Source: Deltaproteobacteria bacterium (GTDB lineage: Bacteria; Desulfobacterota; Desulfobacteria; Desulfobacterales; Desulfatirhabdiaceae). From it: a stretch of 64,000 nucleotides of DNA. The stretch is from the NCBI GenBank assembly GCA_016219185.1, contig JACRBZ010000061.1, positions 1 to 64,000 of the forward strand, written 5' to 3'. Made by a program: the position numbers and the translations under genes. How positions within the stretch are numbered: the stretch's first letter is position 1; each line of letters begins with the position of its first letter. Below, one piece after another: positions 1-64,000 of this stretch. The notes beneath the pieces are model-generated. The model did no database searches. It saw only the letters and a list, made by a program, of their open reading frames with translations, and was not told the DNA's origin.

Positions 1-141
1 AATTATTTCCCATTTGAAGATGATCCTTCAGCAGGAGATTGTGTTCAACGAGTGGTCGATCCAAGGCAGGCCTACTACAAGGCAAAACCGGTAGCTGCGG
101 ACACAGAGGCATCAAAATGCGATCAATTTAAGAAAAATTAA
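1..141 (+). CDS. bssC: Arylalkylsuccinate synthase gamma subunit (BssC-like), C-terminal part
   Basis: This frame is open from the window edge to a TAA at 139-141, so only the last 46 residues are visible. It is too short for the ORF track. The residues read NYFPFEDDPSAGDC, then VVDPRQAYYKAKPV, and end with a Cys near the C terminus. That spacing of cysteines with the PRQAYY stretch matches the small iron-sulfur gamma subunits of benzylsuccinate synthases, which carry a HiPIP-like [4Fe-4S] cluster and brace the catalytic subunit. The alpha-subunit gene starts 20 bases downstream behind a perfect AGGAGG, and C-A-B is the known bss gene order. The activating enzyme gene (bssD) would be expected to the left of the window. 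Family assignment is by recognition, not by search. Confidence 0.8.
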   Translation, partial: NYFPFEDDPSAGDCVQRVVDPRQAYYKAKPVAADTEASKCDQFKKN

Positions 142-161
142 TTTATCAGGAGGATATAAAA

Positions 162-2663
162 ATGGCAAAGGTAGCGGCAAAACAATCAGAAGAAATAAAT
201 AAAGCAATGGAAAACCAGGAATGGTGGTGGGTTGCTGAAAAAAAACGTTCCAGCCGGTTAGACTACTTGAGAAAAGCCGTATGGAAGAAAGGGGCTATCG
301 GCGGCACTTACAATCCTGGGATTAAAGTTGACATTGAACGTCCAATTCTTTTTACCGAAGCATGGAAAGAGAATGACCGTGATCCACAGATGTTGAGGAA
401 GGCAAAAGCCTTGGCCGAAGTTTTTAAAAAGAAAACGATTTTCATAACCGATCATGCGCAGCTTGTGGGGTATGCAGGGGGGCTGCCAAACTCTCTACAC
501 TGGCTACCTGAGGGTGCCAGTATGGTTAACGAGGAATTATACAACGAACCAAGCTTGATCCCTGAACCCCAGGATGACTCTCTTAAGGTCATTGCTGAGC
601 TTACCGATTACTGGGCCGGAAAAACAGCAATAGACAGGCTGGGCAGGATCCTTGCTCCGGAAGACCTGGTCAAGTTCATGAGCGGTGTTATCGGCTGGGG
701 AACCCCCTCGTCGGCTTATGGTTATTCCGGCAAGGATTATGAATATATTTTGACTGGCAAGCGGGGATTTGAGGACATTATCGAGGAAATCAACAACCAT
801 TTGGATGAGGCTGAAAAGAGAACGTCCGGCAATCCGGGGCCGGACATTCTGCCCTTATATGATAAAATGCTTAACTGGGAAGCCATGCAGATCATTCTTG
901 AAGCGTGTATCATCAATGCTGAACGTTATGCGCGTCTGGCACGGATCATCGCTGATAATTTTGAGACCGACCCGAAACGCAAGGAAGAACTGCTACGGAT
1001 TTCAGAAACCTGTCAGCAAGTACCGGCAAAACCGCCGAGAAATTTGCAGGAATCCTTTCAACTAGGACATTTTATTCAGGTTTTTGCCAGGCATGAGGCT
1101 TATGAAGGCGCCATGCCGTGCCGGCCGGATTATTATCACGGGCCGTATTATGACAAGGACGTCAATATCGACAAACGGCTGACAAAGGAAGAGGCCCTTG
1201 ATCTGGTTGGAGAATTCATGATCCGAACCTATGAGATCGGTCTTTTCGCTCCCCGGTGGGCCCGGGAAGGGCTCCAGGGAATCACCGGCACGTGGGTATG
1301 GACGATGGGCGGTGTGAACAAGGACGGTTCGGATGCCTGCAACGATCTGACTATTGCTTTTATGCAGGCCGCCCGGCTTGTACGGGTATCCAACCCCACA
1401 TTCGGTTTTCGTTGGCATCCCGAGGTCAAGGATGAGGTCATGAGAGAATGCTTTGAGTGCCTCCGGCACGGGCTTGGCTACCCCTCCATGCGTAACGATC
1501 CGATTCTAATCGAAAACACCGTGCATTGGTACGGCCATCCGATCGAGGAGGCCAGAACCTGGGTGCATCAGGCCTGCATGTCTCCGTGCCCCCCCACCAA
1601 ACACGGATTCCAGCCCATGCGCATGGCTTCGGCGACTGCCAACTGTGCTAAGATGATCGAGTATGCCCTGTCAGACGGTTATGACCGGGTGGTCAACATG
1701 CAAATGGGCCCGAAAACAGGTGATCCAAGAAAATTCAATAACTTTGAAGAGCTTTTCCAGGCATGGGTTTCCCAGATGGAATGGCTGATGAACATTCTGG
1801 TCAGAACGGTTAATCTGGGCAGGTCAAAGGACCCTGAATTGTTCGGAAGGCCCTTTCTCTCCAGTATATCGGAGAGATCGGTGGAAAGTGGCATTGACGC
1901 AGTCAGCCCAATCGGCGAACGCGGAAACTGCTGGGTGACATTTTTCACCTGGGTGGAAAACGCGGACAGCCTTGCTGCTGTTAAAAAACTGGTGTTTGAT
2001 GAAAAGAAATACACCATGGATGAGCTCATCACCGCCCTTGAGGCTGACTGGGAAGGGTATGAAGAAATGCGGCTGGAGTTTGTTAGAAATGCGCCCAAGT
2101 GGGGCAATGACGATGATTACGTGGATAATATTATGGTCCGTTGTCTGAGGGAAGTGGCCAGACATTCCCACGAGATCAAATGTCCCAGCGGCAACAATTG
2201 GCCGGCATTACCTGAAAACGTCAGCGGGAATATCCATTATGCCAGCCTTGTGGGCGCCCTGCCCAATGGACGGCGTCTGGGAGATGCGCTTTATGACGGC
2301 GGGATTTCTCCGGGCCCGGGCCTGGACAAGAAAGGCCCCACCGCTGTGCTCAAGTCGTGCAGTAAATTCGACCATGTAAAAGACGGACGCGCCTTTCTGT
2401 TGAATCAGCGTCTTTCGCCGACCCAGATGGCTGGGGAAAATGGGTACAAGCTCTGGAATGCCTATATGAAGACCTGGGCAGATCTGGGTCTCGATCACGT
2501 GCAGTTTAATATGGTGGATGACAAGAGTCTGCGGGCGGCCCAGAAGGATCCTGAAAAATATTCTGAGCTGATTGTGCGGGTGGCAGGATACAGCGCGCAC
2601 TTTGTGGATATCAGCCGGAAAACTCAGGATAATATCATTCAGAGAACTGTTGTGGGGCTTTAA
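162..2663 (+). CDS. bssA: Glycyl-radical fumarate-adding synthase, catalytic alpha subunit (BssA/NmsA type)
   Basis: Catalytic subunit of an enzyme that adds the methyl or methylene carbon of a hydrocarbon to fumarate, giving a substituted succinate. It is 833 aa, slightly shorter than toluene BssA (about 860) and in the range of naphthylmethyl- and alkyl-succinate synthases. The thiyl-radical cysteine lies in HQACMSPCPPTKHG near residue 475, and the glycyl-radical motif RVAGYSAHF lies about 25 residues from the C terminus. The end DISRKTQDNIIQRTV closely matches BssA as I remember it, which favours an arylalkyl rather than an n-alkane substrate. Toluene, methylnaphthalene and cymene cannot be told apart by eye. 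The start is fixed by AGGAGG eight bases upstream. It is cytoplasmic and extremely oxygen-sensitive, and needs the SAM-dependent activase BssD, which is not in view. Confidence 0.93.
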   Translation: MAKVAAKQSEEINKAMENQEWWWVAEKKRSSRLDYLRKAVWKKGAIGGTYNPGIKVDIERPILFTEAWKENDRDPQMLRKAKALAEVFKKKTIFITDHAQLVGYAGGLPNSLHWLPEGASMVNEELYNEPSLIPEPQDDSLKVIAELTDYWAGKTAIDRLGRILAPEDLVKFMSGVIGWGTPSSAYGYSGKDYEYILTGKRGFEDIIEEINNHLDEAEKRTSGNPGPDILPLYDKMLNWEAMQIILEACIINAERYARLARIIADNFETDPKRKEELLRISETCQQVPAKPPRNLQESFQLGHFIQVFARHEAYEGAMPCRPDYYHGPYYDKDVNIDKRLTKEEALDLVGEFMIRTYEIGLFAPRWAREGLQGITGTWVWTMGGVNKDGSDACNDLTIAFMQAARLVRVSNPTFGFRWHPEVKDEVMRECFECLRHGLGYPSMRNDPILIENTVHWYGHPIEEARTWVHQACMSPCPPTKHGFQPMRMASATANCAKMIEYALSDGYDRVVNMQMGPKTGDPRKFNNFEELFQAWVSQMEWLMNILVRTVNLGRSKDPELFGRPFLSSISERSVESGIDAVSPIGERGNCWVTFFTWVENADSLAAVKKLVFDEKKYTMDELITALEADWEGYEEMRLEFVRNAPKWGNDDDYVDNIMVRCLREVARHSHEIKCPSGNNWPALPENVSGNIHYASLVGALPNGRRLGDALYDGGISPGPGLDKKGPTAVLKSCSKFDHVKDGRAFLLNQRLSPTQMAGENGYKLWNAYMKTWADLGLDHVQFNMVDDKSLRAAQKDPEKYSELIVRVAGYSAHFVDISRKTQDNIIQRTVVGL

Positions 2664-2764
2664 ATAAAAACGACAAGGGGAGTACTTTTCCTCCGAATGG
2701 TATTTTTTATCTGCCGTGTAAAAATAACAGGCCTCTCTATAAACATATGTAAAGGAGCATAAAA

Positions 2765-2980
2765 ATGAAATGCTTTGGTTGCGGTTTTGAAGCGCCCGTA
2801 AGCGATTTTCGGTATCTTTATAATCCCCGGATCGATGCATCATTAAGCATGCGGCAGTGTCCAAAATGCCGTGAATGGGTTGGAGTTGATCAGCTTAAAG
2901 GTGAGTCGGTAAGGACTATTAAAGCAGGAGATGCCCCGTGGGGCAAATCAGCCGGGGTTGAAGATTTGGCTACAAATTAA
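2765..2980 (+). CDS. bssB: Arylalkylsuccinate synthase beta subunit (BssB-like)
   Basis: A 71-aa protein with two CxxC pairs: CFGC at residues 3-6 and CPKC at about 38-41, followed by REWVGVDQLKGE. This is the small beta subunit of benzylsuccinate-synthase-type enzymes. It binds a low-potential [4Fe-4S] cluster in a rubredoxin-like fold and caps the active-site entrance of the alpha subunit. A strong AAAGGAG lies seven bases before the ATG. It follows bssA by 101 bases. A large perfect hairpin starts six bases after its stop, which suggests that expression of this C-A-B set is uncoupled from the genes beyond. Confidence 0.88.
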   Translation: MKCFGCGFEAPVSDFRYLYNPRIDASLSMRQCPKCREWVGVDQLKGESVRTIKAGDAPWGKSAGVEDLATN

Positions 2981-2986
2981 CTGTCC

Positions 2987-3030
2987 GATACATGAGTTTC
3001 CAATCTATATAGATTCGAAACTCATGTATC
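2987..3030 (+). promoter_or_regulatory. Long two-tier hairpin directly after bssB
   Basis: GATACATGAGTTT (2987-2999) and AAACTCATGTATC (3018-3030) form a perfect 13-bp inverted repeat. The intervening bases contain the perfect palindrome AATCTATATAGATT, so the structure is a stem, a small CC/CG internal loop and a second stem. No T-run follows, so an intrinsic terminator is unlikely. Protection of the bssCAB mRNA 3' end or transcript processing is more plausible (inference). Confidence 0.7.
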
Positions 3031-3073
3031 TGTATGATGATTGTTGTGCGTATATGGAAAAAATGTGCAGTGA

Positions 3074-3107
3074 CCTGTTGACGGACTCGTAAAAGTACGT
3101 CAACAGG
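3074..3107 (+). promoter_or_regulatory. Second hairpin in the bssB-downstream intergenic region
   Basis: CCTGTTGACG (3074-3083) and CGTCAACAGG (3098-3107) are perfect 10-bp inverted arms around a 14-base loop. It lies in the 365-base non-coding stretch 2981-3345, between the two small-subunit sets. No T-run follows it. Confidence 0.6.
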
Positions 3108-3148
3108 ATGAGCTCGTGTTAGTGCCAGGCGGGTGTGGAATCTTTGAG

Positions 3149-3191
3149 TATTATTCGAATGGCGGGGGGAGCCTACCCTCCCCGAGTAATA
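3149..3191 (+). promoter_or_regulatory. Third, GC-capped hairpin in the same intergenic region
   Basis: TATTATTC (3149-3156) pairs with GAGTAATA (3184-3191), with one U-G wobble. Nested inside, GGGGAG (3166-3171) pairs with CTCCCC (3178-3183) around CCTACC. A fourth small dyad, GGAACTTC-ATT-GAAGTTTC, lies near 3210 and is followed by a T-rich run. Apart from these structures I see no gene in 2981-3345. Confidence 0.55.
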
Positions 3192-3345
3192 AGTGTGAAA
3201 GCAACTTCCAAGGAACTTCATTGAAGTTTCTTTCTGCAAAAATACCGTAGCGCGGAATAACAAAATCTATCTTCGAGGTATTTACCGGTTGGGAGCGAGA
3301 ATTTTTTAACAGCTTGTTTATAAAGGCGTTAATAAGGAGAATGTC

Positions 3346-3717
3346 ATGTCAATAAGAAAAGCACGGGGTGGTGATTGGGGTCTAATGCGCGATGCAATGT
3401 CCAAAAATACGTCTGCGCAAAAGGGTGTGGAAGGACGGGAGGTTGTTCCGGAAAAAGCTTGCGCCAAATGCAAAAATTTTTCTGAAAGTGCATATTCGTC
3501 CGATGGCAGAGGATTTTGCACGGTTCTTAAAATGGGAAGCTGTATTGATAATTCCCCGGTTTATATAATGGAAGGAGAAGCGGCTTATATGATCATTTTC
3601 AATCAGGACGCTTCAAAATGTAAATTCTATGCCAAAATGGATGTTATTGACACGGACGCTACCGAATGCGCGGATCCCCATTATCGAAGAGGGCAACGTC
3701 AGATGCAAAATTTATGA
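3346..3717 (+). CDS. Second gamma-like (BssC-like) small subunit, extended form
   Basis: A 123-aa protein with a strong TAAGGAG before its ATG. The first 35 residues are basic and lack cysteine. Then comes CAKCKNF, further cysteines at GFC, GSC and KCKFY, and a late Cys (ECADPHY). The pattern C..C.NF, about 15 residues, C, then KC-aromatic near the end resembles the gamma subunit at the left edge (FPF...GDC...KC). I read it as a longer homologue with a HiPIP-like cluster. It sits between a hairpin-rich spacer and a beta-like gene, so the two form a second small-subunit pair without their own alpha subunit. It could be the extra small subunit reported for some alkylsuccinate synthases, but this cannot be shown by reading alone. 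Confidence 0.65.
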   Translation: MSIRKARGGDWGLMRDAMSKNTSAQKGVEGREVVPEKACAKCKNFSESAYSSDGRGFCTVLKMGSCIDNSPVYIMEGEAAYMIIFNQDASKCKFYAKMDVIDTDATECADPHYRRGQRQMQNL

Positions 3718-3805
3718 AATGACAACGATCCAGCGCCTTCAATTTAAAGAGTGTTACGGACCGGATTTGTCGTTTTAGAACCAGGATGCGTAAGGAGCGG
3801 ATAAA

Positions 3806-4144
3806 ATGGATTTGACGTGTATCAAATGCGGATTTTCCTCCGAGTATAATGACTTTAAATATCTTTGCCAAGCAGGGTGACCGGCATGCGGGGAGGCTGA
3901 TCTCCGCGAGTGCCCCAGGTGCGGGAACAAATGTCTGTTTTCAAGATCCGAAGCTCTGGAAAGAGAACAGGAGGAAATGAAAGAGTTGTCCAAAGAACTG
4001 GGATTGATTGCGAACACGGATGGTCCAGATCGTCTTGCGGAGGCGAAAGAAATAATTCGAAAATTACGTGCAATGAATCTCAGGTGGAACATTCCGGCGC
4101 TGAACACGTTTATCAAAAAACGTCAAAGAGCTATTTTTTTATAA
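3806..4144 (+). CDS. BssB-like small subunit with in-frame UGA: candidate selenoprotein
   Basis: Not in the ORF track because of a TGA at codon 25 (3878-3880). The ATG is set by TAAGGAG. Codons 1-24 read as a BssB homologue (CIKCGF, DFKYLC). After the TGA the same frame continues for 87 codons to a TAA, with CGEADLRECPRCGNKC and then a charged, probably coiled-coil tail (EREQEEMKELSKEL). The bssB protein above aligns on both sides (CFGCGF/DFRYL and QCPKC). The UGA lies in C-QAG-U-PA-C, a place where cysteine would be natural. A SECIS-like hairpin begins two bases after it. Read through, it is 112 aa. The alternative is a recent Cys-to-stop mutation or a sequencing error, but the tail shows no other damage. 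Confidence 0.7.
3883..3914 (+). promoter_or_regulatory. Candidate bacterial SECIS element
   Basis: GGCA pairs with TGCC at the base (3883-3886 with 3911-3914). After a small internal loop, GCGGGGA (3888-3894) pairs with TCTCCGC (3901-3907) around the six-base loop GGCUGA. The loop starts 17 bases after the U of the UGA, close to the distance in E. coli fdhF, and begins with GG as SelB-binding loops tend to. The hairpin lies inside the reading frame, as bacterial SECIS elements must. Confidence 0.6.
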
Positions 4145-4275
4145 ACCGTTTTAGGAAGATGATCTCGTATAAAGTCAAAATATAGGTTTTCATCATTAAA
4201 TTAAAATACGTTATGAGTACAAAAACGGCCCAAAGTGATTTTTAACGAGCCCATCAATGAAAGTGATAAGAAGAA

Positions 4276-5124
4276 ATGGCGAAATTTAACCTCGAAAGTA
4301 CAATTCCCTTTGCTGAGAAAAATTTTTATTTACAGGAAGAGACGATCAAGAATCTTGAACGCATCAATTTACTTTCAAAAAAGCATCCTGTAAATGTTCT
4401 GATTGCCGGCAAGCAGGGGTGCGGCAAATCCACACTGGTGAAACAGTTCGCAGCTCGGAATAATCGTCCTTTGGCAACTTTTCAAATCGGCATTCTTTCT
4501 GAACCCGGCCAATTATTTGGAGAACACCGGCTAAAGGATGGAGAGACCTATTATCAGACTTTTCTCTTTCCCCAGGCGATTCAGACTCCAAATTGCGTGG
4601 TCCATTTGGAAGAAATAAATCGGCCGGAGCACCCCAAGGCTTTGAATATGCTTTTTTCGGTCCTGGCTGAGGGCAGAAAAGTATGGCTTGATGAAATAGG
4701 AGAGATCCGTGTAGCAGATGGCGTTGTTTTTCTTGCCACGCTAAACGAAGGCGAAGAGTTTATAGGAACTGAAGCGCTCGATGCAGCTTTGCGGGATCGG
4801 TTCTATACGACAATCCTTGATTACCTGCCTATGGACATCGAAACCAAGGTGCTGCACCTTAAAGCCGGTATTCCGGAACCCGACGCCCTTACCATCGTAA
4901 ATATCGCCAACCAGTTGAGAGGGAACACGAAGGAACCGGTTATCGTTTCTACCCGACATACATTGATGATTGCAGAAATGGTGGCTGTAGGTGCGACTGT
5001 CCGGGAATCCTTCATTAACAGCCTGCAGGTAAGCAGAGATGTTCTTGAGTCTGTTCTCCTTTCCATTCACGTAAAAACAGGAGAAAAAAATAGTGATGCC
5101 GGCGCGGGCTACAAAATTTATTAA
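4276..5124 (+). CDS. bssE: MoxR-family AAA+ ATPase, BssE type (copy 1)
   Basis: A 282-aa ATPase with Walker A GKQGCGKST (about residues 45-53), Walker B VVHLEEINR, sensor-1 ATLNEG and an arginine-finger-like RDRF. MoxR ATPases work with VWA-domain partners to remodel or activate metal or cofactor enzymes (NorQ/NorD and CbbQ/CbbO are the best-known pairs). BssE of toluene degraders belongs here and is thought to act as a chaperone or activase of benzylsuccinate synthase. The VWA gene overlaps its 3' end by about 30 bases, so the two are translationally coupled. A close paralogue lies at 16435-17304. The ribosome site is weak. Confidence 0.85.
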   Translation: MAKFNLESTIPFAEKNFYLQEETIKNLERINLLSKKHPVNVLIAGKQGCGKSTLVKQFAARNNRPLATFQIGILSEPGQLFGEHRLKDGETYYQTFLFPQAIQTPNCVVHLEEINRPEHPKALNMLFSVLAEGRKVWLDEIGEIRVADGVVFLATLNEGEEFIGTEALDAALRDRFYTTILDYLPMDIETKVLHLKAGIPEPDALTIVNIANQLRGNTKEPVIVSTRHTLMIAEMVAVGATVRESFINSLQVSRDVLESVLLSIHVKTGEKNSDAGAGYKIY

Positions 5125-6850
5125 TAAGTATAATATGTATGATCCAAAATCAGAAATCGGGAGTAATTTATCTAAAGACGACACCGCAGATGATTTCCTT
5201 GATTTGATCTGTAGCAATCAATCCAGTATATCTGATTATTGGAGAAAAAACACATCTTCGATTGAAGCTTCCGAGCTGGCAAATATTCTTCGCGCACTTA
5301 ACAAAGTTGCCGGCTATATCGGCAGGAACGTGGGGCAGATCGAATGGGCCGGAATGTCCCACAATACAAGTGGACATATTATACTTGATCCCGGTTCAAT
5401 GATGGGAAAGTATCCTGTCCCGCCCCGAAAATTCGATTATCTTGTCGGTATCGTTGTCCACGAAGCCATGCATCAGACTGAATGGAGTAATTACCTGTGG
5501 AAAAAAGTGCATGAGAACATTCCTGAAATAAAAATGTCTGAAAAAATAATTTTCCATAAAATCATTAATAAAGGGGAAGATATATACGTAGATTCTATAG
5601 CTGAAAAATCCGTGTTGGGGCTATATACCCGTATTGCCAGAAGGGTGGCTATGGAACAGGCATCACGCATTTTGGGAAAAGGCGCCATCTCCGTTGATGC
5701 GCTGGTTCTCCATTGGTGGCAGATTTTTTTTGGGGAAAACATTTCAAACGTTAATGCATCTTACAAAACACCCCTGAACATATTGATTGATTTGGGACAT
5801 GGATTGAAGGAAATCGGCGGATTAACCAAAGGTGCTACCGGCCGCTGTGAACTCAGAAGTCAGCTATATGTTGACTATTGGGAAAAAATCAAAGGGTTGA
5901 TCTCCTCATGGAAGGTTTTTGACAAAACGCTTTGCTGGTATCCGGAGGCCGCTCTGCAGGACAAAAAAATAAAACAGCGGGTAAACCGCTCCCAACACCA
6001 CCTGTCTAAAGCTACGATCCAGAATATAGAAGAGAGGCTTGCTTACAATTCATCGGATATAACGCCGATTATTCGATCAATTGTCGGTCCTGATAACGAA
6101 GACATTGTTCCCACTTCAAGGTGGGATTTCAATATCCCTGCTCATCCGGTAATCGATTACAAACTCGTAGCCCGCTTGAAAGGGATTTTACAGAAATATT
6201 CGGATCGTAGGACAATTTTAACCAGGGGGCTTACATCCGGAAGAGTAGACCGCCGTAAATTGTATCGGGCACCGATAAACGGGCGCTGTTTTCTGGAAAA
6301 ACAAAAAATCCCACTTTTGGATTGGAACATTTGTTTGCTGGTCGATGCAACCGGATCCATGAAAGGCCCAAAGTGGCGAATGGTGGAAAACACCCTGGGA
6401 ACTATACATAATGCGTTTTCCGGTTTTCAGAACCGGCTCCAAGCATCCGCCTATTTCGAGGTGGAGGGAGTCTGCATGATTTCAAATTTGATCAAAGAAA
6501 ATCGTATCCTGTCCCTTCCACCCTGCGGACAAACGGCATCCGGTCAGGCGATCATTGCAGCGGCGCATTTTATGCCGGATGATAAAAGACGGCGGTTTAT
6601 TATTCATATTACGGATGGTGAATCGAATTTTGGATGCGATGTGCAGTTCGGAATCAATCTTTGCAGAACTATGCATATCCATCTTGTGACCCTTGGAGTT
6701 GCGTATAAAGACCGCGACGCCATGCGGAAGCAGTATGGAAGGACTATACAGTTTATTGACCATTTCGGACAGTTGCCTTCAGCAGTTGAAAAACTCTTAA
6801 AATGGACGCTGCTGAAAAATAAAACACATGTTGCGGAATTGAGTGTGTAA
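5093..6850 (+). CDS. VWA-domain partner of MoxR with HExxH motif (copy 1)
   Basis: A 585-aa protein. The N-terminal half carries VVHEAMHQTEW (about residue 120), an HExxH zincin motif, followed about 30 residues later by KGEDIY, which could supply the third ligand. The C-terminal third is a von Willebrand A domain with an intact MIDAS: DATGS, the TASGQ threonine and HITDGES. This resembles DUF2201-type proteins (putative metallopeptidase plus VWA). The start is GTG at 5093 or ATG at 5096 behind AGGAG, overlapping the ATPase gene. By analogy with NorD/CbbO it probably docks on the target enzyme through the MIDAS while the MoxR ring drives remodelling. Whether it cleaves peptides is unknown. 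A paralogue at 17338 has lost HExxH. Confidence 0.8.
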   Translation: MMPARATKFINKYNMYDPKSEIGSNLSKDDTADDFLDLICSNQSSISDYWRKNTSSIEASELANILRALNKVAGYIGRNVGQIEWAGMSHNTSGHIILDPGSMMGKYPVPPRKFDYLVGIVVHEAMHQTEWSNYLWKKVHENIPEIKMSEKIIFHKIINKGEDIYVDSIAEKSVLGLYTRIARRVAMEQASRILGKGAISVDALVLHWWQIFFGENISNVNASYKTPLNILIDLGHGLKEIGGLTKGATGRCELRSQLYVDYWEKIKGLISSWKVFDKTLCWYPEAALQDKKIKQRVNRSQHHLSKATIQNIEERLAYNSSDITPIIRSIVGPDNEDIVPTSRWDFNIPAHPVIDYKLVARLKGILQKYSDRRTILTRGLTSGRVDRRKLYRAPINGRCFLEKQKIPLLDWNICLLVDATGSMKGPKWRMVENTLGTIHNAFSGFQNRLQASAYFEVEGVCMISNLIKENRILSLPPCGQTASGQAIIAAAHFMPDDKRRRFIIHITDGESNFGCDVQFGINLCRTMHIHLVTLGVAYKDRDAMRKQYGRTIQFIDHFGQLPSAVEKLLKWTLLKNKTHVAELSV

Positions 6851-6912
6851 GTCATTCTTCCGACCGCATTAATCCACTATCATGAAAGGTTAACATAAAA
6901 AGGAGAAAACCT

Positions 6913-7302
6913 ATGAAATTATTCAGCGAAGAATGGGTGAATGCTTTAGTCGAAAAGCTTAAGAATAGTGAGGATTTTCAAAAAAAAGGGAAAGGCTTTG
7001 ACAGTAATTTTCAATTCAAAGTACTGAAGGATAGTAAGGCAAACGTAACCAATGATACTGGATTCGGCATGTGGTTTCCCACTTGTGACCCGTTCTGGTA
7101 TGGAACAAAGGCCGATAAAGATGTGGATATTATCCTTGAGGCAAAGGCAGGGGTTTTTGCTGAAGTTTTCAGCGGTAAAAGAAATGTGGTGATGGCACTG
7201 ACCATGGGGACAATTAAATTAAAAAAAGGACAGCTCACAAAGCTGACCGGAAATCTTGGTACTGTTAATGAGTTTATTAAAGTAGTTGGCGAGGTTTTAT
7301 AA
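6913..7302 (+). CDS. SCP2 sterol-carrier-like domain protein
   Basis: A 129-aa single-domain protein behind AAAAAGGAG. The pattern (FSEEWVNAL start, DVDIILEAKAGVFAEVFSGK, then AMTMGTIKLKKGQLTKLTG) fits the SCP2 fold, a small hydrophobic-ligand pocket that in bacteria often binds acyl-CoAs or apolar compounds. It has no signal peptide and so is cytosolic. Its place directly after the MoxR/VWA pair, in the same direction, suggests it carries or buffers a hydrophobic substrate or CoA intermediate of the succinate-synthase pathway (inference). Confidence 0.75.
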   Translation: MKLFSEEWVNALVEKLKNSEDFQKKGKGFDSNFQFKVLKDSKANVTNDTGFGMWFPTCDPFWYGTKADKDVDIILEAKAGVFAEVFSGKRNVVMALTMGTIKLKKGQLTKLTGNLGTVNEFIKVVGEVL

Positions 7303-7366
7303 AATCATTAATGAGACTGTTTTATTATGATCACTATGCTGAATCCGAACAGGAAAGGAAGATATC

Positions 7367-7780
7367 ATGAGTGTGATCAGCGAAAAAGTTAAAGAGTATC
7401 TCTCTGTTACGGGTAGGATGAATGTTTTAAGTACCGCCAATAAAGCCGGTGAAACAAATGTTGCCATGTTTGGCTCATTTTTACTGTCTGATGAGACAAC
7501 TATGATGCTTATGCTCGGAGACAACAACACTTATGCCAACCTGAAGCAAAACCCCCATGCTGCACTGCTGGTTGTACTCCCGGGAAACACGGGCATGAAA
7601 ACCGAAGGCTGTCGTATCTATCTAAAAGTGAAATCGGTCGAAGACGGTGGTGATATGTTTGATCGGATGAAGGCCGGCGTTCGGGCAAAGGTCGGTGACG
7701 CCGCTAATCTGCTTAAACATCTGGTTATATTTGATATTATCAAAACAAGGCCAATTCTTGACATGGGGCAGGAAATATAG
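7367..7780 (+). CDS. Pyridoxamine-5'-phosphate-oxidase-like split-barrel flavoprotein
   Basis: A 137-aa protein with AGGAAAGGAAG before the ATG. Features such as GRMNVLSTANKAGETNVAMFGSF and NLKQNPHAALLVV are typical of the PNPOx-like FMN-binding split barrel. Members bind FMN, F420 or haem, and many are small reductases or sensors; the true PdxH substrate residues are not evident. It lies 64 bases after the SCP2 gene and belongs to the same run of plus-strand genes. The function in this pathway is unknown. Confidence 0.7.
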   Translation: MSVISEKVKEYLSVTGRMNVLSTANKAGETNVAMFGSFLLSDETTMMLMLGDNNTYANLKQNPHAALLVVLPGNTGMKTEGCRIYLKVKSVEDGGDMFDRMKAGVRAKVGDAANLLKHLVIFDIIKTRPILDMGQEI

Positions 7781-7787
7781 CCGGGCC

Positions 7788-7804
7788 CTTTCAATGCTTG
7801 AAAG
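7788..7804 (+). promoter_or_regulatory. Small hairpin between the split-barrel gene and the kinase gene
   Basis: CTTTCAA-TGC-TTGAAAG is a perfect 7-bp inverted repeat just after the stop at 7780. No poly-T follows, so it is at most a weak terminator or pause. Confidence 0.4.
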
Positions 7805-7844
7805 TAAATGAATCCCTAACGTTGTTAATTTATACGGATGTACT

Positions 7845-9584
7845 ATGCTCCCAAAATATCACTCCATTGAGAAGATAAACATAAGCGGACTCTTGGAGAA
7901 AATTGCCGTTTTAGCCATATCCAGCGAAGAATCATCAGTTGATCAGATCCTTTTTGAAGTGTTATCGCTGCTCATGATGCAGGTTGGTGCGGATATCGGA
8001 CAAATCAACCTGCTTCCAACGGGGGGCAGGTCAGAAAAACTTTGCATTATTAAAGATGGCATGCCTTGGCAGAGAAAAGGGTCTACGCTCAACTTTTATG
8101 ATCCTTACCATGGATTTACAGGTATGGTTGTCTCATCCGGAAAGAGTCTTGTCATTGAAAATATCTGGGAGGAAGTTATAGGAGGGCATCCCAATCCGTT
8201 TCTTGAGATTACCTCGACAATGAGCGATGAATATGTAACCGAAATCAAAAAGCCTGTTGCCAGTATAATTATCCTGCCGTTAAAAAGAGGAGTTGATATT
8301 TTCTGCACCATCGAACTCAGCCGCTACCGTCAAAAAAAGCCTTTTTCTTGTAAAGAAAAAGAGTCGCTTGACGATTTTGCCACGAACTACGGCGCGTTGA
8401 TTATGGAATACGTCATAGATATCAGAAACAGAATCGCATTAAACACGGCTCAAAAAAAGCTTCTTCAGATGGCAAGACTGCTCGCCTCGAATAGACCCCT
8501 TGACTATAGAGATATTATTGAACCTTATACCAAATTGTCCGCAGCCGATATTGTAATAGCATTTTTTAAAACAGGCCATATAACTGACGCAAGGTTCCGG
8601 GTAGTGATATGGAATGGCGGAGAAGTCCGGGAGATACTACTTAACGATTTTGTTCCTTCAGGCGGGAGCGTCCTGCGTGATGAGCAAGATTCAGTTTTTC
8701 CCGTAGAAGGAGAAGCCGGCGATAAGCGTATGTGTCGTTTACAGCGCAGGGTTGATCAGTTATCCGATCTCAGCACAGAGGATCGAAATTTTTTGATAGT
8801 TGGCCTCAGCAGGATTAAATCATATGTGATCTATTCTTTACACATGTTAAGCCAGGAATTGGGGGTAATTATCCTTGGCTCTCTGCGACCGGAGTTTTGG
8901 CAGTTTTTGCATATGAATTCTTTTCTATCCTTATATAATTCATTGCTCCGCTCATTTTTGTTAAACGAAAGGATTATTCAGCAATTATCAGATGTCAGCA
9001 ATAAGATTCATAATCCCGGGTTTTATATGCTGGGTGCACTTAAAACAGCTATGATATCGAAAACTGATCCGATCAATTTAAAAGATGATACTGCACTCAA
9101 GTGTTTAGAAGGTATTCACAATCTTTTTGTTGAACTCCATGAACAAGGCAAAATATTAAGATGGCGCAAAAAAAGCATCTATTTTGCGTCGTGGTTGCGT
9201 GCTTTTATTCATCGTAAAATGGCACAACACCCCTATTTTACAATTTCTTTTAACCTAATGGACGATCGCATATCAGAAAAACGCATTTTTGCCAGTGAAG
9301 AACAGTTGGAAACCATCTTTGAAAATCTGTTTTCCAATAGTGTGCGGGCAATAACTGCCTTTCAGGCAAACAAGTCTTCATTTGTCGGCAGAATTGACAT
9401 TATCATTGAGCTGAAGGAAAAGTCCATTGAAGTTATTTTTACGGATAATGGTGAAAAATACAATACTGTTTCAGGCCGGGGAATAAAGCAAATAGAGATG
9501 GAGATGAAATATCTTGAGGGGAGTGTGAACATAAATGAGAAACCCTACCAAACGCATCTTATTTTTCCCATTATAACCAATTAA
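7845..9584 (+). CDS. Soluble GAF-domain sensor histidine kinase
   Basis: A 579-aa protein without membrane segments. Two GAF-like modules (about residues 15-190 and 215-370) precede a dimerisation helix with a phosphoacceptor-like H at NKIHNP (about 385). A C-terminal HATPase follows, with N-box EQLETIFENLFSNS and G-box-like FTDNG. The ATP lid is short. It is followed 14 bases later by a receiver-only protein, so the two form a cytosolic phosphorelay. The GAF domains may sense a hydrocarbon, succinate adduct or redox cue (inference). Its place inside the synthase cluster suggests control of the pathway or of the chemoreceptor downstream. Confidence 0.75.
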   Translation: MLPKYHSIEKINISGLLEKIAVLAISSEESSVDQILFEVLSLLMMQVGADIGQINLLPTGGRSEKLCIIKDGMPWQRKGSTLNFYDPYHGFTGMVVSSGKSLVIENIWEEVIGGHPNPFLEITSTMSDEYVTEIKKPVASIIILPLKRGVDIFCTIELSRYRQKKPFSCKEKESLDDFATNYGALIMEYVIDIRNRIALNTAQKKLLQMARLLASNRPLDYRDIIEPYTKLSAADIVIAFFKTGHITDARFRVVIWNGGEVREILLNDFVPSGGSVLRDEQDSVFPVEGEAGDKRMCRLQRRVDQLSDLSTEDRNFLIVGLSRIKSYVIYSLHMLSQELGVIILGSLRPEFWQFLHMNSFLSLYNSLLRSFLLNERIIQQLSDVSNKIHNPGFYMLGALKTAMISKTDPINLKDDTALKCLEGIHNLFVELHEQGKILRWRKKSIYFASWLRAFIHRKMAQHPYFTISFNLMDDRISEKRIFASEEQLETIFENLFSNSVRAITAFQANKSSFVGRIDIIIELKEKSIEVIFTDNGEKYNTVSGRGIKQIEMEMKYLEGSVNINEKPYQTHLIFPIITN

Positions 9585-9598
9585 AAAAGGAGATCATT

Positions 9599-10102
9599 AT
9601 GAACGCAAAAATATTATTCCTTGATGACATATTTAGTCCTCTTTTCAGGAAACAATTCCCTCTGGATCAACTTGTATGGGACGATAATTGGATAGCATCT
9701 CTGGAGCAGGGACTTGGTGATTCTGAAACAAAAACCGGGGTCCGCCTTGAGCTTATTAAAAGTGGTGATATTGATTCATGTCAGGAACTTATTAAAAAAG
9801 AAAAACCGGACCTGGTACTGCTTGATCTTTTTTGGCCGGAAGATGCGAAGCGAAAATACGGAGATCGCTTTCGCGCTACGGATATCTCCATTGACTCTGT
9901 AAAAGGAATCCGGGAGTTTTTCCCTGACATACCGATAATATGCTATACGATGCACCCGGAACGTGAATTGATGGAAAGGGCTTATGCAGCAGGCGCTACA
10001 ATTTTTTTGGAAAAAGTAGCGATGGCCATGCAAGAAATCCAAGGTCCTTTAAAGTATATTATTTATTATCTTCTGCGGCAGATGCAAAGTAAAGTTGAAT
10101 AG
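9599..10102 (+). CDS. Stand-alone response-regulator receiver
   Basis: A 167-aa protein behind AAAAAAGGAG. The acidic pocket starts at ILFLDDIF, the phosphoacceptor Asp is at LVLLDLFWPED, and the late Lys is at FLEKVA. There is no DNA-binding or enzymatic output domain, so the signal must pass by protein contact, as in CheY-like or relay receivers. About 35 inserted residues precede the phosphorylation site. It is the likely partner of the kinase immediately upstream. A chemoreceptor gene lies about 4.7 kb downstream, but no other che genes are visible. Confidence 0.72.
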   Translation: MNAKILFLDDIFSPLFRKQFPLDQLVWDDNWIASLEQGLGDSETKTGVRLELIKSGDIDSCQELIKKEKPDLVLLDLFWPEDAKRKYGDRFRATDISIDSVKGIREFFPDIPIICYTMHPERELMERAYAAGATIFLEKVAMAMQEIQGPLKYIIYYLLRQMQSKVE

Positions 10103-10186
10103 AAAAGAAAAATTTCAGCAAGGGCTAACATTAATTTATTCTGATCAATTGTCATCCTGTTTGATATGTAATAATTCGGAGAAAAA

Positions 10187-11329
10187 ATGAAACGGAAAAT
10201 TTATAAAAAAGAACACGACATGTTTAGAACATCATTCAGATCGTATTTGAAAGACAATATTATTCCATTTTATGACGAATGGGAAGACGCCGGCGTCATC
10301 CCCAGGGAAGTCTGGCTGGAAGCCGGAAAAAACGATTTTTTGTGCCCCTCAGTGGAAGAAAAATACGGCGGCGCAGGCGCTGATTTCCTGTATTCCGCCA
10401 TTATTGCTGAAGAACTGAACTATCACGGTTTAAGCAGCCTGTTTTGGCCGCTCCACAGTGATATCGTATTCCCATATATTGAACTGTACGCCAATGAAGA
10501 CCAGAAGAAAAAATGGGTCCCCGGGTGTATCTCCGGCGAAACTATTCTTGCACTCGCCATGACAGAACCGGATGCGGGATCTGACTTGGCAAGTCTTTCC
10601 ACGTCTGCCGTCAGAGACGGCAATCATTATATTGTTAACGGGTCAAAAATATTTATCAGCAACGGACAACTGGCGGACTTATGTATCGTGGCGGTTCGGA
10701 CCTCGGAAACTAAAAAACCTCACGAAGGGGTCAGCCTCCTGGTGATTGAGTCAGACAGAAAAGGCTATCGAAAAGGTGCTAACCTGAAAAAGATCGGGTT
10801 GCGCGCCCAGGATACGTCTGAGATTTTTTTTGATGACTGCCGGGTTCCAGTTGAGAATCTGCTGGGCAGGGAGGGCGAAGGTTTCAAATACCTGATGCAT
10901 AATCTTCAGCAAGAACGTCTGATAGTTGCCATCGGTGCGTATGCCGCATCCGAGGGTGCTTTAGATATAACATTAGATTATGTCAAAAACAGAAAGCTGT
11001 TTGGGAAAACTCTGGGAAAGTTTCAGAATACCCGATTTACACTGGCTGAGGTTGCCACAAAAGTGCAACTGGCCAGATCGTTCTTAGACGACATAATCCC
11101 GAGACATATGGCTGGAGAAGATGTGGTCAAAGAAGTCAGCATGGCAAAATACTGGTTGACCGAGATGCAGTTTGAAGCAGCAGACAAATGCCTGCAAATG
11201 TTTGGGGGCTACGGATATATGAGGGAATACCTGATCTCTCGTCTATTTGTGGATGCCCGGGTACAGCGCATTTATGGCGGTGCGAATGAAGTGCTAAAAG
11301 AAGTGATCGCCAAAAGGTTAAACATCTAA
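10187..11329 (+). CDS. Acyl-CoA dehydrogenase (LCAD/isovaleryl-like active site)
   Basis: A 380-aa FAD enzyme. MTEPDAGSD and the AFG-like segment RKLFGKTLGKFQ are the usual ACAD signatures. The MCAD-position catalytic Glu is replaced (IYGGANEV), while a Glu sits in the helix at LQQERLIVA. That is the arrangement of long-chain and isovaleryl-CoA dehydrogenases. It could oxidise the substituted succinyl-CoA made after fumarate addition, the role of BbsG in toluene degraders. No CoA-transferase (BbsEF) is in the window. A weak GGAG lies before the ATG. Confidence 0.82.
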   Translation: MKRKIYKKEHDMFRTSFRSYLKDNIIPFYDEWEDAGVIPREVWLEAGKNDFLCPSVEEKYGGAGADFLYSAIIAEELNYHGLSSLFWPLHSDIVFPYIELYANEDQKKKWVPGCISGETILALAMTEPDAGSDLASLSTSAVRDGNHYIVNGSKIFISNGQLADLCIVAVRTSETKKPHEGVSLLVIESDRKGYRKGANLKKIGLRAQDTSEIFFDDCRVPVENLLGREGEGFKYLMHNLQQERLIVAIGAYAASEGALDITLDYVKNRKLFGKTLGKFQNTRFTLAEVATKVQLARSFLDDIIPRHMAGEDVVKEVSMAKYWLTEMQFEAADKCLQMFGGYGYMREYLISRLFVDARVQRIYGGANEVLKEVIAKRLNI

Positions 11330-11340
11330 TAGGGGATCAG

Positions 11341-11562
11341 AATTATCCGGTTAGGAAATTGCGTCTATTCTTCCGATTCCGGGATGGCGTTTTTTACGGA
11401 TCAGGAACCGTTCAACGGCAATATGGCACTGGTTTCCCAGAGTGGTTTCAGGCAGTCATTCTCTATCAACTGATCCGCGCACAAGGGATCCTCTTCAAAA
11501 AGATGGTTAGCTCCGTCAATGAAGCGGATCTCGATTGTGCTGGATATCACGATTACTTCTAA
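11341..11562 (+). pseudogene. Remnant of an NDP-forming acyl-CoA synthetase (CoA-binding region)
   Basis: Two short pieces in different frames resemble the succinyl-CoA-synthetase-like CoA-binding domain of ADP-forming acyl-CoA synthetases: GNMALVSQSG (near 11417-11445), and a later piece with FKKMVSSVNEADLD ending in a stop at about 11562. Intact members read roughly 'ISQSG...GFSKMVS.GNEADVD' across this part. At least one frameshift or deletion and stops separate them, so this is a fossil. It lies between two acyl-CoA dehydrogenases and suggests a lost CoA-ligase step. Confidence 0.5.
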
Positions 11563-11572
11563 ATCGAATGTG

Positions 11573-11609
11573 TCGGACAAAATAACATTTAAACAGCCAA
11601 TTTGTCCGA
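11573..11609. promoter_or_regulatory. Inverted repeat, possible operator
   Basis: TCGGACAAA (11573-11581) and TTTGTCCGA (11601-11609) are perfect 9-bp arms 19 bases apart, in the otherwise gene-free stretch 11563-11937 before the second dehydrogenase. The spacing fits an operator for a dimeric regulator or a weak RNA hairpin. Confidence 0.45.
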
Positions 11610-11750
11610 AACCTGTTCTGTCTCCTATATACTCTTCCTTTCCTGTCATTAGTGCATTTAAAAACAAATTAAAGCGCGTATTCAACCAAGGTGATCATAT
11701 ATATTGCTTCTACTTCTCTCATGAACTGAGTCAGAAATTTCGCATTCTGA

Positions 11751-11766
11751 TGGCACAATTCTTGTA
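11751..11766 (+). promoter_or_regulatory. Near-consensus sigma-54 promoter
   Basis: TGGCACAATTCTTGTA matches TGGCAC-N5-TTGCA with the correct spacing, except T for C in the -12 GC pair. It lies about 170 bases before the acyl-CoA dehydrogenase start. An NtrC-type sigma-54 activator gene (interrupted) occurs in the window at 26544-27938. Confidence 0.4.
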
Positions 11767-11937
11767 TTGGTTAAACAATCTGTGAAGAAGCATTCTTTGG
11801 ACAATATGATGAAGTCATTAAGAATCGTAGAAGCATTACGATCTTTTTGAACCGAAGCAACGGGAAGCTTCTCAGTACCGTTGCACACATCAACAACTGA
11901 AAACCGCCACGAATTAAAGAAAAGGATTAATAGACAA

Positions 11938-13785
11938 ATGGCACAACTTATTGCAGACCGACGCGATGTTGATTTTGTACTTTTTGAGCAAATGGATATC
12001 GAAAAACTTGCGCAGTCGAAACAATTTAATGAATTTAATAAAAAGACCGTCACCATGACTGTTACCGAGGCACGAACCTTTGCTATCAAAGAGATACTTC
12101 CCACCAACGCCGAAGGCGATCGGGAAGGTTGCGTCTTTGAAGACGGAAAGGTAAAAGTCCCCGCCTCCTTTATTAGAATTTTCAGGCTTCTTGGTGAAGG
12201 GGGATGGATCGCAACCATTGATGATCCTGCTGTTGGAGGGCAGGGAATGCCGACTGTTGTTGCCAATGCCTGTGCTGAGTATTTTCACGGGGCAAACTGC
12301 GCTTTCATGATTTATCCGGGTATAGCTCACGGAGCCGGCAAGTTGATTGAAACATTTGGTACTGAGAAACAGAAAATGCTTTTTCTTGAAAAAATGTATT
12401 CCGGCAAATGGGGAGGCTCGATGTTTTTAACGGAACCCCAGGCTGGATCGGATGTGGGCGCCCTGACCACCTCTGCTGTAGAGAATCCGGATGGTACATA
12501 TACCATCACCGGCAATAAAATATTTATTACCGGAGCGGAACAGAACCTTACCGAAAACATCGTTCATCCTGTGTTAGCGCGGATTGAGGGTGCGCCCAAC
12601 GGCACCAAGGGAATATCCCTTTTCATCGTACCCAAAATATGGGTCAATGATGATGGAAGCCTTGGTGATTTAAACGATGTTCGGTGTGACGGAATTGAAG
12701 AAAAATTAGGAATTCATGGCAGCGCCACGTGCTCCGTGACTCTGGGGGCGTCCGGAAAATGCAGAGGCCTCCTCCTGGGCGAGAAGAATAAGGGCATGCG
12801 GGCCATGTTTCATATGATGAATGAAGCTCGTTTATTAGTGGGTATGCAGGGACTTGCGCTGGCCAGTAGTTCCTACCTGTATGCTGTTGAGTATGCAAAG
12901 CAGCGATTGCAGGGAAAGCATCTTCTGAAAATGGCAGATCCGGGGGCTCCCCAGGTCCCCATTATCAATCATCCGGACATACGTCGGATGCTGATATGGA
13001 TGAAAGCTCATGTGTCAGGGATGCGCAGTTTAAACTATTATGTGGGGCTCTGCTTCGATAAAGTTCAGACAGCTGAAAATGATGCAGATAAATCCATCTG
13101 GCAGGGGTTGATTGAGTTGTTGACTCCGATCGTTAAGGCATACTGTGCTGACAAATCTTTTGAAGTTTGTACACATGCTATCCAGGTTTATGGTGGATAC
13201 GGTTATACACGGGAATATCCTGTCGAACAGCTCCTGAGAGATTCAAAAATATGCAGTATTTACGAAGGGAGCAACGGTATTCAGGCCATGGATCTTCTGG
13301 CAAGAAAGCTCGGAATGGCAAACGGTAAAATCTTTACGAACCTTCTATCTGAGATCAAAATAATCACATCTCAGGCTAAGAATATAAATGATTTAGTGCC
13401 AGTCGCGGCTGAGGTTGAAACGGCCGTTGATCGGTTGGCTGAATGCGCGCTGTTTCTCGGACAAAAAGCCATGTCAGACAAAGTTCTTACTGCATTTGCT
13501 TTTGCTTATCCATTTTTAGAGATTATGGGAGATATAGTTCTTTCATGGATGCTTCTGTGGAGAGCGGTGGTGGCTTTTCCCAAACTTCAAAAATGTCTGG
13601 CAAACGCTGATGAAGAAAAAAAAGGCGATATTATCCGGGAAAACAGTGAAGCAGCTTTTTACGATGGTCAAATCCGATTGGCTAGATACTTTGCCTTTTC
13701 GGTACTCCCTCTTTCCATGGGTAAAATGCAGAATATAAAGCATTTTGATGAATCTACAGTAGAGATGACGGAAGCGTCTTTTTAG
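11938..13785 (+). CDS. Acyl-CoA dehydrogenase, long form with C-terminal extension
   Basis: A 615-aa protein from the ATG at 11938; the track start at 11881 adds 19 poorly coded residues, and AAAGGA lies before 11938. It has an extended N-terminal domain (about 75 residues before the ACAD core), FLTEPQAGSDVG, the catalytic-Glu loop SIYEGSNGIQA in MCAD position, and an extra C-terminal helical domain of about 130 residues. This is the layout of the roughly 600-aa ACADs (FadE5-like or phenylpropionyl/3-methylmercaptopropionyl-CoA types). A near-consensus sigma-54 site lies upstream. It probably acts on an acyl-CoA of the succinate-synthase pathway; the substrate is unresolved. Confidence 0.85.
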   Translation: MAQLIADRRDVDFVLFEQMDIEKLAQSKQFNEFNKKTVTMTVTEARTFAIKEILPTNAEGDREGCVFEDGKVKVPASFIRIFRLLGEGGWIATIDDPAVGGQGMPTVVANACAEYFHGANCAFMIYPGIAHGAGKLIETFGTEKQKMLFLEKMYSGKWGGSMFLTEPQAGSDVGALTTSAVENPDGTYTITGNKIFITGAEQNLTENIVHPVLARIEGAPNGTKGISLFIVPKIWVNDDGSLGDLNDVRCDGIEEKLGIHGSATCSVTLGASGKCRGLLLGEKNKGMRAMFHMMNEARLLVGMQGLALASSSYLYAVEYAKQRLQGKHLLKMADPGAPQVPIINHPDIRRMLIWMKAHVSGMRSLNYYVGLCFDKVQTAENDADKSIWQGLIELLTPIVKAYCADKSFEVCTHAIQVYGGYGYTREYPVEQLLRDSKICSIYEGSNGIQAMDLLARKLGMANGKIFTNLLSEIKIITSQAKNINDLVPVAAEVETAVDRLAECALFLGQKAMSDKVLTAFAFAYPFLEIMGDIVLSWMLLWRAVVAFPKLQKCLANADEEKKGDIIRENSEAAFYDGQIRLARYFAFSVLPLSMGKMQNIKHFDESTVEMTEASF

Positions 13786-13815
13786 CAGTTTAATAAAATG
13801 AACACCAATAAAAAG

Positions 13816-13849
13816 TATAATCGAGAAAGCTAGTTAACTGTCGATTATA
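13816..13849. promoter_or_regulatory. Perfect inverted repeat upstream of the ThiS/MoaD-like gene
   Basis: TATAATCGA (13816-13824) and TCGATTATA (13841-13849) are perfect 9-bp arms around 16 bases containing TAGTTAACT. It could be a terminator stem for the preceding gene or an operator for the next one, 40 bases ahead. Confidence 0.45.
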
Positions 13850-13890
13850 AGCGCATAAGGATAGAACGATAAATTAATAGGAAGCTGCAA

Positions 13891-14163
13891 ATGCCAGTTA
13901 AAATAATAGTTCCAGGGTCGTTAAGACACTGGTTCGACGGAGAAACAGAATATTCTTGCAAGGGAAAGCGAATCCTTGACTGTATTCATCACCTTGATGA
14001 AAGATTCCCGGATGTGAAAGCGCATATAGTTGATTCGCAAGGAAATATATCCAATGTGTTGATTTTCCTTAACGGGGATAACCTTCGAACTCTTGATGGA
14101 CTTTCGACAACGGTTAAAGATGGTGATGAAATCAGTATTATTCCGCTTGCCGCAGGTGGATAA
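13891..14163 (+). CDS. ThiS/MoaD-family ubiquitin-like sulfur carrier
   Basis: A 90-aa beta-grasp protein ending IIPLAAGG. The C-terminal di-glycine is what these carriers need for adenylation and thiocarboxylation by an E1-like enzyme. No E1 (MoeB/ThiF), MoaE or ThiG is visible nearby. Stand-alone MoaD-like proteins are common beside tungsten aldehyde oxidoreductases, but none is in the window. It is followed 31 bases later by an unknown 173-aa protein in the same direction, and the two may be a unit. Its role here is unknown. Confidence 0.78.
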   Translation: MPVKIIVPGSLRHWFDGETEYSCKGKRILDCIHHLDERFPDVKAHIVDSQGNISNVLIFLNGDNLRTLDGLSTTVKDGDEISIIPLAAGG

Positions 14164-14194
14164 ATCTTATCACTCACAGTAAGGCATTGATGCC

Positions 14195-14716
14195 ATGATA
14201 CAGGATAATCCGGAATCAAAATTTATCTTTATATTTCATCCTAAAATTTTGATTGGGAAAAAATATACTGTCCGCAGTGGGCTGGAAATGACTAATGGAG
14301 AAGTGCTTCAATACTGGGGCAAATGGATCGTTTTGGGTGAAAAATCATGGCTGGACGAACTGGCGATAAAGCTTGATTTTTTTGTGGAAGATGAAAAAAT
14401 TCCAGTCATTAAGTATGACAGAGAGCCTTCTGTTAATCTGGGTATAGAAGAATGTGTTATGATGGTTTATTGCGATTGGCGGGACCGGAACCAAATCTGG
14501 CAAATTCTGAGCCGGTTCGGAGTGAAACTCAAAGCCTGGGTAACTGAAAAAGAGACGATGGAGATGTGGCTGCCGGGTGGGCTGCTGCTGGAGCGGTGGA
14601 TTGAATCCAAGAAATTTAATGAGGTCACCCAAAATAAGGTAAGAGAAGATGCACAAGCCCGCCTGGGTTATATTTTTGAGTATCCTGATGAGATATTTGT
14701 CCCGTGGGAGCAGTAA
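14195..14716 (+). CDS. Unknown soluble protein, 173 aa
   Basis: I do not recognise this family. It has no signal peptide, no membrane segment and no cysteine cluster. Tryptophan is frequent (about ten), and the middle reads like an alpha/beta domain (VNLGIEECVMMVYCDWRDR). It begins 31 bases after the sulfur-carrier gene behind GTAAGG, is coded in the same AT-rich style, and precedes the chemoreceptor. It could be a partner of the sulfur carrier or an accessory protein of the synthase cluster. No function is proposed. Confidence 0.6.
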   Translation: MIQDNPESKFIFIFHPKILIGKKYTVRSGLEMTNGEVLQYWGKWIVLGEKSWLDELAIKLDFFVEDEKIPVIKYDREPSVNLGIEECVMMVYCDWRDRNQIWQILSRFGVKLKAWVTEKETMEMWLPGGLLLERWIESKKFNEVTQNKVREDAQARLGYIFEYPDEIFVPWEQ

Positions 14717-14811
14717 AGCAATATCATCCATGATGTGGCTTCAAGACACCGCATACTGTTTTTATATTCTTTTTACCAGCCAATTTAGACTCTATTAAAA
14801 TAGGATTCGCT

Positions 14812-16377
14812 ATGAACTTTTCTTTGACTGATTCTATAGGTAAAAAGATATACACCACCCTCAGCATAGCTCTTTGCGTGACTGTGGTCATCGTTATCGT
14901 GAGTCTGATTTGTTGTAGAGTGCTTGACCGGATAGTGCGTATTGCGAGATCCGAGCGTGACCACTCGGTGAATTATTACCAGGCGACTTCAGCCTTTGAA
15001 GTATTTATTCGGCACAAAGACCAACAATCTTTCGATGAGTTCAAACATCACATGGAAGTAGCCAATAACATTAATGGGATATTTGGGAGCTTGATTGAGA
15101 ATTTAAAACAAAAACCCAAGACCGATCTCGCTAAAGAAATAGAAGATAATTTTCCGGCATTTAATTACGATCAGGCTATGGATTTGGTCGGAATGGTGGG
15201 CATTCTCTCATCAAGGCGTGAGGTTTCTTTCCTGATTGAGACATCACAGAAAGGAAATAAGCAAACCAGTGAATATCTTTTACTGGCTGAAAAGTATCAC
15301 CAAAGCCAGGATTTAGAAGAAAAAGAGGATACCCTTGTCAGAATGGCTAATATAAACAGAATGGTAGTTCAGTTAACCAAAGACTTTTCCGCCGGCGTTA
15401 GTGATCTGGCTGACTGGACCGTCTCACTTGTTGCCAAAGTATTGTTGGGTTTATTCGTGGTGCTGTTTTTCGCTGGGGTTGGTATGGCCATATCAGTTAC
15501 GCGATCTATCACCGTACCGTTAAAAGCTGCTATTGATTTAGGATGTGTCATATCTGAGGGGGATCTCTCGCAGAGGCTTGAATCCACTTCTAAGGATGAG
15601 ACCGGCATTTTGACCCAGGCGCTTAACCGGATCTGTGACCAGATGGGAGAAAGTATCGCTCAGATCACGGCAGCATCTCAGCAGTTGGCCGAAGGGGCAT
15701 CCGAGCAGGCTGCTGCCATGGAAGAGACATCTTCTTCTTTGGAAGAGGTCTCTTCCATGATTAAACAGAACGCAGACAATTCCACCAAGGCCAATAACCT
15801 CATGAAAGACACCAGTCAGATTATCGCCCAGGCCAACAAGTTCATGACCGAATTGATTAAATCCATGGGCGAGATATCCAGGGAGAGCGAGAAGACATCT
15901 GTAATCATCAAGACAATCGATGAGATTGCGTTCCAGACCAACCTGCTGGCGCTCAACGCGGCGGTTGAGGCGGCAAGGGCCGGAGAAGCTGGCGCGGGGT
16001 TTGCAGTTGTGGCTGATGAAGTGAGAAATCTTGCCATGCGATCCGCCGAAGCGGCCAAAAACACGACCAATCTGATCGAAGGTACTGTTAAGAAGGTCAT
16101 GGAAGGTTCCGAGTCGGCAACCCGAACCAATGAATCCTTTTCCAGGGTGGCGGTAAGTTCCGCCAAGGTTGGCGATCTGTTGGGAGATATCGCGATGGCG
16201 TCCACCGAACAAGCAGAGGGAATCGAGCAGATTAACAAGGCCGTATCAGAAATGGATGTAGTGATTCAGCAGAATGCTGCTAATGCAGAGGAGTTGGCGT
16301 CTAGCGTGGCCATGTTCGAGACAATGAGAGTAGACCTGCCGGAAATGCCTCCAAAAGGACGTAGATGTCTATGCTGA
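14812..16377 (+). CDS. Methyl-accepting chemotaxis protein
   Basis: A 521-aa receptor. One transmembrane helix lies at about residues 17-40. A roughly 170-residue periplasmic sensor, probably a four-helix bundle, follows. The second membrane helix is at about 205-230 ([19 protein letters not shown]). A HAMP domain ([13 protein letters not shown]) and a coiled signalling domain come next, with the conserved hairpin tip [38 protein letters not shown]. The methylation helices are glutamate/alanine rich. There is no CheB/R docking pentapeptide; the end is RRCLC. It is probably a receptor for the hydrocarbon or an intermediate, given that it lies between synthase accessory genes (inference). Confidence 0.93.
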
Positions 16378-16434
16378 AGGTTGAATCGCAATTAAGCAAA
16401 GTCTGCCGGCAACAAGACTGGGGGGAGCGATATT

Positions 16435-17304
16435 ATGATTGATACAGCAAGGCAGTTGACGGTTCCAGCTATCGACCTCGACTTTTTTGTCTTAAATGAG
16501 GACAGGATCATTCTGGAAAGATTTAAAAAAATGTCCGAAAAGCATCCGGTGAATGTACTGATCACGGGGAATCAGGGATGCGGCAAGTCATCTCTGGTTC
16601 GTCAGTTTGCCAGTATATATAACAGACCGATGGCGACCTTTCAAGTCGGGCTTTTATCCGAGGCCGGCGAATTTTTTGGTCAGCAGCGGCTGAAAGGCGG
16701 TGAAACTTTTTACAAGGAATTTTTATTCCCAAAAGCGATTCAAACACCGGGTTGCGTGATACATCTTGAAGAAATTAACCGCTCAGAGTCGCCACATGCT
16801 TTAAATGAACTTTTTTCTATCTTATCCGAAGCTCGGTGTATCTGGATAGATGAATTGGGATTTGTCCAGGTAGCGCCCAAGGTTATTTTTTTTGCAACCA
16901 TGAACGAGGGGGATGGATTTTCGGGGGCAGATGTCCTTGATGCCGCCCTTAAAGACAGATTTTATCGTATACATCTCGAATATCTTCCTTTGGAAGTGGA
17001 AAAGGAGGTGTTGATCCGAAAAACCGGGATTGATGAAATTCAGGCAAAACAGATTTTAAATATAATTGGACGGATCAGGAATAATGAAAAGGCTGAACTG
17101 AATATCTCAATCCGGCATAGCCTGATGATCGCTGAACTGGTATCTTTGGGCTCGTCCTTGAAAGAGGCGCTGATTTACGGCTTGCAGATATCAAGAGATG
17201 CCCTCGAGTCATTACTTCTGGCGGTGCATGTTGAGACCTGTGAACACGAGCTAAAATCCGGAGCGGGTGTTTATGTCCCCTACCTTCCCGATAGTCAGCT
17301 ATAG
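16435..17304 (+). CDS. MoxR-family AAA+ ATPase (copy 2, BssE-like)
   Basis: A 289-aa paralogue of the ATPase at 4276, with GNQGCGKSS (Walker A), VIHLEEINR (Walker B), ATMNEG (sensor 1) and KDRF. It is alignable with copy 1 over nearly its whole length; both share KHPVNVLI and RLK.GET. The ribosome site GGGGGGAG is strong. It is followed 33 bases later by its VWA partner, so the gene pair was duplicated as a unit. The two copies bracket the dehydrogenases and the receptor, which suggests that a second enzyme or a second maturation step is served. Confidence 0.85.
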   Translation: MIDTARQLTVPAIDLDFFVLNEDRIILERFKKMSEKHPVNVLITGNQGCGKSSLVRQFASIYNRPMATFQVGLLSEAGEFFGQQRLKGGETFYKEFLFPKAIQTPGCVIHLEEINRSESPHALNELFSILSEARCIWIDELGFVQVAPKVIFFATMNEGDGFSGADVLDAALKDRFYRIHLEYLPLEVEKEVLIRKTGIDEIQAKQILNIIGRIRNNEKAELNISIRHSLMIAELVSLGSSLKEALIYGLQISRDALESLLLAVHVETCEHELKSGAGVYVPYLPDSQL

Positions 17305-17337
17305 GCCAGCGTATGAAAGCAGACAAGAGAGCTTAAA

Positions 17338-19020
17338 ATGATCACTTATTCAGATTTCTGGCGGAATAACCGCTCAGGAAACGAAACAGCCGAGTTCATG
17401 CTCTGTTTACGGGCCTTACGCAAGGTAGCCGGATACCTCGGTCGGAATGTGAAACCGGTGTTCTGGAAAGGGATGGTTGAAACGGATAACCGGTTTATCC
17501 TTCTTGATCCGTTAGTAATCGGAGAGAAATATCCCGTTCCATACGTTACCTTCGATCTCCTTGTTGGCCAGGTGGTACTTGAAGGACTGTCTTCGCTTGA
17601 ATGGCGCGAGTGGGTTACTGACAAAGTGGTGAAAGAGGCTCCGACCGTATCAGATTCTGTTTATCGCTATTTGGAAAATGTCTTCGAGGCTGCCGAGGAT
17701 ATCTATATTCACATGCGGACAAAATCGTCCGTATGGTCTCTTTATCTGACACAATACTGGCAGGCGAAACTAAATAAAAACAGGAGAGATCCGACCCTGC
17801 CGCCCAGCCCGTCGAGTCTTGCAGATGTCTGGCGGACAGAAAGAATACTTGATGAGCAGACAAAGAATCTGCACGGCTATTATTTCGGGCCGCTTGATAT
17901 ATTAAATCATCTCTCCAAAGAGTTGTCTCATATCGCATTGTTTCCCTCCATTGCAGAAAGGCGATCTAAAAGAAAAAATATTTATATGGACGTATGGCGC
18001 AGGATCGCCGATGAAATTTTGAAATGGGAGGAATTTCCGGTTTCCTCTGATGCAATTAAGATTAGAGATGAAGCGGCTCCACAGGGCGAGGTGGATAAAA
18101 GCAAAGACGGGGATGAAAATAACGATACAGGTGAATCAAACCAGGCTTCTGCCGATTCTGGAGATATTTTAATTCGCTTAAAGACCGCTCTTAAAGATCA
18201 GGAGAATGATCTGACGGACACAATCGCTGTGGCCGTGGAAGACCCTGAAGCAAGATCCATGGAAACACTTGTCAGGAAAAGCCAGGCGATAAGCGATATT
18301 CAGTCTGATGATATGCTTGTTAATCGACTTAAGAAGATATTTTTACAGCAGAAGTCCCTTTTTATGCACCGCCGTAAAAGGTATATAAAAAAAACGCAGT
18401 ATGAAGGTAAGGTTGATCACCGGCGTCTTTACCGCGTACCCTTGGATGGCAGGGTTTTTAAAAATAAAGCGATTATTATCTCTGATTTTCCATGGCATGT
18501 TTGTATCATCGCGGATGCGTCATCCTCCATGGGTGGAATGTCGAGCGGCAAAAGGCCATGGGAGACCGCAGAAAAGATTTTTGTCTCACTTGCAAAAGCT
18601 GTTGAAGGATTTAAGAATCTTATTGATATCTATGCATACTCCGAGGACGGGGGCGTATGTGTGCTTACCCAGCTTTATCATGGCGGCAATGTATACTCCA
18701 CTATTCCCAAGGGACGGACCCCGTCAGGCCAGGCCATCATGGCTGCGGCAATGTTGCTAAACAGAAAGTATAAAAACAGTATGATTATCCATATAACCGA
18801 CGGAGCTGCCAATTGTGGGCTTAGTCTTGGTGATACTCTTAAATACTGCCGGGCACATGATGTTGAGGTGATCACAATCGGTTGTGGGTGCAACCTGCAG
18901 ACACAGCAGTTTCTGAAGGGGTATTTTTCGGCAGATCACTTGAACTTTATGGATAATATCAGCGGCCTGTCAGAAACCATTGAAAAATTGTTCCGACAGA
19001 GGATGCTGAAATTAACCTGA
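17338..19020 (+). CDS. VWA-domain partner of MoxR (copy 2, HExxH lost)
   Basis: A 560-aa paralogue of the protein at 5093. The VWA domain is intact (DASSS MIDAS, TPSGQ, HITDGAAN). At the place of HEAMHQTEW it reads LEGLSSLEW, so the zincin-like motif is gone, while the downstream AEDIY (GEDIY in copy 1) stays. A charged linker rich in Asp, Glu, Lys and Asn (about residues 240-270) separates the halves. The two copies have thus split into one with and one without potential metal ligands. It is probably a scaffold or target-recognition partner of the adjacent ATPase. Confidence 0.8.
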   Translation: MITYSDFWRNNRSGNETAEFMLCLRALRKVAGYLGRNVKPVFWKGMVETDNRFILLDPLVIGEKYPVPYVTFDLLVGQVVLEGLSSLEWREWVTDKVVKEAPTVSDSVYRYLENVFEAAEDIYIHMRTKSSVWSLYLTQYWQAKLNKNRRDPTLPPSPSSLADVWRTERILDEQTKNLHGYYFGPLDILNHLSKELSHIALFPSIAERRSKRKNIYMDVWRRIADEILKWEEFPVSSDAIKIRDEAAPQGEVDKSKDGDENNDTGESNQASADSGDILIRLKTALKDQENDLTDTIAVAVEDPEARSMETLVRKSQAISDIQSDDMLVNRLKKIFLQQKSLFMHRRKRYIKKTQYEGKVDHRRLYRVPLDGRVFKNKAIIISDFPWHVCIIADASSSMGGMSSGKRPWETAEKIFVSLAKAVEGFKNLIDIYAYSEDGGVCVLTQLYHGGNVYSTIPKGRTPSGQAIMAAAMLLNRKYKNSMIIHITDGAANCGLSLGDTLKYCRAHDVEVITIGCGCNLQTQQFLKGYFSADHLNFMDNISGLSETIEKLFRQRMLKLT

Positions 19021-19040
19021 AAAAGAGGAATAGCGCCTTA

Positions 19041-19196
19041 ATGTCAAAAGGAATACCAGGCAAAGATAAAGAACAGGACCATAATCACAGACATTGGTTA
19101 ACCGAAGCAGAACAAATATATGCATTATGGGAAAATGCTTATAATCTGGGTGGACAGGAGCAAATTGACCGGCTTACTAATTCTGTATTTATGTAA
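19041..19196 (+). CDS. Small ORF, 51 aa, before the biotin carrier
   Basis: Below the ORF-track length. The ATG is preceded by AAAGAGG, and the frame runs to TAA at 19194-19196. The protein is polar with a His/Asp-rich start (KEQDHNHRHW) and ends in NLGGQEQIDRLTN. The latter faintly recalls the 'GGG..RI..QH' stretch near the start of acyl-CoA carboxylase beta subunits. It could be a true small protein of a biotin enzyme or a truncated carboxylase start. It lies between the VWA gene and the lone biotin carrier, in the same direction. Confidence 0.45.
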   Translation: MSKGIPGKDKEQDHNHRHWLTEAEQIYALWENAYNLGGQEQIDRLTNSVFM

Positions 19197-19220
19197 GACT
19201 TACATCAAAAGGAAGACGAA

Positions 19221-19436
19221 ATGAGCATAGAAATCTTATCACCAATGCCGGGAACTGTTGTAAGGATTTTAGTAAAAGAAGGCGATACCGTTCAAGAAGG
19301 TGAAGCTGTTATCGTGCTTGAATCCATGAAAATGGAAAACCATATCAGCACAAAATCTTCAGGAACGGTTAAGGAAATAAAGGTGTCTGAACAAGATAAA
19401 GTTGCTTCCAAAGCAATATTGATGATTATTGGCTGA
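19221..19436 (+). CDS. Stand-alone biotin carboxyl carrier protein
   Basis: A 71-aa single biotinyl domain with the biotinylation motif ESMKMEN at about residue 33-39 and a strong AAAAGGAAG before the ATG. It carries biotin for a carboxylase or decarboxylase. The carboxylase alpha subunit at 21739 already has its own biotinyl domain, so this one either serves another enzyme or is left from a different carboxylase. It is the last gene of the AT-rich left block; a decayed transposase follows. Confidence 0.85.
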   Translation: MSIEILSPMPGTVVRILVKEGDTVQEGEAVIVLESMKMENHISTKSSGTVKEIKVSEQDKVASKAILMIIG

Positions 19437-19504
19437 TGTGAACCAAATTTGAAGTTCTCGTAAATAGTCAAAAGCCATAATGAATCTTAATCATTCAACA
19501 ACAG

Positions 19505-19945
19505 CTATTCATAACAGAAATATGGTTTAAAGAAGCAAAATAGCTCTTTGACAATCTTAAGAATCCAGCTTGGAGAGAGATAGGTGTGCAATTTGCCCCT
19601 AACTGCCATGCCTCGGGCAGTTTTTACCACTGCTGCCCTGAATACATTCACGGCATTCAGGGTGGCACCGCCCATCACTGGCGATACAATCTCAACCGCC
19701 ATTTCATCGGCTTTTTGGGTGTTGTCGTCGCTGCCGTAAAGGCTGTCAGCCAGCACGACCTCTGGCATCATTTTCTGCTCTTTCACAGATTCAATTGCAG
19801 GTATCCAGGTTGTGCTGAGCCACCAGATCCCGGACCGGAAGAATAGGAAGACCTTCTTTCTGAAAAATTCCTACCCAGGAAGCTTCCATGAGTTTTCGGC
19901 GTTTTTCACCCAAAAACTCCCATGGATCGAAGATTTGAAGTTGTT
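19505..19945 (-). pseudogene. Degenerate IS transposase remnant
   Basis: On the minus strand an N-terminal piece (FDPWEFLGEKRRKLMEASW, about 19945 to 19820) ends in a stop. A second piece follows, with PEVVLADSLYGSDDN and VEIVSPVMG. These are recognisable DDE-transposase segments, probably of the IS1182/ISNCY type. The central part is missing and the C terminus is foreign. It fills the 723-base gap 19437-20159 between the AT-rich synthase cluster and the GC-rich carboxylase genes and marks a recombination seam. I saw no terminal repeats. Confidence 0.65.
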
Positions 19946-20159
19946 TTGATTATTATCACGGATCATGGTTATTTTACCGATAAGAGCTTGAAATATGACT
20001 CATACATATCAGCAAATCGCATAAAATCAAGCTTTATATTTTTGATTATGTATATTTTCAAATAGTTATGGTTTTATTCTTTTTACGATTTCATGAAGAG
20101 TGATTTATATTTTCGTTCACTGCCCGGAAAAGGGGTCCGGTTATTCCCTGGAGGAATTT

Positions 20160-21728
20160 ATGGTATTGCCTTTGCATGACAATCTTTCAAGACTTGAGGA
20201 GATGCGCCGGGAGTCGATACAGGGCGGCGGAGAGGATCGAATCGACGCCCAGCACCGGAGAGGAAAACTTACGGCCCGTGAACGCATCGACCTTCTGCTG
20301 GATGAAGGTTCTTTTGAGGAGTTTGATATCCTGAAGACCGGAAGGGGCGGCTCTCTGGGGGAAGACGCCGAGAGATCTCCGGGCCGTTACCCCGGAGATG
20401 GCGTGGTGACGGGCCATGGAACCATCGATGGCCGGGAGGTGTTTGTCTTCAGCCAGGACTTTACCGTTATCGGGGGTTCCCTGGGAGAGGCCCATTCCCA
20501 GAAAATAAGCAAGGTCATGGACCATGCGGTCCGGGTCGGCTCGCCCATCATCGGGCTGAACGACTCCGGCGGCGCCCGGATTCAGGAAGGGGTGGATGCG
20601 CTGGCGGCTTACGGGGAGATTTTCCATCGAAATGTCGAAGCCAGCGGCGTGGTCCCCCAGATTTCCTGCATCATGGGGCCGTGCGCGGGCGGTGCGGTTT
20701 ACAGCCCGGCCATGACCGATTTTATCTTTATGGTTGAAAACTCCTCCAACATGTTCGTTACAGGCCCGAATGTCGTCAAAACCGTCATTCATCAGGATAT
20801 CAGCGCGGAGGAACTGGGAGGCGCCCAGGTTCACGGAACCGTCAGCGGCGTTGCCCATTTTGTGGTTCCAAACGATATTCTCTGCCTTCGGGAAGTCCGC
20901 AGGCTGATCAGTTTTCTGCCTTCCAACAATCGCCTGAAGGCGCCTTTTCTCGATTTAAGGGATCCGCCCGAACGTACGGACCCGGCCCTCGATCACCTGG
21001 TTCCCCCGAATCCCAATCAGACTTATGACATGAACGTCCTGATTTACAGCATTCTGGACGGCGCCGAATTTCTGGAGATTCATGCGGGTTTTGCCCGGAA
21101 CATCATCTGCGGGTTCGGCCGGATGGGGGGGCAGACCATCGGACTTGTGGCCAATCAGCCCGCGGTTCTTGCGGGCGTTCTGGACAGCAATGCCTCCACC
21201 AAGGCGGCCCGGTTTGTCCGGTTCTGCGACGCCTTCAACATTCCCCTGATCTGCCTGGTGGATGTTCCCGGATTCATGCCGGGTCCGGAACAGGAACACG
21301 GGGGGATCATCCGGCACGGGGCCAAGCTTCTGTACGCCTTTATCGAGGCCACGGTGCCGCGGATCACGGTGATTGTGAGAAAAGCCTATGGCGGCGCCTA
21401 TCTGGTGATGAACTCCAAGCACATTCACTGCGATATCAATTATGCGTGGCCAACGGCCGAGATTGCCGTACTGGGGCCCCGGGGCGCGGTGGAAGTCATT
21501 TACCGCAAGGAAATCAAGGAATCCGGCGATCCGGACGCCACCATGGCCGAAAAAATGGAACTCTACCGAAAAGCCTTTGTAAACCCGTTTCTGGCTGCCA
21601 AACGCGGCTACATCGATGATGTGATCTTTCCCAGAGACACCCGGCACCGCCTGATCCGGACCCTGCAGTTTCTGGAAAGCAAAAAGACCCGCCGGCCGGA
21701 TCGCAAACACGGCAATATTCCCCTGTGA
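20160..21728 (+). CDS. Acyl-CoA carboxylase beta subunit (carboxyltransferase)
   Basis: A 522-aa carboxyltransferase of the propionyl/methylcrotonyl-CoA carboxylase type. The start is taken at 20160 behind CTGGAGGA; the track start at 20100 precedes it without support. It opens with the family signature [23 protein letters not shown]. The crotonase-like halves carry GGARIQEG and [10 protein letters not shown] (first oxyanion hole) and [11 protein letters not shown] (second). It accepts carboxyl from biotin and passes it to an acyl-CoA. The alpha subunit follows 10 bases on. The G+C content is visibly higher than to the left, which supports separate ancestry. Confidence 0.92.
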
Positions 21729-21738
21729 GAGGTTGATG

Positions 21739-23748
21739 ATGTTCAAGAAAATCCTGATTGCCAATCGTGGCGAAATTGCTGTCCGGATCATCCGAACCTG
21801 CAAGCGGATGGGCGTTGAAACCGTTGCGGTATTTTCCGAGGCCGATGCCAGAAGCCTTCATGTGCAGGAAGCGGACGCAGCGGTTTTCGTCGGCAAAGCG
21901 CGTTCCGCGGAATCCTACCTGGTTCCTGAAAAAATCATTGATGCGGCGCTGAAGACCGGCTGCCTGGCCATTCACCCCGGTTACGGGTTTCTGTCCGAAA
22001 ACGCCGGGTTCAGCGAAAAAGTCCGCCTTTCCGGCATGGTGTTTATCGGTCCGACGGCTGAGGCAATTGCAACCCTTGGGGACAAGATCGCCTCCAAGGC
22101 CCTGGCCCTGAAGTCCGGGGTCCCGGTGGTTCCCGGACATATCGGATTGCTGTCCGGACTGGAAGAGGCCGAAGCCATCGCGGAGCAGATCGGCTTTCCC
22201 GTTCTATTAAAGCCCGCGGCCGGCGGGGGCGGAAAAGGCATGCGGGTTGTATCTTGCAAAGAAGAAATGGGACCTGCGTTTTTTGCCTGTCAGGAAGAAA
22301 CCCGAAAAGCCTTCGGGGACCCGCATCTGTTTCTCGAGCGTTACATCGCCAATCCCCGGCATATCGAGATTCAAATCCTGGCGGACCGGTATGGAAATGT
22401 GATTCACCTTGGCGAAAGGGAGTGTTCCATTCAGCGCCGGCATCAGAAGGTCATTGAGGAAACCCCGTCTCCGGCAGTGGATCCGGCGCTTCGCCAGAAG
22501 ATGGGAGCCATGGCATGCAGCCTTGCCAGGGAAGCCGGCTACACCAATGCCGGAACCGTTGAGTTCATCATGGATGAAGACCGGAACATGTATTTTCTGG
22601 AAATGAACACCCGGCTTCAGGTGGAGCATCCCGTGACGGAGTTAGTGACAGGTCTGGATCTGGTGGAGCTTCAGCTTAAAATCGCTTACGGGGAAGTGCT
22701 TCCCCTTCGCCAGGAAGACGTATCCTTTAACGGCTCGGCCATTGAAGCCCGGATCTGCGCCGAGGATCCGTCCCGGAATTTTCTGCCGGCAACCGGCATG
22801 ATCACCCGGTATGCCCCGCCGCGGGGAAAAAACATCCGGGTGGACAGCGGCATCGTGGCAGGAAGCGTGGTCAGCGTTTATTATGACTCGCTGCTGGCCA
22901 AGGTGATCAGTTGGGGGGAGACCCGGGAAGGTGCGCGAATGGCGCTTGTCACCGCCCTGAACGGATATCATGTCGAGGGGGTGATCACCAATGTCGATTT
23001 CGTCAACCTGATCCTGAATCATCCGGCCTTTGCATCCGCAGAGCTCTCGACCCGGTTTATCGAACAGCATTTTGACAATGAAAAGGCAAAGATTCCGCCG
23101 CCAGCCGATCTGCTCAGCCTGATGGCCATTGCAACCACGCTGGTGTACCACAACCGTCAAAAGCTGATCCGGGAATCCTTAAAGCCCATGGCGGCGCATG
23201 TCGGCGGGTCCGAAAGGCCAAGAGCCTGGTATCATTACATGGTCAAGGGAGAAGCGGATATTTTCGAGCTTCGTCTCCAGGGAAATCCCGAGCTGAAGAC
23301 CTGGACCGTCTGGGCCAACGGCAATCAGTACCAGGTGGTCACGCCGGACCTGGAGTTTTACCGAAGGCGCATCAAGCTGAGTATCAACGGCAAGTCCCGG
23401 ATGTTCCGGCTTCAGTTCCGGGGCAATTTTATCTGGGCCGCCTTTTGCGGCATTACCCGGGTTTTTGAGGTCTACAGCCCACAGGAATGGGAGCTGGCCC
23501 AATTCATGCCCAAAGTCCGGAAGCGGGTTCTGGACAATGTCCTGGAATGCCCCATGCCAGGGCTTGTGGTGGATATCCGTGTTCGGAAAGGGGACCGGGT
23601 TTACCGGGGTCAGGAACTGGTTATTGTGGAATCCATGAAAATGGAAAGCGGTGTGGCCTCTCCCTGCGATGGCGAAGTGCTTGAGATACTGATTGAAAAA
23701 GGCCAGGCCGTGGACACGGGCTATATCCTGATGCGCTTTAAGCATTGA
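21739..23748 (+). CDS. Acyl-CoA carboxylase alpha subunit (biotin carboxylase plus biotin carrier)
   Basis: 669 aa from the ATG at 21739; GAGAGG lies six bases before it, and the alternative start at 21736 adds one Met. The biotin carboxylase domain opens KILIANRGEIAVRI. The ATP-grasp loop is KPAAGGGGKGMR, and the catalytic region EMNTRLQVEHPVTE follows. A linker (about 480-590) joins it to a C-terminal biotinyl domain with ESMKMES. It forms a two-gene acyl-CoA carboxylase with the upstream gene. The specificity (acetyl-, propionyl- or a branched acyl-CoA) cannot be read from sequence. A KAS III-like gene follows, which would fit supply of a malonyl-type extender. Confidence 0.92.
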   Translation: MFKKILIANRGEIAVRIIRTCKRMGVETVAVFSEADARSLHVQEADAAVFVGKARSAESYLVPEKIIDAALKTGCLAIHPGYGFLSENAGFSEKVRLSGMVFIGPTAEAIATLGDKIASKALALKSGVPVVPGHIGLLSGLEEAEAIAEQIGFPVLLKPAAGGGGKGMRVVSCKEEMGPAFFACQEETRKAFGDPHLFLERYIANPRHIEIQILADRYGNVIHLGERECSIQRRHQKVIEETPSPAVDPALRQKMGAMACSLAREAGYTNAGTVEFIMDEDRNMYFLEMNTRLQVEHPVTELVTGLDLVELQLKIAYGEVLPLRQEDVSFNGSAIEARICAEDPSRNFLPATGMITRYAPPRGKNIRVDSGIVAGSVVSVYYDSLLAKVISWGETREGARMALVTALNGYHVEGVITNVDFVNLILNHPAFASAELSTRFIEQHFDNEKAKIPPPADLLSLMAIATTLVYHNRQKLIRESLKPMAAHVGGSERPRAWYHYMVKGEADIFELRLQGNPELKTWTVWANGNQYQVVTPDLEFYRRRIKLSINGKSRMFRLQFRGNFIWAAFCGITRVFEVYSPQEWELAQFMPKVRKRVLDNVLECPMPGLVVDIRVRKGDRVYRGQELVIVESMKMESGVASPCDGEVLEILIEKGQAVDTGYILMRFKH

Positions 23749-24074
23749 TGGCTTCGTAAACGCTCATGGCAGTTCCTGCCACCCCCGATCATGAAAATGT
23801 ATTTTCACGGTAAAAAGCTGGGTTACGCCGCTTCGCGGCGCTGTATCATAAAATAACTTCGGGGAAGTTTTTTGGAAGTCCATTTGCTTCGTTGCGCTAC
23901 AACCTTCGTCATTGAGGCGTACCCAAAAGTACGCCTCACTCCCCCTCTGTGTCAGGATAGATGTCGGGTGTTCCAGTCAATACGGTATCCGCTCCCGAGT
24001 CTTGTCCATGAGGCGGATCGGAATTGTCATCTGAATCCATTTGGCTTACTATAAAATAGGAGATAAGAATCCCT
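23749..24074 (+). other. Gap between carboxylase and KAS III genes, with inverted repeats
   Basis: No gene is seen in these 326 bases; the small ORFs here are not convincing. GCCGCTTCGCGGC (near 23828) and the perfect repeat GAGGCGTAC-CCAAAA-GTACGCCTC (23914-23937) look like a dispersed REP/BIME-type palindrome element. Neither is followed by a clear T-run. An AGGAG at 24058-24062 belongs to the next gene. Confidence 0.5.
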
Positions 24075-25088
24075 TTGGAATATGCAGCTCAACTAACCGG
24101 AACAGGCTCGGCCTTTCCCCGAAACCGGATCTCAAACACGGATATTTCACAGAAACTGGCGCTATCCGGAATCGAAACCAGCGATTCCTGGATACGGGAA
24201 CGGACCGGCATTGCCGAAAGACGCATGTCGATGCCGGGAAATCCGGAAGAACACAACTCATCCCTTGGCCTTGCGGCTGCGTTAAACGCCTTGAAGATGG
24301 CCGGAAAAACCCCGCTTGACATTGATCAGATCGTCTATTCCACCTGCACGCCGGATACCATTATTCCGTCGACTGCCTGCTGGCTTCAGCATAAGCTGGG
24401 TGCTGCCAGGGCCTGGGGGATGGATTTGAATGCCGCCTGTTCGGGCTTCATTTACGGACTGAGCATTGCCGATCAGTTCATTCGTTCCGGACAAGTCAAG
24501 ACAGCCCTGGTGATCGGCGCCGAAATTCTGAGCTCCATCACCAACTGGGAAGATCGCTCATCCTGCATTCTGTTTGGAGACGGGGCAGGCGCCGCCATTG
24601 TCGAGCGAACGCAGGAGACATCGGCGCATCGCATCCTTTCCACCCATCTGCTGTCTGACGGCACCCTCTGGGAACTGCTTCATATTCCCGCCGGCGGCTC
24701 GGCCCAGCCGGTGACGCCTGAGATGATTTCTCAAAATTTGAATAAAATCCATATGAATGGCCGGGAAATCTTCAAGATCGCCGTCAGAACCCTGAGCAGC
24801 TTTGCGCTGAAGGCATTGAAAAAAAACCAGATGACGGTTGACATGCTGGACTGGTTTATTCCCCATCAGGCCAATTTCCGCATTATCGAGGCTGTGGCAA
24901 AGCGGCTGAATCTGCCCATGGAAAAAGTTCTGGTCAATGTGGACCGTTACGGAAACACGTCATCCGCGACCGTGCCTACCATGATGGATGAGGCGGTCCG
25001 GGATGGCCGCATTCAAAAAGGCCAGACCGTGCTTCTGGATGCTTTCGGAGCGGGCCTCACTTACGGGGCCGTACTGCTGAGATGGTAA
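24075..25088 (+). CDS. 3-oxoacyl-ACP synthase III-like condensing enzyme
   Basis: A 337-aa FabH-type protein with a TTG start behind AGGAG (12-base spacing). It shows the full triad: Cys in DLNAACSGF, His in FIPHQAN and Asn in YGNTSSA, so it should condense an acyl-CoA starter with a malonyl unit. No acyl carrier, ketoreductase or dehydratase genes follow; the next gene is convergent. With the carboxylase pair it forms a GC-rich three-gene island. It could make a specialised 3-oxoacyl thioester, or work in the reverse direction in degradation (inference). Confidence 0.88.
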   Translation: MEYAAQLTGTGSAFPRNRISNTDISQKLALSGIETSDSWIRERTGIAERRMSMPGNPEEHNSSLGLAAALNALKMAGKTPLDIDQIVYSTCTPDTIIPSTACWLQHKLGAARAWGMDLNAACSGFIYGLSIADQFIRSGQVKTALVIGAEILSSITNWEDRSSCILFGDGAGAAIVERTQETSAHRILSTHLLSDGTLWELLHIPAGGSAQPVTPEMISQNLNKIHMNGREIFKIAVRTLSSFALKALKKNQMTVDMLDWFIPHQANFRIIEAVAKRLNLPMEKVLVNVDRYGNTSSATVPTMMDEAVRDGRIQKGQTVLLDAFGAGLTYGAVLLRW

Positions 25089-25190
25089 GAAAAGCATTGA
25101 AGCGGAGTATCCATTCATGCTGAGCATTGTTTCAGGGTATTACCGAGGGTTCTATACAGGAGAACGGAAGAAGAGTTTTGCGCTATTACC

Positions 25191-26423
25191 TTATTTCTGT
25201 TCATCATCCTGTCCCCCATCAACCACGACACGATTGCGGCCCGATCTTTTGGCATGGTACAGCGCCTGATCAGCCGCAAGGATCAGCGCTTCCGGGCCGG
25301 CCTGCAAAAGCTGGCCGGGCACAATGCTCGCCACTCCTAAACTCGCCGTGACATGGACTTGGACGTTATTTTTATTGGAAATCATCTTTTCCGAAACTTC
25401 CTTACATAACTGCTCAGCGACAATCCGAGCCTGTTCCGCACTGGTGTCGATGAGCATAAGCGCAAACTCCTCGCCACCGTAACGTGCCGCCAAATCCCCC
25501 GGACGGCGCGCATAGCCCTTGAGCAATGAACCTACAACACTCAGGCACTCGTCACCGGCCTGATGACCATAGGTATCGTTAAACAGCTTGAAGTGATCGA
25601 TATCAAGCATGATAAATCCGATTGATTCACAATTTCGTTTAGCGCGTTGCCATTCACGGGACAGGGTACTATCAAAGCTACGACGGTTGGCGATTTGGGT
25701 GAGGCCGTCGATGGTACTGAGAAATTGTAGACTCAGATTCAATTCTTCGAGCTGACGATTCGTAATGGAAATCATGCGTGATTGCAGATAATTCTGGCGC
25801 AAAGAGCGTTCCATCAGGAAAGCGCCGATTAGGGCGCAACCCGAGGAAGCAATAAACACGTAATTGCCGATGAGCACAACGGCCAGAAATGATATGTTGC
25901 TCTTCAGATCAAAGCAGATCAGTTCAACATTGATCGTGATTAACATGATGATTGCAGCGCACACCCCCCATTTGAACTGTATGCGAGACACCGCATACAA
26001 TATTATCAGCACAATGGTGACAGAGTTATAGTAATAATAGCTGTAAGGTTCGGGCGAATTCAGGGCGATTGCCATCATCCCACCTACGAAAACACAATAG
26101 AAGATGGTGGAAAAAAGTTGGTGTTGGTCTTCAATGCCACGTCTGAAGAAGATCAGCATCAGACCCAGCATGGGCGCTCCCGCAACCAGCCGTATAAACC
26201 ACGTCCGGCCGGCCACCTCGGGCATGAAGACTATATCGAGTACGCCGCAGGTCATGAAGACAATGAGCCCTATTATTCCGGCGATCTGCATGTGCGCGCA
26301 GTAAAGGTGCGTATAATCCTGCTGGAATTCGCGCTCCAATTCGTTGTTGAAGCGCAGACGCCAGCCATGATCATCCATAAACTGGCGCAAGGCATTAAGT
26401 TCGTCAATGTTCATGAGGTTCAT
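25191..26423 (-). CDS. Membrane diguanylate cyclase (GGDEF)
   Basis: A 410-aa protein. About six hydrophobic helices occupy residues 40-215 (a MASE-like sensor). Then comes a short coiled helix and a GGDEF domain with RYGGEEFAL (active GGEEF) and the allosteric RxxD site (RPGD) five residues before it. It should make c-di-GMP and be feedback-inhibited. It is convergent with the KAS III gene, with 102 bases between stops and no clear terminator. The start at 26423 lies within MNLMNID, with an alternative at the second Met. Confidence 0.9.
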   Translation of the reverse strand: MNLMNIDELNALRQFMDDHGWRLRFNNELEREFQQDYTHLYCAHMQIAGIIGLIVFMTCGVLDIVFMPEVAGRTWFIRLVAGAPMLGLMLIFFRRGIEDQHQLFSTIFYCVFVGGMMAIALNSPEPYSYYYYNSVTIVLIILYAVSRIQFKWGVCAAIIMLITINVELICFDLKSNISFLAVVLIGNYVFIASSGCALIGAFLMERSLRQNYLQSRMISITNRQLEELNLSLQFLSTIDGLTQIANRRSFDSTLSREWQRAKRNCESIGFIMLDIDHFKLFNDTYGHQAGDECLSVVGSLLKGYARRPGDLAARYGGEEFALMLIDTSAEQARIVAEQLCKEVSEKMISNKNNVQVHVTASLGVASIVPGQLLQAGPEALILAADQALYHAKRSGRNRVVVDGGQDDEQK

Positions 26424-26543
26424 CGCTTTCTAAAGTGAGTAAATAGTTTATGATAATCATGCACCGTGCAAAGGCGATGTTTTCCAGTATGTGAAAATCC
26501 CGCACCGCTGGTGACCCTCTTTTTCAGCCCTCAACCACCTCAT

Positions 26544-27938
26544 TTAGCGGTAGTCTTTTTTATCAAGATTATAGCGACGCAATTTACGAAAAAGTGTACG
26601 CGTATTCACCCCCGAACACTGAACCACCTTATTAACCTGCCCATGGTATCGTTCCATAGCCAGTTTAAGATAATTTCGCTCAAGTTCATCAATCTGATCA
26701 TTCAGCGGCGTGTCAAGACTTGGGTGCGCACAGCTTATTATTGATTTATCGCTCCGAATTTCGGTAATAAAAACGTTTCGAATTATATTGCCAGAAGTTA
26801 ATATGGCTGTTCGTTCCATAACATTTGATAATTCCCTCACATTACCCGGCCATGTGTGACTAAGAATTTGAGCAATCGCTTCAGTATGAAGTTCCATAAA
26901 GTCCCGACCCAACTGTTGTAAATAAAAATCTAAAAAATAACGGGCCAAAATCGGAATATCTTCTTTCCTTTCTCTCAGAGGGGGCAAATAAATCGGTATC
27001 ACATTAAGACGATAGAAAAGGTCCTGTCGAAATTTTCCTTTCTTGACCAACTGAATTAAATCTTCGTTTGATGCAGCAATGATTCGGACATCGACTTTGA
27101 TGACGGATTCATCACCAAGACGTTGGAAAGATTTCTCCTCGATAAGTCGCAACAATTTTTGCTGTACTGAATTTGATGCATTCGAAATTTCGTCCAAAAA
27201 AATCGTCCCGCCATCGGCTTGTTCGAAATGCCCTCGCTTGTTTGATTGAGCGCCTGTAAACGCTCCCTTCTTATGACCGAACAGTTCAGATTCAAGTAAA
27301 GTCTCAGTAAGCGCGCCACAATCGACTGTAATAATACGGCCGGAAGCTCGGAGGCTGTTATGATGTATTGTTTTTGCAATCAGTTCCTTTCCAGTCCCTG
27401 TCTCACCTGAAATAAGCACGGTCGAATCCAGGGGGGAAACTATTTCTATTAACCTAAACACGGCTTTCATTGACTTGCTTTTCCCCACGATCTCACCCAG
27501 GTTGTATTTATGTCCGAGCTCGTCCTGCAATTTCGAAACGGATTCTTTAAGCAGCCGATTCTCATTTTTTAAACATAAACGTTCGTTGATCCTTTGTAAG
27601 AGAGCTTTTATTATGGAAAAATCAAGTGGCTTACTAAGAAAATCGCAAATTCCGCATTTCATGACTTCCACAGCCAATTCAACGTTAGCAAAACCTGTAA
27701 TAACTATTATTTAGATATCAGGGAAGCGTTCTTTAATTATTTTTACCAATTCATTTCCAGGGATACCGGGCATTTTAATGTCTGATATCACCACATCGAA
27801 ATTTTTATTGGATAACAACTCTATAGCGGAAGTCCCGTCAGAAGCTAAATGCACATCATAACCCCATTTAGACAATCTCAATTTAATGGTTTCACGAATC
27901 GTATGCTCGTCATCAATCACTAGAATTTTTAGCTTCAT
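26544..27938 (-). pseudogene. NtrC-family sigma-54 response regulator interrupted by an ochre stop
   Basis: Read through one TAA (27711-27713), this is a normal NtrC-type regulator of about 464 residues: receiver (VIDDEH, phospho-Asp at VVISDIKMP), AAA+ domain with GETGTGKE, the sigma-54 contact loop GAFTGA and GGTIFLDEI, and a Fis-type helix-turn-helix at the end. The stop lies between FPDI and IIVITGFAN in the receiver; both sides are otherwise undamaged, so the lesion is recent, a sequencing error, or gives a constitutive fragment by restart at MAVEVMK. The gene start at 27938 overlaps the kinase end by 26 bases. Confidence 0.85.
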
Positions 27939-30342
27939 TGCCTTTAAGCTCCTGCTGAAAAAAGCTCTTGATATGTATAGTTGAAAATAAATCAAAAAGG
28001 TTTTTTACTGAAATCGGTTTATGCAAAATCGGGATATTCGGGAGGCGAGATGTTTTCTCTATCTCTATCCCCGAAAACCCGCTCATTAATATAACTTTTT
28101 CTGTCAATTTCGGCCATGCCTTCATCAAATATTGATAAAGCTCAATCCCATCCATCACCGGCATCTTCAAATCAAGTAAAATTAGATCATAAGTTTTTTT
28201 ATTGAGTTTATCTATCGCCATAAGACCATTAAAGGCAATATCCGCATGACAACCCAACTTCAATAAATATTTTGAAAGGCTTATGCAGAACGATTTTTCG
28301 TCGTCAACAATTAAAATATTAGCAGGCAGATATTTTATATTATCAATATGTACCACTTTTTCTACCGGAACCTCATGCGAATCAACTGAAGGAAATTTAG
28401 CAATGAACCTGGTACCGGGCTGTTCATCCTGTGCCAAAGAGATGGAACCAGTATGCCTATGAATTATACTGTAATTGATTGACAGCCCCAAGCCGGTACC
28501 CTTGCCTGGCGGCTTGGTTGTAAAAAAAGGGTCAAAAAGCTTGGATCGGTTTTCTTCCGGGATACCTGGACCATTGTCTTTAATTTCCATGATAACCCAT
28601 TCGTCTTGATTCTGTGTACGAAAAATGATTTGATCGCCTATTCCAGATTCTTTAATGGCATCCACTGCGTTCTGTAAAAAATTGGAAATTACCTGCTGAA
28701 GCTGAGCACTATCCCCATAAATCGGTTTAATTTCTTTGCATAAATCAAGGATTATTCGGATACCTTTTTTGCGCAACTCCCCAATGCGCATATTAACAGT
28801 ATATTCAATTATGTCATTTAAGCAAATGGCAGTTTCCATCGATCTTTTCGAATACGACACATTTAGAAGGTCTCTGACAATCCGGCTCGCCCGCCTGGCA
28901 TCTTTAGCAATAATTTTCACGGCCTCAGCAGCATCGCTGTCATTCGGTTGATCCTCCATAAGATGTTCGGCGCATCCTAATATACTGGTTAAGGGATTAT
29001 TCAGCTCATGAGCAACACCTGAAACAAGAAGTCCTAATGAACTCATTTTTTCAGCCAGAATTCGCGCATTCAGCAGTTCAGTTTCCATCTTGATACGATC
29101 TGTGACATCATTAACGACAATCACTTTTCCCTTTATTCCAGAATCAGGGATTTTAATCGGCCCGGATGATACCTCAAGGTAATAAAATTCGCTGCAGTTG
29201 TTGCTTAAAATCATTCGCCTTTGTCCAAAAATAATTGTGTCTCTAATTTCCGTCAAATCCCTACGCCAGAATTGATCCGCTGGATACATGTTGAGCTGGG
29301 AAAGGCTCTTACCAATGATGAGATCTTTTGCAATTCCAACTTTTTCAAAAAATAGTTCCATCTTTGGATTTAGATAAATCACACAATCATTGTGGTTAAG
29401 AAAAATTATACCTGTTGGATTTGCATCGATGAGATTTTTGTAAAATTGTTCAGTTTTTTTAAGTCGTTCTTTGGTTTTGGCAACTTCTTTTTCTAAGCGT
29501 TTTGAATATTCTTTTTCTCTTTTAAGTGTTAGCTCCCTCAGCCGGACTTGCTCTGAAATATCGGTAATCTCCAGCGCCAAAAAAGAGATCTCACCCAATG
29601 GGTCCCGAATCGGGTTTACATTGAAAAGAAATGAACGGTCATTCTCCTGATCTTTTGAAAAATCAACTTCAAGCGATCCTTTGGTTCCATTCTTGGCACC
29701 CAGAACAATCTTCTGAAGACTCCCCCGGTTATTTTTGAACGGTCTCAGCCGGGTTAAGTCACAGATATATTGTCCCTGAGCAGTCTCTAAACTTAATTGA
29801 AGTAATGACAACAAAGGCTGATTACAGGCGACAATTTTTCCGTCAGGATTACACTTGGCAACAAAAGATCCCATAGAATCAATCCATTGCTGAATCTCCC
29901 ACCGCTCTCTTTCAAGATTTTTCTGAAGCATCATTAAATCTGAAATAATCTTCCCCTCCGGTACCAGGGCAATAATTTCTCCATTGTCATCTCGGATGGG
30001 TGAAATCGAAAAGATTACTGGGGTAATGCGACCATCAGAATCCACGAGCGAGTCTTTGAGTATGGGCGATTCTCCCTTACATGCTTTTTCTATCATTTCG
30101 TCAGTGAGCTTTTTAGCCTCAGGCGTTTGGTTTCGCCAGGGAGAATCCCTGAATGAACAATTCCTTATCTGATCCTGTGTTCGCCCGACAGCCTTAAGAG
30201 CAGATTGATTTGCATAAATCAAATTTCCATCCTTATCTATTATACCGGCCATGGTATCCATTTGATCAAAAGCATATGCCATAAGTTGCTGCAAGTTATC
30301 TGCGATAGTCGTCAAATTTAAGGGTTTCTTATGGTGTGACAT
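27913..30342 (-). CDS. Soluble hybrid sensor histidine kinase with PAS domains
   Basis: An 809-aa protein. Three PAS-like modules (about residues 10-130, 150-270 and 300-420) are linked by a coiled coil (about 270-305). Then come HisKA with the phosphoacceptor in [13 protein letters not shown], HATPase_c ([18 protein letters not shown]) and a C-terminal receiver (LVDDEKSF-type pocket, [13 protein letters not shown]). There is no membrane segment, so a cytosolic signal is sensed. It is the partner of the NtrC-type regulator whose gene overlaps its 3' end. AGAAAGGATG precedes the ATG. The set resembles signal pairs controlling anaerobic hydrocarbon genes, but the target is unknown. Confidence 0.9.
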
Positions 30343-30459
30343 GGTTCATCCTTTCTGGTCATATTTTTCAACAATGGGTTGATCATAATTCAGAAATTTT
30401 AGAAGGCGTCTTGAAAATGGACGCCAAAATTCGACTCCTGATGTTCCGATTGGCCTGTT

Positions 30460-30714
30460 TCAAGAGCGCGTCAGGGGCTTGTAAATGTCGTCAAAGATTG
30501 CCACTTTGATGTCGCTTCTTTGAATGGCACAGGTTAATCTCTCGACCCATCCCCAATGTTTATCTTTTCCCACAGGCAGATAGACTTCTCCGATTTTTGG
30601 CATGTTGCAGTAAAAACCATGAAGGCCAAGAGAAGAACGATCCCCAAAACATTTTTCAAAATGATTTCTGATTATATCGGATTTCGGGGAAATAGATAAC
30701 TTATTTATATAATA
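30460..30714 (-). pseudogene. C-terminal fragment of an unidentified protein
   Basis: An open frame of 84 codons without a proper start. It carries HFEKCFGDRSS, GEVYLPVGKDKHWGW and ends KPLTRS. It looks like real coding sequence cut off at its N terminus, but I do not recognise the family. It lies in the broken stretch 30343-31015 between the kinase gene and the pabB-pabC remnant. Confidence 0.35.
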
Positions 30715-30720
30715 TTAGAT

Positions 30721-31015
30721 AGTTATAATAAGCTACCTGCAAGGAGGCATCTATCTATATGGAAATGCAAAAACACAATCCACTACTCGAAACTATAGAA
30801 CCACATGTTTGCCTTTTACTCAAGAAATTATCTGTGACCATGAAGTATCGAGAGAAAGTACATTGAACCGATGGCACTGCCCGGTGTCTATAATGGCCCA
30901 TGCCGCAATTGAACTGGTGTTGAATCCAAAGCAAACTAAAAAATACAATGATTTCTGAGGGGTGCGGAATGTCAGGTCCAAGAAACTTGCTACCATGTGG
31001 CTGAATAAACCTTCC
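30721..31015 (+). other. Degenerate coding debris upstream of the pabB remnant
   Basis: One frame reads LNRWHCPVSIMAHAAIELVL, KQTKKYNDF, stop, GVRNVRSKKLATMWLNK and then runs straight into pabB-like residues. It seems to be a decayed foreign gene, perhaps of mobile origin, fused to the truncated pabB. I cannot name the family. Confidence 0.3.
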
Positions 31016-31993
31016 GGAGCGGAATATTAGACGGCGGTCCGGCAAGTGATCGATTACACTGCCGCAGGCGATGTCTACCAAGTGAACCTCTCCCAACGTT
31101 TCAAGGTGCCTTTCAAAGGTAATGGCTTTGCCCTGTTCCGCCAACTGTTTGCTCAAAATCAGGCACCTTTTTTTGCTTTTATTCAGGGCGGCGATCATCA
31201 GATCGTTTCCACATCCCCTGAGCGGTTTTTGCGTCAATCCGGTGACCGGGTGGAGACCCGGCCCAGGGGCAAAAATCCGGCCGAGGATTTGGCACTGCGC
31301 AATGAGCTTACCGCCAGCAGTAAGGATGACGCCGAACTTTCCATGATTGTGGACCTTCTACGCAACGATATCGGCAAGGTCTGTGCGGCAGGCACGGTTC
31401 GGGTGGCCGAACATAAGCGGCTGGAAGCCTATCAGAATGTTTACCACCTGGTGTCGGTGGTGGAAGGCCGATTGGATCCGGATAAAGATTCGGTGGAACT
31501 GATTGCCGCGACGTTCCCTGGCGGCCTGAAAGTCATTTCCGGCGAAGGCCTATACCTGGGGACCTATCCGTACCCGCGCCAGACACCGCTGGCCGATTAT
31601 AAAACCTTAAACTACCTGTATTATCAGCAGGCCGGTCAGTGGGCTCACACCATGGGCTTCCATGAAGCTCTGGTGCTCAACCCCGATGGGACGGTATCCG
31701 AGACCCATACGGCCAGTTTGTTATTAATCGATGGACGGGAGGTGATTCGCCCCAAATCTTCCGCCGTCCTGCCCGGTGTGATGGCCGCAGCGGTTTGCCG
31801 TCAATTGGCGGCGGGACACCGCATCGTGGAACGATCGGTCCGTTCCGACGAGCTGATTTCGGCTCAGCAAGTTTTGGCTACCAATGGGTTGATGGGTGCT
31901 GTTCCAGTACTGCGGAGACCAGAGCCATTGGACGGTCTCATCGTTTTGCAGGGTATGGCGTTGAATATTGTTCTGCAGAAGAAGTGCCGTTAA
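31016..31993 (+). pseudogene. Decayed pabB-pabC fusion gene (aminodeoxychorismate synthase/lyase)
   Basis: The frame holds the middle of PabB (GDVYQVNLSQRF, SPERFL, DLLRNDIG, ending at AATFPGG). It then jumps straight into the C-terminal half of a PabC-type class IV aminotransferase (GFHEALVLNPDGTVSETHTASLL, SSAVLPGVM, ATNGLMGAVPV). The PabB segment that should follow (normally beginning SVTGAPK) and the PabC N terminus are missing. The PabB N terminus is also lost, and a TAG (31028-31030) interrupts the homology before the track start. Intact fusions have about 700 residues; about 320 remain. It cannot make 4-aminobenzoate. The G+C content is high. Confidence 0.8.
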
Positions 31994-32037
31994 CCGACTT
32001 GATTCCCCGCAACTACCCGCAACCTGCCAAACAGAAA

Positions 32038-32072
32038 GGCCGTAACCCATAAAGATTACGGCCTTTATTTAT
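32038..32072 (+). terminator. Rho-independent terminator after the pabB-pabC remnant
   Basis: GGCCGTAA (32038-32045) pairs with TTACGGCC (32056-32063) in a perfect 8-bp stem, followed by TTTATTTAT. Because the arms are AT-flanked on both sides, it may also act for the former tRNA gene on the minus strand. Confidence 0.75.
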
Positions 32073-32075
32073 AAA

Positions 32076-32134
32076 TGGTGCCGAAGGGGAGACTCGAACT
32101 CCCACCGGAGTACTCCGACTAGACCCTGAACCTA
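32076..32134 (-). tRNA. tRNA-Leu(CAG) 3' fragment: attachment-site scar
   Basis: Read on the minus strand, 59 bases match the 3' part of a class II tRNA-Leu: part of the anticodon stem (TAGG), loop TTCAGGG with anticodon CAG, stem TCTAG, the long variable arm CGGAGTACTCCG, T-arm GGGAG-TTCGAGT-CTCCC, acceptor strand CTTCGGC, A and CCA. The D-arm and 5' acceptor strand are absent; the preceding bases (GTAAA) are unrelated. Homology beginning at the anticodon stem-loop is the mark left by tyrosine-integrase elements. By polarity the inserted DNA lies to the right (above 32134). Confidence 0.85.
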
Positions 32135-32302
32135 TTTACAGCTTTAATTTACCTTACTTACTATTGTTCTGTCCCGCCTCTCGACGGGCATCCTTAATCT
32201 CAGTTGTTGGAAAGTGTATGCAATAAAAATGACAATGTCAATAACTGGCAGGGATCGGAAAGCCTGACAAGGCAAGCCGTTCTGAATTCCTGTGACTTGG
32301 TA

Positions 32303-33133
32303 TTAAAAAACAAACAAATCCGCACCACCGGTCACAGACATTTCTGCTCCGGTGATGTAGCTCGCTTCTCGCGAGGCCAGAAAAACCACGGCTGATGCGA
32401 TTTCTTCCGGCTTTCCCAGCCTTTTCATGGCGATTCGATTCTTGATTCTTTCCAGCATTTCCGGCTTATGCAGCATGATGGCATCCGTTTCGATGAATCC
32501 GGGGAGAAGGGCATTGACGGTGATCCCGTATTTGGCGCCTTCAAGCGCCACAGATTTGGTTAGCCCGATTATGCCGGCTTTGGATGCCCCGTAGCCCGGT
32601 TGGGCGAAGGCGCCGCTGAGCCCCACAAAAGAAGAGATGTTGATGATCCGTCCCCATTTCTGATTCATCATGTGCGGCCAGACCTCACGGATGCAATTGT
32701 ACACCCCGGTCAGGTTAACCTTCAAATCCCGATCCCACATCCGATCGGTCTGGTTTTCCAGCAATGCCATATTGTCCATCACCCCGGCATTGTTGACCAA
32801 TATATCGATTCTGCCGAACTTTTCCACCACTTCAGCGATAACTTTTAGAATCTCATCCGGTATGGTGACGTCCATTTTAAATATAAGACTTTCAGACCCC
32901 ATTTTTCGGATTTCCTCGGCAGTAGACTCTGTTTTTATGCCACCGGTTTCAGCAAAATGGACTGCCAGGCGACTGTATTGAGCCAATTCGGCTTTGTCGA
33001 TTTTTTCATTTTCAACCAAAAGATCGGTGACCACCACACGCGCTCCGGCGCTTCCCAGCGCCAGCGCGATCACACGCCCCAGTCCCCGCGAAGCCCCTGT
33101 AACCAGCGCAACCTTGCCTGTAAGAGAGAACAT
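32303..33133 (-). CDS. Short-chain dehydrogenase/reductase
   Basis: A 276-aa SDR with the nucleotide motif TGASRGLGR (about residues 13-21), NNAG (about 115) and the catalytic S of INISSF with Y and K of YGASK. It oxidises or reduces a hydroxyl/keto group, probably on an acyl-CoA or cyclic intermediate, with NAD(P). An insertion (about residues 40-70) is longer than in FabG. It is the first gene beyond the tRNA scar. The adjoining 306-base gap 33134-33439 holds no gene; a short decayed frame (QARHLIAHGFPENIVAGIL on the minus strand) is the only coding-like trace. Confidence 0.88.
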   Translation of the reverse strand: MFSLTGKVALVTGASRGLGRVIALALGSAGARVVVTDLLVENEKIDKAELAQYSRLAVHFAETGGIKTESTAEEIRKMGSESLIFKMDVTIPDEILKVIAEVVEKFGRIDILVNNAGVMDNMALLENQTDRMWDRDLKVNLTGVYNCIREVWPHMMNQKWGRIINISSFVGLSGAFAQPGYGASKAGIIGLTKSVALEGAKYGITVNALLPGFIETDAIMLHKPEMLERIKNRIAMKRLGKPEEIASAVVFLASREASYITGAEMSVTGGADLFVF

Positions 33134-33439
33134 AGTATTTTTATAGCCTCATTATTAATTCAATGGTTTCGTCTTGTGACTTTTCCTTGAAGCCGATCCA
33201 AAATGCCTGCAACAATATTTTCGGGAAAGCCGTGGGCGATCAAGTGCCTGGCTTGTCCGTCATTTCCTTACCAGGCTGAAATCCATTCAACCTCGTATCG
33301 ATTACAATATATTTTTGTATCTTCGGACACCAGTTCAGAGGCAAAATCTGACGCCAATTTCGGATCTTTGCAGGGAATACGCAATATCATTCATCCCAAA
33401 ACTGTACAACCTCTTAATACTTGAAAATGATTTTGACCA

Positions 33440-33958
33440 TCATTGTTTCGACGGAGGCACGACAATGACTGGAACCGATGAAAGTTTCAGAACGCCTTTG
33501 ATAATTTTTGATACAGATGCACCCGAAAGAATACTTTTATGTGAGCTGAGAATAATCAGATCGCTCTCTTTTTCTTTCGCGGTTAGAAGTATTTCTTTAG
33601 CCACTTCGCCTTTTCTGACCAGGATTTCATCAGGTTGCAGGAAACAGCCTGGGTTACCGCTCATCATATTCTCGCAAAACTTTGATAATGCAGATTCGAT
33701 GATTTTGCTTTCTGCTCGTTTGCCGATCAAAACCGACCGGGCATCCTTTTCATATTCACGCATGATCTCATCATAGCTCGTTTCGCCCAGTAGGTTTTTC
33801 ACCTGCATTTCCAAATTGATGGGTGGAGATTGAATTACATTAAGTAATGTGATGGTTCCCTGACATGCCACGGCGAGATTGACTGCATAAAAATAAGAAT
33901 TTCGGCACTCTTTTGACAGATCCGTTGCAAAAAGAATTTTTCTAATATCTCTTACCAT
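33440..33958 (-). CDS. Universal stress protein (UspA family)
   Basis: A 172-aa single Usp domain. It starts RKILFATDLS. The late glycine loop that binds ATP in some members is degenerate here (SSHKSILSGASVSKIIKGVL), though the SV.V(V)PP end is typical. An insertion around residues 50-90 lengthens it beyond the usual 140-150 aa. It is monocistronic; GAGGTATGAT precedes the ATG. It sits between the SDR and the methyltransferase operon and is probably a general stress or energy-state protein. Confidence 0.85.
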   Translation of the reverse strand: MVRDIRKILFATDLSKECRNSYFYAVNLAVACQGTITLLNVIQSPPINLEMQVKNLLGETSYDEIMREYEKDARSVLIGKRAESKIIESALSKFCENMMSGNPGCFLQPDEILVRKGEVAKEILLTAKEKESDLIILSSHKSILSGASVSKIIKGVLKLSSVPVIVVPPSKQ

Positions 33959-34128
33959 ATCATACCTCGATTAAATAAGTCGTCATTCAAGACATTATCG
34001 TACCTTGAGATCGAAAATTATAAACGTTATAAAATAGCCTTCCCGGATTATTGCCGCGCTTGATTTTTTGTTCACCGGCTTCTAAAGGTGCTCTCGCCCT
34101 GCGTTACTCCAAATGAATACTCATAAGT

Positions 34129-34923
34129 TCATGACAAGAGACCGGATCGACATGCTTTCGTATAATTGCGGCAGAAGCGGTCTTGCCCGAGTATCAGTTG
34201 CGTGGCCAGCAATATCTCCCGCATGGTCGGTTCGGTCGGATCGATGATGGCTGAATCCATGCCGGCTGCTAAAGCAAGAGTCAGAAATGTCCGGTTGATG
34301 AGCGCACGTTTGGGAAGCCCGAAAGAGACATTGCTCAACCCCATGGTAATATGGACACGGGGAAATTCTTCACAAACCCGGCGGATGACATCCAATGTCG
34401 TTTTTCCCGCATCTCCATCTGTTGCGATCGACAAAATCAAGGGATCTATGTAAAGTTTTTCATCCGGCAGCCCTTGCTCCCGGGTCAGCTTGATCATGCT
34501 CCGGATGACTTCAAGCCGTTTATCGGCTGTTTTTGGGATGCCGCCTTCATCCAAAGCCAGGGCAATCAACTCGCAGCCGTGTTCTGCTGCCAGCGGCAGA
34601 ACATCGTTCAGTCTTTTCGGCTCGCCACTGATGGAATTGATCATCGGCGTTTGATTCACCTCTTTAAGCGCAGCCCTCAAGGGTTCAGGTCGCGAACTAT
34701 CCAGACACAACTTTACATTCACCGCATTTTGAACGGTATGAACCAGCCATACGAGATCCTCAGTTTCATGATCTGGTGTACTTCCCGCATTGATATCGAG
34801 AAAATCGGCGCCGCATTCAATCTGGGCCTTTGCCAAAGCAATGATAACTTCGGCATTTCTTGTAACAATGGCGGCAGCGACCGATTTTCGGGTTCCGTTA
34901 ATTTTCTCTCCAATGATTTTCAT
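34129..34923 (-). CDS. Methyltetrahydrofolate-corrinoid methyltransferase (O-demethylase MT II)
   Basis: A 264-aa pterin-binding TIM barrel. It opens IIGEKINGTRKSV and carries FLDINAGS, LDSSRPEPL, NSISGE and GLSNVSFGLP, the signatures of AcsE/MetH-like methyltransferases. In O-demethylase systems MT II moves the methyl group from the corrinoid protein to tetrahydrofolate. It is the last gene of a minus-strand string in which the activator, MT I and the corrinoid protein lie directly upstream; the activator stop is five bases before its ATG. This completes the four-component set. Confidence 0.88.
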   Translation of the reverse strand: MKIIGEKINGTRKSVAAAIVTRNAEVIIALAKAQIECGADFLDINAGSTPDHETEDLVWLVHTVQNAVNVKLCLDSSRPEPLRAALKEVNQTPMINSISGEPKRLNDVLPLAAEHGCELIALALDEGGIPKTADKRLEVIRSMIKLTREQGLPDEKLYIDPLILSIATDGDAGKTTLDVIRRVCEEFPRVHITMGLSNVSFGLPKRALINRTFLTLALAAGMDSAIIDPTEPTMREILLATQLILGQDRFCRNYTKACRSGLLS

Positions 34924-34928
34924 TTATG

Positions 34929-36788
34929 TCATCCTCTATCCATTTTTTTGATTTTGCCCTGAACGCAAGGGACAAAACGCATCGTCCGAACAAGGAGGCG
35001 GGTAAACTGCGCGTCGGTGGCCAATTCGATGTGTCGCGATCGAAGGGCGATTTCAGCCGCACGCTTTCTCTCCTGCCTTGAAATCAGCGTCAGGGCAGCG
35101 CCCACTACCGCCGCGTTTCCGGCCCGGACGAAACGGGCCTTGGGTAAATCCGGCAGCAGCCCGATTGAAAGCGCGCTATCGATATTCAGATAAGATCCGA
35201 ATGCACCGGCCAGATACACATCCCCCACCTCATCGGCCGGCGTAGCGGTCTTTGCCAGTAGTGTCCGGATACCTGCCTGGATCGCCCCCTTGGCAAGCTG
35301 AACTGCGGAGATGTCTTTTTGCGTCAGCAAGATATCCCGGCCGGTTCCGCCGGATTTCTCCGGAACAAGAACAAACGCCGCACCATTCGGCCCTGATCGG
35401 ATATGTTGATGGGTCGTTTTTAAATGCCCTCTTTCATCGATCACTCCGATACGCAGCAGCTCGGATATGGCGGCCACCAGGCCTGATCCGCACAAGCCCA
35501 CGGGAGGCTCTCCGTTTACAGTGCCGACGATCGGCCCATCGGCAGTAATACGAAACGTTTCTATCGCTCCGGACGCAGCCCGCATCCCATCATGAATATG
35601 CGCCCCTTCAAAAGCGGGACCCGAGGCACAGGACAAGACAAAGATCCCGCCGTTCGGACCCGGTTTGGCCAGAACAATTTCCGTGTTCGTGCCGATGTCC
35701 ACGCCAAGCGTCGAACCGGAACATCGATCGAGACCGCAGGCAAGAATCATCGCGACATGATCTCCGCCGACAAATCCGCCGATACAGGGCAGCACCGACA
35801 CCCTTGCACCAGGGGCACTTTTCAGGCCCAGCTCCGGAGCCATCATTTCCAGGGGTGTTGAAAACCCTGCAATGTAGGGCGCCCGAGCCAGCGGTTCAGG
35901 CGGCAACCGCAGCAGAAGATGGCTCATGGCCGTATTTCCGCAGAGAGTGATCTCCATAATCCGGTCAGCAGACACGCCGCCTTGATCACAAAGATTTTTT
36001 ACCAGACAGTTGAGCGCGTTAATGAGTAAACGCGCCAATATCCGGCCGCCGTTTTCTTTCTGAATGGCGTAGTTCAAACGGCTGATAACGTCTTCTCCAT
36101 AAGAGATCTGAGGGTTTACCATGCCCGCGGCGGAGATTTCCTTTCCAGACTCAAGGTCTATAAGCAGCCCGGCAATTTTGGTTGTACCCATGTCAACAGC
36201 GATGCCCATCGGCGACTCGCCTATTGGCGCTACTCCCACCGGAGCACCGTCGCACAGATAAACCGCCAGGCGCCAATCCGAAGATCGGGCAACCTTGGAT
36301 AAGCGGCGAACAAAATCAGGGTGTAACTGCCATCCATTTAAACATTCGAAAGGAGGCAAGGCATCGAACAAACGTGTCACATCCGATCTTTGATCCGTCA
36401 AGGAGGGGCAGGACAGCTCAACATTGACCACGGAATAGCGATTATCGCCTTCGGGCGGTCGCTTACGCCCTTGCAGTTGAAGTCTTTGATCATAGGCCCG
36501 GGAAGAGTTTGGGATGTGTATTTTAACATCGCCGCAAAGTCTTGTCAGGCACGCCAGGCGCTGCCTGCCTGAAGCCCGGTTATGCTCAAGGACGCTCAAC
36601 TCATCCCGATTCGGCGGCGACACTTGTCCTGAAAGCACTTCAACCCTGCAACGGCCGCAGGTACCTCTGCCGCCGCAGTCCGATGATATCGCCACCCCGG
36701 CCTGGCGCGCTGCCTGGAAAACAGATATTCCAACAGCGGCTTTCACCCTTCGGCCAAGCGGCTGAAATTCGGCAACGAGCTTATCCAT
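34929..36788 (-). CDS. Corrinoid reductive activator (RamA-like, 2Fe-2S plus ASKHA ATPase)
   Basis: A 619-aa activating enzyme. An N-terminal plant-type ferredoxin domain has CGGRGTCGRC, with the fourth Cys in LACLTRLC. A linker follows, then an actin-like ATPase region (VDMGTTKIAGLL, GVDIGTNTEIVL) with the conserved FEGAHIHDGMRA (the DUF4445-type C-terminal half). Such proteins use ATP to reduce Co(II) back to Co(I) after accidental oxidation of the corrinoid. It begins two bases after the MT I stop, so coupling is tight. Confidence 0.9.
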   Translation of the reverse strand: MDKLVAEFQPLGRRVKAAVGISVFQAARQAGVAISSDCGGRGTCGRCRVEVLSGQVSPPNRDELSVLEHNRASGRQRLACLTRLCGDVKIHIPNSSRAYDQRLQLQGRKRPPEGDNRYSVVNVELSCPSLTDQRSDVTRLFDALPPFECLNGWQLHPDFVRRLSKVARSSDWRLAVYLCDGAPVGVAPIGESPMGIAVDMGTTKIAGLLIDLESGKEISAAGMVNPQISYGEDVISRLNYAIQKENGGRILARLLINALNCLVKNLCDQGGVSADRIMEITLCGNTAMSHLLLRLPPEPLARAPYIAGFSTPLEMMAPELGLKSAPGARVSVLPCIGGFVGGDHVAMILACGLDRCSGSTLGVDIGTNTEIVLAKPGPNGGIFVLSCASGPAFEGAHIHDGMRAASGAIETFRITADGPIVGTVNGEPPVGLCGSGLVAAISELLRIGVIDERGHLKTTHQHIRSGPNGAAFVLVPEKSGGTGRDILLTQKDISAVQLAKGAIQAGIRTLLAKTATPADEVGDVYLAGAFGSYLNIDSALSIGLLPDLPKARFVRAGNAAVVGAALTLISRQERKRAAEIALRSRHIELATDAQFTRLLVRTMRFVPCVQGKIKKMDRG

Positions 36789-36790
36789 GC

Positions 36791-37924
36791 TTAAACAGTT
36801 CCAAATTCGTGACTCGCAGCCACAAATGCCTCCATATTTTCCGGTTTGGCATTCAGGGGCGCATCACACCCCGGAGCCAGGAGCAGCCCTTCGGGACCCA
36901 CATCCCGAACCAGATCCCGAATATAGTTGCGGACATCATCGGGAGTTCCGGATGAAAAAATGGCTGCCGGCACATCGCCCATAATGGCAGTATGGTCTTT
37001 TAATATTGTTCTGGCTTTACGAATGTCAGTCATCCCGTCCGGATTCAGGATGCATTTTTTTGCGGGTAACTCAAGAAGTCGTCCTAAATCGCGGCCCCAA
37101 TCCTGATCCCAGTGAAACACCGGGGTAATACCGCTGGCGATCAATTCTGAGGCGACTTTGAAGAAGTATGGCCAGACAAAGCGATCCCAGAGCTTCGGCG
37201 CCAGCATGGCACTGGCCGTACGCCATCCGCCGACCCAGACCGAAGGCACTCCGGTCACGTTGACGGCGCTTTTGGCAATCTCGATAGAAAATGGGAGCAT
37301 GACATCCATGGCTGCCTGCACCTTGTCCGGCATCCGATACAGGTCAAAGTAAAATTTTTCCATGGACCGGGCACCGCAAAGGGATTCAAAAGGGATGGAA
37401 GTGGCACTTGAGGCTACGATGCCATATCCTGCTTCGCGAAATTTCCCGGCTACCTGACCCGCCCCGGTCTGGCACCATGCCATATGCGCTTCCATGAGCT
37501 TCATGTCGCATACCTGGGGTAAAAGCTTTTGGGCAAGCGCGTCAATGCCTTTATCGATAACAAGATCGTAGTCATCCACCGTCATGGTTTCTTTCTCATG
37601 GACCTGCCAGAGGGCATCCGCATCCAGATCAATCCCTGGGATCAATACCTTGGAAAACCACGCACCCGTCAGCGCCATGGGAACGATGCCAAACGGCATG
37701 AGGTTGATTCCATCCACATCTCCCAGGCGCGTCATTGCCGCAATGGTGACATCGACCGCTGCATCAGGATCCAAACAGAATTGATGTTGGGTCATTCCCA
37801 TGTATCTCGGGGCAAAAGCCGTGCCCATAAAAATACACGGCACCCGATCGATCAGCTCAAAATTGATAGCGCTTTGAATACGGGTCCATCGCTGTTTGTA
37901 GTACTTTTCGTTTTCATCTCTCAT
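36791..37924 (-). CDS. UroD-family corrinoid methyltransferase (MT I)
   Basis: 377 aa from the ATG at 37924, which overlaps the corrinoid-protein stop as ATGA with AAGGAG before it; the longer track start is rejected. The fold is the uroporphyrinogen-decarboxylase barrel used by MtaA and by O-demethylase MT I enzymes. Candidate zinc ligands are His in FHWDQDW and Cys in APGCDAPLN near the C terminus. It should take a methyl group from a methoxylated or other methylated substrate onto cobalt. The substrate is not readable from sequence; the coupling to a hydrophobic-compound transport string hints at an apolar methyl ether (inference). Confidence 0.85.
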   Translation of the reverse strand: MRDENEKYYKQRWTRIQSAINFELIDRVPCIFMGTAFAPRYMGMTQHQFCLDPDAAVDVTIAAMTRLGDVDGINLMPFGIVPMALTGAWFSKVLIPGIDLDADALWQVHEKETMTVDDYDLVIDKGIDALAQKLLPQVCDMKLMEAHMAWCQTGAGQVAGKFREAGYGIVASSATSIPFESLCGARSMEKFYFDLYRMPDKVQAAMDVMLPFSIEIAKSAVNVTGVPSVWVGGWRTASAMLAPKLWDRFVWPYFFKVASELIASGITPVFHWDQDWGRDLGRLLELPAKKCILNPDGMTDIRKARTILKDHTAIMGDVPAAIFSSGTPDDVRNYIRDLVRDVGPEGLLLAPGCDAPLNAKPENMEAFVAASHEFGTV

Positions 37925-38544
37925 GATAACCACTCCTTTGCCATGCGTACGGCCGCCTGAGCGTCCGCGCCCCATTGATCCGCGCCGGTATAATTGCATA
38001 CACTCTGATCGACTGGCCCGCCGCCGATCATGATTTTCACCTTATCGCGCAGGCCCGCAGCCGCAAAGGCTTCCACAGTGGCCTTGATGGAATCGAATGC
38101 AACCGTCAGCAGCGCGGAGAGGCCCACCACGGTTGCACCGGTTTCTCTGACCGCTTCGACAAACCGTTCCGGCGGCACATTGACACCAAGATCGGTGACT
38201 TGCATGTTAGCCGACTTGAGCATGCCAACCACAAGATCCTTGCCGATATTATGAATATCGTCTCTGACCGTACCGATAACCACCTTTCCGATGGTTGGCC
38301 CCGAGCCGCCTTTCATCATCGGCTCCAGCAATTCACTGATCTGCTTAAAAATCTCACCGGCCATCATCAGATCGGATATATAATAGGTTCCCTGCTCGAA
38401 TTTTTTGCCGACGCCTATCATTCCCTGCTGGCTGGCGGATATGATTTCATTGGCATTCACACCCTCTTTAAGTTGCTGTTTGACCAATGCCAAGACAGCA
38501 TCTTCCTCCAGATCTTCCATTAGTTTTATAACTTGATTGTCCAT
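37921..38544 (-). CDS. Corrinoid methyl carrier protein (MtbC/MtaC-like)
   Basis: A 207-aa protein. The N-terminal helical cap (about 1-85, with GMIGVGKKFEQGTYYISDLMMAGEIF) precedes the B12-binding Rossmann domain with the cobalt-ligand motif DDIHNIGKDL and later GLSALLT and GGGP. It shuttles the methyl group between MT I and MT II. It ends inside the MT I start (ATGA overlap), so equal expression is likely. No cobalamin riboswitch was recognised upstream; the next gene is only 17 bases away. Confidence 0.92.
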   Translation of the reverse strand: MDNQVIKLMEDLEEDAVLALVKQQLKEGVNANEIISASQQGMIGVGKKFEQGTYYISDLMMAGEIFKQISELLEPMMKGGSGPTIGKVVIGTVRDDIHNIGKDLVVGMLKSANMQVTDLGVNVPPERFVEAVRETGATVVGLSALLTVAFDSIKATVEAFAAAGLRDKVKIMIGGGPVDQSVCNYTGADQWGADAQAAVRMAKEWLS

Positions 38545-38561
38545 ACACGGTCACCTCTTTT

Positions 38562-39239
38562 TTACTTTGAAAAAAACATATCATACGTCACTTCATTGCC
38601 AGAGGGCACAACAAGAAATTCATCACACCCATCATTAAAGGCTCCGGCTTTCATTAATCTGTCAAAAAGCGATGCCTCGCCGGTGATCTCTTCGTATTTC
38701 AATCCGAATCTATTCGCCTTTTCCCTGGCATAAGTACGGTACGCTGAGGAATTTTCCCGGCAATCCGTCTCAATGAATGCCAGACGGGTGTAGTTGTGAA
38801 GCAGCTCTCTCATTAACCGATCCGCCCGTTTCTGGCCAAAACGCTTCATCATATACGCATATTCCTCAAATGGGGTACTGCCGACATCAATCCATCCCTT
38901 ACTGAGAAAAAACGTTCCCGGCTCTTTTCTTATCTGATCAAGATGGCCTGCCCGGGATCCCAGAAAAATACCGATGCAGTCATCTACCCTTGGAATAATC
39001 ATTCTTGCGTGGTTTGACTGCAGACCTTCCACGGCACGGGAGCAAAGACCATACCCTAAAAGAAGGGTGCCGTATTGTCTCTCCTGCTGGTCGATGACGT
39101 CTTGAATTGCTTTTCTCAGCCGGTCAGGATAAACATGCAGGGCGGGGTTAAGCACAAAAAGCGGCAGATTTTCCGGAATCCGGCATCTCATCTCCTTTAC
39201 GACCACCTCACATGCGATCAGGAGGGTATTTGCATCCAC
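38562..39239 (-). CDS. DUF1638 protein
   Basis: A 225-aa protein recognised as DUF1638 from the start LLIACEVVVKEM, the YGLCS motif (about residue 62), PRVDDCIGIFLGS and the end FLVVPSGNEVTYDMFF. The family is often encoded beside corrinoid methyltransferases, but its biochemical role is not established. Several conserved Cys and His residues suggest metal binding. It lies 17 bases upstream of the corrinoid-protein gene and 15 after the unknown 129-aa gene, all in one string. Confidence 0.82.
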   Translation of the reverse strand: MDANTLLIACEVVVKEMRCRIPENLPLFVLNPALHVYPDRLRKAIQDVIDQQERQYGTLLLGYGLCSRAVEGLQSNHARMIIPRVDDCIGIFLGSRAGHLDQIRKEPGTFFLSKGWIDVGSTPFEEYAYMMKRFGQKRADRLMRELLHNYTRLAFIETDCRENSSAYRTYAREKANRFGLKYEEITGEASLFDRLMKAGAFNDGCDEFLVVPSGNEVTYDMFFSK

Positions 39240-39254
39240 CCGTTTTCCTTTGAA

Positions 39255-39644
39255 TTAAAGCCGATTCACAAAAGATATCGCTGATTTTCCAAGTAGTTCG
39301 ACATCGATTATCGATTCGGAGAGCAGATCCCTGATCCGTTCAGCCGAAATACCAAAGACAAGTATATTCAGCGCAAGAAATATAGCGTCCGCAGCCCCAC
39401 GGATATGCCCCTGACTATCGGCGGGGCGGCCGTCTCCCGTGGCACTCACGCGAAGATAAGATTCTTCCGGTCCAGTCGCAAATCCTTTGATATGGCCGAT
39501 CAAGGCGTGTTTTTCGGACAGGCACCGCGTGGCTAACGTATCGAACAGGCCGGTCGCCGTGTCGGTAAATACATCCACCGATTCATTATGGGATTTGCTT
39601 AACCGAAGCATCACGGCAACCGGTTCGAATTTTAACGCATCCAT
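39255..39644 (-). CDS. Unknown 129-aa protein coupled to the CobW-like GTPase
   Basis: I do not recognise this family. It has no membrane segment and no cysteine cluster. The middle (KHALIGHIKGF, SYLRVSATGDGRP) looks like a compact alpha/beta domain. Its ATG lies inside the last codons of the GTPase gene (13-base overlap), so it is translated with it. The position between a CobW-type metallochaperone and DUF1638 in a corrinoid operon suggests an accessory role in loading or repair of the corrinoid or zinc site (inference). Confidence 0.7.
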   Translation of the reverse strand: MDALKFEPVAVMLRLSKSHNESVDVFTDTATGLFDTLATRCLSEKHALIGHIKGFATGPEESYLRVSATGDGRPADSQGHIRGAADAIFLALNILVFGISAERIRDLLSESIIDVELLGKSAISFVNRL

Positions 39645-40231
39645 GGCAGCAGTTTTCTGATTATCCGCGGTTCGATCGCATCACGGGCGCAGAGGGTATC
39701 AACCGGCACCGAAGGGCTGAGCCGGCTGATCGTCTCGAAAGCAAAGGCCATCTCTTCGGGCGATGCCACGTCAGCCTTATTGACCAACACCAGATCGGCC
39801 TGTTGAACCGTAGTGGTGATCAGCGGACTCAGCACCACCATCAGCATGGTAAGACGCAACGGATCAAGAAGCGCAACCCGGATCAGGCTCTTAAAATACA
39901 CGCCATGATACGTGTTCAAAACATTCATCAGATTTCGCGGATCTGCCGCACCGGTAGGTTCCAAAAGAACAAGATCAGGATCAAAATCCGCCTTGACCCT
40001 TTCCAGTGTCCCAATCACGTCTCCGGCCAGTGAGCAGCAGATACACCCGCCCAGGAGTTCCCAGACATTGTGCCCGAGGCGCCGCATTAACTGGTTATCG
40101 ATACCGATTTCACCAATCTCATTGACTAAAATAGCCACTTTACGTTCGCTACCTCGCGCCAGTTCCGCCAAACGTAATAGTAAGGTGGTCTTTCCACTGC
40201 CCAAGAATCCTGTGACGACCAGAAGATGCAT
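39632..40231 (-). CDS. CobW/HypB-like P-loop GTPase (metallochaperone)
   Basis: 199 aa from the ATG at 40231, which shares one base with the RND stop (TGATG); the track start 27 residues earlier is not needed. The P-loop is GFLGSGKTTLL, followed by VNEIGEIGID, the metal-binding GCICC motif (CxCC) and VNKAD. It is shorter than CobW/YjiA (about 320 aa) and lacks their C-terminal domain, closer to HypB/UreG in size. It probably delivers cobalt, a corrinoid or zinc to the methyltransferase set downstream. Confidence 0.88.
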   Translation of the reverse strand: MHLLVVTGFLGSGKTTLLLRLAELARGSERKVAILVNEIGEIGIDNQLMRRLGHNVWELLGGCICCSLAGDVIGTLERVKADFDPDLVLLEPTGAADPRNLMNVLNTYHGVYFKSLIRVALLDPLRLTMLMVVLSPLITTTVQQADLVLVNKADVASPEEMAFAFETISRLSPSVPVDTLCARDAIEPRIIRKLLPWMR

Positions 40232-42624
40232 CAGGCTCTTAATTTTCGGTAATTTGGTTTTAAGAAGCAAGCAAGCGATGGCAGCAGGATCAATGATCCC
40301 ACCATATTCCAAAGAAACATGAACGACAGCATTATGCCCATGTCCGCCTGGAATTTAATGGGCGAAAAGGCCCATGTTGCCACGGCGACAGCAAATGTGA
40401 CCCCTACCAGCATCACCACCTTTCCGGTAAACAATAGCGACTGGTAGTAGGCTTCACTCAGACTTTTTCCAATCGCCAAATACACCAAGATGACACTTAA
40501 CAGATATAGTGCGTAATCCACTCCGATGCCGACACCTAGCGCGATGACCGGAAGTGTCGATACTTTAACGCCTATTTTTAACCATACCATGAGGGCTTCC
40601 GCTAAAATAGAGGTCAACATGAGTGGCAGAACAGCGCAAAGCACGGCACGCCAGGAACGAAATGTAATAAAGCAAAGCACGATGACCGCCGCGTATACCA
40701 GATACAACATTTGGCGGTTGGCTTTTGTAACAACGATGTTGGTGGCTGCGTTAATCCCCGCACTGCCGGCGGCCAATAAAAACGTCGCGCTTTCAGAATT
40801 GTTCTTTTCGGCAAATTCCGTCACGGTATCGACCACCCGAGTCAATGTATCCGCCTTATGATCGGAAAGATAGGCATAGACCGGAACGAGGCTGCAGTCT
40901 TCGCTATACATGGTACGGGGCGCCGGGTAGGCTATCGAATTAATCATTTGCTGATTACGCAGCAGTTCGTACCATTTGATGTTGCCTTCGTTAAAACCGA
41001 ACAGCATTTGGCGATTGTAAAGCGCAAGCGATTTGGTGGATTCCACCCCCTTCACTTGTCTCAATATCCATTCCAGTGCATCCACCCGCATCAGTGTGTC
41101 GTATTTTGTACAAGCATCCGGGGGTGTTTTCACCATGACCGCGAACACGTCGCTGCTGGCCCCGTAATTATCAGTCATGAACTTGGCGTCGCGGTTATAG
41201 CGGGAGTCCGCCCGGAGTTCGGGCGCTCCGGGATCGAGATCGCCGATCCTGAGATCACGTCCGACCATAAGACCCATTGCGGCCAGCACAATGCTGACAA
41301 CAATGGCCGTGGCGGCCCACTTGGGTTTCGTGAAAAGATCAAGAAAATACCATAACAGGTGTTTTCTTTCCCCCAACAAGCCAGCTTTTTCAGTCTTGAG
41401 GCTCCGTTCCGCCGCTTTCGTGTTGACGCCGGTATAACTTAACAGTATCGGTAACAGAATCAGATTGGTGACTATCAGCGATGCAACTCCGACACTGGCG
41501 ATGATCGCAAGTTCCTGAATCACCTTGATTTGAATAATGATCAGAACAGCAAAGCCCGCAGCATCGGACAACAATGCAGTCAGCCCTGGCAAAAACAGCC
41601 GCCTGAATGTATGCCTGGCTGCGACCAACTTGTCAGATCCCCGACCGACGTCCTGCATGACGCCGTTCATCTTCTGTGCCCCGGTGCTCATACCGATTGC
41701 AAACACCAGAAAAGGTACCAGTACCGAGTATGGATTCAGATCATATCCAAGCATGAACGAGATGCCAAGCTGCCAGACAACGCCAATCAATGAACATACC
41801 ATGACCAGGATTGCGCTTCGCAAACACCGTGTGTACCAAAAAAGGACAGTCGCAGAAATGAACACCGCGACACCGAAGAAGAGCAGAATGGCTCGAATAC
41901 CTTCGATAAGATCGCCCATCACTTTTGCGAATCCCGTAATATAAAGCTTTATGGTATGGGTCTGATACTTGTTTCTGATCTCCTCCAACCGGACCGAAAG
42001 TGCTGCATAGTCCAAAGGTTTTCCTGTCTCCGAATCCAGCGACCTCAATGGCACGTAGATGACGCTTGATTTGTTGTTTGCCGCCACCAGTTGACCTATT
42101 TCCCCGGATCGCTCAACATTCCGACGGACCAACTCCACGCTTTGCTCGGATCCATCATATGTACTGGGAATCACCGGACCGGCCTCAAACCCTTCTTCCG
42201 TTACACCGACCCAACGGGTCGACGGCGTCCAGAGGGATTTCATAAAATTACGGTCGACACCGGGCAGAAAAAACAGATCATCGCTTATTTTTTGTAGAGT
42301 GTTCAGGTATACCGAGCTGTAGATGCTATCATCGGTGGTTTCTACGGCGATGGAGACAGCGTTCCCGAGCCCTTGCAGTTCATTCTGGTGTGCGAGAGAG
42401 TTGGCGACAAAGGGGTGGCCGGTAGGAATCGTCTTTTCGAAACTCGCATTGAGATTCAGATGAGTGGCCTGAAAGGTAAGAAAGATTGTAATCAAAAAAC
42501 ATAATATAAGAACCACTGTCCGATTATTGAAAAGAATCCTTTCGGGAAGTGAACCGGACATCACGTCAAATTCCGCCAGGGAAAATTTATCAGCTTGCGT
42601 AGCTATTCCATTATCTGCTTTCAC
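40231..42624 (-). CDS. RND/MMPL-family transporter
   Basis: A 797-aa membrane protein with a GTG start at 42624 that overlaps the upstream stop as GTGA; GGAGG precedes it. Two repeats each have a large periplasmic loop and a six-helix bundle. Helix 1 is VVLILCFLITIFLTF; the middle bundle is at about 235-400, and the C-terminal bundle at about 635-780 holds VIALGVGIGVDYALYL. This is the MMPL/HpnN-like branch that handles lipids and other hydrophobic molecules. Encoded with DUF1302, DUF1329 and YCF48-like partners, it forms a known envelope set found in degraders of steroids and other apolar compounds. Confidence 0.88.
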   Translation of the reverse strand: MKADNGIATQADKFSLAEFDVMSGSLPERILFNNRTVVLILCFLITIFLTFQATHLNLNASFEKTIPTGHPFVANSLAHQNELQGLGNAVSIAVETTDDSIYSSVYLNTLQKISDDLFFLPGVDRNFMKSLWTPSTRWVGVTEEGFEAGPVIPSTYDGSEQSVELVRRNVERSGEIGQLVAANNKSSVIYVPLRSLDSETGKPLDYAALSVRLEEIRNKYQTHTIKLYITGFAKVMGDLIEGIRAILLFFGVAVFISATVLFWYTRCLRSAILVMVCSLIGVVWQLGISFMLGYDLNPYSVLVPFLVFAIGMSTGAQKMNGVMQDVGRGSDKLVAARHTFRRLFLPGLTALLSDAAGFAVLIIIQIKVIQELAIIASVGVASLIVTNLILLPILLSYTGVNTKAAERSLKTEKAGLLGERKHLLWYFLDLFTKPKWAATAIVVSIVLAAMGLMVGRDLRIGDLDPGAPELRADSRYNRDAKFMTDNYGASSDVFAVMVKTPPDACTKYDTLMRVDALEWILRQVKGVESTKSLALYNRQMLFGFNEGNIKWYELLRNQQMINSIAYPAPRTMYSEDCSLVPVYAYLSDHKADTLTRVVDTVTEFAEKNNSESATFLLAAGSAGINAATNIVVTKANRQMLYLVYAAVIVLCFITFRSWRAVLCAVLPLMLTSILAEALMVWLKIGVKVSTLPVIALGVGIGVDYALYLLSVILVYLAIGKSLSEAYYQSLLFTGKVVMLVGVTFAVAVATWAFSPIKFQADMGIMLSFMFLWNMVGSLILLPSLACFLKPNYRKLRA

Positions 42625-43817
42625 ATTGCCCCTCCAGCCTTTCCATCATTGTTTTGTGACAAAGGGAATTGTCTTACCCCTCCCACTCCTACGACTACGA
42701 ACGACCCATCCAGCAGCTGGATCAAGGAAGCAGTTTGCACCATACGAGGCCCGTCCAATACAGACAGCGCCTGATCCTGTTCACGACCCCTTAAAATATC
42801 TCCAGCCTGGTTGGCAAGAAATATGTAACCATCTGTACCGGTAATAGATGCGCTGAATGAAACGGGAACAGGAACATCGATGCGTGTGAAATTTTCGTTC
42901 TGATCATCATACCAATATGCATTTCCGTTCATCCCGGCGATTAATAGTCTTCCCGATTGAGAGACCACTGAGCAAAAATAACTTCCCCGATACGGTGTCA
43001 CGATTCGTTTGAAAGTTTTTCCGCCATCCTTGGAGCAACAAAACAGCCCCTGTTCGCCGGCTAAGAAAATCAAATCGTCGATGATCTGAATTGTATAGAA
43101 ATGAAAACCATTTGGGTTGTCAATCCGGTTCACCCATGAAGTCCATGTCGCTCCGCCGTCCAGTGTGTGAAAAACAAGTCCGAATGCACCGACAATAATC
43201 CCTTCTTTTTCATTTTTAAATTTAAGATCCAGAAAAGGCTTGTCCGCCCCCTCATCAACGAGGGTGTGAGCGGCAGCAGAGTGACTTTTCGCAGTCTCAT
43301 TGTCGGCCCCCATACGTTTAAGATCGGACTGAGCTGCCTCAAACGCAATTCGCGCTGCGACCATGCCGTCCAGTTGACGCACCCAGGTTTCACCACCGTC
43401 TTTTGTATGTAGGACAATTCCGGAATGGCCTACAACCCATCCCTGGGTTGAAGATGGAAAATCCACCGAAATTAACGAAACGCTGGTCGGAACTTTAGCC
43501 TGGCGCCAGGTTTTCCCGTTATCATCCGAGAGAATGACTATCCCGCGCTCTCCAACAGCAACTATCCTGTTACCCGCTTTTGCGATATCAAGCAGCACGC
43601 TTCTTTCGGGTTGATGTACCAGCATGGCGGGTCGATCCAAGAGATCGACCTCCCCATTCGGTGAAATACGGGTGTAATTCCGGTCAAGTCCGCCCAGAGC
43701 GGAGGGCTGTTCCAGCGGAGCGGCAACCGCCGTGGAAAAACCAATTATCAACGCCATACAACCGCAAATCAGCCCTCCAAAATTGGATTTTTTACGTTGT
43801 TGTATTGAATTTTCCAC
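42621..43817 (-). CDS. Exported YCF48/BNR-repeat propeller protein
   Basis: 398 aa from a GTG at 43817 with AAGGAG seven bases before it; GTG and the upstream TAG share a base. An N-terminal export signal (KKSNFGGLICGCMALIIGFSTAVAA) is followed by several beta-propeller repeats of the photosystem-assembly YCF48 type (VILSDDNGKTWRQ, VLHTKDGGETWVRQ, VFHTLDGGATWTSW, FCCSKDGGKTFKR). It is probably periplasmic, a partner of the RND pump. The track start, 24 residues earlier, ignores this ribosome site. Confidence 0.85.
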   Translation of the reverse strand: MENSIQQRKKSNFGGLICGCMALIIGFSTAVAAPLEQPSALGGLDRNYTRISPNGEVDLLDRPAMLVHQPERSVLLDIAKAGNRIVAVGERGIVILSDDNGKTWRQAKVPTSVSLISVDFPSSTQGWVVGHSGIVLHTKDGGETWVRQLDGMVAARIAFEAAQSDLKRMGADNETAKSHSAAAHTLVDEGADKPFLDLKFKNEKEGIIVGAFGLVFHTLDGGATWTSWVNRIDNPNGFHFYTIQIIDDLIFLAGEQGLFCCSKDGGKTFKRIVTPYRGSYFCSVVSQSGRLLIAGMNGNAYWYDDQNENFTRIDVPVPVSFSASITGTDGYIFLANQAGDILRGREQDQALSVLDGPRMVQTASLIQLLDGSFVVVGVGGVRQFPLSQNNDGKAGGAM

Positions 43818-45187
43818 TATCGAACTCCTTCTCCCGCCATGGCATCCGGCGTGAAGACACTGTCGGGATAAGGCGGCATAACCTTCCACTGCTCCGCTTT
43901 TCCGGCCATAACCACATTGATGAAAAAGCTTCCCCCCAACAAATCATAATACCCCCATGATTGATTCACAGTTGCCGGAATATCAGGTGCTGAAATGGGA
44001 ACGGAAATAAGCATCCGCCAAAGTTGTCCTTTTGCATCCCAGCGATCCGCGAGCACTGCGGTCCAGGAATCCTCGTCAATGTAGTATCGTGTTTTATGTG
44101 AAGTGTGCCGCTGTCCCTCTTTAAGAACTGCTTCAACAACCCATACCCGATGCAGCTCCCAGCGAAGATGATCCGGATTTATAAAATGGTCCGAGAAAAC
44201 ATCTTCTGCCTTTCCCGGTTCATTAAACTTGTTCGAATTGTAAGGAATGAACATTTCCTTTTTTCCAACGATATTCCAATCAAATCGTGGAATCGTTTCG
44301 GTTGTTAAAAATATGTCGACCTCATCAAAAGATGACATGCCGGCGGAAAAAGGAGTGGGGGTGTCGCAACAGGAAAGCGGAAGCTTTCGTACGCGTCTTT
44401 GGCCCGTAATATAGACCCACGTCGAAGTCTTATCCAGTACCTGACTGATCCGGCCCGTAATCGCTTCGCCGGTTCGTATCGGCGGCCCGGTGTTTATGGA
44501 ACGGACCAGATAATATAACCCATCGTATGAATCCAGAGAACCGCTTGAAAGATAGTACGACGACTGCTGATCATTCTTCGATTCAAGAAGCATCACGAGT
44601 TTTCCGGTATCGGTTCCCATCCATCCGGTGAAATCCGTATGCCAGGCCGTACCACGCCACCGCAGAAGATGGTTCCATATTACTTCCTTACCGGATTGGG
44701 GAACTGGGAACGGTGTCCCTCCATACACTTTTACCGGCACATCCCCGTTCATTTCGCCCCGGGTCGCATTTAAATATGTATTGTCGTAAACCCACTGTGG
44801 TGCCGCATGGGTACGGTGGGTCGGATAGATATCAATCTGATAGGTATCTGGATACTTTTTGAGCATCGCCTTTGTCCCTTCGTTGAGCTTATCCGCATAT
44901 TGATCCATGTTCACGGCTTTAATCGAATAAAGCGGTTTTTCATTGGGAAAAATATCAGGCCGTTTACCACCGTTAACAAATCCGGGTGCCGTTTTGGTAA
45001 GGCCTCCATCCCATGCCGGAATGGTGCCTTCCTTGTTGCCCGCTTTTTCCGCTCCCAAGGGAGTCAAAGTAGATTTTAACCGCTCTGCTTCCTGGGCTGA
45101 AACCCCGCAAAAGGCGGTGTCGCAGGAGATTGCCGCCAGTAATCCACAAAATACGCTGATAAATAATAATTTATAATGTTGTTTCAT
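43817..45187 (-). CDS. DUF1329 periplasmic protein
   Basis: 456 aa from the ATG at 45187 behind GGGGAG. The signal peptide KLLFISVFCGLLAAISC is followed by the mature start SAQEAERLKSTLTPLGAEKAGN, typical of DUF1329. The family has a LolA/LolB-like half-barrel and is thought to bind lipids or apolar solutes between the membranes. TRYYIDEDSWTAVLADRWD in the last quarter is also typical. It sits between the DUF1302 barrel and the YCF48/RND genes, all in one orientation. Confidence 0.87.
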   Translation of the reverse strand: MKQHYKLLFISVFCGLLAAISCDTAFCGVSAQEAERLKSTLTPLGAEKAGNKEGTIPAWDGGLTKTAPGFVNGGKRPDIFPNEKPLYSIKAVNMDQYADKLNEGTKAMLKKYPDTYQIDIYPTHRTHAAPQWVYDNTYLNATRGEMNGDVPVKVYGGTPFPVPQSGKEVIWNHLLRWRGTAWHTDFTGWMGTDTGKLVMLLESKNDQQSSYYLSSGSLDSYDGLYYLVRSINTGPPIRTGEAITGRISQVLDKTSTWVYITGQRRVRKLPLSCCDTPTPFSAGMSSFDEVDIFLTTETIPRFDWNIVGKKEMFIPYNSNKFNEPGKAEDVFSDHFINPDHLRWELHRVWVVEAVLKEGQRHTSHKTRYYIDEDSWTAVLADRWDAKGQLWRMLISVPISAPDIPATVNQSWGYYDLLGGSFFINVVMAGKAEQWKVMPPYPDSVFTPDAMAGEGVR

Positions 45188-45295
45188 AAGCTTTCTCCCC
45201 AATAGCCTTAAAATGTTAATTACACTTCCATATTTTTTGACTCAAATATCATATCATGAGCTATATGTGCTTGATCCCATAGGTTAATTGCAGGG

Positions 45296-47008
45296 TTAGA
45301 ATGTACGGTAGATTGAAAACGCTATAAAATCACGGTCCGCATACGTTTGATCAAATGTGAAATGATTATTCAAATCAAGAAGTGTATCGGTTGATCCATA
45401 AAAATGGGTATACGTAAGACTGGCTCTCCAAACATCCCAAAAAGTTACCTTAATCCCTATGTTCATGTCTCCTCCCTGGTCCGGTCCAAAGCTGGCGACC
45501 ACGGATGAAGAGCCTTTCGGGAAATAGGAAATACCGACCGGAACACTGATATCAAATCCGGAAAAGACTTGCCGATACTTCGGTTCATAAACCATACGAA
45601 TACCATATGCATCCGTTGAAGTATTGGGATCCAGTGCTTGAGGGTTTTTAGTTATTTCCGTTCGTGTGTTGTAAGCAATTTCACCTAAAAAATCAGCCTC
45701 CTGTGCAATAAAAGAGGGTTCCATGCTGGCTAACCATGATAACTGAGCATGAAAAGAATTACCTACCGCATACAACGGATTCTTATCATTGTCCGCGTTC
45801 GTGCCTGCCGCAAAGACTTGAAGATCGCTTACCAGCGGAGTGTTTCGGCGAATCGATGCCTCGGCTGCCAGATTGACGAATCCGAACGTGGTTGTGGCAC
45901 TCATGCCATATGCTTCAATATTTTCTGGATAGACCAGAAAATATTCACCAATTTTTCCGATGGCTGGATTAAAATTCGATGGGTCCAGCACCAGCGGTCC
46001 GCCCGGTGTATCCACAACGCTCAATCGTCCATAAAGCTGCGGCGTTTTATCGTGATACCGGATGGCATAAAGGCCCAAATCGTAATCAGCAACCCGGTAT
46101 CGAACCTGAACGCCGCCCTGTCCAGAATCTTCCGCATCCAGATCGTTACCCCTGTAGAAAGCAGCAGCTTCTCCTCCCGGCATCAGGGGAGGGCCGGTAA
46201 ACAGACGCTCCCCTCCGGTACCCACAATATCGATATTACCGAAATAACTATCAATCGCCGGTAATCGCGATTTTTCCCAGGCTAACTGGTAGTAGACCCC
46301 CACCGAAAAACGCGGACCGAACTGAATTTGGCCAGAAACTTGCGGAACCGGACGAATCAGTTCCTTGAACTGCGTGTTGGGCACTGAAAGCAATTTTACG
46401 GCATCGATGGGAGCCATGCCGCCAGCAATCCCATTGTTTCCGAAAAAGAGACTTTCACCCCATTGCATCGCATATTGCCCTGCCCGAAACGTCATCGAAT
46501 TATTACTAAAATCGTGTTTTCCAAAAACAAATGCGTCCAGAATCTCGGCATCACGTCCATGCAAATCTCTTGTATTCTTTGTAAACGCGTTGCTGGGGAC
46601 GGAAAAAGCATTCACCGTTCCAGGCGAATCATTGCCGTTGCTCTTGTTATATACATCATCGTACCAGGCGGACGCACTTACCCGTGCGCCCCATCCCTTA
46701 TACAGGATATCCATTTCTGATAGTAGATCGAAGCGATTGGATATCAGACCTCTGCTAAACGCCCGGTCGCCGTCATCCTGATTTGGGCTGGAAATCAGCT
46801 CATTTGACGCTGATCCGACTCGCCAGGCCGCACTGTATTTGGCTGTATTATCCCACCGGATCGTCAAATCCGGATTGCCGGTGTCGATATTAAATGCACG
46901 GGCGGATGAGGTGATTATCATGCATACAATTAAAACCGAGCCTAGAATTGTCAGCGCCTTCTGAAAAATTCGAAATCCCGAAATTGGAACGGCCATCGGT
47001 TTACTCAT
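45296..47008 (-). CDS. DUF1302 outer-membrane beta-barrel protein
   Basis: 570 aa from the ATG at 47008 with AGGAGG nine bases before it; the track start lies 107 codons upstream inside the MFS gene and is wrong. The signal peptide ends at SSARA. The mature start FNIDTGNPDLTIRWDNTAKY is the hallmark of DUF1302. Alternating polar/apolar strands and the terminal aromatic (IYRTF) indicate an outer-membrane barrel. It probably admits or exports the hydrophobic substrate together with DUF1329 and the RND pump. Confidence 0.88.
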   Translation of the reverse strand: MSKPMAVPISGFRIFQKALTILGSVLIVCMIITSSARAFNIDTGNPDLTIRWDNTAKYSAAWRVGSASNELISSPNQDDGDRAFSRGLISNRFDLLSEMDILYKGWGARVSASAWYDDVYNKSNGNDSPGTVNAFSVPSNAFTKNTRDLHGRDAEILDAFVFGKHDFSNNSMTFRAGQYAMQWGESLFFGNNGIAGGMAPIDAVKLLSVPNTQFKELIRPVPQVSGQIQFGPRFSVGVYYQLAWEKSRLPAIDSYFGNIDIVGTGGERLFTGPPLMPGGEAAAFYRGNDLDAEDSGQGGVQVRYRVADYDLGLYAIRYHDKTPQLYGRLSVVDTPGGPLVLDPSNFNPAIGKIGEYFLVYPENIEAYGMSATTTFGFVNLAAEASIRRNTPLVSDLQVFAAGTNADNDKNPLYAVGNSFHAQLSWLASMEPSFIAQEADFLGEIAYNTRTEITKNPQALDPNTSTDAYGIRMVYEPKYRQVFSGFDISVPVGISYFPKGSSSVVASFGPDQGGDMNIGIKVTFWDVWRASLTYTHFYGSTDTLLDLNNHFTFDQTYADRDFIAFSIYRTF

Positions 47009-47043
47009 AATCTTTCCTCCTTTCTGTCTGATGTCATTGTGAA

Positions 47044-48309
47044 TTATTTTGTTTTGGAAAGGCCGAATACTGCGGGCGATTTCAGAAACGGCGTGAGAAG
47101 AAACCCTATCAGGCCCACACACCCAACTATCAGAATCGAAACCAGATAGCTGTTTGTTTGACGCAAAGACATCGCACCGAGGATCACCCCCGCCGTGCCA
47201 CCAAAGGTACCGACACCGACCCACAAGCCTACAACCTTTCCTGTGACATGGGGAGGGTAGTGAGTTGCAACAAAGGCCATGGCATTGGGTACGATCCATG
47301 CCATGAAAAAGCCCGCTATCATCAGGCATGCCAACAGCATCAGGCGGTTGGAGGTCACGAACGGAAGCTTGATCGATACGGAAAATACCGCGAATACCAG
47401 AAACCCGATTGCAATCGAGGGTTTTGTTCGACCCTGGAAGACCTTCTTAAGAATGAAACCCGCGGCCACTGCGCCGACCATGGATGCAATAGCGACACCC
47501 AACATATACTTGCCGGCCAGTACCGGACCAAAATCCATGCCAAGGGGTGAATCAACCGCCAGGTACGCCGGCGTCAGATTATTGAAGACATTCAGGACCC
47601 ACATGTAACAGAATACCAGAAGCACACCGATCCAAGTGGCTTGTTGCTTCAATACCAAGCGCACATCACTCACTCCCTCGTTGTTTGCTTCGTACTGGCC
47701 TTCCCGCGAGAAGGGCGGGGTCGGCTTTTTCGCCAGGGTGACGGCTATGGTCACAGCCAGCGCAATCAGCCCCGCTACAGACATCCATGATAGGGCCTCT
47801 CGCCAGTTTCCGCTCGCTTCGAAGATTGCCGGAGCAATCACAAAACCCAGCGCAATTCCCAAGGATACCGACATACCCTGAAACCCTGCCACGATCCCTC
47901 TCTCCAGAACAGGAAACCACAGAGATGCAAGGGGTGACACAAGAGCGAGGATCGGTCCCGCCCCCATGGCCTGAAATATCCGAATCACCATCGCACCCCG
48001 AAGCGTGTCGCCGAAATAGGGCATGGCGAGGGTGGGTAAGATCAACATAGCAAGGCAGAAAAGGAAAATCGGTATCAGACCCAAACGGTCGCATACGATA
48101 CCCCCGCATATACAGGAGATAGCCACGACCAAGTTGAACACGCCCATGAAATTGGCAGTGGCCGCTCCAAGGCTGAGGCCCAAATCTTTTGCGATGACCC
48201 CCATCAAGGAAGCCGGAGATATCATAACCATGGTCGATGCGGCGGTGATGAGACACAGATCGATCAACATTAACCATCGGAATTTGGGGTAGACTGCGCA
48301 ATCTTTCAT
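47044..48309 (-). CDS. Major facilitator superfamily transporter
   Basis: A 421-aa protein with twelve predicted helices. The loop motif between helices 2 and 3 is GGIVCDRLGLIPIF (the GxxxDRxG form), and a charged cytosolic loop (about 195-215) separates the halves. AAGGAG lies before the ATG. It is the first gene of the transport string that continues into DUF1302, 35 bases on. It resembles oxalate/formate- or aromatic-acid-type MFS carriers; the substrate is unknown. A plausible role is inner-membrane uptake of an acid or ether substrate. Confidence 0.88.
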   Translation of the reverse strand: MKDCAVYPKFRWLMLIDLCLITAASTMVMISPASLMGVIAKDLGLSLGAATANFMGVFNLVVAISCICGGIVCDRLGLIPIFLFCLAMLILPTLAMPYFGDTLRGAMVIRIFQAMGAGPILALVSPLASLWFPVLERGIVAGFQGMSVSLGIALGFVIAPAIFEASGNWREALSWMSVAGLIALAVTIAVTLAKKPTPPFSREGQYEANNEGVSDVRLVLKQQATWIGVLLVFCYMWVLNVFNNLTPAYLAVDSPLGMDFGPVLAGKYMLGVAIASMVGAVAAGFILKKVFQGRTKPSIAIGFLVFAVFSVSIKLPFVTSNRLMLLACLMIAGFFMAWIVPNAMAFVATHYPPHVTGKVVGLWVGVGTFGGTAGVILGAMSLRQTNSYLVSILIVGCVGLIGFLLTPFLKSPAVFGLSKTK

Positions 48310-48399
48310 GGTCGTCTCCTTGAATGGTCCGATAATGCATTGAATACAGAGTTGTTCTTAAAGTAAAAAAGATTTCCATCCGGGATTGGCCGCTCCGAA

Positions 48400-49842
48400 T
48401 CAAAGAGATGCCAAATACTCCGCCGCATGCTCCCCTGCGATGCGACCACTGTTAATGGCAAACCCCATCGAGTTCCCCGGCATTATGAATGTATAGCTGT
48501 CCGAATGAATGGCATTGGCATCTGTGCCGGCGGCATATAGCCCTGGAATTACATTGAAAGATTTATCTATAACTTCACACTTGTAGTTGATTCTGATTCC
48601 TCCCAGACTCCCGAATCCGCTCGGTACCAGTCGACCTGCATAGAATCTGGGGGCAGAGATAGGCTTCATGAATTTGTAATTCTTATTAAAGAGTGCGTCA
48701 CGGCTCTCACAGGCTCGATTGTAGTCGGCCACGGTTTCCATAAAGGAGGGCAGATGTATTCCGGCTTTTTCACCCAGGGCTTCAAGGGTATCGGCCATAA
48801 AAAAATCCTTACTTTCCGAATCGACGGCTCTCTGCATCTCTGCATCAAACCCGCAAGCATCGTTAACAGGCACGTCATAACAAATCTGGTCGAAGCCATT
48901 CTTTGCGTAATGGTTTTTGATGTTTTCATCGAATATCATGAAAGCACATCTATTCTTTTGCCGGGATACGGCATTTCCGGCAAACGTATTGTTTTGCATC
49001 ACTTCCTCGTTGAAAAACCGTTCACCGTTAAGATTGACCAGTAGATTGGGCTGACGGAACAGGGCATCGATGTTCCAGAATTCCGCTTGATTGGGAACCG
49101 AGCAGTATAATTCCAGCATCATATGGGTTTTGGCTGCTCCCACCTCCCATGCCATTTTAATACCGTCCCCTTCCAATCCGGGAATTTTAAAGGAAAACAA
49201 ATCGCTGCCCCATTCATAACCGGTATATTTTTTAATCCACTTGGTATCACCACCAAATCCACCGGTAGCAACGATTACCGCCCGGGTATTGACCTGAACC
49301 ATCTCTCCGGAACGCTCTTCAGCCTGAAAACCCACAATGTTTCCACCTTCTTTAAGGATTTTCTGGGCAGGTGTCTGAAAATAGAATTTCACACCGAGTT
49401 CCTTTGCTTTCATCGTCAACACCTTGAAGATTTCCGCGGCGGTTCCGTGGGCGCCGGCTCCTGTAGCCAAAACATGCCAGGTCGGTTGTGAGGTGGTAAA
49501 ATGCCTGGCAGCCAGTACAAATTTCACGCCCATACCTTCCAGCCAATCAATCGTGTCTCCGGATTTGTCAATAAATGCCCGCACCAGGCTGGCATCCGGA
49601 ATCCAATGGTTGAATTCCATGTGCATCTTGAAAGCTTCATCTCTGGTGAGTCCGACGATCTGTTTTTTTTGCAGACGGCTTTCAACGGCGAAAGGCCCCA
49701 TGGCCATGTTTCCACACCCGCCGGTCACAGATGATTTTTCAAAAACCACTATTTTGGCGCCGGTTTCAGCAGCGGCTACCGCAGCAGCCAATCCGGCCGG
49801 CCCAGCCGCGATAATTCCTATGTCCGCGCTTAGTTGTTTCAT
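48400..49842 (-). CDS. FAD-dependent oxidoreductase (fumarate-reductase/KstD-like)
   Basis: A 480-aa FAD_binding_2 flavoprotein. The N-terminal dinucleotide site is IIAAGPAGLAAAVAAAE, with Ala at the first Gly of GxGxxG, then GGCGNMAMGP. GGFGGDT and the C-terminal FAD loop (AAGTDANAIHSDSYTFIMPG...MGFAINSGRIAGEHAAEY) match flavocytochrome-c, 3-ketosteroid-dehydrogenase and urocanate-reductase relatives. No haem motif or signal peptide is seen, so it is cytosolic. It probably introduces or removes a C=C bond next to a carbonyl in a cyclic intermediate. AAAAGGAAA precedes the ATG. Confidence 0.85.
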   Translation of the reverse strand: MKQLSADIGIIAAGPAGLAAAVAAAETGAKIVVFEKSSVTGGCGNMAMGPFAVESRLQKKQIVGLTRDEAFKMHMEFNHWIPDASLVRAFIDKSGDTIDWLEGMGVKFVLAARHFTTSQPTWHVLATGAGAHGTAAEIFKVLTMKAKELGVKFYFQTPAQKILKEGGNIVGFQAEERSGEMVQVNTRAVIVATGGFGGDTKWIKKYTGYEWGSDLFSFKIPGLEGDGIKMAWEVGAAKTHMMLELYCSVPNQAEFWNIDALFRQPNLLVNLNGERFFNEEVMQNNTFAGNAVSRQKNRCAFMIFDENIKNHYAKNGFDQICYDVPVNDACGFDAEMQRAVDSESKDFFMADTLEALGEKAGIHLPSFMETVADYNRACESRDALFNKNYKFMKPISAPRFYAGRLVPSGFGSLGGIRINYKCEVIDKSFNVIPGLYAAGTDANAIHSDSYTFIMPGNSMGFAINSGRIAGEHAAEYLASL

Positions 49843-49927
49843 GGTCCAATTTCCTTTTTTTTAAGAAAGTTAACTTTTTTACCGGTCGAGAACTATTTGC
49901 TGTTTTTCTCAATAGCCTTGAGGCAGT

Positions 49928-50941
49928 CTATACTTTCACGCGTCGCTTGGATGTATCAATTCCCAAAAGTTTGCCGAGGTTTTCTCCGAAAATCTTCCGA
50001 CGGTCATCGTCCGTAAGTTCGGGATAACCATAACTCTCCTGCATATCTTTGGGAAATTGAAAATTCCGGAGACCCTCTACGCCGAGCTTGTACTGCCAGG
50101 CAAAACCCACATAGTCGATGCCCCAGATAATTCGGTCAGTTCCCACACATCGAATAGCCTCGCCAAGGATTTTGGCAAACTTTCTTGGTGCACTGAGTGC
50201 CCATGGCACCAAAAGGCTCAGGCTCGGGTACACATTCGGATGACTCATAGCGACCATGTTTAGATCATCACAGTACGGATATCCCATATGAAAGGCGACT
50301 ATCTTTAACTCGGGAAAATCTCGGGCAACATCATCCAGTTGAATGGGCAGTGCGTACTTGCTCTTTCCGGGCGGCACCCATGAAAATCCTGTATGAATGT
50401 CCAACACGATCTTAAGTTCCTGGGCCTTCTCATACATGGGCCAGAGATCGGGATCATTCATGTAAGTGTCCTCCGGGGAATAATACTTAAAAATTTTTGC
50501 CCCCTTTTCCTTGACCCAATACTCCATTTCCCAAATGACATTCTTGACTCCTCTAAATTTAATCGGAGAAAGGTTGGGTTGATACATAAAGCGGTCCGGA
50601 TGCGACTCCACAACCTTCGCCATATCCTCATTGGTAAACCATCGCGAGGTGTATTTAACGGTTTCCATCATGGATTCAGGAAGCAGGCAGGCGATATCGA
50701 TTCCATATTTGTCCATAACCGCAATATAGGACTCAGGGTCCGTGTTTTTCACAAAATCATCGGGTCCAAGACCTTCCATGGCACTCTTCGGCATTCCGGT
50801 CTGGAAGGATCTTGTGATGCCTTCTACGGCCTTCCACCACATCTGAACCCCGGGATAGTGTTTTACCGCCGCCATATCGCCCACAAGGTGGCATTCCGGG
50901 TCTATTTTGAAGAATTCGTCCTGTTTAAATTCCTTTGTCAC
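49928..50941 (-). CDS. Amidohydrolase-2 family protein (ACMSD-like barrel)
   Basis: A 337-aa metal-dependent TIM-barrel hydrolase or decarboxylase. The N-terminal metal site reads IDPECHLV, where many relatives have D-x-D/H-x-H. Then come DIHTGFSW (about 180), AFHMGYPYC (about 215) and the late Asp in WGIDYVGF. Relatives decarboxylate aromatic acids or open rings. An ENLGKLLGID end is typical. It is encoded between the flavoprotein and the OYE-like gene, all minus strand, so it is probably a step in breakdown of the same compound. Confidence 0.82.
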   Translation of the reverse strand: MTKEFKQDEFFKIDPECHLVGDMAAVKHYPGVQMWWKAVEGITRSFQTGMPKSAMEGLGPDDFVKNTDPESYIAVMDKYGIDIACLLPESMMETVKYTSRWFTNEDMAKVVESHPDRFMYQPNLSPIKFRGVKNVIWEMEYWVKEKGAKIFKYYSPEDTYMNDPDLWPMYEKAQELKIVLDIHTGFSWVPPGKSKYALPIQLDDVARDFPELKIVAFHMGYPYCDDLNMVAMSHPNVYPSLSLLVPWALSAPRKFAKILGEAIRCVGTDRIIWGIDYVGFAWQYKLGVEGLRNFQFPKDMQESYGYPELTDDDRRKIFGENLGKLLGIDTSKRRVKV

Positions 50942-51101
50942 TATTATTCTCCTTTTTTAGGGCAGAAAAAAGGGATCAACTGTTCCAAACCCCTTTTTAT
51001 CTGCAAACCGTCATTGAAAAACGCCGGCATCATAAAGCTTGCGCAGCAAACCTTCCTGGTCTGGTTTTGGAATTTCAAAAAATGAATCCTGAACCTGCCT
51101 A

Positions 51102-52475
51102 TCACTTTCTTTGGCCGGGCCCCCGGAAAGATCTCCAGTGCTGTTCCAAGGTGGAAATCTCTTTCTTCCACCATGGCCTGTGCAAAGAAGGCAACGGCGC
51201 ATTGGTGACACCTTTCATCAAAATGGATTCATGTTTCAGGCGAGCTCCTATTCTGTATTCATCCATGGCATATTCCCTGCCCAGCCATGGGTTTTGAGGG
51301 CATTCCGGTGTAATGCCGGACAGACATCGCATCAAACATATATTACATCGTTTGCATATGTTGATCTCATCCGTGCGCCCTTCCATCACTTTGTTGCAGT
51401 ATTCGGGGTCGATAAACAACTGGCGTGCCATAGCGGAAATATCGAATTTTCCAGCACTGATATCCCTATCTGCTTTGATCGGGTCATGCTGAGATGCAAC
51501 AATCACAGGGATTTTCAAAACCTTCTTGAAATCCGCGCCGGTATCCGGGATATGTCCTGCTGCCTCAGCAGTCCCCACCAGATGACATGTTTCTTCGTAT
51601 CCGCCTCCATCCGAAAGACTGATGAAGTCCGCACCACGGGCCTCCAAATCCTTTGCCACGTCAATCATCTCTTCCCGAGTCAAACCACCTTCCATATGCT
51701 CTTCAGCGCTGATTCGAACACCGACAGCCACACCAGGACAGGCGTAGCGCACCTGTTCCATGGTTTCATTAAGCAGACGTTTTCGATTTCGCCATTCCCC
51801 TCCGTACATGTCGGTTCGCTTATTGGATAGGGGAGAGAGAAATTCATGTTCCAGATATCCATGGGGGCCGTGGATTTCAATAACATCGAAACCGCCGATT
51901 ACAGCAAGCTGGCAGCTCTTGGCATATTCTTTTTGCTCACTCTGGATCTCGGATATAGACATCTCCCGGGTCATTTGACCCACGAGAAACTCCCTGGCGC
52001 TCTCGCTTTTGATCATGATCGATTCAAGTCCCTTTGTCATGGTATCCAAAGCGGCCTCATAGGGGAGCCCTGCAGTGGGAGCGGGTGCAAGGAGGGTCTC
52101 GTCATAGGAATGCCCCTGGCGGCCGAAACCCATGCTCATCTGAGCGCTGGCCAAGGCTCCGAAATGATGGATATGTTTGGTTAGCATGCCGAGTCCCTGG
52201 AGGTGTCCGGGATGGAAACAGTGAATATTCCTACCCCATACAAATTTTGAACCCATTCTTGTAGCCATGATTGCACCGGTGGTAACCAACGCGGCTCCAC
52301 CCTTGGCACGCGCTGCAAAATAGGCAATCTGTTGCTCCGTCACCTGTCCATCATGGCCGGCCATGGTCTCGTTCATGGGCGCTAAAGACATCCTGTTTTT
52401 TAATTCAAACGGACCGATCTTAATGGGCGTGGTGATATGATTTAACTGAGCCTTTTTCAACTTTTTCTCGACCAT
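51102..52475 (-). CDS. Short OYE-family iron-sulfur flavoenzyme (copy 1)
   Basis: A 457-aa FMN TIM barrel of the old-yellow-enzyme/2,4-dienoyl-CoA reductase class. LKNRMSLAPMNE starts the FMN site, and EIHGPHGYLEHEFLSP with DMYGGEWRNR marks the substrate pocket. After the barrel comes a Cys cluster CKRCNICLMRC plus TPEC for [4Fe-4S]. The FAD/NAD(P) domains that follow in dienoyl-CoA and naphthoyl-CoA reductases are absent; the chain ends about 85 residues later. Electrons must therefore arrive from a separate protein. It is a paralogue of the gene at 57175. TAGGAGA precedes the ATG. Confidence 0.87.
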   Translation of the reverse strand: MVEKKLKKAQLNHITTPIKIGPFELKNRMSLAPMNETMAGHDGQVTEQQIAYFAARAKGGAALVTTGAIMATRMGSKFVWGRNIHCFHPGHLQGLGMLTKHIHHFGALASAQMSMGFGRQGHSYDETLLAPAPTAGLPYEAALDTMTKGLESIMIKSESAREFLVGQMTREMSISEIQSEQKEYAKSCQLAVIGGFDVIEIHGPHGYLEHEFLSPLSNKRTDMYGGEWRNRKRLLNETMEQVRYACPGVAVGVRISAEEHMEGGLTREEMIDVAKDLEARGADFISLSDGGGYEETCHLVGTAEAAGHIPDTGADFKKVLKIPVIVASQHDPIKADRDISAGKFDISAMARQLFIDPEYCNKVMEGRTDEINICKRCNICLMRCLSGITPECPQNPWLGREYAMDEYRIGARLKHESILMKGVTNAPLPSLHRPWWKKEISTLEQHWRSFRGPGQRK

Positions 52476-52590
52476 TTGATTCTCCTATAATATTGTGTGG
52501 TTATGTTACAAAATCATTGGGACCTTCTACCTGAAAGAAGTTGCGTTAACCAGTCCGGTTGCTTCATCTATTATTTTATCGTGGTAGTTT

Positions 52591-53397
52591 TTATTTACCT
52601 TTAAAGACTGGTTTTCGTTTTTCCACAAAGGCGGCAACGCCCTCTTTGCAATCCTCGGAAGCGTTGAGCCACATGACAGAACCGCGCTCGATTGCAAGGG
52701 CGGCCTCCATGCTGTCGCAAGTAATGGAGTTGTTGATCACGTTCTTGGCTGCTCTGAGAGCCAAAGGAGGCTTGGCGATCATTTCTCCCACAATCTTTTC
52801 CACTTCCTGATAGAGGGTTTCATTGGACGGCAATACGCGGTTGACCAATCCCCAGTGGCAGGCTTCTTCCGCAGAAATGACCTCACCCCGGTAAATCATC
52901 TCCTTCGCCCGGTTCACCGGGATCTTCCGCGGAAGGCGCACCGTTCCCCCCCAGCCGGCCAACAAACCCAGATTGATCTCAAGCAACCCGAACTTGGCGT
53001 TTTGACTGGTGTAGATGAAATCGCAACACAGCGCCAGTTCCATGCCGCCTGCAAAACAGTATCCGTTGACCGCAGCGACAATCGGCTTTTCCATGTAATT
53101 CATAAGGTGTTGTATGCTGTTGCCGCGCTTATAAGCAAAATCGTACCCGCTCACGATGTCCAGGCTCTGGAACAGCTTGATGTCCCCCCCGCTTGAAAAT
53201 GCTTTATCGCCGGCACCCGTCAGAACCACACAGCGGATGTCGTTATCATGGGCGATGTCGGTCAAGGCATGAAGGAGTTCCTGCTGCATCGTGTCCGAGA
53301 GTGCATTCATCATCTTTTCGTCGTTCAGGGTGATCCATAGCACCTCATCGCAAGGCCCTTTTCTCTGACAGATGATTTTTTCATATTCTTTACTCAT
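52591..53397 (-). CDS. Enoyl-CoA hydratase/isomerase (crotonase)
   Basis: 268 aa from the ATG at 53397 with GGAGGAGG before it; the longer track start is rejected. Crotonase signatures: oxyanion region FSSGGDIKLFQ, NGYCFAGGMELALCCD with Glu, and LEINLGLLAGWGGTVRLPR with the second Glu. Both acid/base glutamates of true hydratases thus seem present. It adds water to, or shifts, a double bond in an acyl-CoA. It lies between the OYE-like gene and the DUF35 gene and probably belongs to a ring-degradation or side-chain beta-oxidation unit. Confidence 0.88.
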   Translation of the reverse strand: MSKEYEKIICQRKGPCDEVLWITLNDEKMMNALSDTMQQELLHALTDIAHDNDIRCVVLTGAGDKAFSSGGDIKLFQSLDIVSGYDFAYKRGNSIQHLMNYMEKPIVAAVNGYCFAGGMELALCCDFIYTSQNAKFGLLEINLGLLAGWGGTVRLPRKIPVNRAKEMIYRGEVISAEEACHWGLVNRVLPSNETLYQEVEKIVGEMIAKPPLALRAAKNVINNSITCDSMEAALAIERGSVMWLNASEDCKEGVAAFVEKRKPVFKGK

Positions 53398-53500
53398 GGG
53401 GATAATCCTCCTCCTTTCACTCCGTGGAAACATTTGATTGCGTCGGCCGGCAAACCATACTGCCAGACACTGCCACGCAAATCGCATCGACTGATAGGAG

Positions 53501-53956
53501 CTACGGCTTGATGGGTTTCCATTTCGGAAGTGAAACTTCCTTAGACACATCCTCGAAAACGACCTCCAGTTCCATTCCGTTTTTTAACATATTATGATCG
53601 CACTCAACGATATTGGTTATCATACGCGGGCCTTCTTTAAGGTCGACCAGTCCCAGCACATAGGGTAAATCAGGCATGAAAGGAAAAGGCACACCGTATT
53701 CATTTATTGCGAAAGCATATAGTGTCGCCTTTCCGGACGCCTCAATCCACTCATGATCATCGGAGTGGCATTCCGTGCAGTAAAGGTAAGGTGGATGATC
53801 GATATGACCACAGTCCTTGCACTGCTTCAACAGCAGCTTATGTTGTCCGGCACCATCCCAGAAAGGCCTGGACCATTTTGTGGGAATAGGCATCGGTTTT
53901 GCGAAGTCCGCATCGGATAGGTTTAGTTTCTGTTTCAATTGCTCTTTGATATCCAT
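53501..53956 (-). CDS. DUF35 zinc-ribbon/OB-fold thiolase partner (BbsA-like)
   Basis: A 151-aa protein. The rubredoxin-like zinc ribbon CKDCGH...YCTECHS (about residues 40-60) is followed by the OB-fold DUF35 domain (ATLYAFAINEYGVPF, GLVDLKEGPRMITNI). Such proteins bind thiolase-type enzymes and shape their CoA tunnel; BbsA of benzoylsuccinyl-CoA thiolase is one. The thiolase-like partner gene is directly upstream (20 bases). Confidence 0.87.
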   Translation of the reverse strand: MDIKEQLKQKLNLSDADFAKPMPIPTKWSRPFWDGAGQHKLLLKQCKDCGHIDHPPYLYCTECHSDDHEWIEASGKATLYAFAINEYGVPFPFMPDLPYVLGLVDLKEGPRMITNIVECDHNMLKNGMELEVVFEDVSKEVSLPKWKPIKP

Positions 53957-53976
53957 CAGCTCTCTCCCTTGTCGTG

Positions 53977-55173
53977 CTATGATTTCGGTATTTCGTTGCC
54001 CATTACCGTGAAGTGAATATCCATGAAGGCACCTCCCCCACAGTCCTCAATTAGAAATTTTGCACCGGGAACCTGTGCTCTCCCGGCTTTTCCCTGAAGC
54101 TGACGTACCCCCTCAACGAAAACGGCAAAACCCACACCTGTTCCCGTATGTCCAAAACTCATTGCCTCTCCATTGGTGGTACATGGGAATTTACCACCGG
54201 GGGCGGTTTCTCCGGATTTAAACAGGGCGCCTGATTGGCCGGGTTTAACGAAACCCAGGGCATCCGCCACCATGAGGGTGAAAAATGGATACGCACCGTA
54301 GATCTCGAATATATCCATATCCTCGGGACCGAGCCCTGCTTCTTCATAAGCCCTCTTGGCGGCGGGCTCAAAAAATTCATTCATCCTGCCGTAGTCTTTG
54401 CAGACAGCGTTTGTGATGCTTCGATGGGAATAACGGGAGCCCTCTCCAAGGATGTAGACCGGTCGTTCACAGATTTTTTTAGCCTTTTCCGCGGTGGTCA
54501 TGATGTAGGCGCACCCGCCGTCTGCCAGAACATTGCACATAAACGCCGTCAACGGATAGGCGACCATGCGGCTTTTCAAAACTTGTTCCACGGTAAGGGT
54601 CTTTTTGTGGAACATTGCATTTGGCTGTAAATTAGCCCACTTCCGATGTGAGACACAGACAGCGGCAATCTGTTCAATGGTGGTTCCCGTGTAGGCCATG
54701 TAGCCCTGGGTCATCATGGCAGCCAGGGCATTGTAGGTCATGCCATATGGAAGATCCCACTCCAGATCGGAACCTGCTATGGCAAAGTATTTGGACTGCT
54801 CGTTCATGCTGAATTGGGAAAAGCGTTGGGCATGGACCACCAGGACGGTATCTGTTTCACCTGAACGAAGTATCCCTTCAGCGGTCTTGCGGATGGTAAA
54901 ACTGGACCCTCCCCCTGAGATGGTTGCCCCTGTGATTTTACATCCCTTGGCGCCGATGGCCTCCGGCAGTCGGCCGAAAAACAATTCAGTATTATATTCG
55001 GCTCCCATAATATGGGCTGCTCCCAGAACAGCGCCAATCTCATTCTTATCGATACCGGCGTCTCTTATCGCCAGTCTGGCCGCTGTATAGGCGATTTCAA
55101 ACTCGCTCCGTTCCGGATAGATACCGCACGGCACTTCTCCGGTTCCGATAATCGCAAACTCTCCTTTGCTCAT
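53977..55173 (-). CDS. Thiolase-like protein lacking the usual nucleophilic cysteine
   Basis: 398 aa from the ATG at 55173 with GGAGAG before it. The thiolase fold is evident from FAIIGTGEVPCG and the C-terminal SFGHTGTG (His) and EDCGGG (second Cys). At the N-terminal nucleophile, where thiolases read (N/A)C(A/S)(S/T)G, it reads GATISGGGSSF, so the acylated Cys seems replaced. It pairs with the DUF35 protein as BbsB does with BbsA. It may be a non-classical condensing/cleaving enzyme or use another residue. It heads the minus-strand string away from the divergent promoter region. Confidence 0.82.
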   Translation of the reverse strand: MSKGEFAIIGTGEVPCGIYPERSEFEIAYTAARLAIRDAGIDKNEIGAVLGAAHIMGAEYNTELFFGRLPEAIGAKGCKITGATISGGGSSFTIRKTAEGILRSGETDTVLVVHAQRFSQFSMNEQSKYFAIAGSDLEWDLPYGMTYNALAAMMTQGYMAYTGTTIEQIAAVCVSHRKWANLQPNAMFHKKTLTVEQVLKSRMVAYPLTAFMCNVLADGGCAYIMTTAEKAKKICERPVYILGEGSRYSHRSITNAVCKDYGRMNEFFEPAAKRAYEEAGLGPEDMDIFEIYGAYPFFTLMVADALGFVKPGQSGALFKSGETAPGGKFPCTTNGEAMSFGHTGTGVGFAVFVEGVRQLQGKAGRAQVPGAKFLIEDCGGGAFMDIHFTVMGNEIPKS

Positions 55174-55281
55174 GAATCTCTCCTTGATTATTGTTTCCGA
55201 ATTAAATAGAGCATTCCACATATACTTTATTTAATTTAGACCCGATTTATTTATTCATAGTTTAAAATGAATTATAAAATA

Positions 55282-55291
55282 TGACCGGTCA
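55282..55291. promoter_or_regulatory. TGACCGGTCA palindrome, candidate TetR-type operator
   Basis: A perfect 10-bp palindrome in the 422-base divergent, AT-rich region 55174-55595, the only GC-rich block there. TetR-family acyl-CoA-gene repressors often bind GACCG-CGGTC type sites. The MerR-TetR fusion at 60905 is a natural candidate to bind it. Confidence 0.5.
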
Positions 55292-55328
55292 GTTGTTTAA
55301 AATAATCAATACAAAAAGCATTACCGTG

Positions 55329-55413
55329 TGTCAAGAAAAAAATGAAAGCACAAATATCAAATTAACATACTATAATTGTAGATATATAAATATTTTATAT
55401 TTTTTTCTTGACA
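55329..55413. promoter_or_regulatory. Divergent promoters nested in a 14-bp inverted repeat
   Basis: TGTCAAGAAAAAAA (55329-55342) and TTTTTTTCTTGACA (55400-55413) are exact reverse complements 57 bases apart. Each outer end is a consensus TTGACA -35 box facing outward, one for the minus-strand thiolase string and one for the plus-strand ligase string. The -10 elements are less clear: TTATTG or TATTAT on plus, TATTGA on minus. Confidence 0.55.
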
Positions 55414-55595
55414 AACCCAAACCAGAATTATTATTGTACATATAATATGAATATTCAGTCATTATATATGTCAACCATAACCTCCATCGCTGGATTTCCA
55501 GTTTCATTACTCAGATGGACATGCGTATAATGAATTGTCTGAACGACCTGATTCCTTGATTGGATGAAACCTTAACCCAAAACAGGAGTTCCACA

Positions 55596-57146
55596 ATGTA
55601 TGTACTTGGTGATGTTCCGAAAAAGGGAGCGACGCTGAATCCCGACAAAACGGCTATCGTCTTTGAGAACAGGCGGATTACTTTCAAAGAACTGGATGAG
55701 CGCGTCAACCGCCTGGCTAACGCGTTTATCGGTCTTGGGTGCAAAAAGGGTGACCGTCTCGCGATCCTGTCCGAAAACACCCATAAATACATGGAAGTAT
55801 ATTTTGCTGCCGCCAAGGCAGGCATGAGTGTGACGCCATTGAATTTCAGACTTTCCGACACCGAATTGGCCTACATTGTTAACGATAGTGAATCGGTGCT
55901 TTTTCTGGCCGGGGACGGTTATGAAGGCAGATCTAAAACGATCAAAAGCCAGTTGAAGCATATCAACAATTATATTTCATTGGATAACCATGCGGAAAGT
56001 CATCTGTTTTATGAGGATATTCTCCGGGAATCTTCGGTTGATGAGCCCAAAGTGCCGGTAAACGAAAATGATATGGCCATTCTTATGTACACCGGTGGCA
56101 CAACCGGCCTTCCCAAGGGGGTAATGCTGTCGCATAGAAATATCCTGAGTGCGATGTATGGTCTGATCATTTCCTTCACGATTACACGACACGACACGGA
56201 GTGTTTTATTCTTCCTCTTTTTCACATATCCCTCTGGCCGGTTCTTTGCGTTTTGATGGTTGGGGGGACGGCTGTCATTATCCGCCGTCCTGACCTCCAA
56301 ACCCTGCTCCAGGCCATTCAGAAGGAAAAATGTACGCACATTGTTCTGGTTCCGACGCTTTTAAACTGGATACTCGATCTTTCGAACATCGATGAATTCG
56401 ATCTCACCAGCCTCAGACTCATCACATATGCCGGCAGCCCGATGCCAGCCGAAATCCTTAAAAAATGCATCAGCAAATTCGGGAATATCTTTGCACAGGG
56501 TTATGGTCTGACCGAGGCTGCGCCGCTTGTTACAACCCTGCATTCGGAAGATCATTTTTTCGATGGACCCAAAGCCAAGTTGCTGATGAGCGTTGGTAAA
56601 GAGGGGGCCACAGTTAATGTGCGGGTAGTCGATGAGAACGATCAACCGGTCAATCCGGGGCAGGTAGGGGAGATTGTGGCCAGGGGGGAAAATATCATGA
56701 TGGGTTACTGGAAAAATCCCGATCTTACAACCCAGGCACTCAGGGGCGGCTGGCTTCATACCGGTGATTTGGGAACCCTCGATGAAGAAGGATATATCTA
56801 CCTGGTGGATCGAAAGGCGGATATGATCGTGACAGGGGGTGAAAACGTTTATCCAAAAGAGACCGAGGATATTCTTTATTCACACCCGGCCGTATTTGAG
56901 TGTGCGGTGGTTTCCGCTCCTGATGCAAAGTGGGGGGAACGGGTTCAGGCCGTCGTCGTTTTGAAAAATGGATGCCATGTCACTGAGGAGGAAATGATCA
57001 CATATTGCAAGCAAAGGCTTGCCGGATACAAATGTCCAAAGAAAATCGATTTCTGGGATGACCTGCCCAAGACAACAGTCGGCAAAATCAAAAGGAAGGA
57101 CGTCAAGAAACATTTCTGGGAAGGGTGCAAGAAAATGGTCGGATAA
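55596..57146 (+). CDS. AMP-forming acyl/aryl-CoA ligase
   Basis: 516 aa from the ATG at 55596 with AGGAG seven bases before it; the track start at 55560 is less supported. ANL-family motifs: MYTGGTTGLPKGVMLSH (P-loop), GYGLTEAAP, GWLHTGDLG, VDRKADMIVTGGENVYPKE and the adenylation Lys in TVGKIKRK. It activates a carboxylic acid to its CoA thioester. It is the first plus-strand gene of the divergent region, followed by the OYE paralogue 28 bases after its stop. The substrate is unknown. Confidence 0.92.
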   Translation: MYVLGDVPKKGATLNPDKTAIVFENRRITFKELDERVNRLANAFIGLGCKKGDRLAILSENTHKYMEVYFAAAKAGMSVTPLNFRLSDTELAYIVNDSESVLFLAGDGYEGRSKTIKSQLKHINNYISLDNHAESHLFYEDILRESSVDEPKVPVNENDMAILMYTGGTTGLPKGVMLSHRNILSAMYGLIISFTITRHDTECFILPLFHISLWPVLCVLMVGGTAVIIRRPDLQTLLQAIQKEKCTHIVLVPTLLNWILDLSNIDEFDLTSLRLITYAGSPMPAEILKKCISKFGNIFAQGYGLTEAAPLVTTLHSEDHFFDGPKAKLLMSVGKEGATVNVRVVDENDQPVNPGQVGEIVARGENIMMGYWKNPDLTTQALRGGWLHTGDLGTLDEEGYIYLVDRKADMIVTGGENVYPKETEDILYSHPAVFECAVVSAPDAKWGERVQAVVVLKNGCHVTEEEMITYCKQRLAGYKCPKKIDFWDDLPKTTVGKIKRKDVKKHFWEGCKKMVG

Positions 57147-57174
57147 AATGTATTCAAATAACAAGGAGAATGTC

Positions 57175-58566
57175 ATGGCGAAGAAAAAGCTCGAAAAACA
57201 GCATCTCAAGACAATTACGAGTCCCATCAAGATGGGAGAATTGGAATTAAAGAACCGCATGTGGTTGGCCCCCATGAACGAGACATTATCCGGGCACAAT
57301 GGCGAAATGACCGAGCAATGCATCTCCTATTTTGCGGCTCGTGCCAAAGGTGGCGCTGCCGTGGTGAGTACCGGCGCAGTCATGGGTACGGAGATGTGTT
57401 CAAAATATGTTTGGGGTCGAAATCTTGCCTGTTATCACCCCGGGCATATGCAGGGACTCACACTGCTGACAGATCGCATCCATTACTTTGGTTCCCTGGC
57501 ATGTGTCCAAATGACCATCGGCTTCGGCAGACAGGGGCACTCTCATCACCATGATGAACTGGTACCTTCAGCCTCCGCAGGTCTTCCCTACGAGATGGGT
57601 GTGGACAAGCAACCGGGCGGGGCTATCATTGCCTCATTTAAAGATGAGTATCCGCGGCAGGATATGGTCGGGCAGATGACCCGTGAAATGACGATCAACG
57701 AGATACGGAGCGAGCAGAAAGAGTTCGCCCATAGCTGCCAACTCGCATTGAAATCGGGTTTTGACATCATCGAGATCCATGCCCCTCACGGCTATCTGGA
57801 GCATTCATTTCTTTCCCCCGTAATAAACAAGCGTACTGATATGTACGGCGGCGAGTGGCGCAATCGAAAGCGGTTTTTAAATGAAGTGGCGGAGCAGATT
57901 CGGTATGCCTGTCCGGGTGCGGTCGTGGGAGCGCGCATCAGTAACATGGAATATTTTGAAGGCGGCCTGACAAAGGAAGAAATGATCGATGTGGCTCTGG
58001 ATCTCCAGGATCGGGGCCTTGACTATATCAATCTTTCATCCGGAGGCGGTTATGAAGAAACCTTTCTTTTAGTCCCTGATTCAGACCATGCCGAGCACCT
58101 GCCAGATATAGCCATGGGCTTTAAAAAAGCGTTGAAAGTACCGACGATTGTGGCTTCTCAGCATGATCCGATCCAATCAAACAAAGATATGGAAGCAGGA
58201 AAATTCGATATTGCCGCCCTGGGAAGGCAGCTCTTCATTGATCCCGAATACCCCAACAAGGTCATGAGGGGGGATTTGGATGAAATTAAAATCTGTACAC
58301 GCTGCAATACATGCCTTGCCCGTTGTCTGGCGGGAATCGGGCCTGGCTGCCCCCATAATCCGGAATTGGGCAGAGAATATGGGAATCCGGCATACATGAT
58401 CGGTCCGCGTCAAAAACACGAGCACGTCATTCCGCCGGCCATGAGAAAAAAACCAATGCCTGCATTGGATCGCCCCTGGTGGAAACCGGAGCTTCCAGCG
58501 CTAAAGAAACATTTCCGCAAATTCCGTGGACCGGGACCCGGACCCCGCAAGCCCTCGGCTGATTAG
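57175..58566 (+). CDS. Short OYE-family iron-sulfur flavoenzyme (copy 2)
   Basis: 463 aa from the ATG at 57175 with AAGGAG before it; the track frame starting at 57019 lies inside the ligase gene. It is strongly alike to the protein at 51102 over its whole length (LKNRMWLAPMNETLSGHNGEMTEQ here). It has EIHAPHGYLEHSFLSP, DMYGGEWRNRK and the cluster CTRCNTCLARC, and again ends without FAD/NAD(P) domains. The two copies flank the divergent promoter and may be two subunits of a hetero-oligomer or two consecutive reductases. The GltD-like protein at 62426 is a possible electron donor. Confidence 0.87.
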   Translation: MAKKKLEKQHLKTITSPIKMGELELKNRMWLAPMNETLSGHNGEMTEQCISYFAARAKGGAAVVSTGAVMGTEMCSKYVWGRNLACYHPGHMQGLTLLTDRIHYFGSLACVQMTIGFGRQGHSHHHDELVPSASAGLPYEMGVDKQPGGAIIASFKDEYPRQDMVGQMTREMTINEIRSEQKEFAHSCQLALKSGFDIIEIHAPHGYLEHSFLSPVINKRTDMYGGEWRNRKRFLNEVAEQIRYACPGAVVGARISNMEYFEGGLTKEEMIDVALDLQDRGLDYINLSSGGGYEETFLLVPDSDHAEHLPDIAMGFKKALKVPTIVASQHDPIQSNKDMEAGKFDIAALGRQLFIDPEYPNKVMRGDLDEIKICTRCNTCLARCLAGIGPGCPHNPELGREYGNPAYMIGPRQKHEHVIPPAMRKKPMPALDRPWWKPELPALKKHFRKFRGPGPGPRKPSAD

Positions 58567-58661
58567 ACAGGGATATTCAGAAAATCGGTCATCGGCCGTT
58601 TTTCACGGATCATTGGGATTTGAAATTGGCATCTGTTCCAAGCGCAATAGCCTATTTGCGA

Positions 58662-58848
58662 TTCATAATATATAAAGGGGGTCTGCATTTCGCTGGCCTA
58701 TTCCTGTAATAAGAATATGGATTTTCATTGTTCGCAACAAACTTTATATGAAGTCCCTCCTCCATATAGAGCAAGTGTCAGCAGAAATTATGACTGGGGT
58801 TCGGGTGTGGGTAGGCCAGCGAAATGGATGCCCCCTATATATCATTAT
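58662..58848. repeat. Long interrupted inverted repeat in the dehydrogenase leader
   Basis: CATTTCGCTGGCCTA (58686-58700) and TAGGCCAGCGAAATG (58812-58826) are perfect 15-bp arms. Beyond four mismatched bases each arm continues with GGGGG/CCCCC and then AT-rich sequence. About 110 bases lie between. The right arm ends about 25 bases before the dehydrogenase ATG. It may be a MITE-like insertion or a leader RNA structure. Nothing else is seen in the 306-base gap 58567-58872. Confidence 0.55.
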
Positions 58849-58872
58849 CAACGAGAAAAGGAATTTTGAGAA

Positions 58873-60045
58873 ATGGACTTTGGATTTACAAGAGATCAGA
58901 TTATGTTGCGTAAAAGCATGCGTGAATTCGTTGATAAGGAAATCAAAGGCGAATACGCTCGGGATCTGGATGACGACCTGTCGAAAATGTTCATTGACGA
59001 GTCCATGTGGCAAAAGATTAAGGATCTTGGGATTTTTGCCGCGTCGGTGCCTGAAGAATATGGCGGTTTGGGGGGAAGCATCATAGATGACGTGATTATT
59101 TCCGAGGAATTCGCCAGAGGCTCAACTGCCGTGGCAATGTCCTTCGGAGCCACGACCGGATTTGGCGCAAGGTCCATCCTCTTTGGCGGAACCGAGGAAC
59201 AAAAGAGACTTTACCTCCCACAGATCGCCGAGGGGGAAATAAAGTTTGCCATGGCCGTTACTGAACCGGCAGGCGGAACCGATTTGCTTGGGGCCATTAC
59301 AACGACTGCCAGACCCGAAGGCGACCATTTTATTGTCAGTGGCCAAAAAATATATATCACCAATGCCCACATGGCGGACTACATCCTAACCCTTGTCAGA
59401 ACAGATGAGACGACGCGGAAAAAATCTAAATCCTTGACGCTTTTTCTTATGCCGGTTAAAGATAACCCTGGTGTAAAGATTGTTCCCATGAAAAAGTTCA
59501 CCATCAAGGGCGCATCCGCCTGCGAGGTTTTTTTTGACAACGCCAAAGTGCCTGCCGAAAACATGGTGGGCGAACTCCATAATGGTTGGTATGTTCTTCT
59601 TAAAACTCTTAACCATGAAAGAATCATCGTGGCAGCCCTGACCAACGGGATAGGCCAGGCTGCACTTGAGGACATGGTGGCCTATGCAAAAAAGAGGGAA
59701 GCATTCGGCAGACCCATTGGGCAGTATCAATCGATTCAGCACAAAATAGCCGATACCGCAATGGAGCTGGAGTTAGCCAAACTCATTACCTACAAGGCTG
59801 CATGGCTCCTGGAGGCTGGAAAACCCTGCCATATGGAAGCGGTAATGGCAAAGGTGTTCAGCTCCGAGATGGCATTCAAGGCCGGCACAAGGGGTCTTGA
59901 TATTTTTGCAGGTTATGGAGTTACACTGGAATGTGATATGCAGAGGTATTTTAGAGATTCCAGGCAGTGTACGTTCTCTCCCATTTCGAACGAAATGGCG
60001 CGCAATTTTATCGCCGAGCAATTCGGTCTTCCAAAATCTTATTGA
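58873..60045 (+). CDS. Acyl-CoA dehydrogenase
   Basis: A 390-aa FAD enzyme. It starts DFGFTRDQIMLRKSMREFV and carries AVTEPAGGTD (FAD loop), KREAFGRPIGQYQSIQHKIAD and, as in isovaleryl/LCAD types, a Glu in the helix at LNHERIIVA. The MCAD catalytic loop is replaced by TFSPISNEM. It oxidises an acyl-CoA at C2-C3. AAGGAATTTTGAGAA precedes the ATG. It lies between the OYE copy 2 gene and an iron-sulfur flavoprotein, in one plus-strand string. Confidence 0.88.
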   Translation: MDFGFTRDQIMLRKSMREFVDKEIKGEYARDLDDDLSKMFIDESMWQKIKDLGIFAASVPEEYGGLGGSIIDDVIISEEFARGSTAVAMSFGATTGFGARSILFGGTEEQKRLYLPQIAEGEIKFAMAVTEPAGGTDLLGAITTTARPEGDHFIVSGQKIYITNAHMADYILTLVRTDETTRKKSKSLTLFLMPVKDNPGVKIVPMKKFTIKGASACEVFFDNAKVPAENMVGELHNGWYVLLKTLNHERIIVAALTNGIGQAALEDMVAYAKKREAFGRPIGQYQSIQHKIADTAMELELAKLITYKAAWLLEAGKPCHMEAVMAKVFSSEMAFKAGTRGLDIFAGYGVTLECDMQRYFRDSRQCTFSPISNEMARNFIAEQFGLPKSY

Positions 60046-60057
60046 TCGGGAGGCATC

Positions 60058-60903
60058 GTGAAGATTCTTGGAATCAGCGCCAGTTGTCGAAAATGGGGAA
60101 ATACGGAAATACTCATTCGTCACGTTTTACAGGGCGCGGCTGAGCAGGGAGCTGAAGTTCAGTTTCTGCGCTTGACCGACTTCACAATAAGCCAGTGCAA
60201 AGGATGCCTCACCTGTCTTTTCAAAGACCGGGATTGTATCATCCGCGATGATTTTGCCGTCATATTGGAGGCCCTGCGCCAGGCCGATGGCGTGGCGTTG
60301 GGCTCACCGATACACAACTTGTTCGCGGCCGGATCTGTGCAGATGTTAACGGCCAGACTATTTCGCCAAGCATACCATAGTGAATTTTCAGGAAAGGCGG
60401 GGGTTGCCATAACAATAGGCGGCATGCCGGGTTGGGAGGGCTGGGCACTGCCCCAGCTCGTCTCGTTCTTTCTTTCGCTTGGCATGCCGTTGGTGGATCA
60501 ATTTATTGGATACGGCCAAGGCCCGGGTGAAATTTTTTATGATATCCAATCCTGTAACAGGGCAATAGAAGCCGGAAAACTCATGGCTGGCGGAGAGACC
60601 AACTTCAGAGGCTGCCCCGGGACCTGCCCGGTTTGTCATTGTGATTTGGTATTCACCCGTGGTGATGGGCGGCCTTACTGCACGTTATGTGATCTTTCTG
60701 GAGCCTGGGTTGAGGAAGGAGGCACAAAACGATTTGTTCCCCTATCCGGATCTCGGCCTCGCTGGCAGACAATGCAGATTCGTGATCATTTTGACAACCT
60801 GATCCTTCCGTCCGGCAAACGCTTTTTGGGAAGAAAAGAAGAAATACAGGCAAAACTTGATGCCTTTCGGAAAGGAGCGGGTGGAAGCGATTCCCAGGAT
60901 TAA
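60058..60903 (+). CDS. Iron-sulfur flavoprotein with C-terminal zinc ribbon
   Basis: 281 aa with a GTG start behind CGGGAGG. The flavodoxin-like NADPH-FMN-reductase fold (KILGISASCRKWGNTEI) holds the compact Cys motif CKGCLTC...DC (about residues 48-60) of [4Fe-4S] flavoproteins. A C-terminal addition with CPGTCPVCHCD...YCTLCD (about 190-225) looks like a zinc ribbon or second metal site. It probably passes electrons between ferredoxin and the OYE or dehydrogenase enzymes of the string. Confidence 0.82.
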   Translation: MKILGISASCRKWGNTEILIRHVLQGAAEQGAEVQFLRLTDFTISQCKGCLTCLFKDRDCIIRDDFAVILEALRQADGVALGSPIHNLFAAGSVQMLTARLFRQAYHSEFSGKAGVAITIGGMPGWEGWALPQLVSFFLSLGMPLVDQFIGYGQGPGEIFYDIQSCNRAIEAGKLMAGGETNFRGCPGTCPVCHCDLVFTRGDGRPYCTLCDLSGAWVEEGGTKRFVPLSGSRPRWQTMQIRDHFDNLILPSGKRFLGRKEEIQAKLDAFRKGAGGSDSQD

Positions 60904-60904
60904 G

Positions 60905-62167
60905 ATGACTGAGAAAAAACTAAAGATTACCGACTTGGCAAGGTTAACAGGAGTCAGCAAATCGACGGTTCACCACTATCTGAATATGGGGCTTCTTCAT
61001 TCCGGCAAAAAAGAAGGGTTGAGTCAGGCTTTCTACGACTGGAGTCATCTCAGCAGACTGAAGCGAATTATTGAATTAAGTACAAATCAGAAGTTGCCTC
61101 TTTCAAGAATCAAAGAAGTTATCGCTCAAGAGAAAACCATGTCATCGCTTGCCTCCAAGGATTCCGCAGAGTCACTGATCACTGCGTTTGAGGAGGAAAA
61201 AAGGGTTACCCGTGCACAGAAAAGTGAATTGAAACGTGTTGAAATCATGGATGCGGCGATCGCTATTTTCTCAAAATTTGGTTATGAAAAAACCACCCTG
61301 GAAACTATTGCCGAATCACTGGACATCGCAAAAAGTACTGTCTACCTATATTTTGAGAGTAAAGAAAACCTATTCATGGATTGTATTGACAGGCTGACTG
61401 TGGTTGCGGTACCTGAGGAAGCCTGGGATGAATTGCGCAGGGAAAAACATTACCTGGCAAGGATAAAAAAGCGGGCTTTTGCTTTTCATAAAGCGTTCCA
61501 TAATTACATGGGAATTCTGACCATGACCAAGGCGTTGTTGGGTTGTGACAACGAAAAACTTGTGGAGAAGGCAAAAAACACCCTTTCTCTTATGACGTTA
61601 CCCATCGCAAAGGATATCCGCCGGGGCATCAACAGTGGAATTTTCAGGGAGATTAATGAAGAATTGGTCTCCCACTTCTTTCTTGCCATGGGCGAAGCGA
61701 TTGGGTTTCGCCTCATGATGGATTCCCGCTATACGATCGAACAGGCATTGGAGATCATGTTCGATTTCATATCCAAAGGCCTTTTAAAGACCGATCCCCA
61801 GGGCGTTACAGAACTTGAACCGGCTCCTGCCTGTTCCGGTGAAGTAACCGATTTAAAAGGGGTGACTTTCAGCGTTCAAAACATACGGTTTGGGGGACGG
61901 AGTTACCTGCCTGCAAAATTGGGAGAGGCAGATGTAAAAATCAATCCCAATGTGGTGCAGAATCTCCGTTTCTGTCGGAAGGGAAATTTTTTTTCCGCAG
62001 AGGTTACCGGCAAAGATGGCCAAATACAAACCGCAGAGGTAGATGGCACCCTGATCCTTTCAGGAGAGGTGTCTTTGGGCGGATTTTCCATAGAATTAAA
62101 AAGTGTCGCCAGTGTTATGGTTTTCAATGCTCAAAAACCATTGACGGAACTCCCCGTAAGGGCATGA
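60905..62167 (+). CDS. MerR-TetR fusion transcription regulator
   Basis: 420 aa from the ATG at 60905, one base after the previous stop; a GTG at 60881 behind AAAGGAG is an alternative. Residues 1-75 form a MerR-type winged helix (LKITDLARLTGVSKSTVHHYLNMGLL). About 105-155 form a TetR helix-turn-helix (IMDAAIAIFSKFGYEKTTLETIAESLDIAKSTVYLYF), then a TetR ligand domain. A final beta-rich segment (about 315-420) resembles neither. Two DNA-binding domains in one chain are unusual. It probably controls the divergent catabolic strings in response to an acyl-CoA or substrate. Confidence 0.85.
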   Translation: MTEKKLKITDLARLTGVSKSTVHHYLNMGLLHSGKKEGLSQAFYDWSHLSRLKRIIELSTNQKLPLSRIKEVIAQEKTMSSLASKDSAESLITAFEEEKRVTRAQKSELKRVEIMDAAIAIFSKFGYEKTTLETIAESLDIAKSTVYLYFESKENLFMDCIDRLTVVAVPEEAWDELRREKHYLARIKKRAFAFHKAFHNYMGILTMTKALLGCDNEKLVEKAKNTLSLMTLPIAKDIRRGINSGIFREINEELVSHFFLAMGEAIGFRLMMDSRYTIEQALEIMFDFISKGLLKTDPQGVTELEPAPACSGEVTDLKGVTFSVQNIRFGGRSYLPAKLGEADVKINPNVVQNLRFCRKGNFFSAEVTGKDGQIQTAEVDGTLILSGEVSLGGFSIELKSVASVMVFNAQKPLTELPVRA

Positions 62168-62425
62168 TCACGTCCTTACTCTATCGAAGCGCTTCCAAAA
62201 TATTTTTGGTTACTCATCCCGAATAACCATACCCGGAAATACCGGCACGTAAATGATCTGTTAGTACCCAAAATCCACGGATATTAAAAAACGTCCTTAA
62301 CAAACACGTCAATTTCCGCTACCAGGCTATTTGATCCTTTACGGATAGAAATGCCACCATTCATCAATGAATAATAAATATACATAACTCCTGATGTATT
62401 GAACGTATTCTAAAGGATTTTTTAA

Positions 62426-64000
62426 ATGATCAAACTCCGAATTGACGATAAAGAAATTGAAACCCAAAAAGACAAGACAATATTATCGGCGGCGTTGGAT
62501 GGAGGGATTTATATTCCCCACATCTGCCATCACCCGGATCTGAGCCCTGTGGCAAAATGCGGTTTATGCTGGGTTGACATTGAAGGGATGGCGGCGCCGG
62601 TGTCTTCCTGCAACACACCGGTTGTTGCCGGAATGGTGGTAAGAACCCAAACAAAGCCGATCGAAGAAATGCGCCGTCGAGCCATGGGAACCTTATTGGA
62701 AGGCCATCCGCCTGAATGCGTGGAGTGCAACAAATACCTCAATTGCGAACTGCAATCGCTCAAACAGTACGTGGGTGTCGGCGATGAATACAGCAGCGCC
62801 AAAACGCTTAAACCTATTCCTATCGATACGGCCAACCCGTTGTTTGTCCACGATTACGTCCGGTGCATCAAGTGCGGACGATGTGTAAGGGCCTGCAACG
62901 AATTACGGGGGGTGGGTGTACTTCAATTCATCAAGGAAGGCGAGCCCCCCCGCATCGGTATTCCAGAGGCGCGGTTGCTGGCCGAAGCAGGTTGCCGCTT
63001 CTGTGGCGCTTGCGTGGAGGTGTGCCCCACCGGCGCTTTACGGGATAAGCCGGAATTGACGGCTGGCAAAAAGCGCAGGGAAGCTCTTGTCCCGTGTCGT
63101 TATACCTGTCCTGCGCAAATCGATGTACCGCGGTATGTTCACCTGGTCAAAGAAGGTAAGTATTCCGAAGCAACAGCCGTCATCAGAGAAAAAGTGCCTT
63201 TCCCTCTGGTTTTGGGGCATGTCTGCAACCACCCTTGCGAGACGGCCTGCCGCCGCGGACAAATCAACGCGCCCATATCTATAAGGGATCTCAAACGTTT
63301 TGCAACTGAAAACGACATGGAAAAGTTGTGGAAGAAAAATGCCCGCAAAGAACCGCCAACGGACAAACAGGTGGCCGTGGTGGGGGCGGGCCCGGCCGGA
63401 TTGACCGCAGCGTTTTATCTGGCCAAGCTGGGACATGCGGTCACCGTATATGATGCCCTGCCCGAGCCAGGGGGTATGATGCGCTATGGTATTCCGGAGT
63501 ACCGTTTACCTAGAGATGTGCTTGATCTGGAAATTAAAGAGATTGAACAAATCGGTGTAACAATTCAGACCCATGCGAAAATTGAATCCCTTGAAGATTT
63601 GAAACTCGACGGGAAATTCGATGCCATTCTGGTGGCAGTCGGCACTCACAAGGGGCAAAAACTACCGGTTCCCGGAGCCGACCTTGAAAACGTTTTGAAC
63701 GGTCTTGATTTATTAAGAAGCATCCATCTCGGAGAAACCATCCAGATAGGTTCGCGAATCGTTGTCCTGGGCGGTGGCAATGTAGCGTTTGATTGCGCCC
63801 GGCTGACCAGGCGTCTGGGTGCCACAGAAGTCGTCATTGCATGTTTGGAAAGTAAACATGATATGCCGGCAGCCTGCGATGAGATCGAAGAGGGAGAGGA
63901 AGAAGGTATTGAGGTGATTCCCATGGTGACTTGTACGAGGATCATCAACGAAAACGGACGGGCAGCGGGAGTGGAATGTCTGAATGTATCCCGATTCGAG
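62426..64000 (+). CDS. Ferredoxin/GltD-like FAD-NAD(P) oxidoreductase, 5' part (open at window end)
   Basis: Missing from the ORF track because no stop occurs before the edge; 525 codons are visible. The ATG follows AAAGGA. An N-terminal [2Fe-2S] domain (CHHPDLSPVAKCGLC...C) and an NADH-quinone-oxidoreductase-G-like Cys segment (ECVECNKYLNCEL) come first. Two [4Fe-4S] motifs follow (CIKCGRCVRAC, CRFCGACVEVCPTGAL). Then comes a GltD-type segment with CNHPCETACRRG, the FAD loop VVGAGPAGLTAA, GGMMRYGIPEYRLP and the NAD(P) loop LGGGNVAFDCAR. It moves electrons between NAD(P)H and ferredoxin or partner enzymes, and could feed the short OYE proteins. Confidence 0.88.
   Translation, partial: MIKLRIDDKEIETQKDKTILSAALDGGIYIPHICHHPDLSPVAKCGLCWVDIEGMAAPVSSCNTPVVAGMVVRTQTKPIEEMRRRAMGTLLEGHPPECVECNKYLNCELQSLKQYVGVGDEYSSAKTLKPIPIDTANPLFVHDYVRCIKCGRCVRACNELRGVGVLQFIKEGEPPRIGIPEARLLAEAGCRFCGACVEVCPTGALRDKPELTAGKKRREALVPCRYTCPAQIDVPRYVHLVKEGKYSEATAVIREKVPFPLVLGHVCNHPCETACRRGQINAPISIRDLKRFATENDMEKLWKKNARKEPPTDKQVAVVGAGPAGLTAAFYLAKLGHAVTVYDALPEPGGMMRYGIPEYRLPRDVLDLEIKEIEQIGVTIQTHAKIESLEDLKLDGKFDAILVAVGTHKGQKLPVPGADLENVLNGLDLLRSIHLGETIQIGSRIVVLGGGNVAFDCARLTRRLGATEVVIACLESKHDMPAACDEIEEGEEEGIEVIPMVTCTRIINENGRAAGVECLNVSRFE

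Follow-up and report, generated by a model that had tools for sequence, protein, structure and literature searches.

Described relatives and layout of the locus

Both halves of the locus reported here are known modules; it is their pairing that is new and rare. On the envelope side, deletion of AmeABCD in Castellaniella defragrans leads to less tolerance to apolar monoterpenes and more Nile Red accumulation (PMC6394551), and a related cassette, the 'Nanopod' cluster, is highly expressed in the methanogenic benzene-degrading Desulfobacterota Ca. Anaerobenzenivorax (PMC13101534, where impaired growth on phenanthrene upon deletion of DUF1329 in Delftia is also cited). Both are known from degraders of apolar compounds. 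On the corrinoid side, MtvABC, Odm, Vdm and MtoABCD (PMC8630106, PMC13222342) associate a methyltransferase I (MT I) of the UroD superfamily with a corrinoid protein, a methyl-pterin methyltransferase II (MT II) and a RACo-type activator. EmtABCD also links a corrinoid methyltransferase to the degradation of apolar compounds (PMC7448270).

The window (the whole stretch of 64,000 nucleotides analysed) holds the same four families as AmeABCD and 'Nanopod', namely DUF1302 or porin-like, DUF1329, YCF48 and MMPL RND (putatively HAE3), in the AmeABCD-type order DUF1302-DUF1329-YCF48-RND on one strand. However, no corrinoid genes are described for these cassettes, whereas the RND gene of the window overlaps the CobW gene heading a corrinoid operon. 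This operon has the four components of the MtvABC, Odm, Vdm and MtoABCD systems, but adds DUF1638, CobW, a GHIK-motif protein and the joined envelope pump, and its MT I falls in what is probably a separate small clade. The catalytic subunit of EmtABCD, in contrast, is MtmB-like and methylates from SAM, while the MT I of the window is of UROD type (PF01208) and not related to MtmB. The open-licence full texts contained, among the matches listed, no joint description of corrinoid genes with YCF48, DUF1302 or nanopod genes. The sequence-only reading of this DNA had known of no described system with this layout; this stands for the pairing, but the envelope half is that of AmeABCD and 'Nanopod', so that only the pairing is new. 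The genes concerned and their flanks are:

33440..33958, minus strand: universal stress protein (PF00582), membership uncertain
34129..34923, minus strand: MT II, methyl-H4F:corrinoid type (Pterin_bind/PRK07535)
34929..36788, minus strand: RACo-type reductive activator for the corrinoid protein (PF14574/PF17651/Fer2)
36791..37924, minus strand: UroD-family MT I, putative substrate demethylase (PF01208)
37921..38544, minus strand: corrinoid protein (B12-binding domains; DIHNIG, SAL and GG motifs)
38562..39239, minus strand: DUF1638 protein, putative companion of B12 reactivation (PF07796)
39255..39644, minus strand: 129-aa GHIK-motif protein (no Pfam family)
39632..40231, minus strand: CobW/COG0523 GTPase, G domain only, 199 aa (PF02492; CICC metal motif)
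40231..42624, minus strand: HAE3-like RND transporter, AmeD type (MMPL; 12 predicted TM segments)
42621..43817, minus strand: YCF48-like periplasmic protein, AmeC type (PF14870; GTG start overlaps the DUF1329 stop)
43817..45202, minus strand: DUF1329 periplasmic protein, AmeB type (PF07044, 372 bits)
45296..47008, minus strand: DUF1302 outer-membrane porin-like protein, AmeA type (PF06980, 394 bits)
47044..48309, minus strand: MFS transporter (PF07690)

Coupling of the two halves

From 47008 to 34129, the minus strand reads DUF1302 (ATG start, with AAAGGAGG upstream), DUF1329, YCF48, RND, CobW, 129-aa protein, DUF1638, corrinoid protein, MT I, RACo and MT II, and from DUF1329 to MT II each junction is an overlap or a gap of at most 17 nt. 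Overlaps of 1 nt (DUF1329/YCF48, TAGTG) and 4 nt (YCF48/RND, ATGTGA), both read from the sequence, are followed by 1 nt at RND/CobW (TGATG), where the stop codon of RND and the start codon of CobW have one base in common, and by 13 nt between CobW and the 129-aa protein. Gaps of 15 nt (129-aa/DUF1638) and 17 nt (DUF1638/corrinoid protein) then lead to a 4-nt overlap of corrinoid protein and MT I (ATGA), and the last two gaps are of 2 nt (MT I/RACo) and 5 nt (RACo/MT II). It had been proposed that four demethylase parts follow the RND pump through a CobW GTPase, with overlaps or spacers of a few bases throughout. Pfam and NCBIfam confirm these parts at their coordinates, and with overlaps of 1, 4, 1, 13 and 4 nt and gaps of 2 to 17 nt the observation was right. 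The 129-aa protein after CobW was not in that list. For MT I, a longer mechanical ORF was set aside, the likely start being the ATG at 37924.

The envelope and corrinoid halves are thus physically coupled, and they may well be co-transcribed and co-regulated. From DUF1329 through MT II, the junctions are free of terminator-like sites, all matches being intragenic; the total is near chance (28 versus 21.4 +/- 4.5 in shuffles), and promoter-like sites are about as frequent as in shuffled sequence. Rfam and tRNA scans of the whole window returned no matches. The idea of one physiological unit had been said to be at risk from internal terminators or promoters between the halves, or from a lack of other genomes with the combination; because there is no terminator between them, and a second genome has the combination (see below), neither objection applies. 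The tight coupling speaks for such a unit, but the halves are detachable, since most Ame and most corrinoid relatives occur without their partner.

The corrinoid half and its companions

The corrinoid set is complete, with MT I, corrinoid protein, MT II and activator. MT II scores 322 bits with PRK07535 (cut-off 259) and has 4o0q as best solved match (E=6e-60), while the corrinoid protein best matches 4jgi; we take both structures to be proteins of a Desulfitobacterium O-demethylase. RACo matches 3zyy (E=1e-97) and keeps the ferredoxin-type cysteines. The name 'complete corrinoid O-demethylase', given earlier to these genes, is accurate as to completeness; O-demethylation is a plausible function, but MT I does not reveal whether its substrate is an aryl ether or another methyl compound. 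A substrate assignment from this enzyme was dropped, because the solved protein nearest to it, a dehalogenase, is too remote.

In Phaeobacter, DUF1638 and a RamA-like protein are needed for B12-dependent methionine synthesis, and a role in B12 reactivation was proposed (PMC5764234). The CobW protein consists of the G domain with the CICC motif, and its gene does not include the C-terminal CobW_C domain. The 129-aa protein adjoins CobW in corrinoid-methyltransferase loci. Its fold model (pLDDT 88) has CobW-family YjiA as top PDB matches, weakly, and a search by sequence profile gave no link to solved proteins; the model suggests that it could be a detached CobW C-terminal domain.

Modelled with AlphaFold (mean pLDDT 87), MT I has a UroD barrel, with structural matches that include 4ay7, a Methanosarcina mazei methyltransferase. 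The closest solved relative, and the only characterised MT I in our alignment, is CdmB. Residues H269-x-D271 ... C351 (numbering from DENEKYY) are invariant in nine family members and absent from CdmB; judged by position, they possibly form a metal site. O-demethylase MT I enzymes may carry an E-X14-E-X20-H zinc motif; its absence from the window MT I was not counted as evidence. Of five candidates scored in its own genome, the window MT I alone reaches E<=1e-25 as a UroD-type match.

About 85,000 species genomes were scanned by pattern, with the MT I sequences of the window and of S2_4 as queries. This yielded a small clade of 9 genomes, although such scans can overlook members; a class-wide repeat of the search gave the same genomes and no further ones. 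Besides the window, there are eight close relatives (47-57% identity), in Chloroflexota, Actinomycetota, one gammaproteobacterium and the Desulfobacteraceae S2_4, most of which have, in full or in part, a compact module of CobW / 129-aa / corrinoid / MT I / MT II / DUF1638 / RACo. In the gammaproteobacterium (L039), MT I is immediately preceded by an MTHFR gene, and in one chloroflexotan (L042) MT II is followed by a FolD gene. These neighbours suggest that the methyl group is put onto folate and oxidised. The Ame RND is missing in six of the eight other genomes and located elsewhere in a seventh, the gammaproteobacterium; Ame is therefore not needed for MT I. The amidohydrolase of the core operon described below was found in none of these seven (0/7).

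The envelope half and its recurrence with corrinoid genes

The best NCBIfam match of the RND protein is HAE3 TIGR00921 (140 bits, cut-off 352), and it has 12 hydrophobic segments. By analogy with the described cassettes, Ame may export or handle apolar compounds at the envelope. Import of the substrate and export of toxic intermediates are both conceivable roles, of which published precedent favours export. Our count over 390 genomes from the order to which the window belongs came to 28 Ame-type RND loci, spread over 20 genomes; their neighbours vary across the order, and the corrinoid set is missing at most of them. The window's own genome, that of an anaerobe probably related to sulfate reducers of the Desulfobacterales, is an assembly of 110 contigs with an estimated contamination of 5.7%, and has a second Ame cassette on contig C90 (RND 62% identical).

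Besides the window, Ame lies beside a clade MT I only in S2_4, a MAG of the same order, in the arrangement YCF48-RND-CoA-transferase A and B-corrinoid-MT I-MT II-DUF1638-RACo, with a 144-nt spacer containing an inverted repeat in front of the corrinoid gene. Contig C242, which carries YCF48-RND, ends 198 nt upstream of YCF48, and DUF1302-DUF1329 is found on contig C258. S2_4 and G021 have RND proteins that are 90% identical and share the downstream MBL and hydrolase genes, but the G021 locus has no corrinoid set. The window RND groups with G262. A tree constraint uniting the two corrinoid-linked RNDs was rejected (AU p=0.0005). As the window and S2_4 sit on different RND lineages, the Ame-corrinoid pairing arose on at least two occasions. 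By chance, 0.20 Ame-MT I pairs would be expected at distances of up to 20 kb, against 2 observed, one of them the window; the S2_4 recurrence alone carries modest statistical weight. A candidate third pair, in G300 (L064), was not counted: its UroD/B12/activation-domain set is about 2 kb away, convergent and of another type.

The neighbouring acyl-CoA operon

Around the paired genes lies, in rearranged form, an operon that is conserved across 23 of the 390 order genomes, hereafter the core operon, which comprises genes for a MerR-TetR regulator, thiolase, ChsH2-like protein, enoyl-CoA hydratase, acyl-CoA dehydrogenase, CoA ligase, OYE-type reductase, amidohydrolase and SDR. In the window, the following were identified:

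32303..33133, minus strand: SDR dehydrogenase, core operon (SDRs 60-70% identical in other genomes' core loci)
48400..49842, minus strand: FAD flavoprotein, fumarate/vinylphenol reductase type (NF053717, 313 bits, below the cut-off of 600)
49928..50941, minus strand: Amidohydro_2-family enzyme, core operon (PF04909; N-terminal E-x-H)
51102..52475, minus strand: OYE-type flavoenzyme, relative of 2-naphthoyl-CoA reductase / BaiCD (best PDB match 6qkg NCR; NCBIfam)
52591..55221, minus strand: enoyl-CoA hydratase, ChsH2-like OB protein and thiolase (same set in core loci)
55560..60045, plus strand: acyl-CoA ligase, second OYE and acyl-CoA dehydrogenase, core (core-locus counterparts)
60857..62167, plus strand: MerR-TetR fused regulator (PF13411, PF00440; related regulator beside most core operons)

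Identities in core loci are 52-60% for the ligase and 43-50% for the acyl-CoA dehydrogenase, and relatives of the amidohydrolase, in 23 of the 390 genomes, are mostly 63-73% identical. The E-x-H start of this enzyme is, we assume, typical of decarboxylases such as LigW. The BaiCD and vinylphenol reductase matches of the flavoenzymes both score below their cut-offs; together with the amidohydrolase, this context would suit a side-chained aromatic or hydroaromatic acid. Most core operons have neither Ame nor a corrinoid add-on. One is accompanied by Ame (G283), that of S2_4 has DUF1302-DUF1329 before the thiolase, and three genomes combine the operon with other corrinoid methyltransferase systems: G167, G334 and G089, in the last at 17 kb. 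A clade MT I occurs in two genomes of the order, those of the window and of S2_4, and both have the core operon. Proximity of MT I and amidohydrolase (within 17 kb) exceeds chance, with 0.30 pairs expected and 4 seen, including the window.

Possible roles of the paired modules

We lean, if only slightly, towards a catabolic island whose substrate would be a hydrophobic, methoxylated and probably aromatic acid, with the paired genes as its transport and demethylation part. The AmeABCD-type complex would carry a hydrophobic compound through the envelope, or out of it; MT I, in the cytoplasm, would take the methyl from the methoxylated substrate and load it onto Co(I) of the corrinoid protein, and from there MT II would pass it on to tetrahydrofolate. 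Inactive Co(II) would be re-reduced by RACo with DUF1638, while CobW and the 129-aa protein may service cofactor or metal. The demethylated acid would be activated and degraded by the CoA-ligase, acyl-CoA dehydrogenase, enoyl-CoA hydratase, thiolase, OYE and amidohydrolase enzymes, and methyl-H4F would feed the Wood-Ljungdahl pathway; acetyl-CoA synthase (CdhC) is present in the genome. A bolder version, which we regard as unlikely, makes pump and demethylase a dedicated entry unit for hydrophobic methoxylated compounds (lignan-, terpenoid- or sterol-like) beyond the described anaerobic O-demethylases; its MT I would define a new class by substrate, and a CobW split into two proteins would load metal or corrinoid. 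If the unit is real, anaerobic demethylation, usually studied on soluble vanillate-like acids, would be linked to how cells take up or tolerate compounds of low solubility, and the MT I clade and the Desulfobacterales acyl-CoA operon would become targets in the search for new anaerobic ether-degrading pathways.

Ame and corrinoid modules may instead be mobile catabolic cassettes that gather in the same islands, linked by packing only and sharing no substrate. The variable neighbours of Ame loci, the clade MT I mostly without Ame, the G021 locus with its near-identical RND, and a slightly higher G+C of the corrinoid stretch fit such a scenario. However, the pairing arose at least twice, both times on one strand with the corrinoid set downstream of the RND, starts overlap stops in the window, and both pairing genomes have the core operon; we hold mere packing to be a serious but minority prospect.

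Two further scenarios retain a catabolic role and change the chemistry. The methyl donor could be a thioether, amine, haloalkane or alkyl ether rather than an aryl ether: CdmB dehalogenates chloromethane and is inactive on methoxylated aromatics, and substrates across the MT I superfamily are mixed. Yet the H-x-D...C site missing in CdmB is kept in the window clade, the best structures for corrinoid protein and MT II presumably come from an O-demethylase, and the acyl-CoA and OYE context fits an aromatic or hydroaromatic acid, all of which makes a non-aryl-ether substrate quite improbable. Far less credible still is a C-methylase activating a hydrophobic ring, as EmtABCD does on estrogens. Its precedent is a corrinoid methyltransferase that initiates breakdown of an apolar ring compound, but EmtA is MtmB-related and SAM-fed, the window MT I is UroD-type and accompanied by a methyl-H4F MT II, and the MTHFR and FolD neighbours of its relatives indicate methyl oxidation.

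The universal stress protein gene lies 170 nt downstream of MT II; the 'Nanopod' cluster likewise holds a Usp gene (PMC13101534).

In-frame TGA codons in methyltransferase I genes

An in-frame TGA is found in the UroD-type methyltransferase I genes of two genera (locus L028:9584-10690 in genome G077, and locus L109, G117:C2:313163-314068). Both TGA codons fall in exactly the same column as Cys351, invariant in the alignment and present in the methyltransferase I of the window, within the sequence GFILAGG-TGA-EIPPNAKAET, and in both genes the frame runs on into conserved sequence past the TGA. SelB is present in both genomes. The TGA probably encodes selenocysteine at the putative metal ligand.

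Variation at the corrinoid loci

Two loci of the Ame type (DUF1302-DUF1329-YCF48-RND), L021 and L058, are closely similar (90% for the RND protein, 83 to 89% for the flanking hydrolases). A CoA-transferase/corrinoid gene block lies between the RND and MBL genes in L021, and is absent from L058, a difference that reflects natural insertion or loss of the block. In L021, the spacer between CoA-transferase B and the corrinoid gene (about 11390-11536) contains an inverted repeat of 13 nt, nearly perfect and without a T run (GAAGACTCCCTGT ... ACAGGGGGTCTTC), which may be an operator.

Two adjoining genes of the window are considered here:

39255-39644, minus strand: 129-aa protein with a GHIK motif (relatives in loci L033, L034, L036, L038, L041, L042, L093 and L094)
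39632-40231, minus strand: CobW G domain

The two genes are also adjacent in the relatives' loci, and most such pairs occur in corrinoid methyltransferase loci. The best PDB fold matches of the 129-aa protein, which are weak, are to the CobW-family protein YjiA (probability 0.98-0.99, E 0.008, TM 0.41). Together, the pair may form a split COG0523 GTPase.

The core acyl-CoA operon (regulator, thiolase, ChsH2-like, ECH, ACDH, ligase, OYE, amidohydrolase and SDR genes) is conserved in 23 of the 390 genomes of the window's order (loci L066 and L070-L089).

Other genes of the window

The 833-aa protein encoded at 162-2663, with the C-terminal end RVAGYSAHFV, looks like a candidate glycyl-radical enzyme. 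Two similar gene pairs (4276-6850 and 16435-19020) lie around signalling genes. In each, a gene for a MoxR-like AAA ATPase is paired with another of 560-585 aa, whose product, judged by eye, looks like a candidate VWA-like protein.
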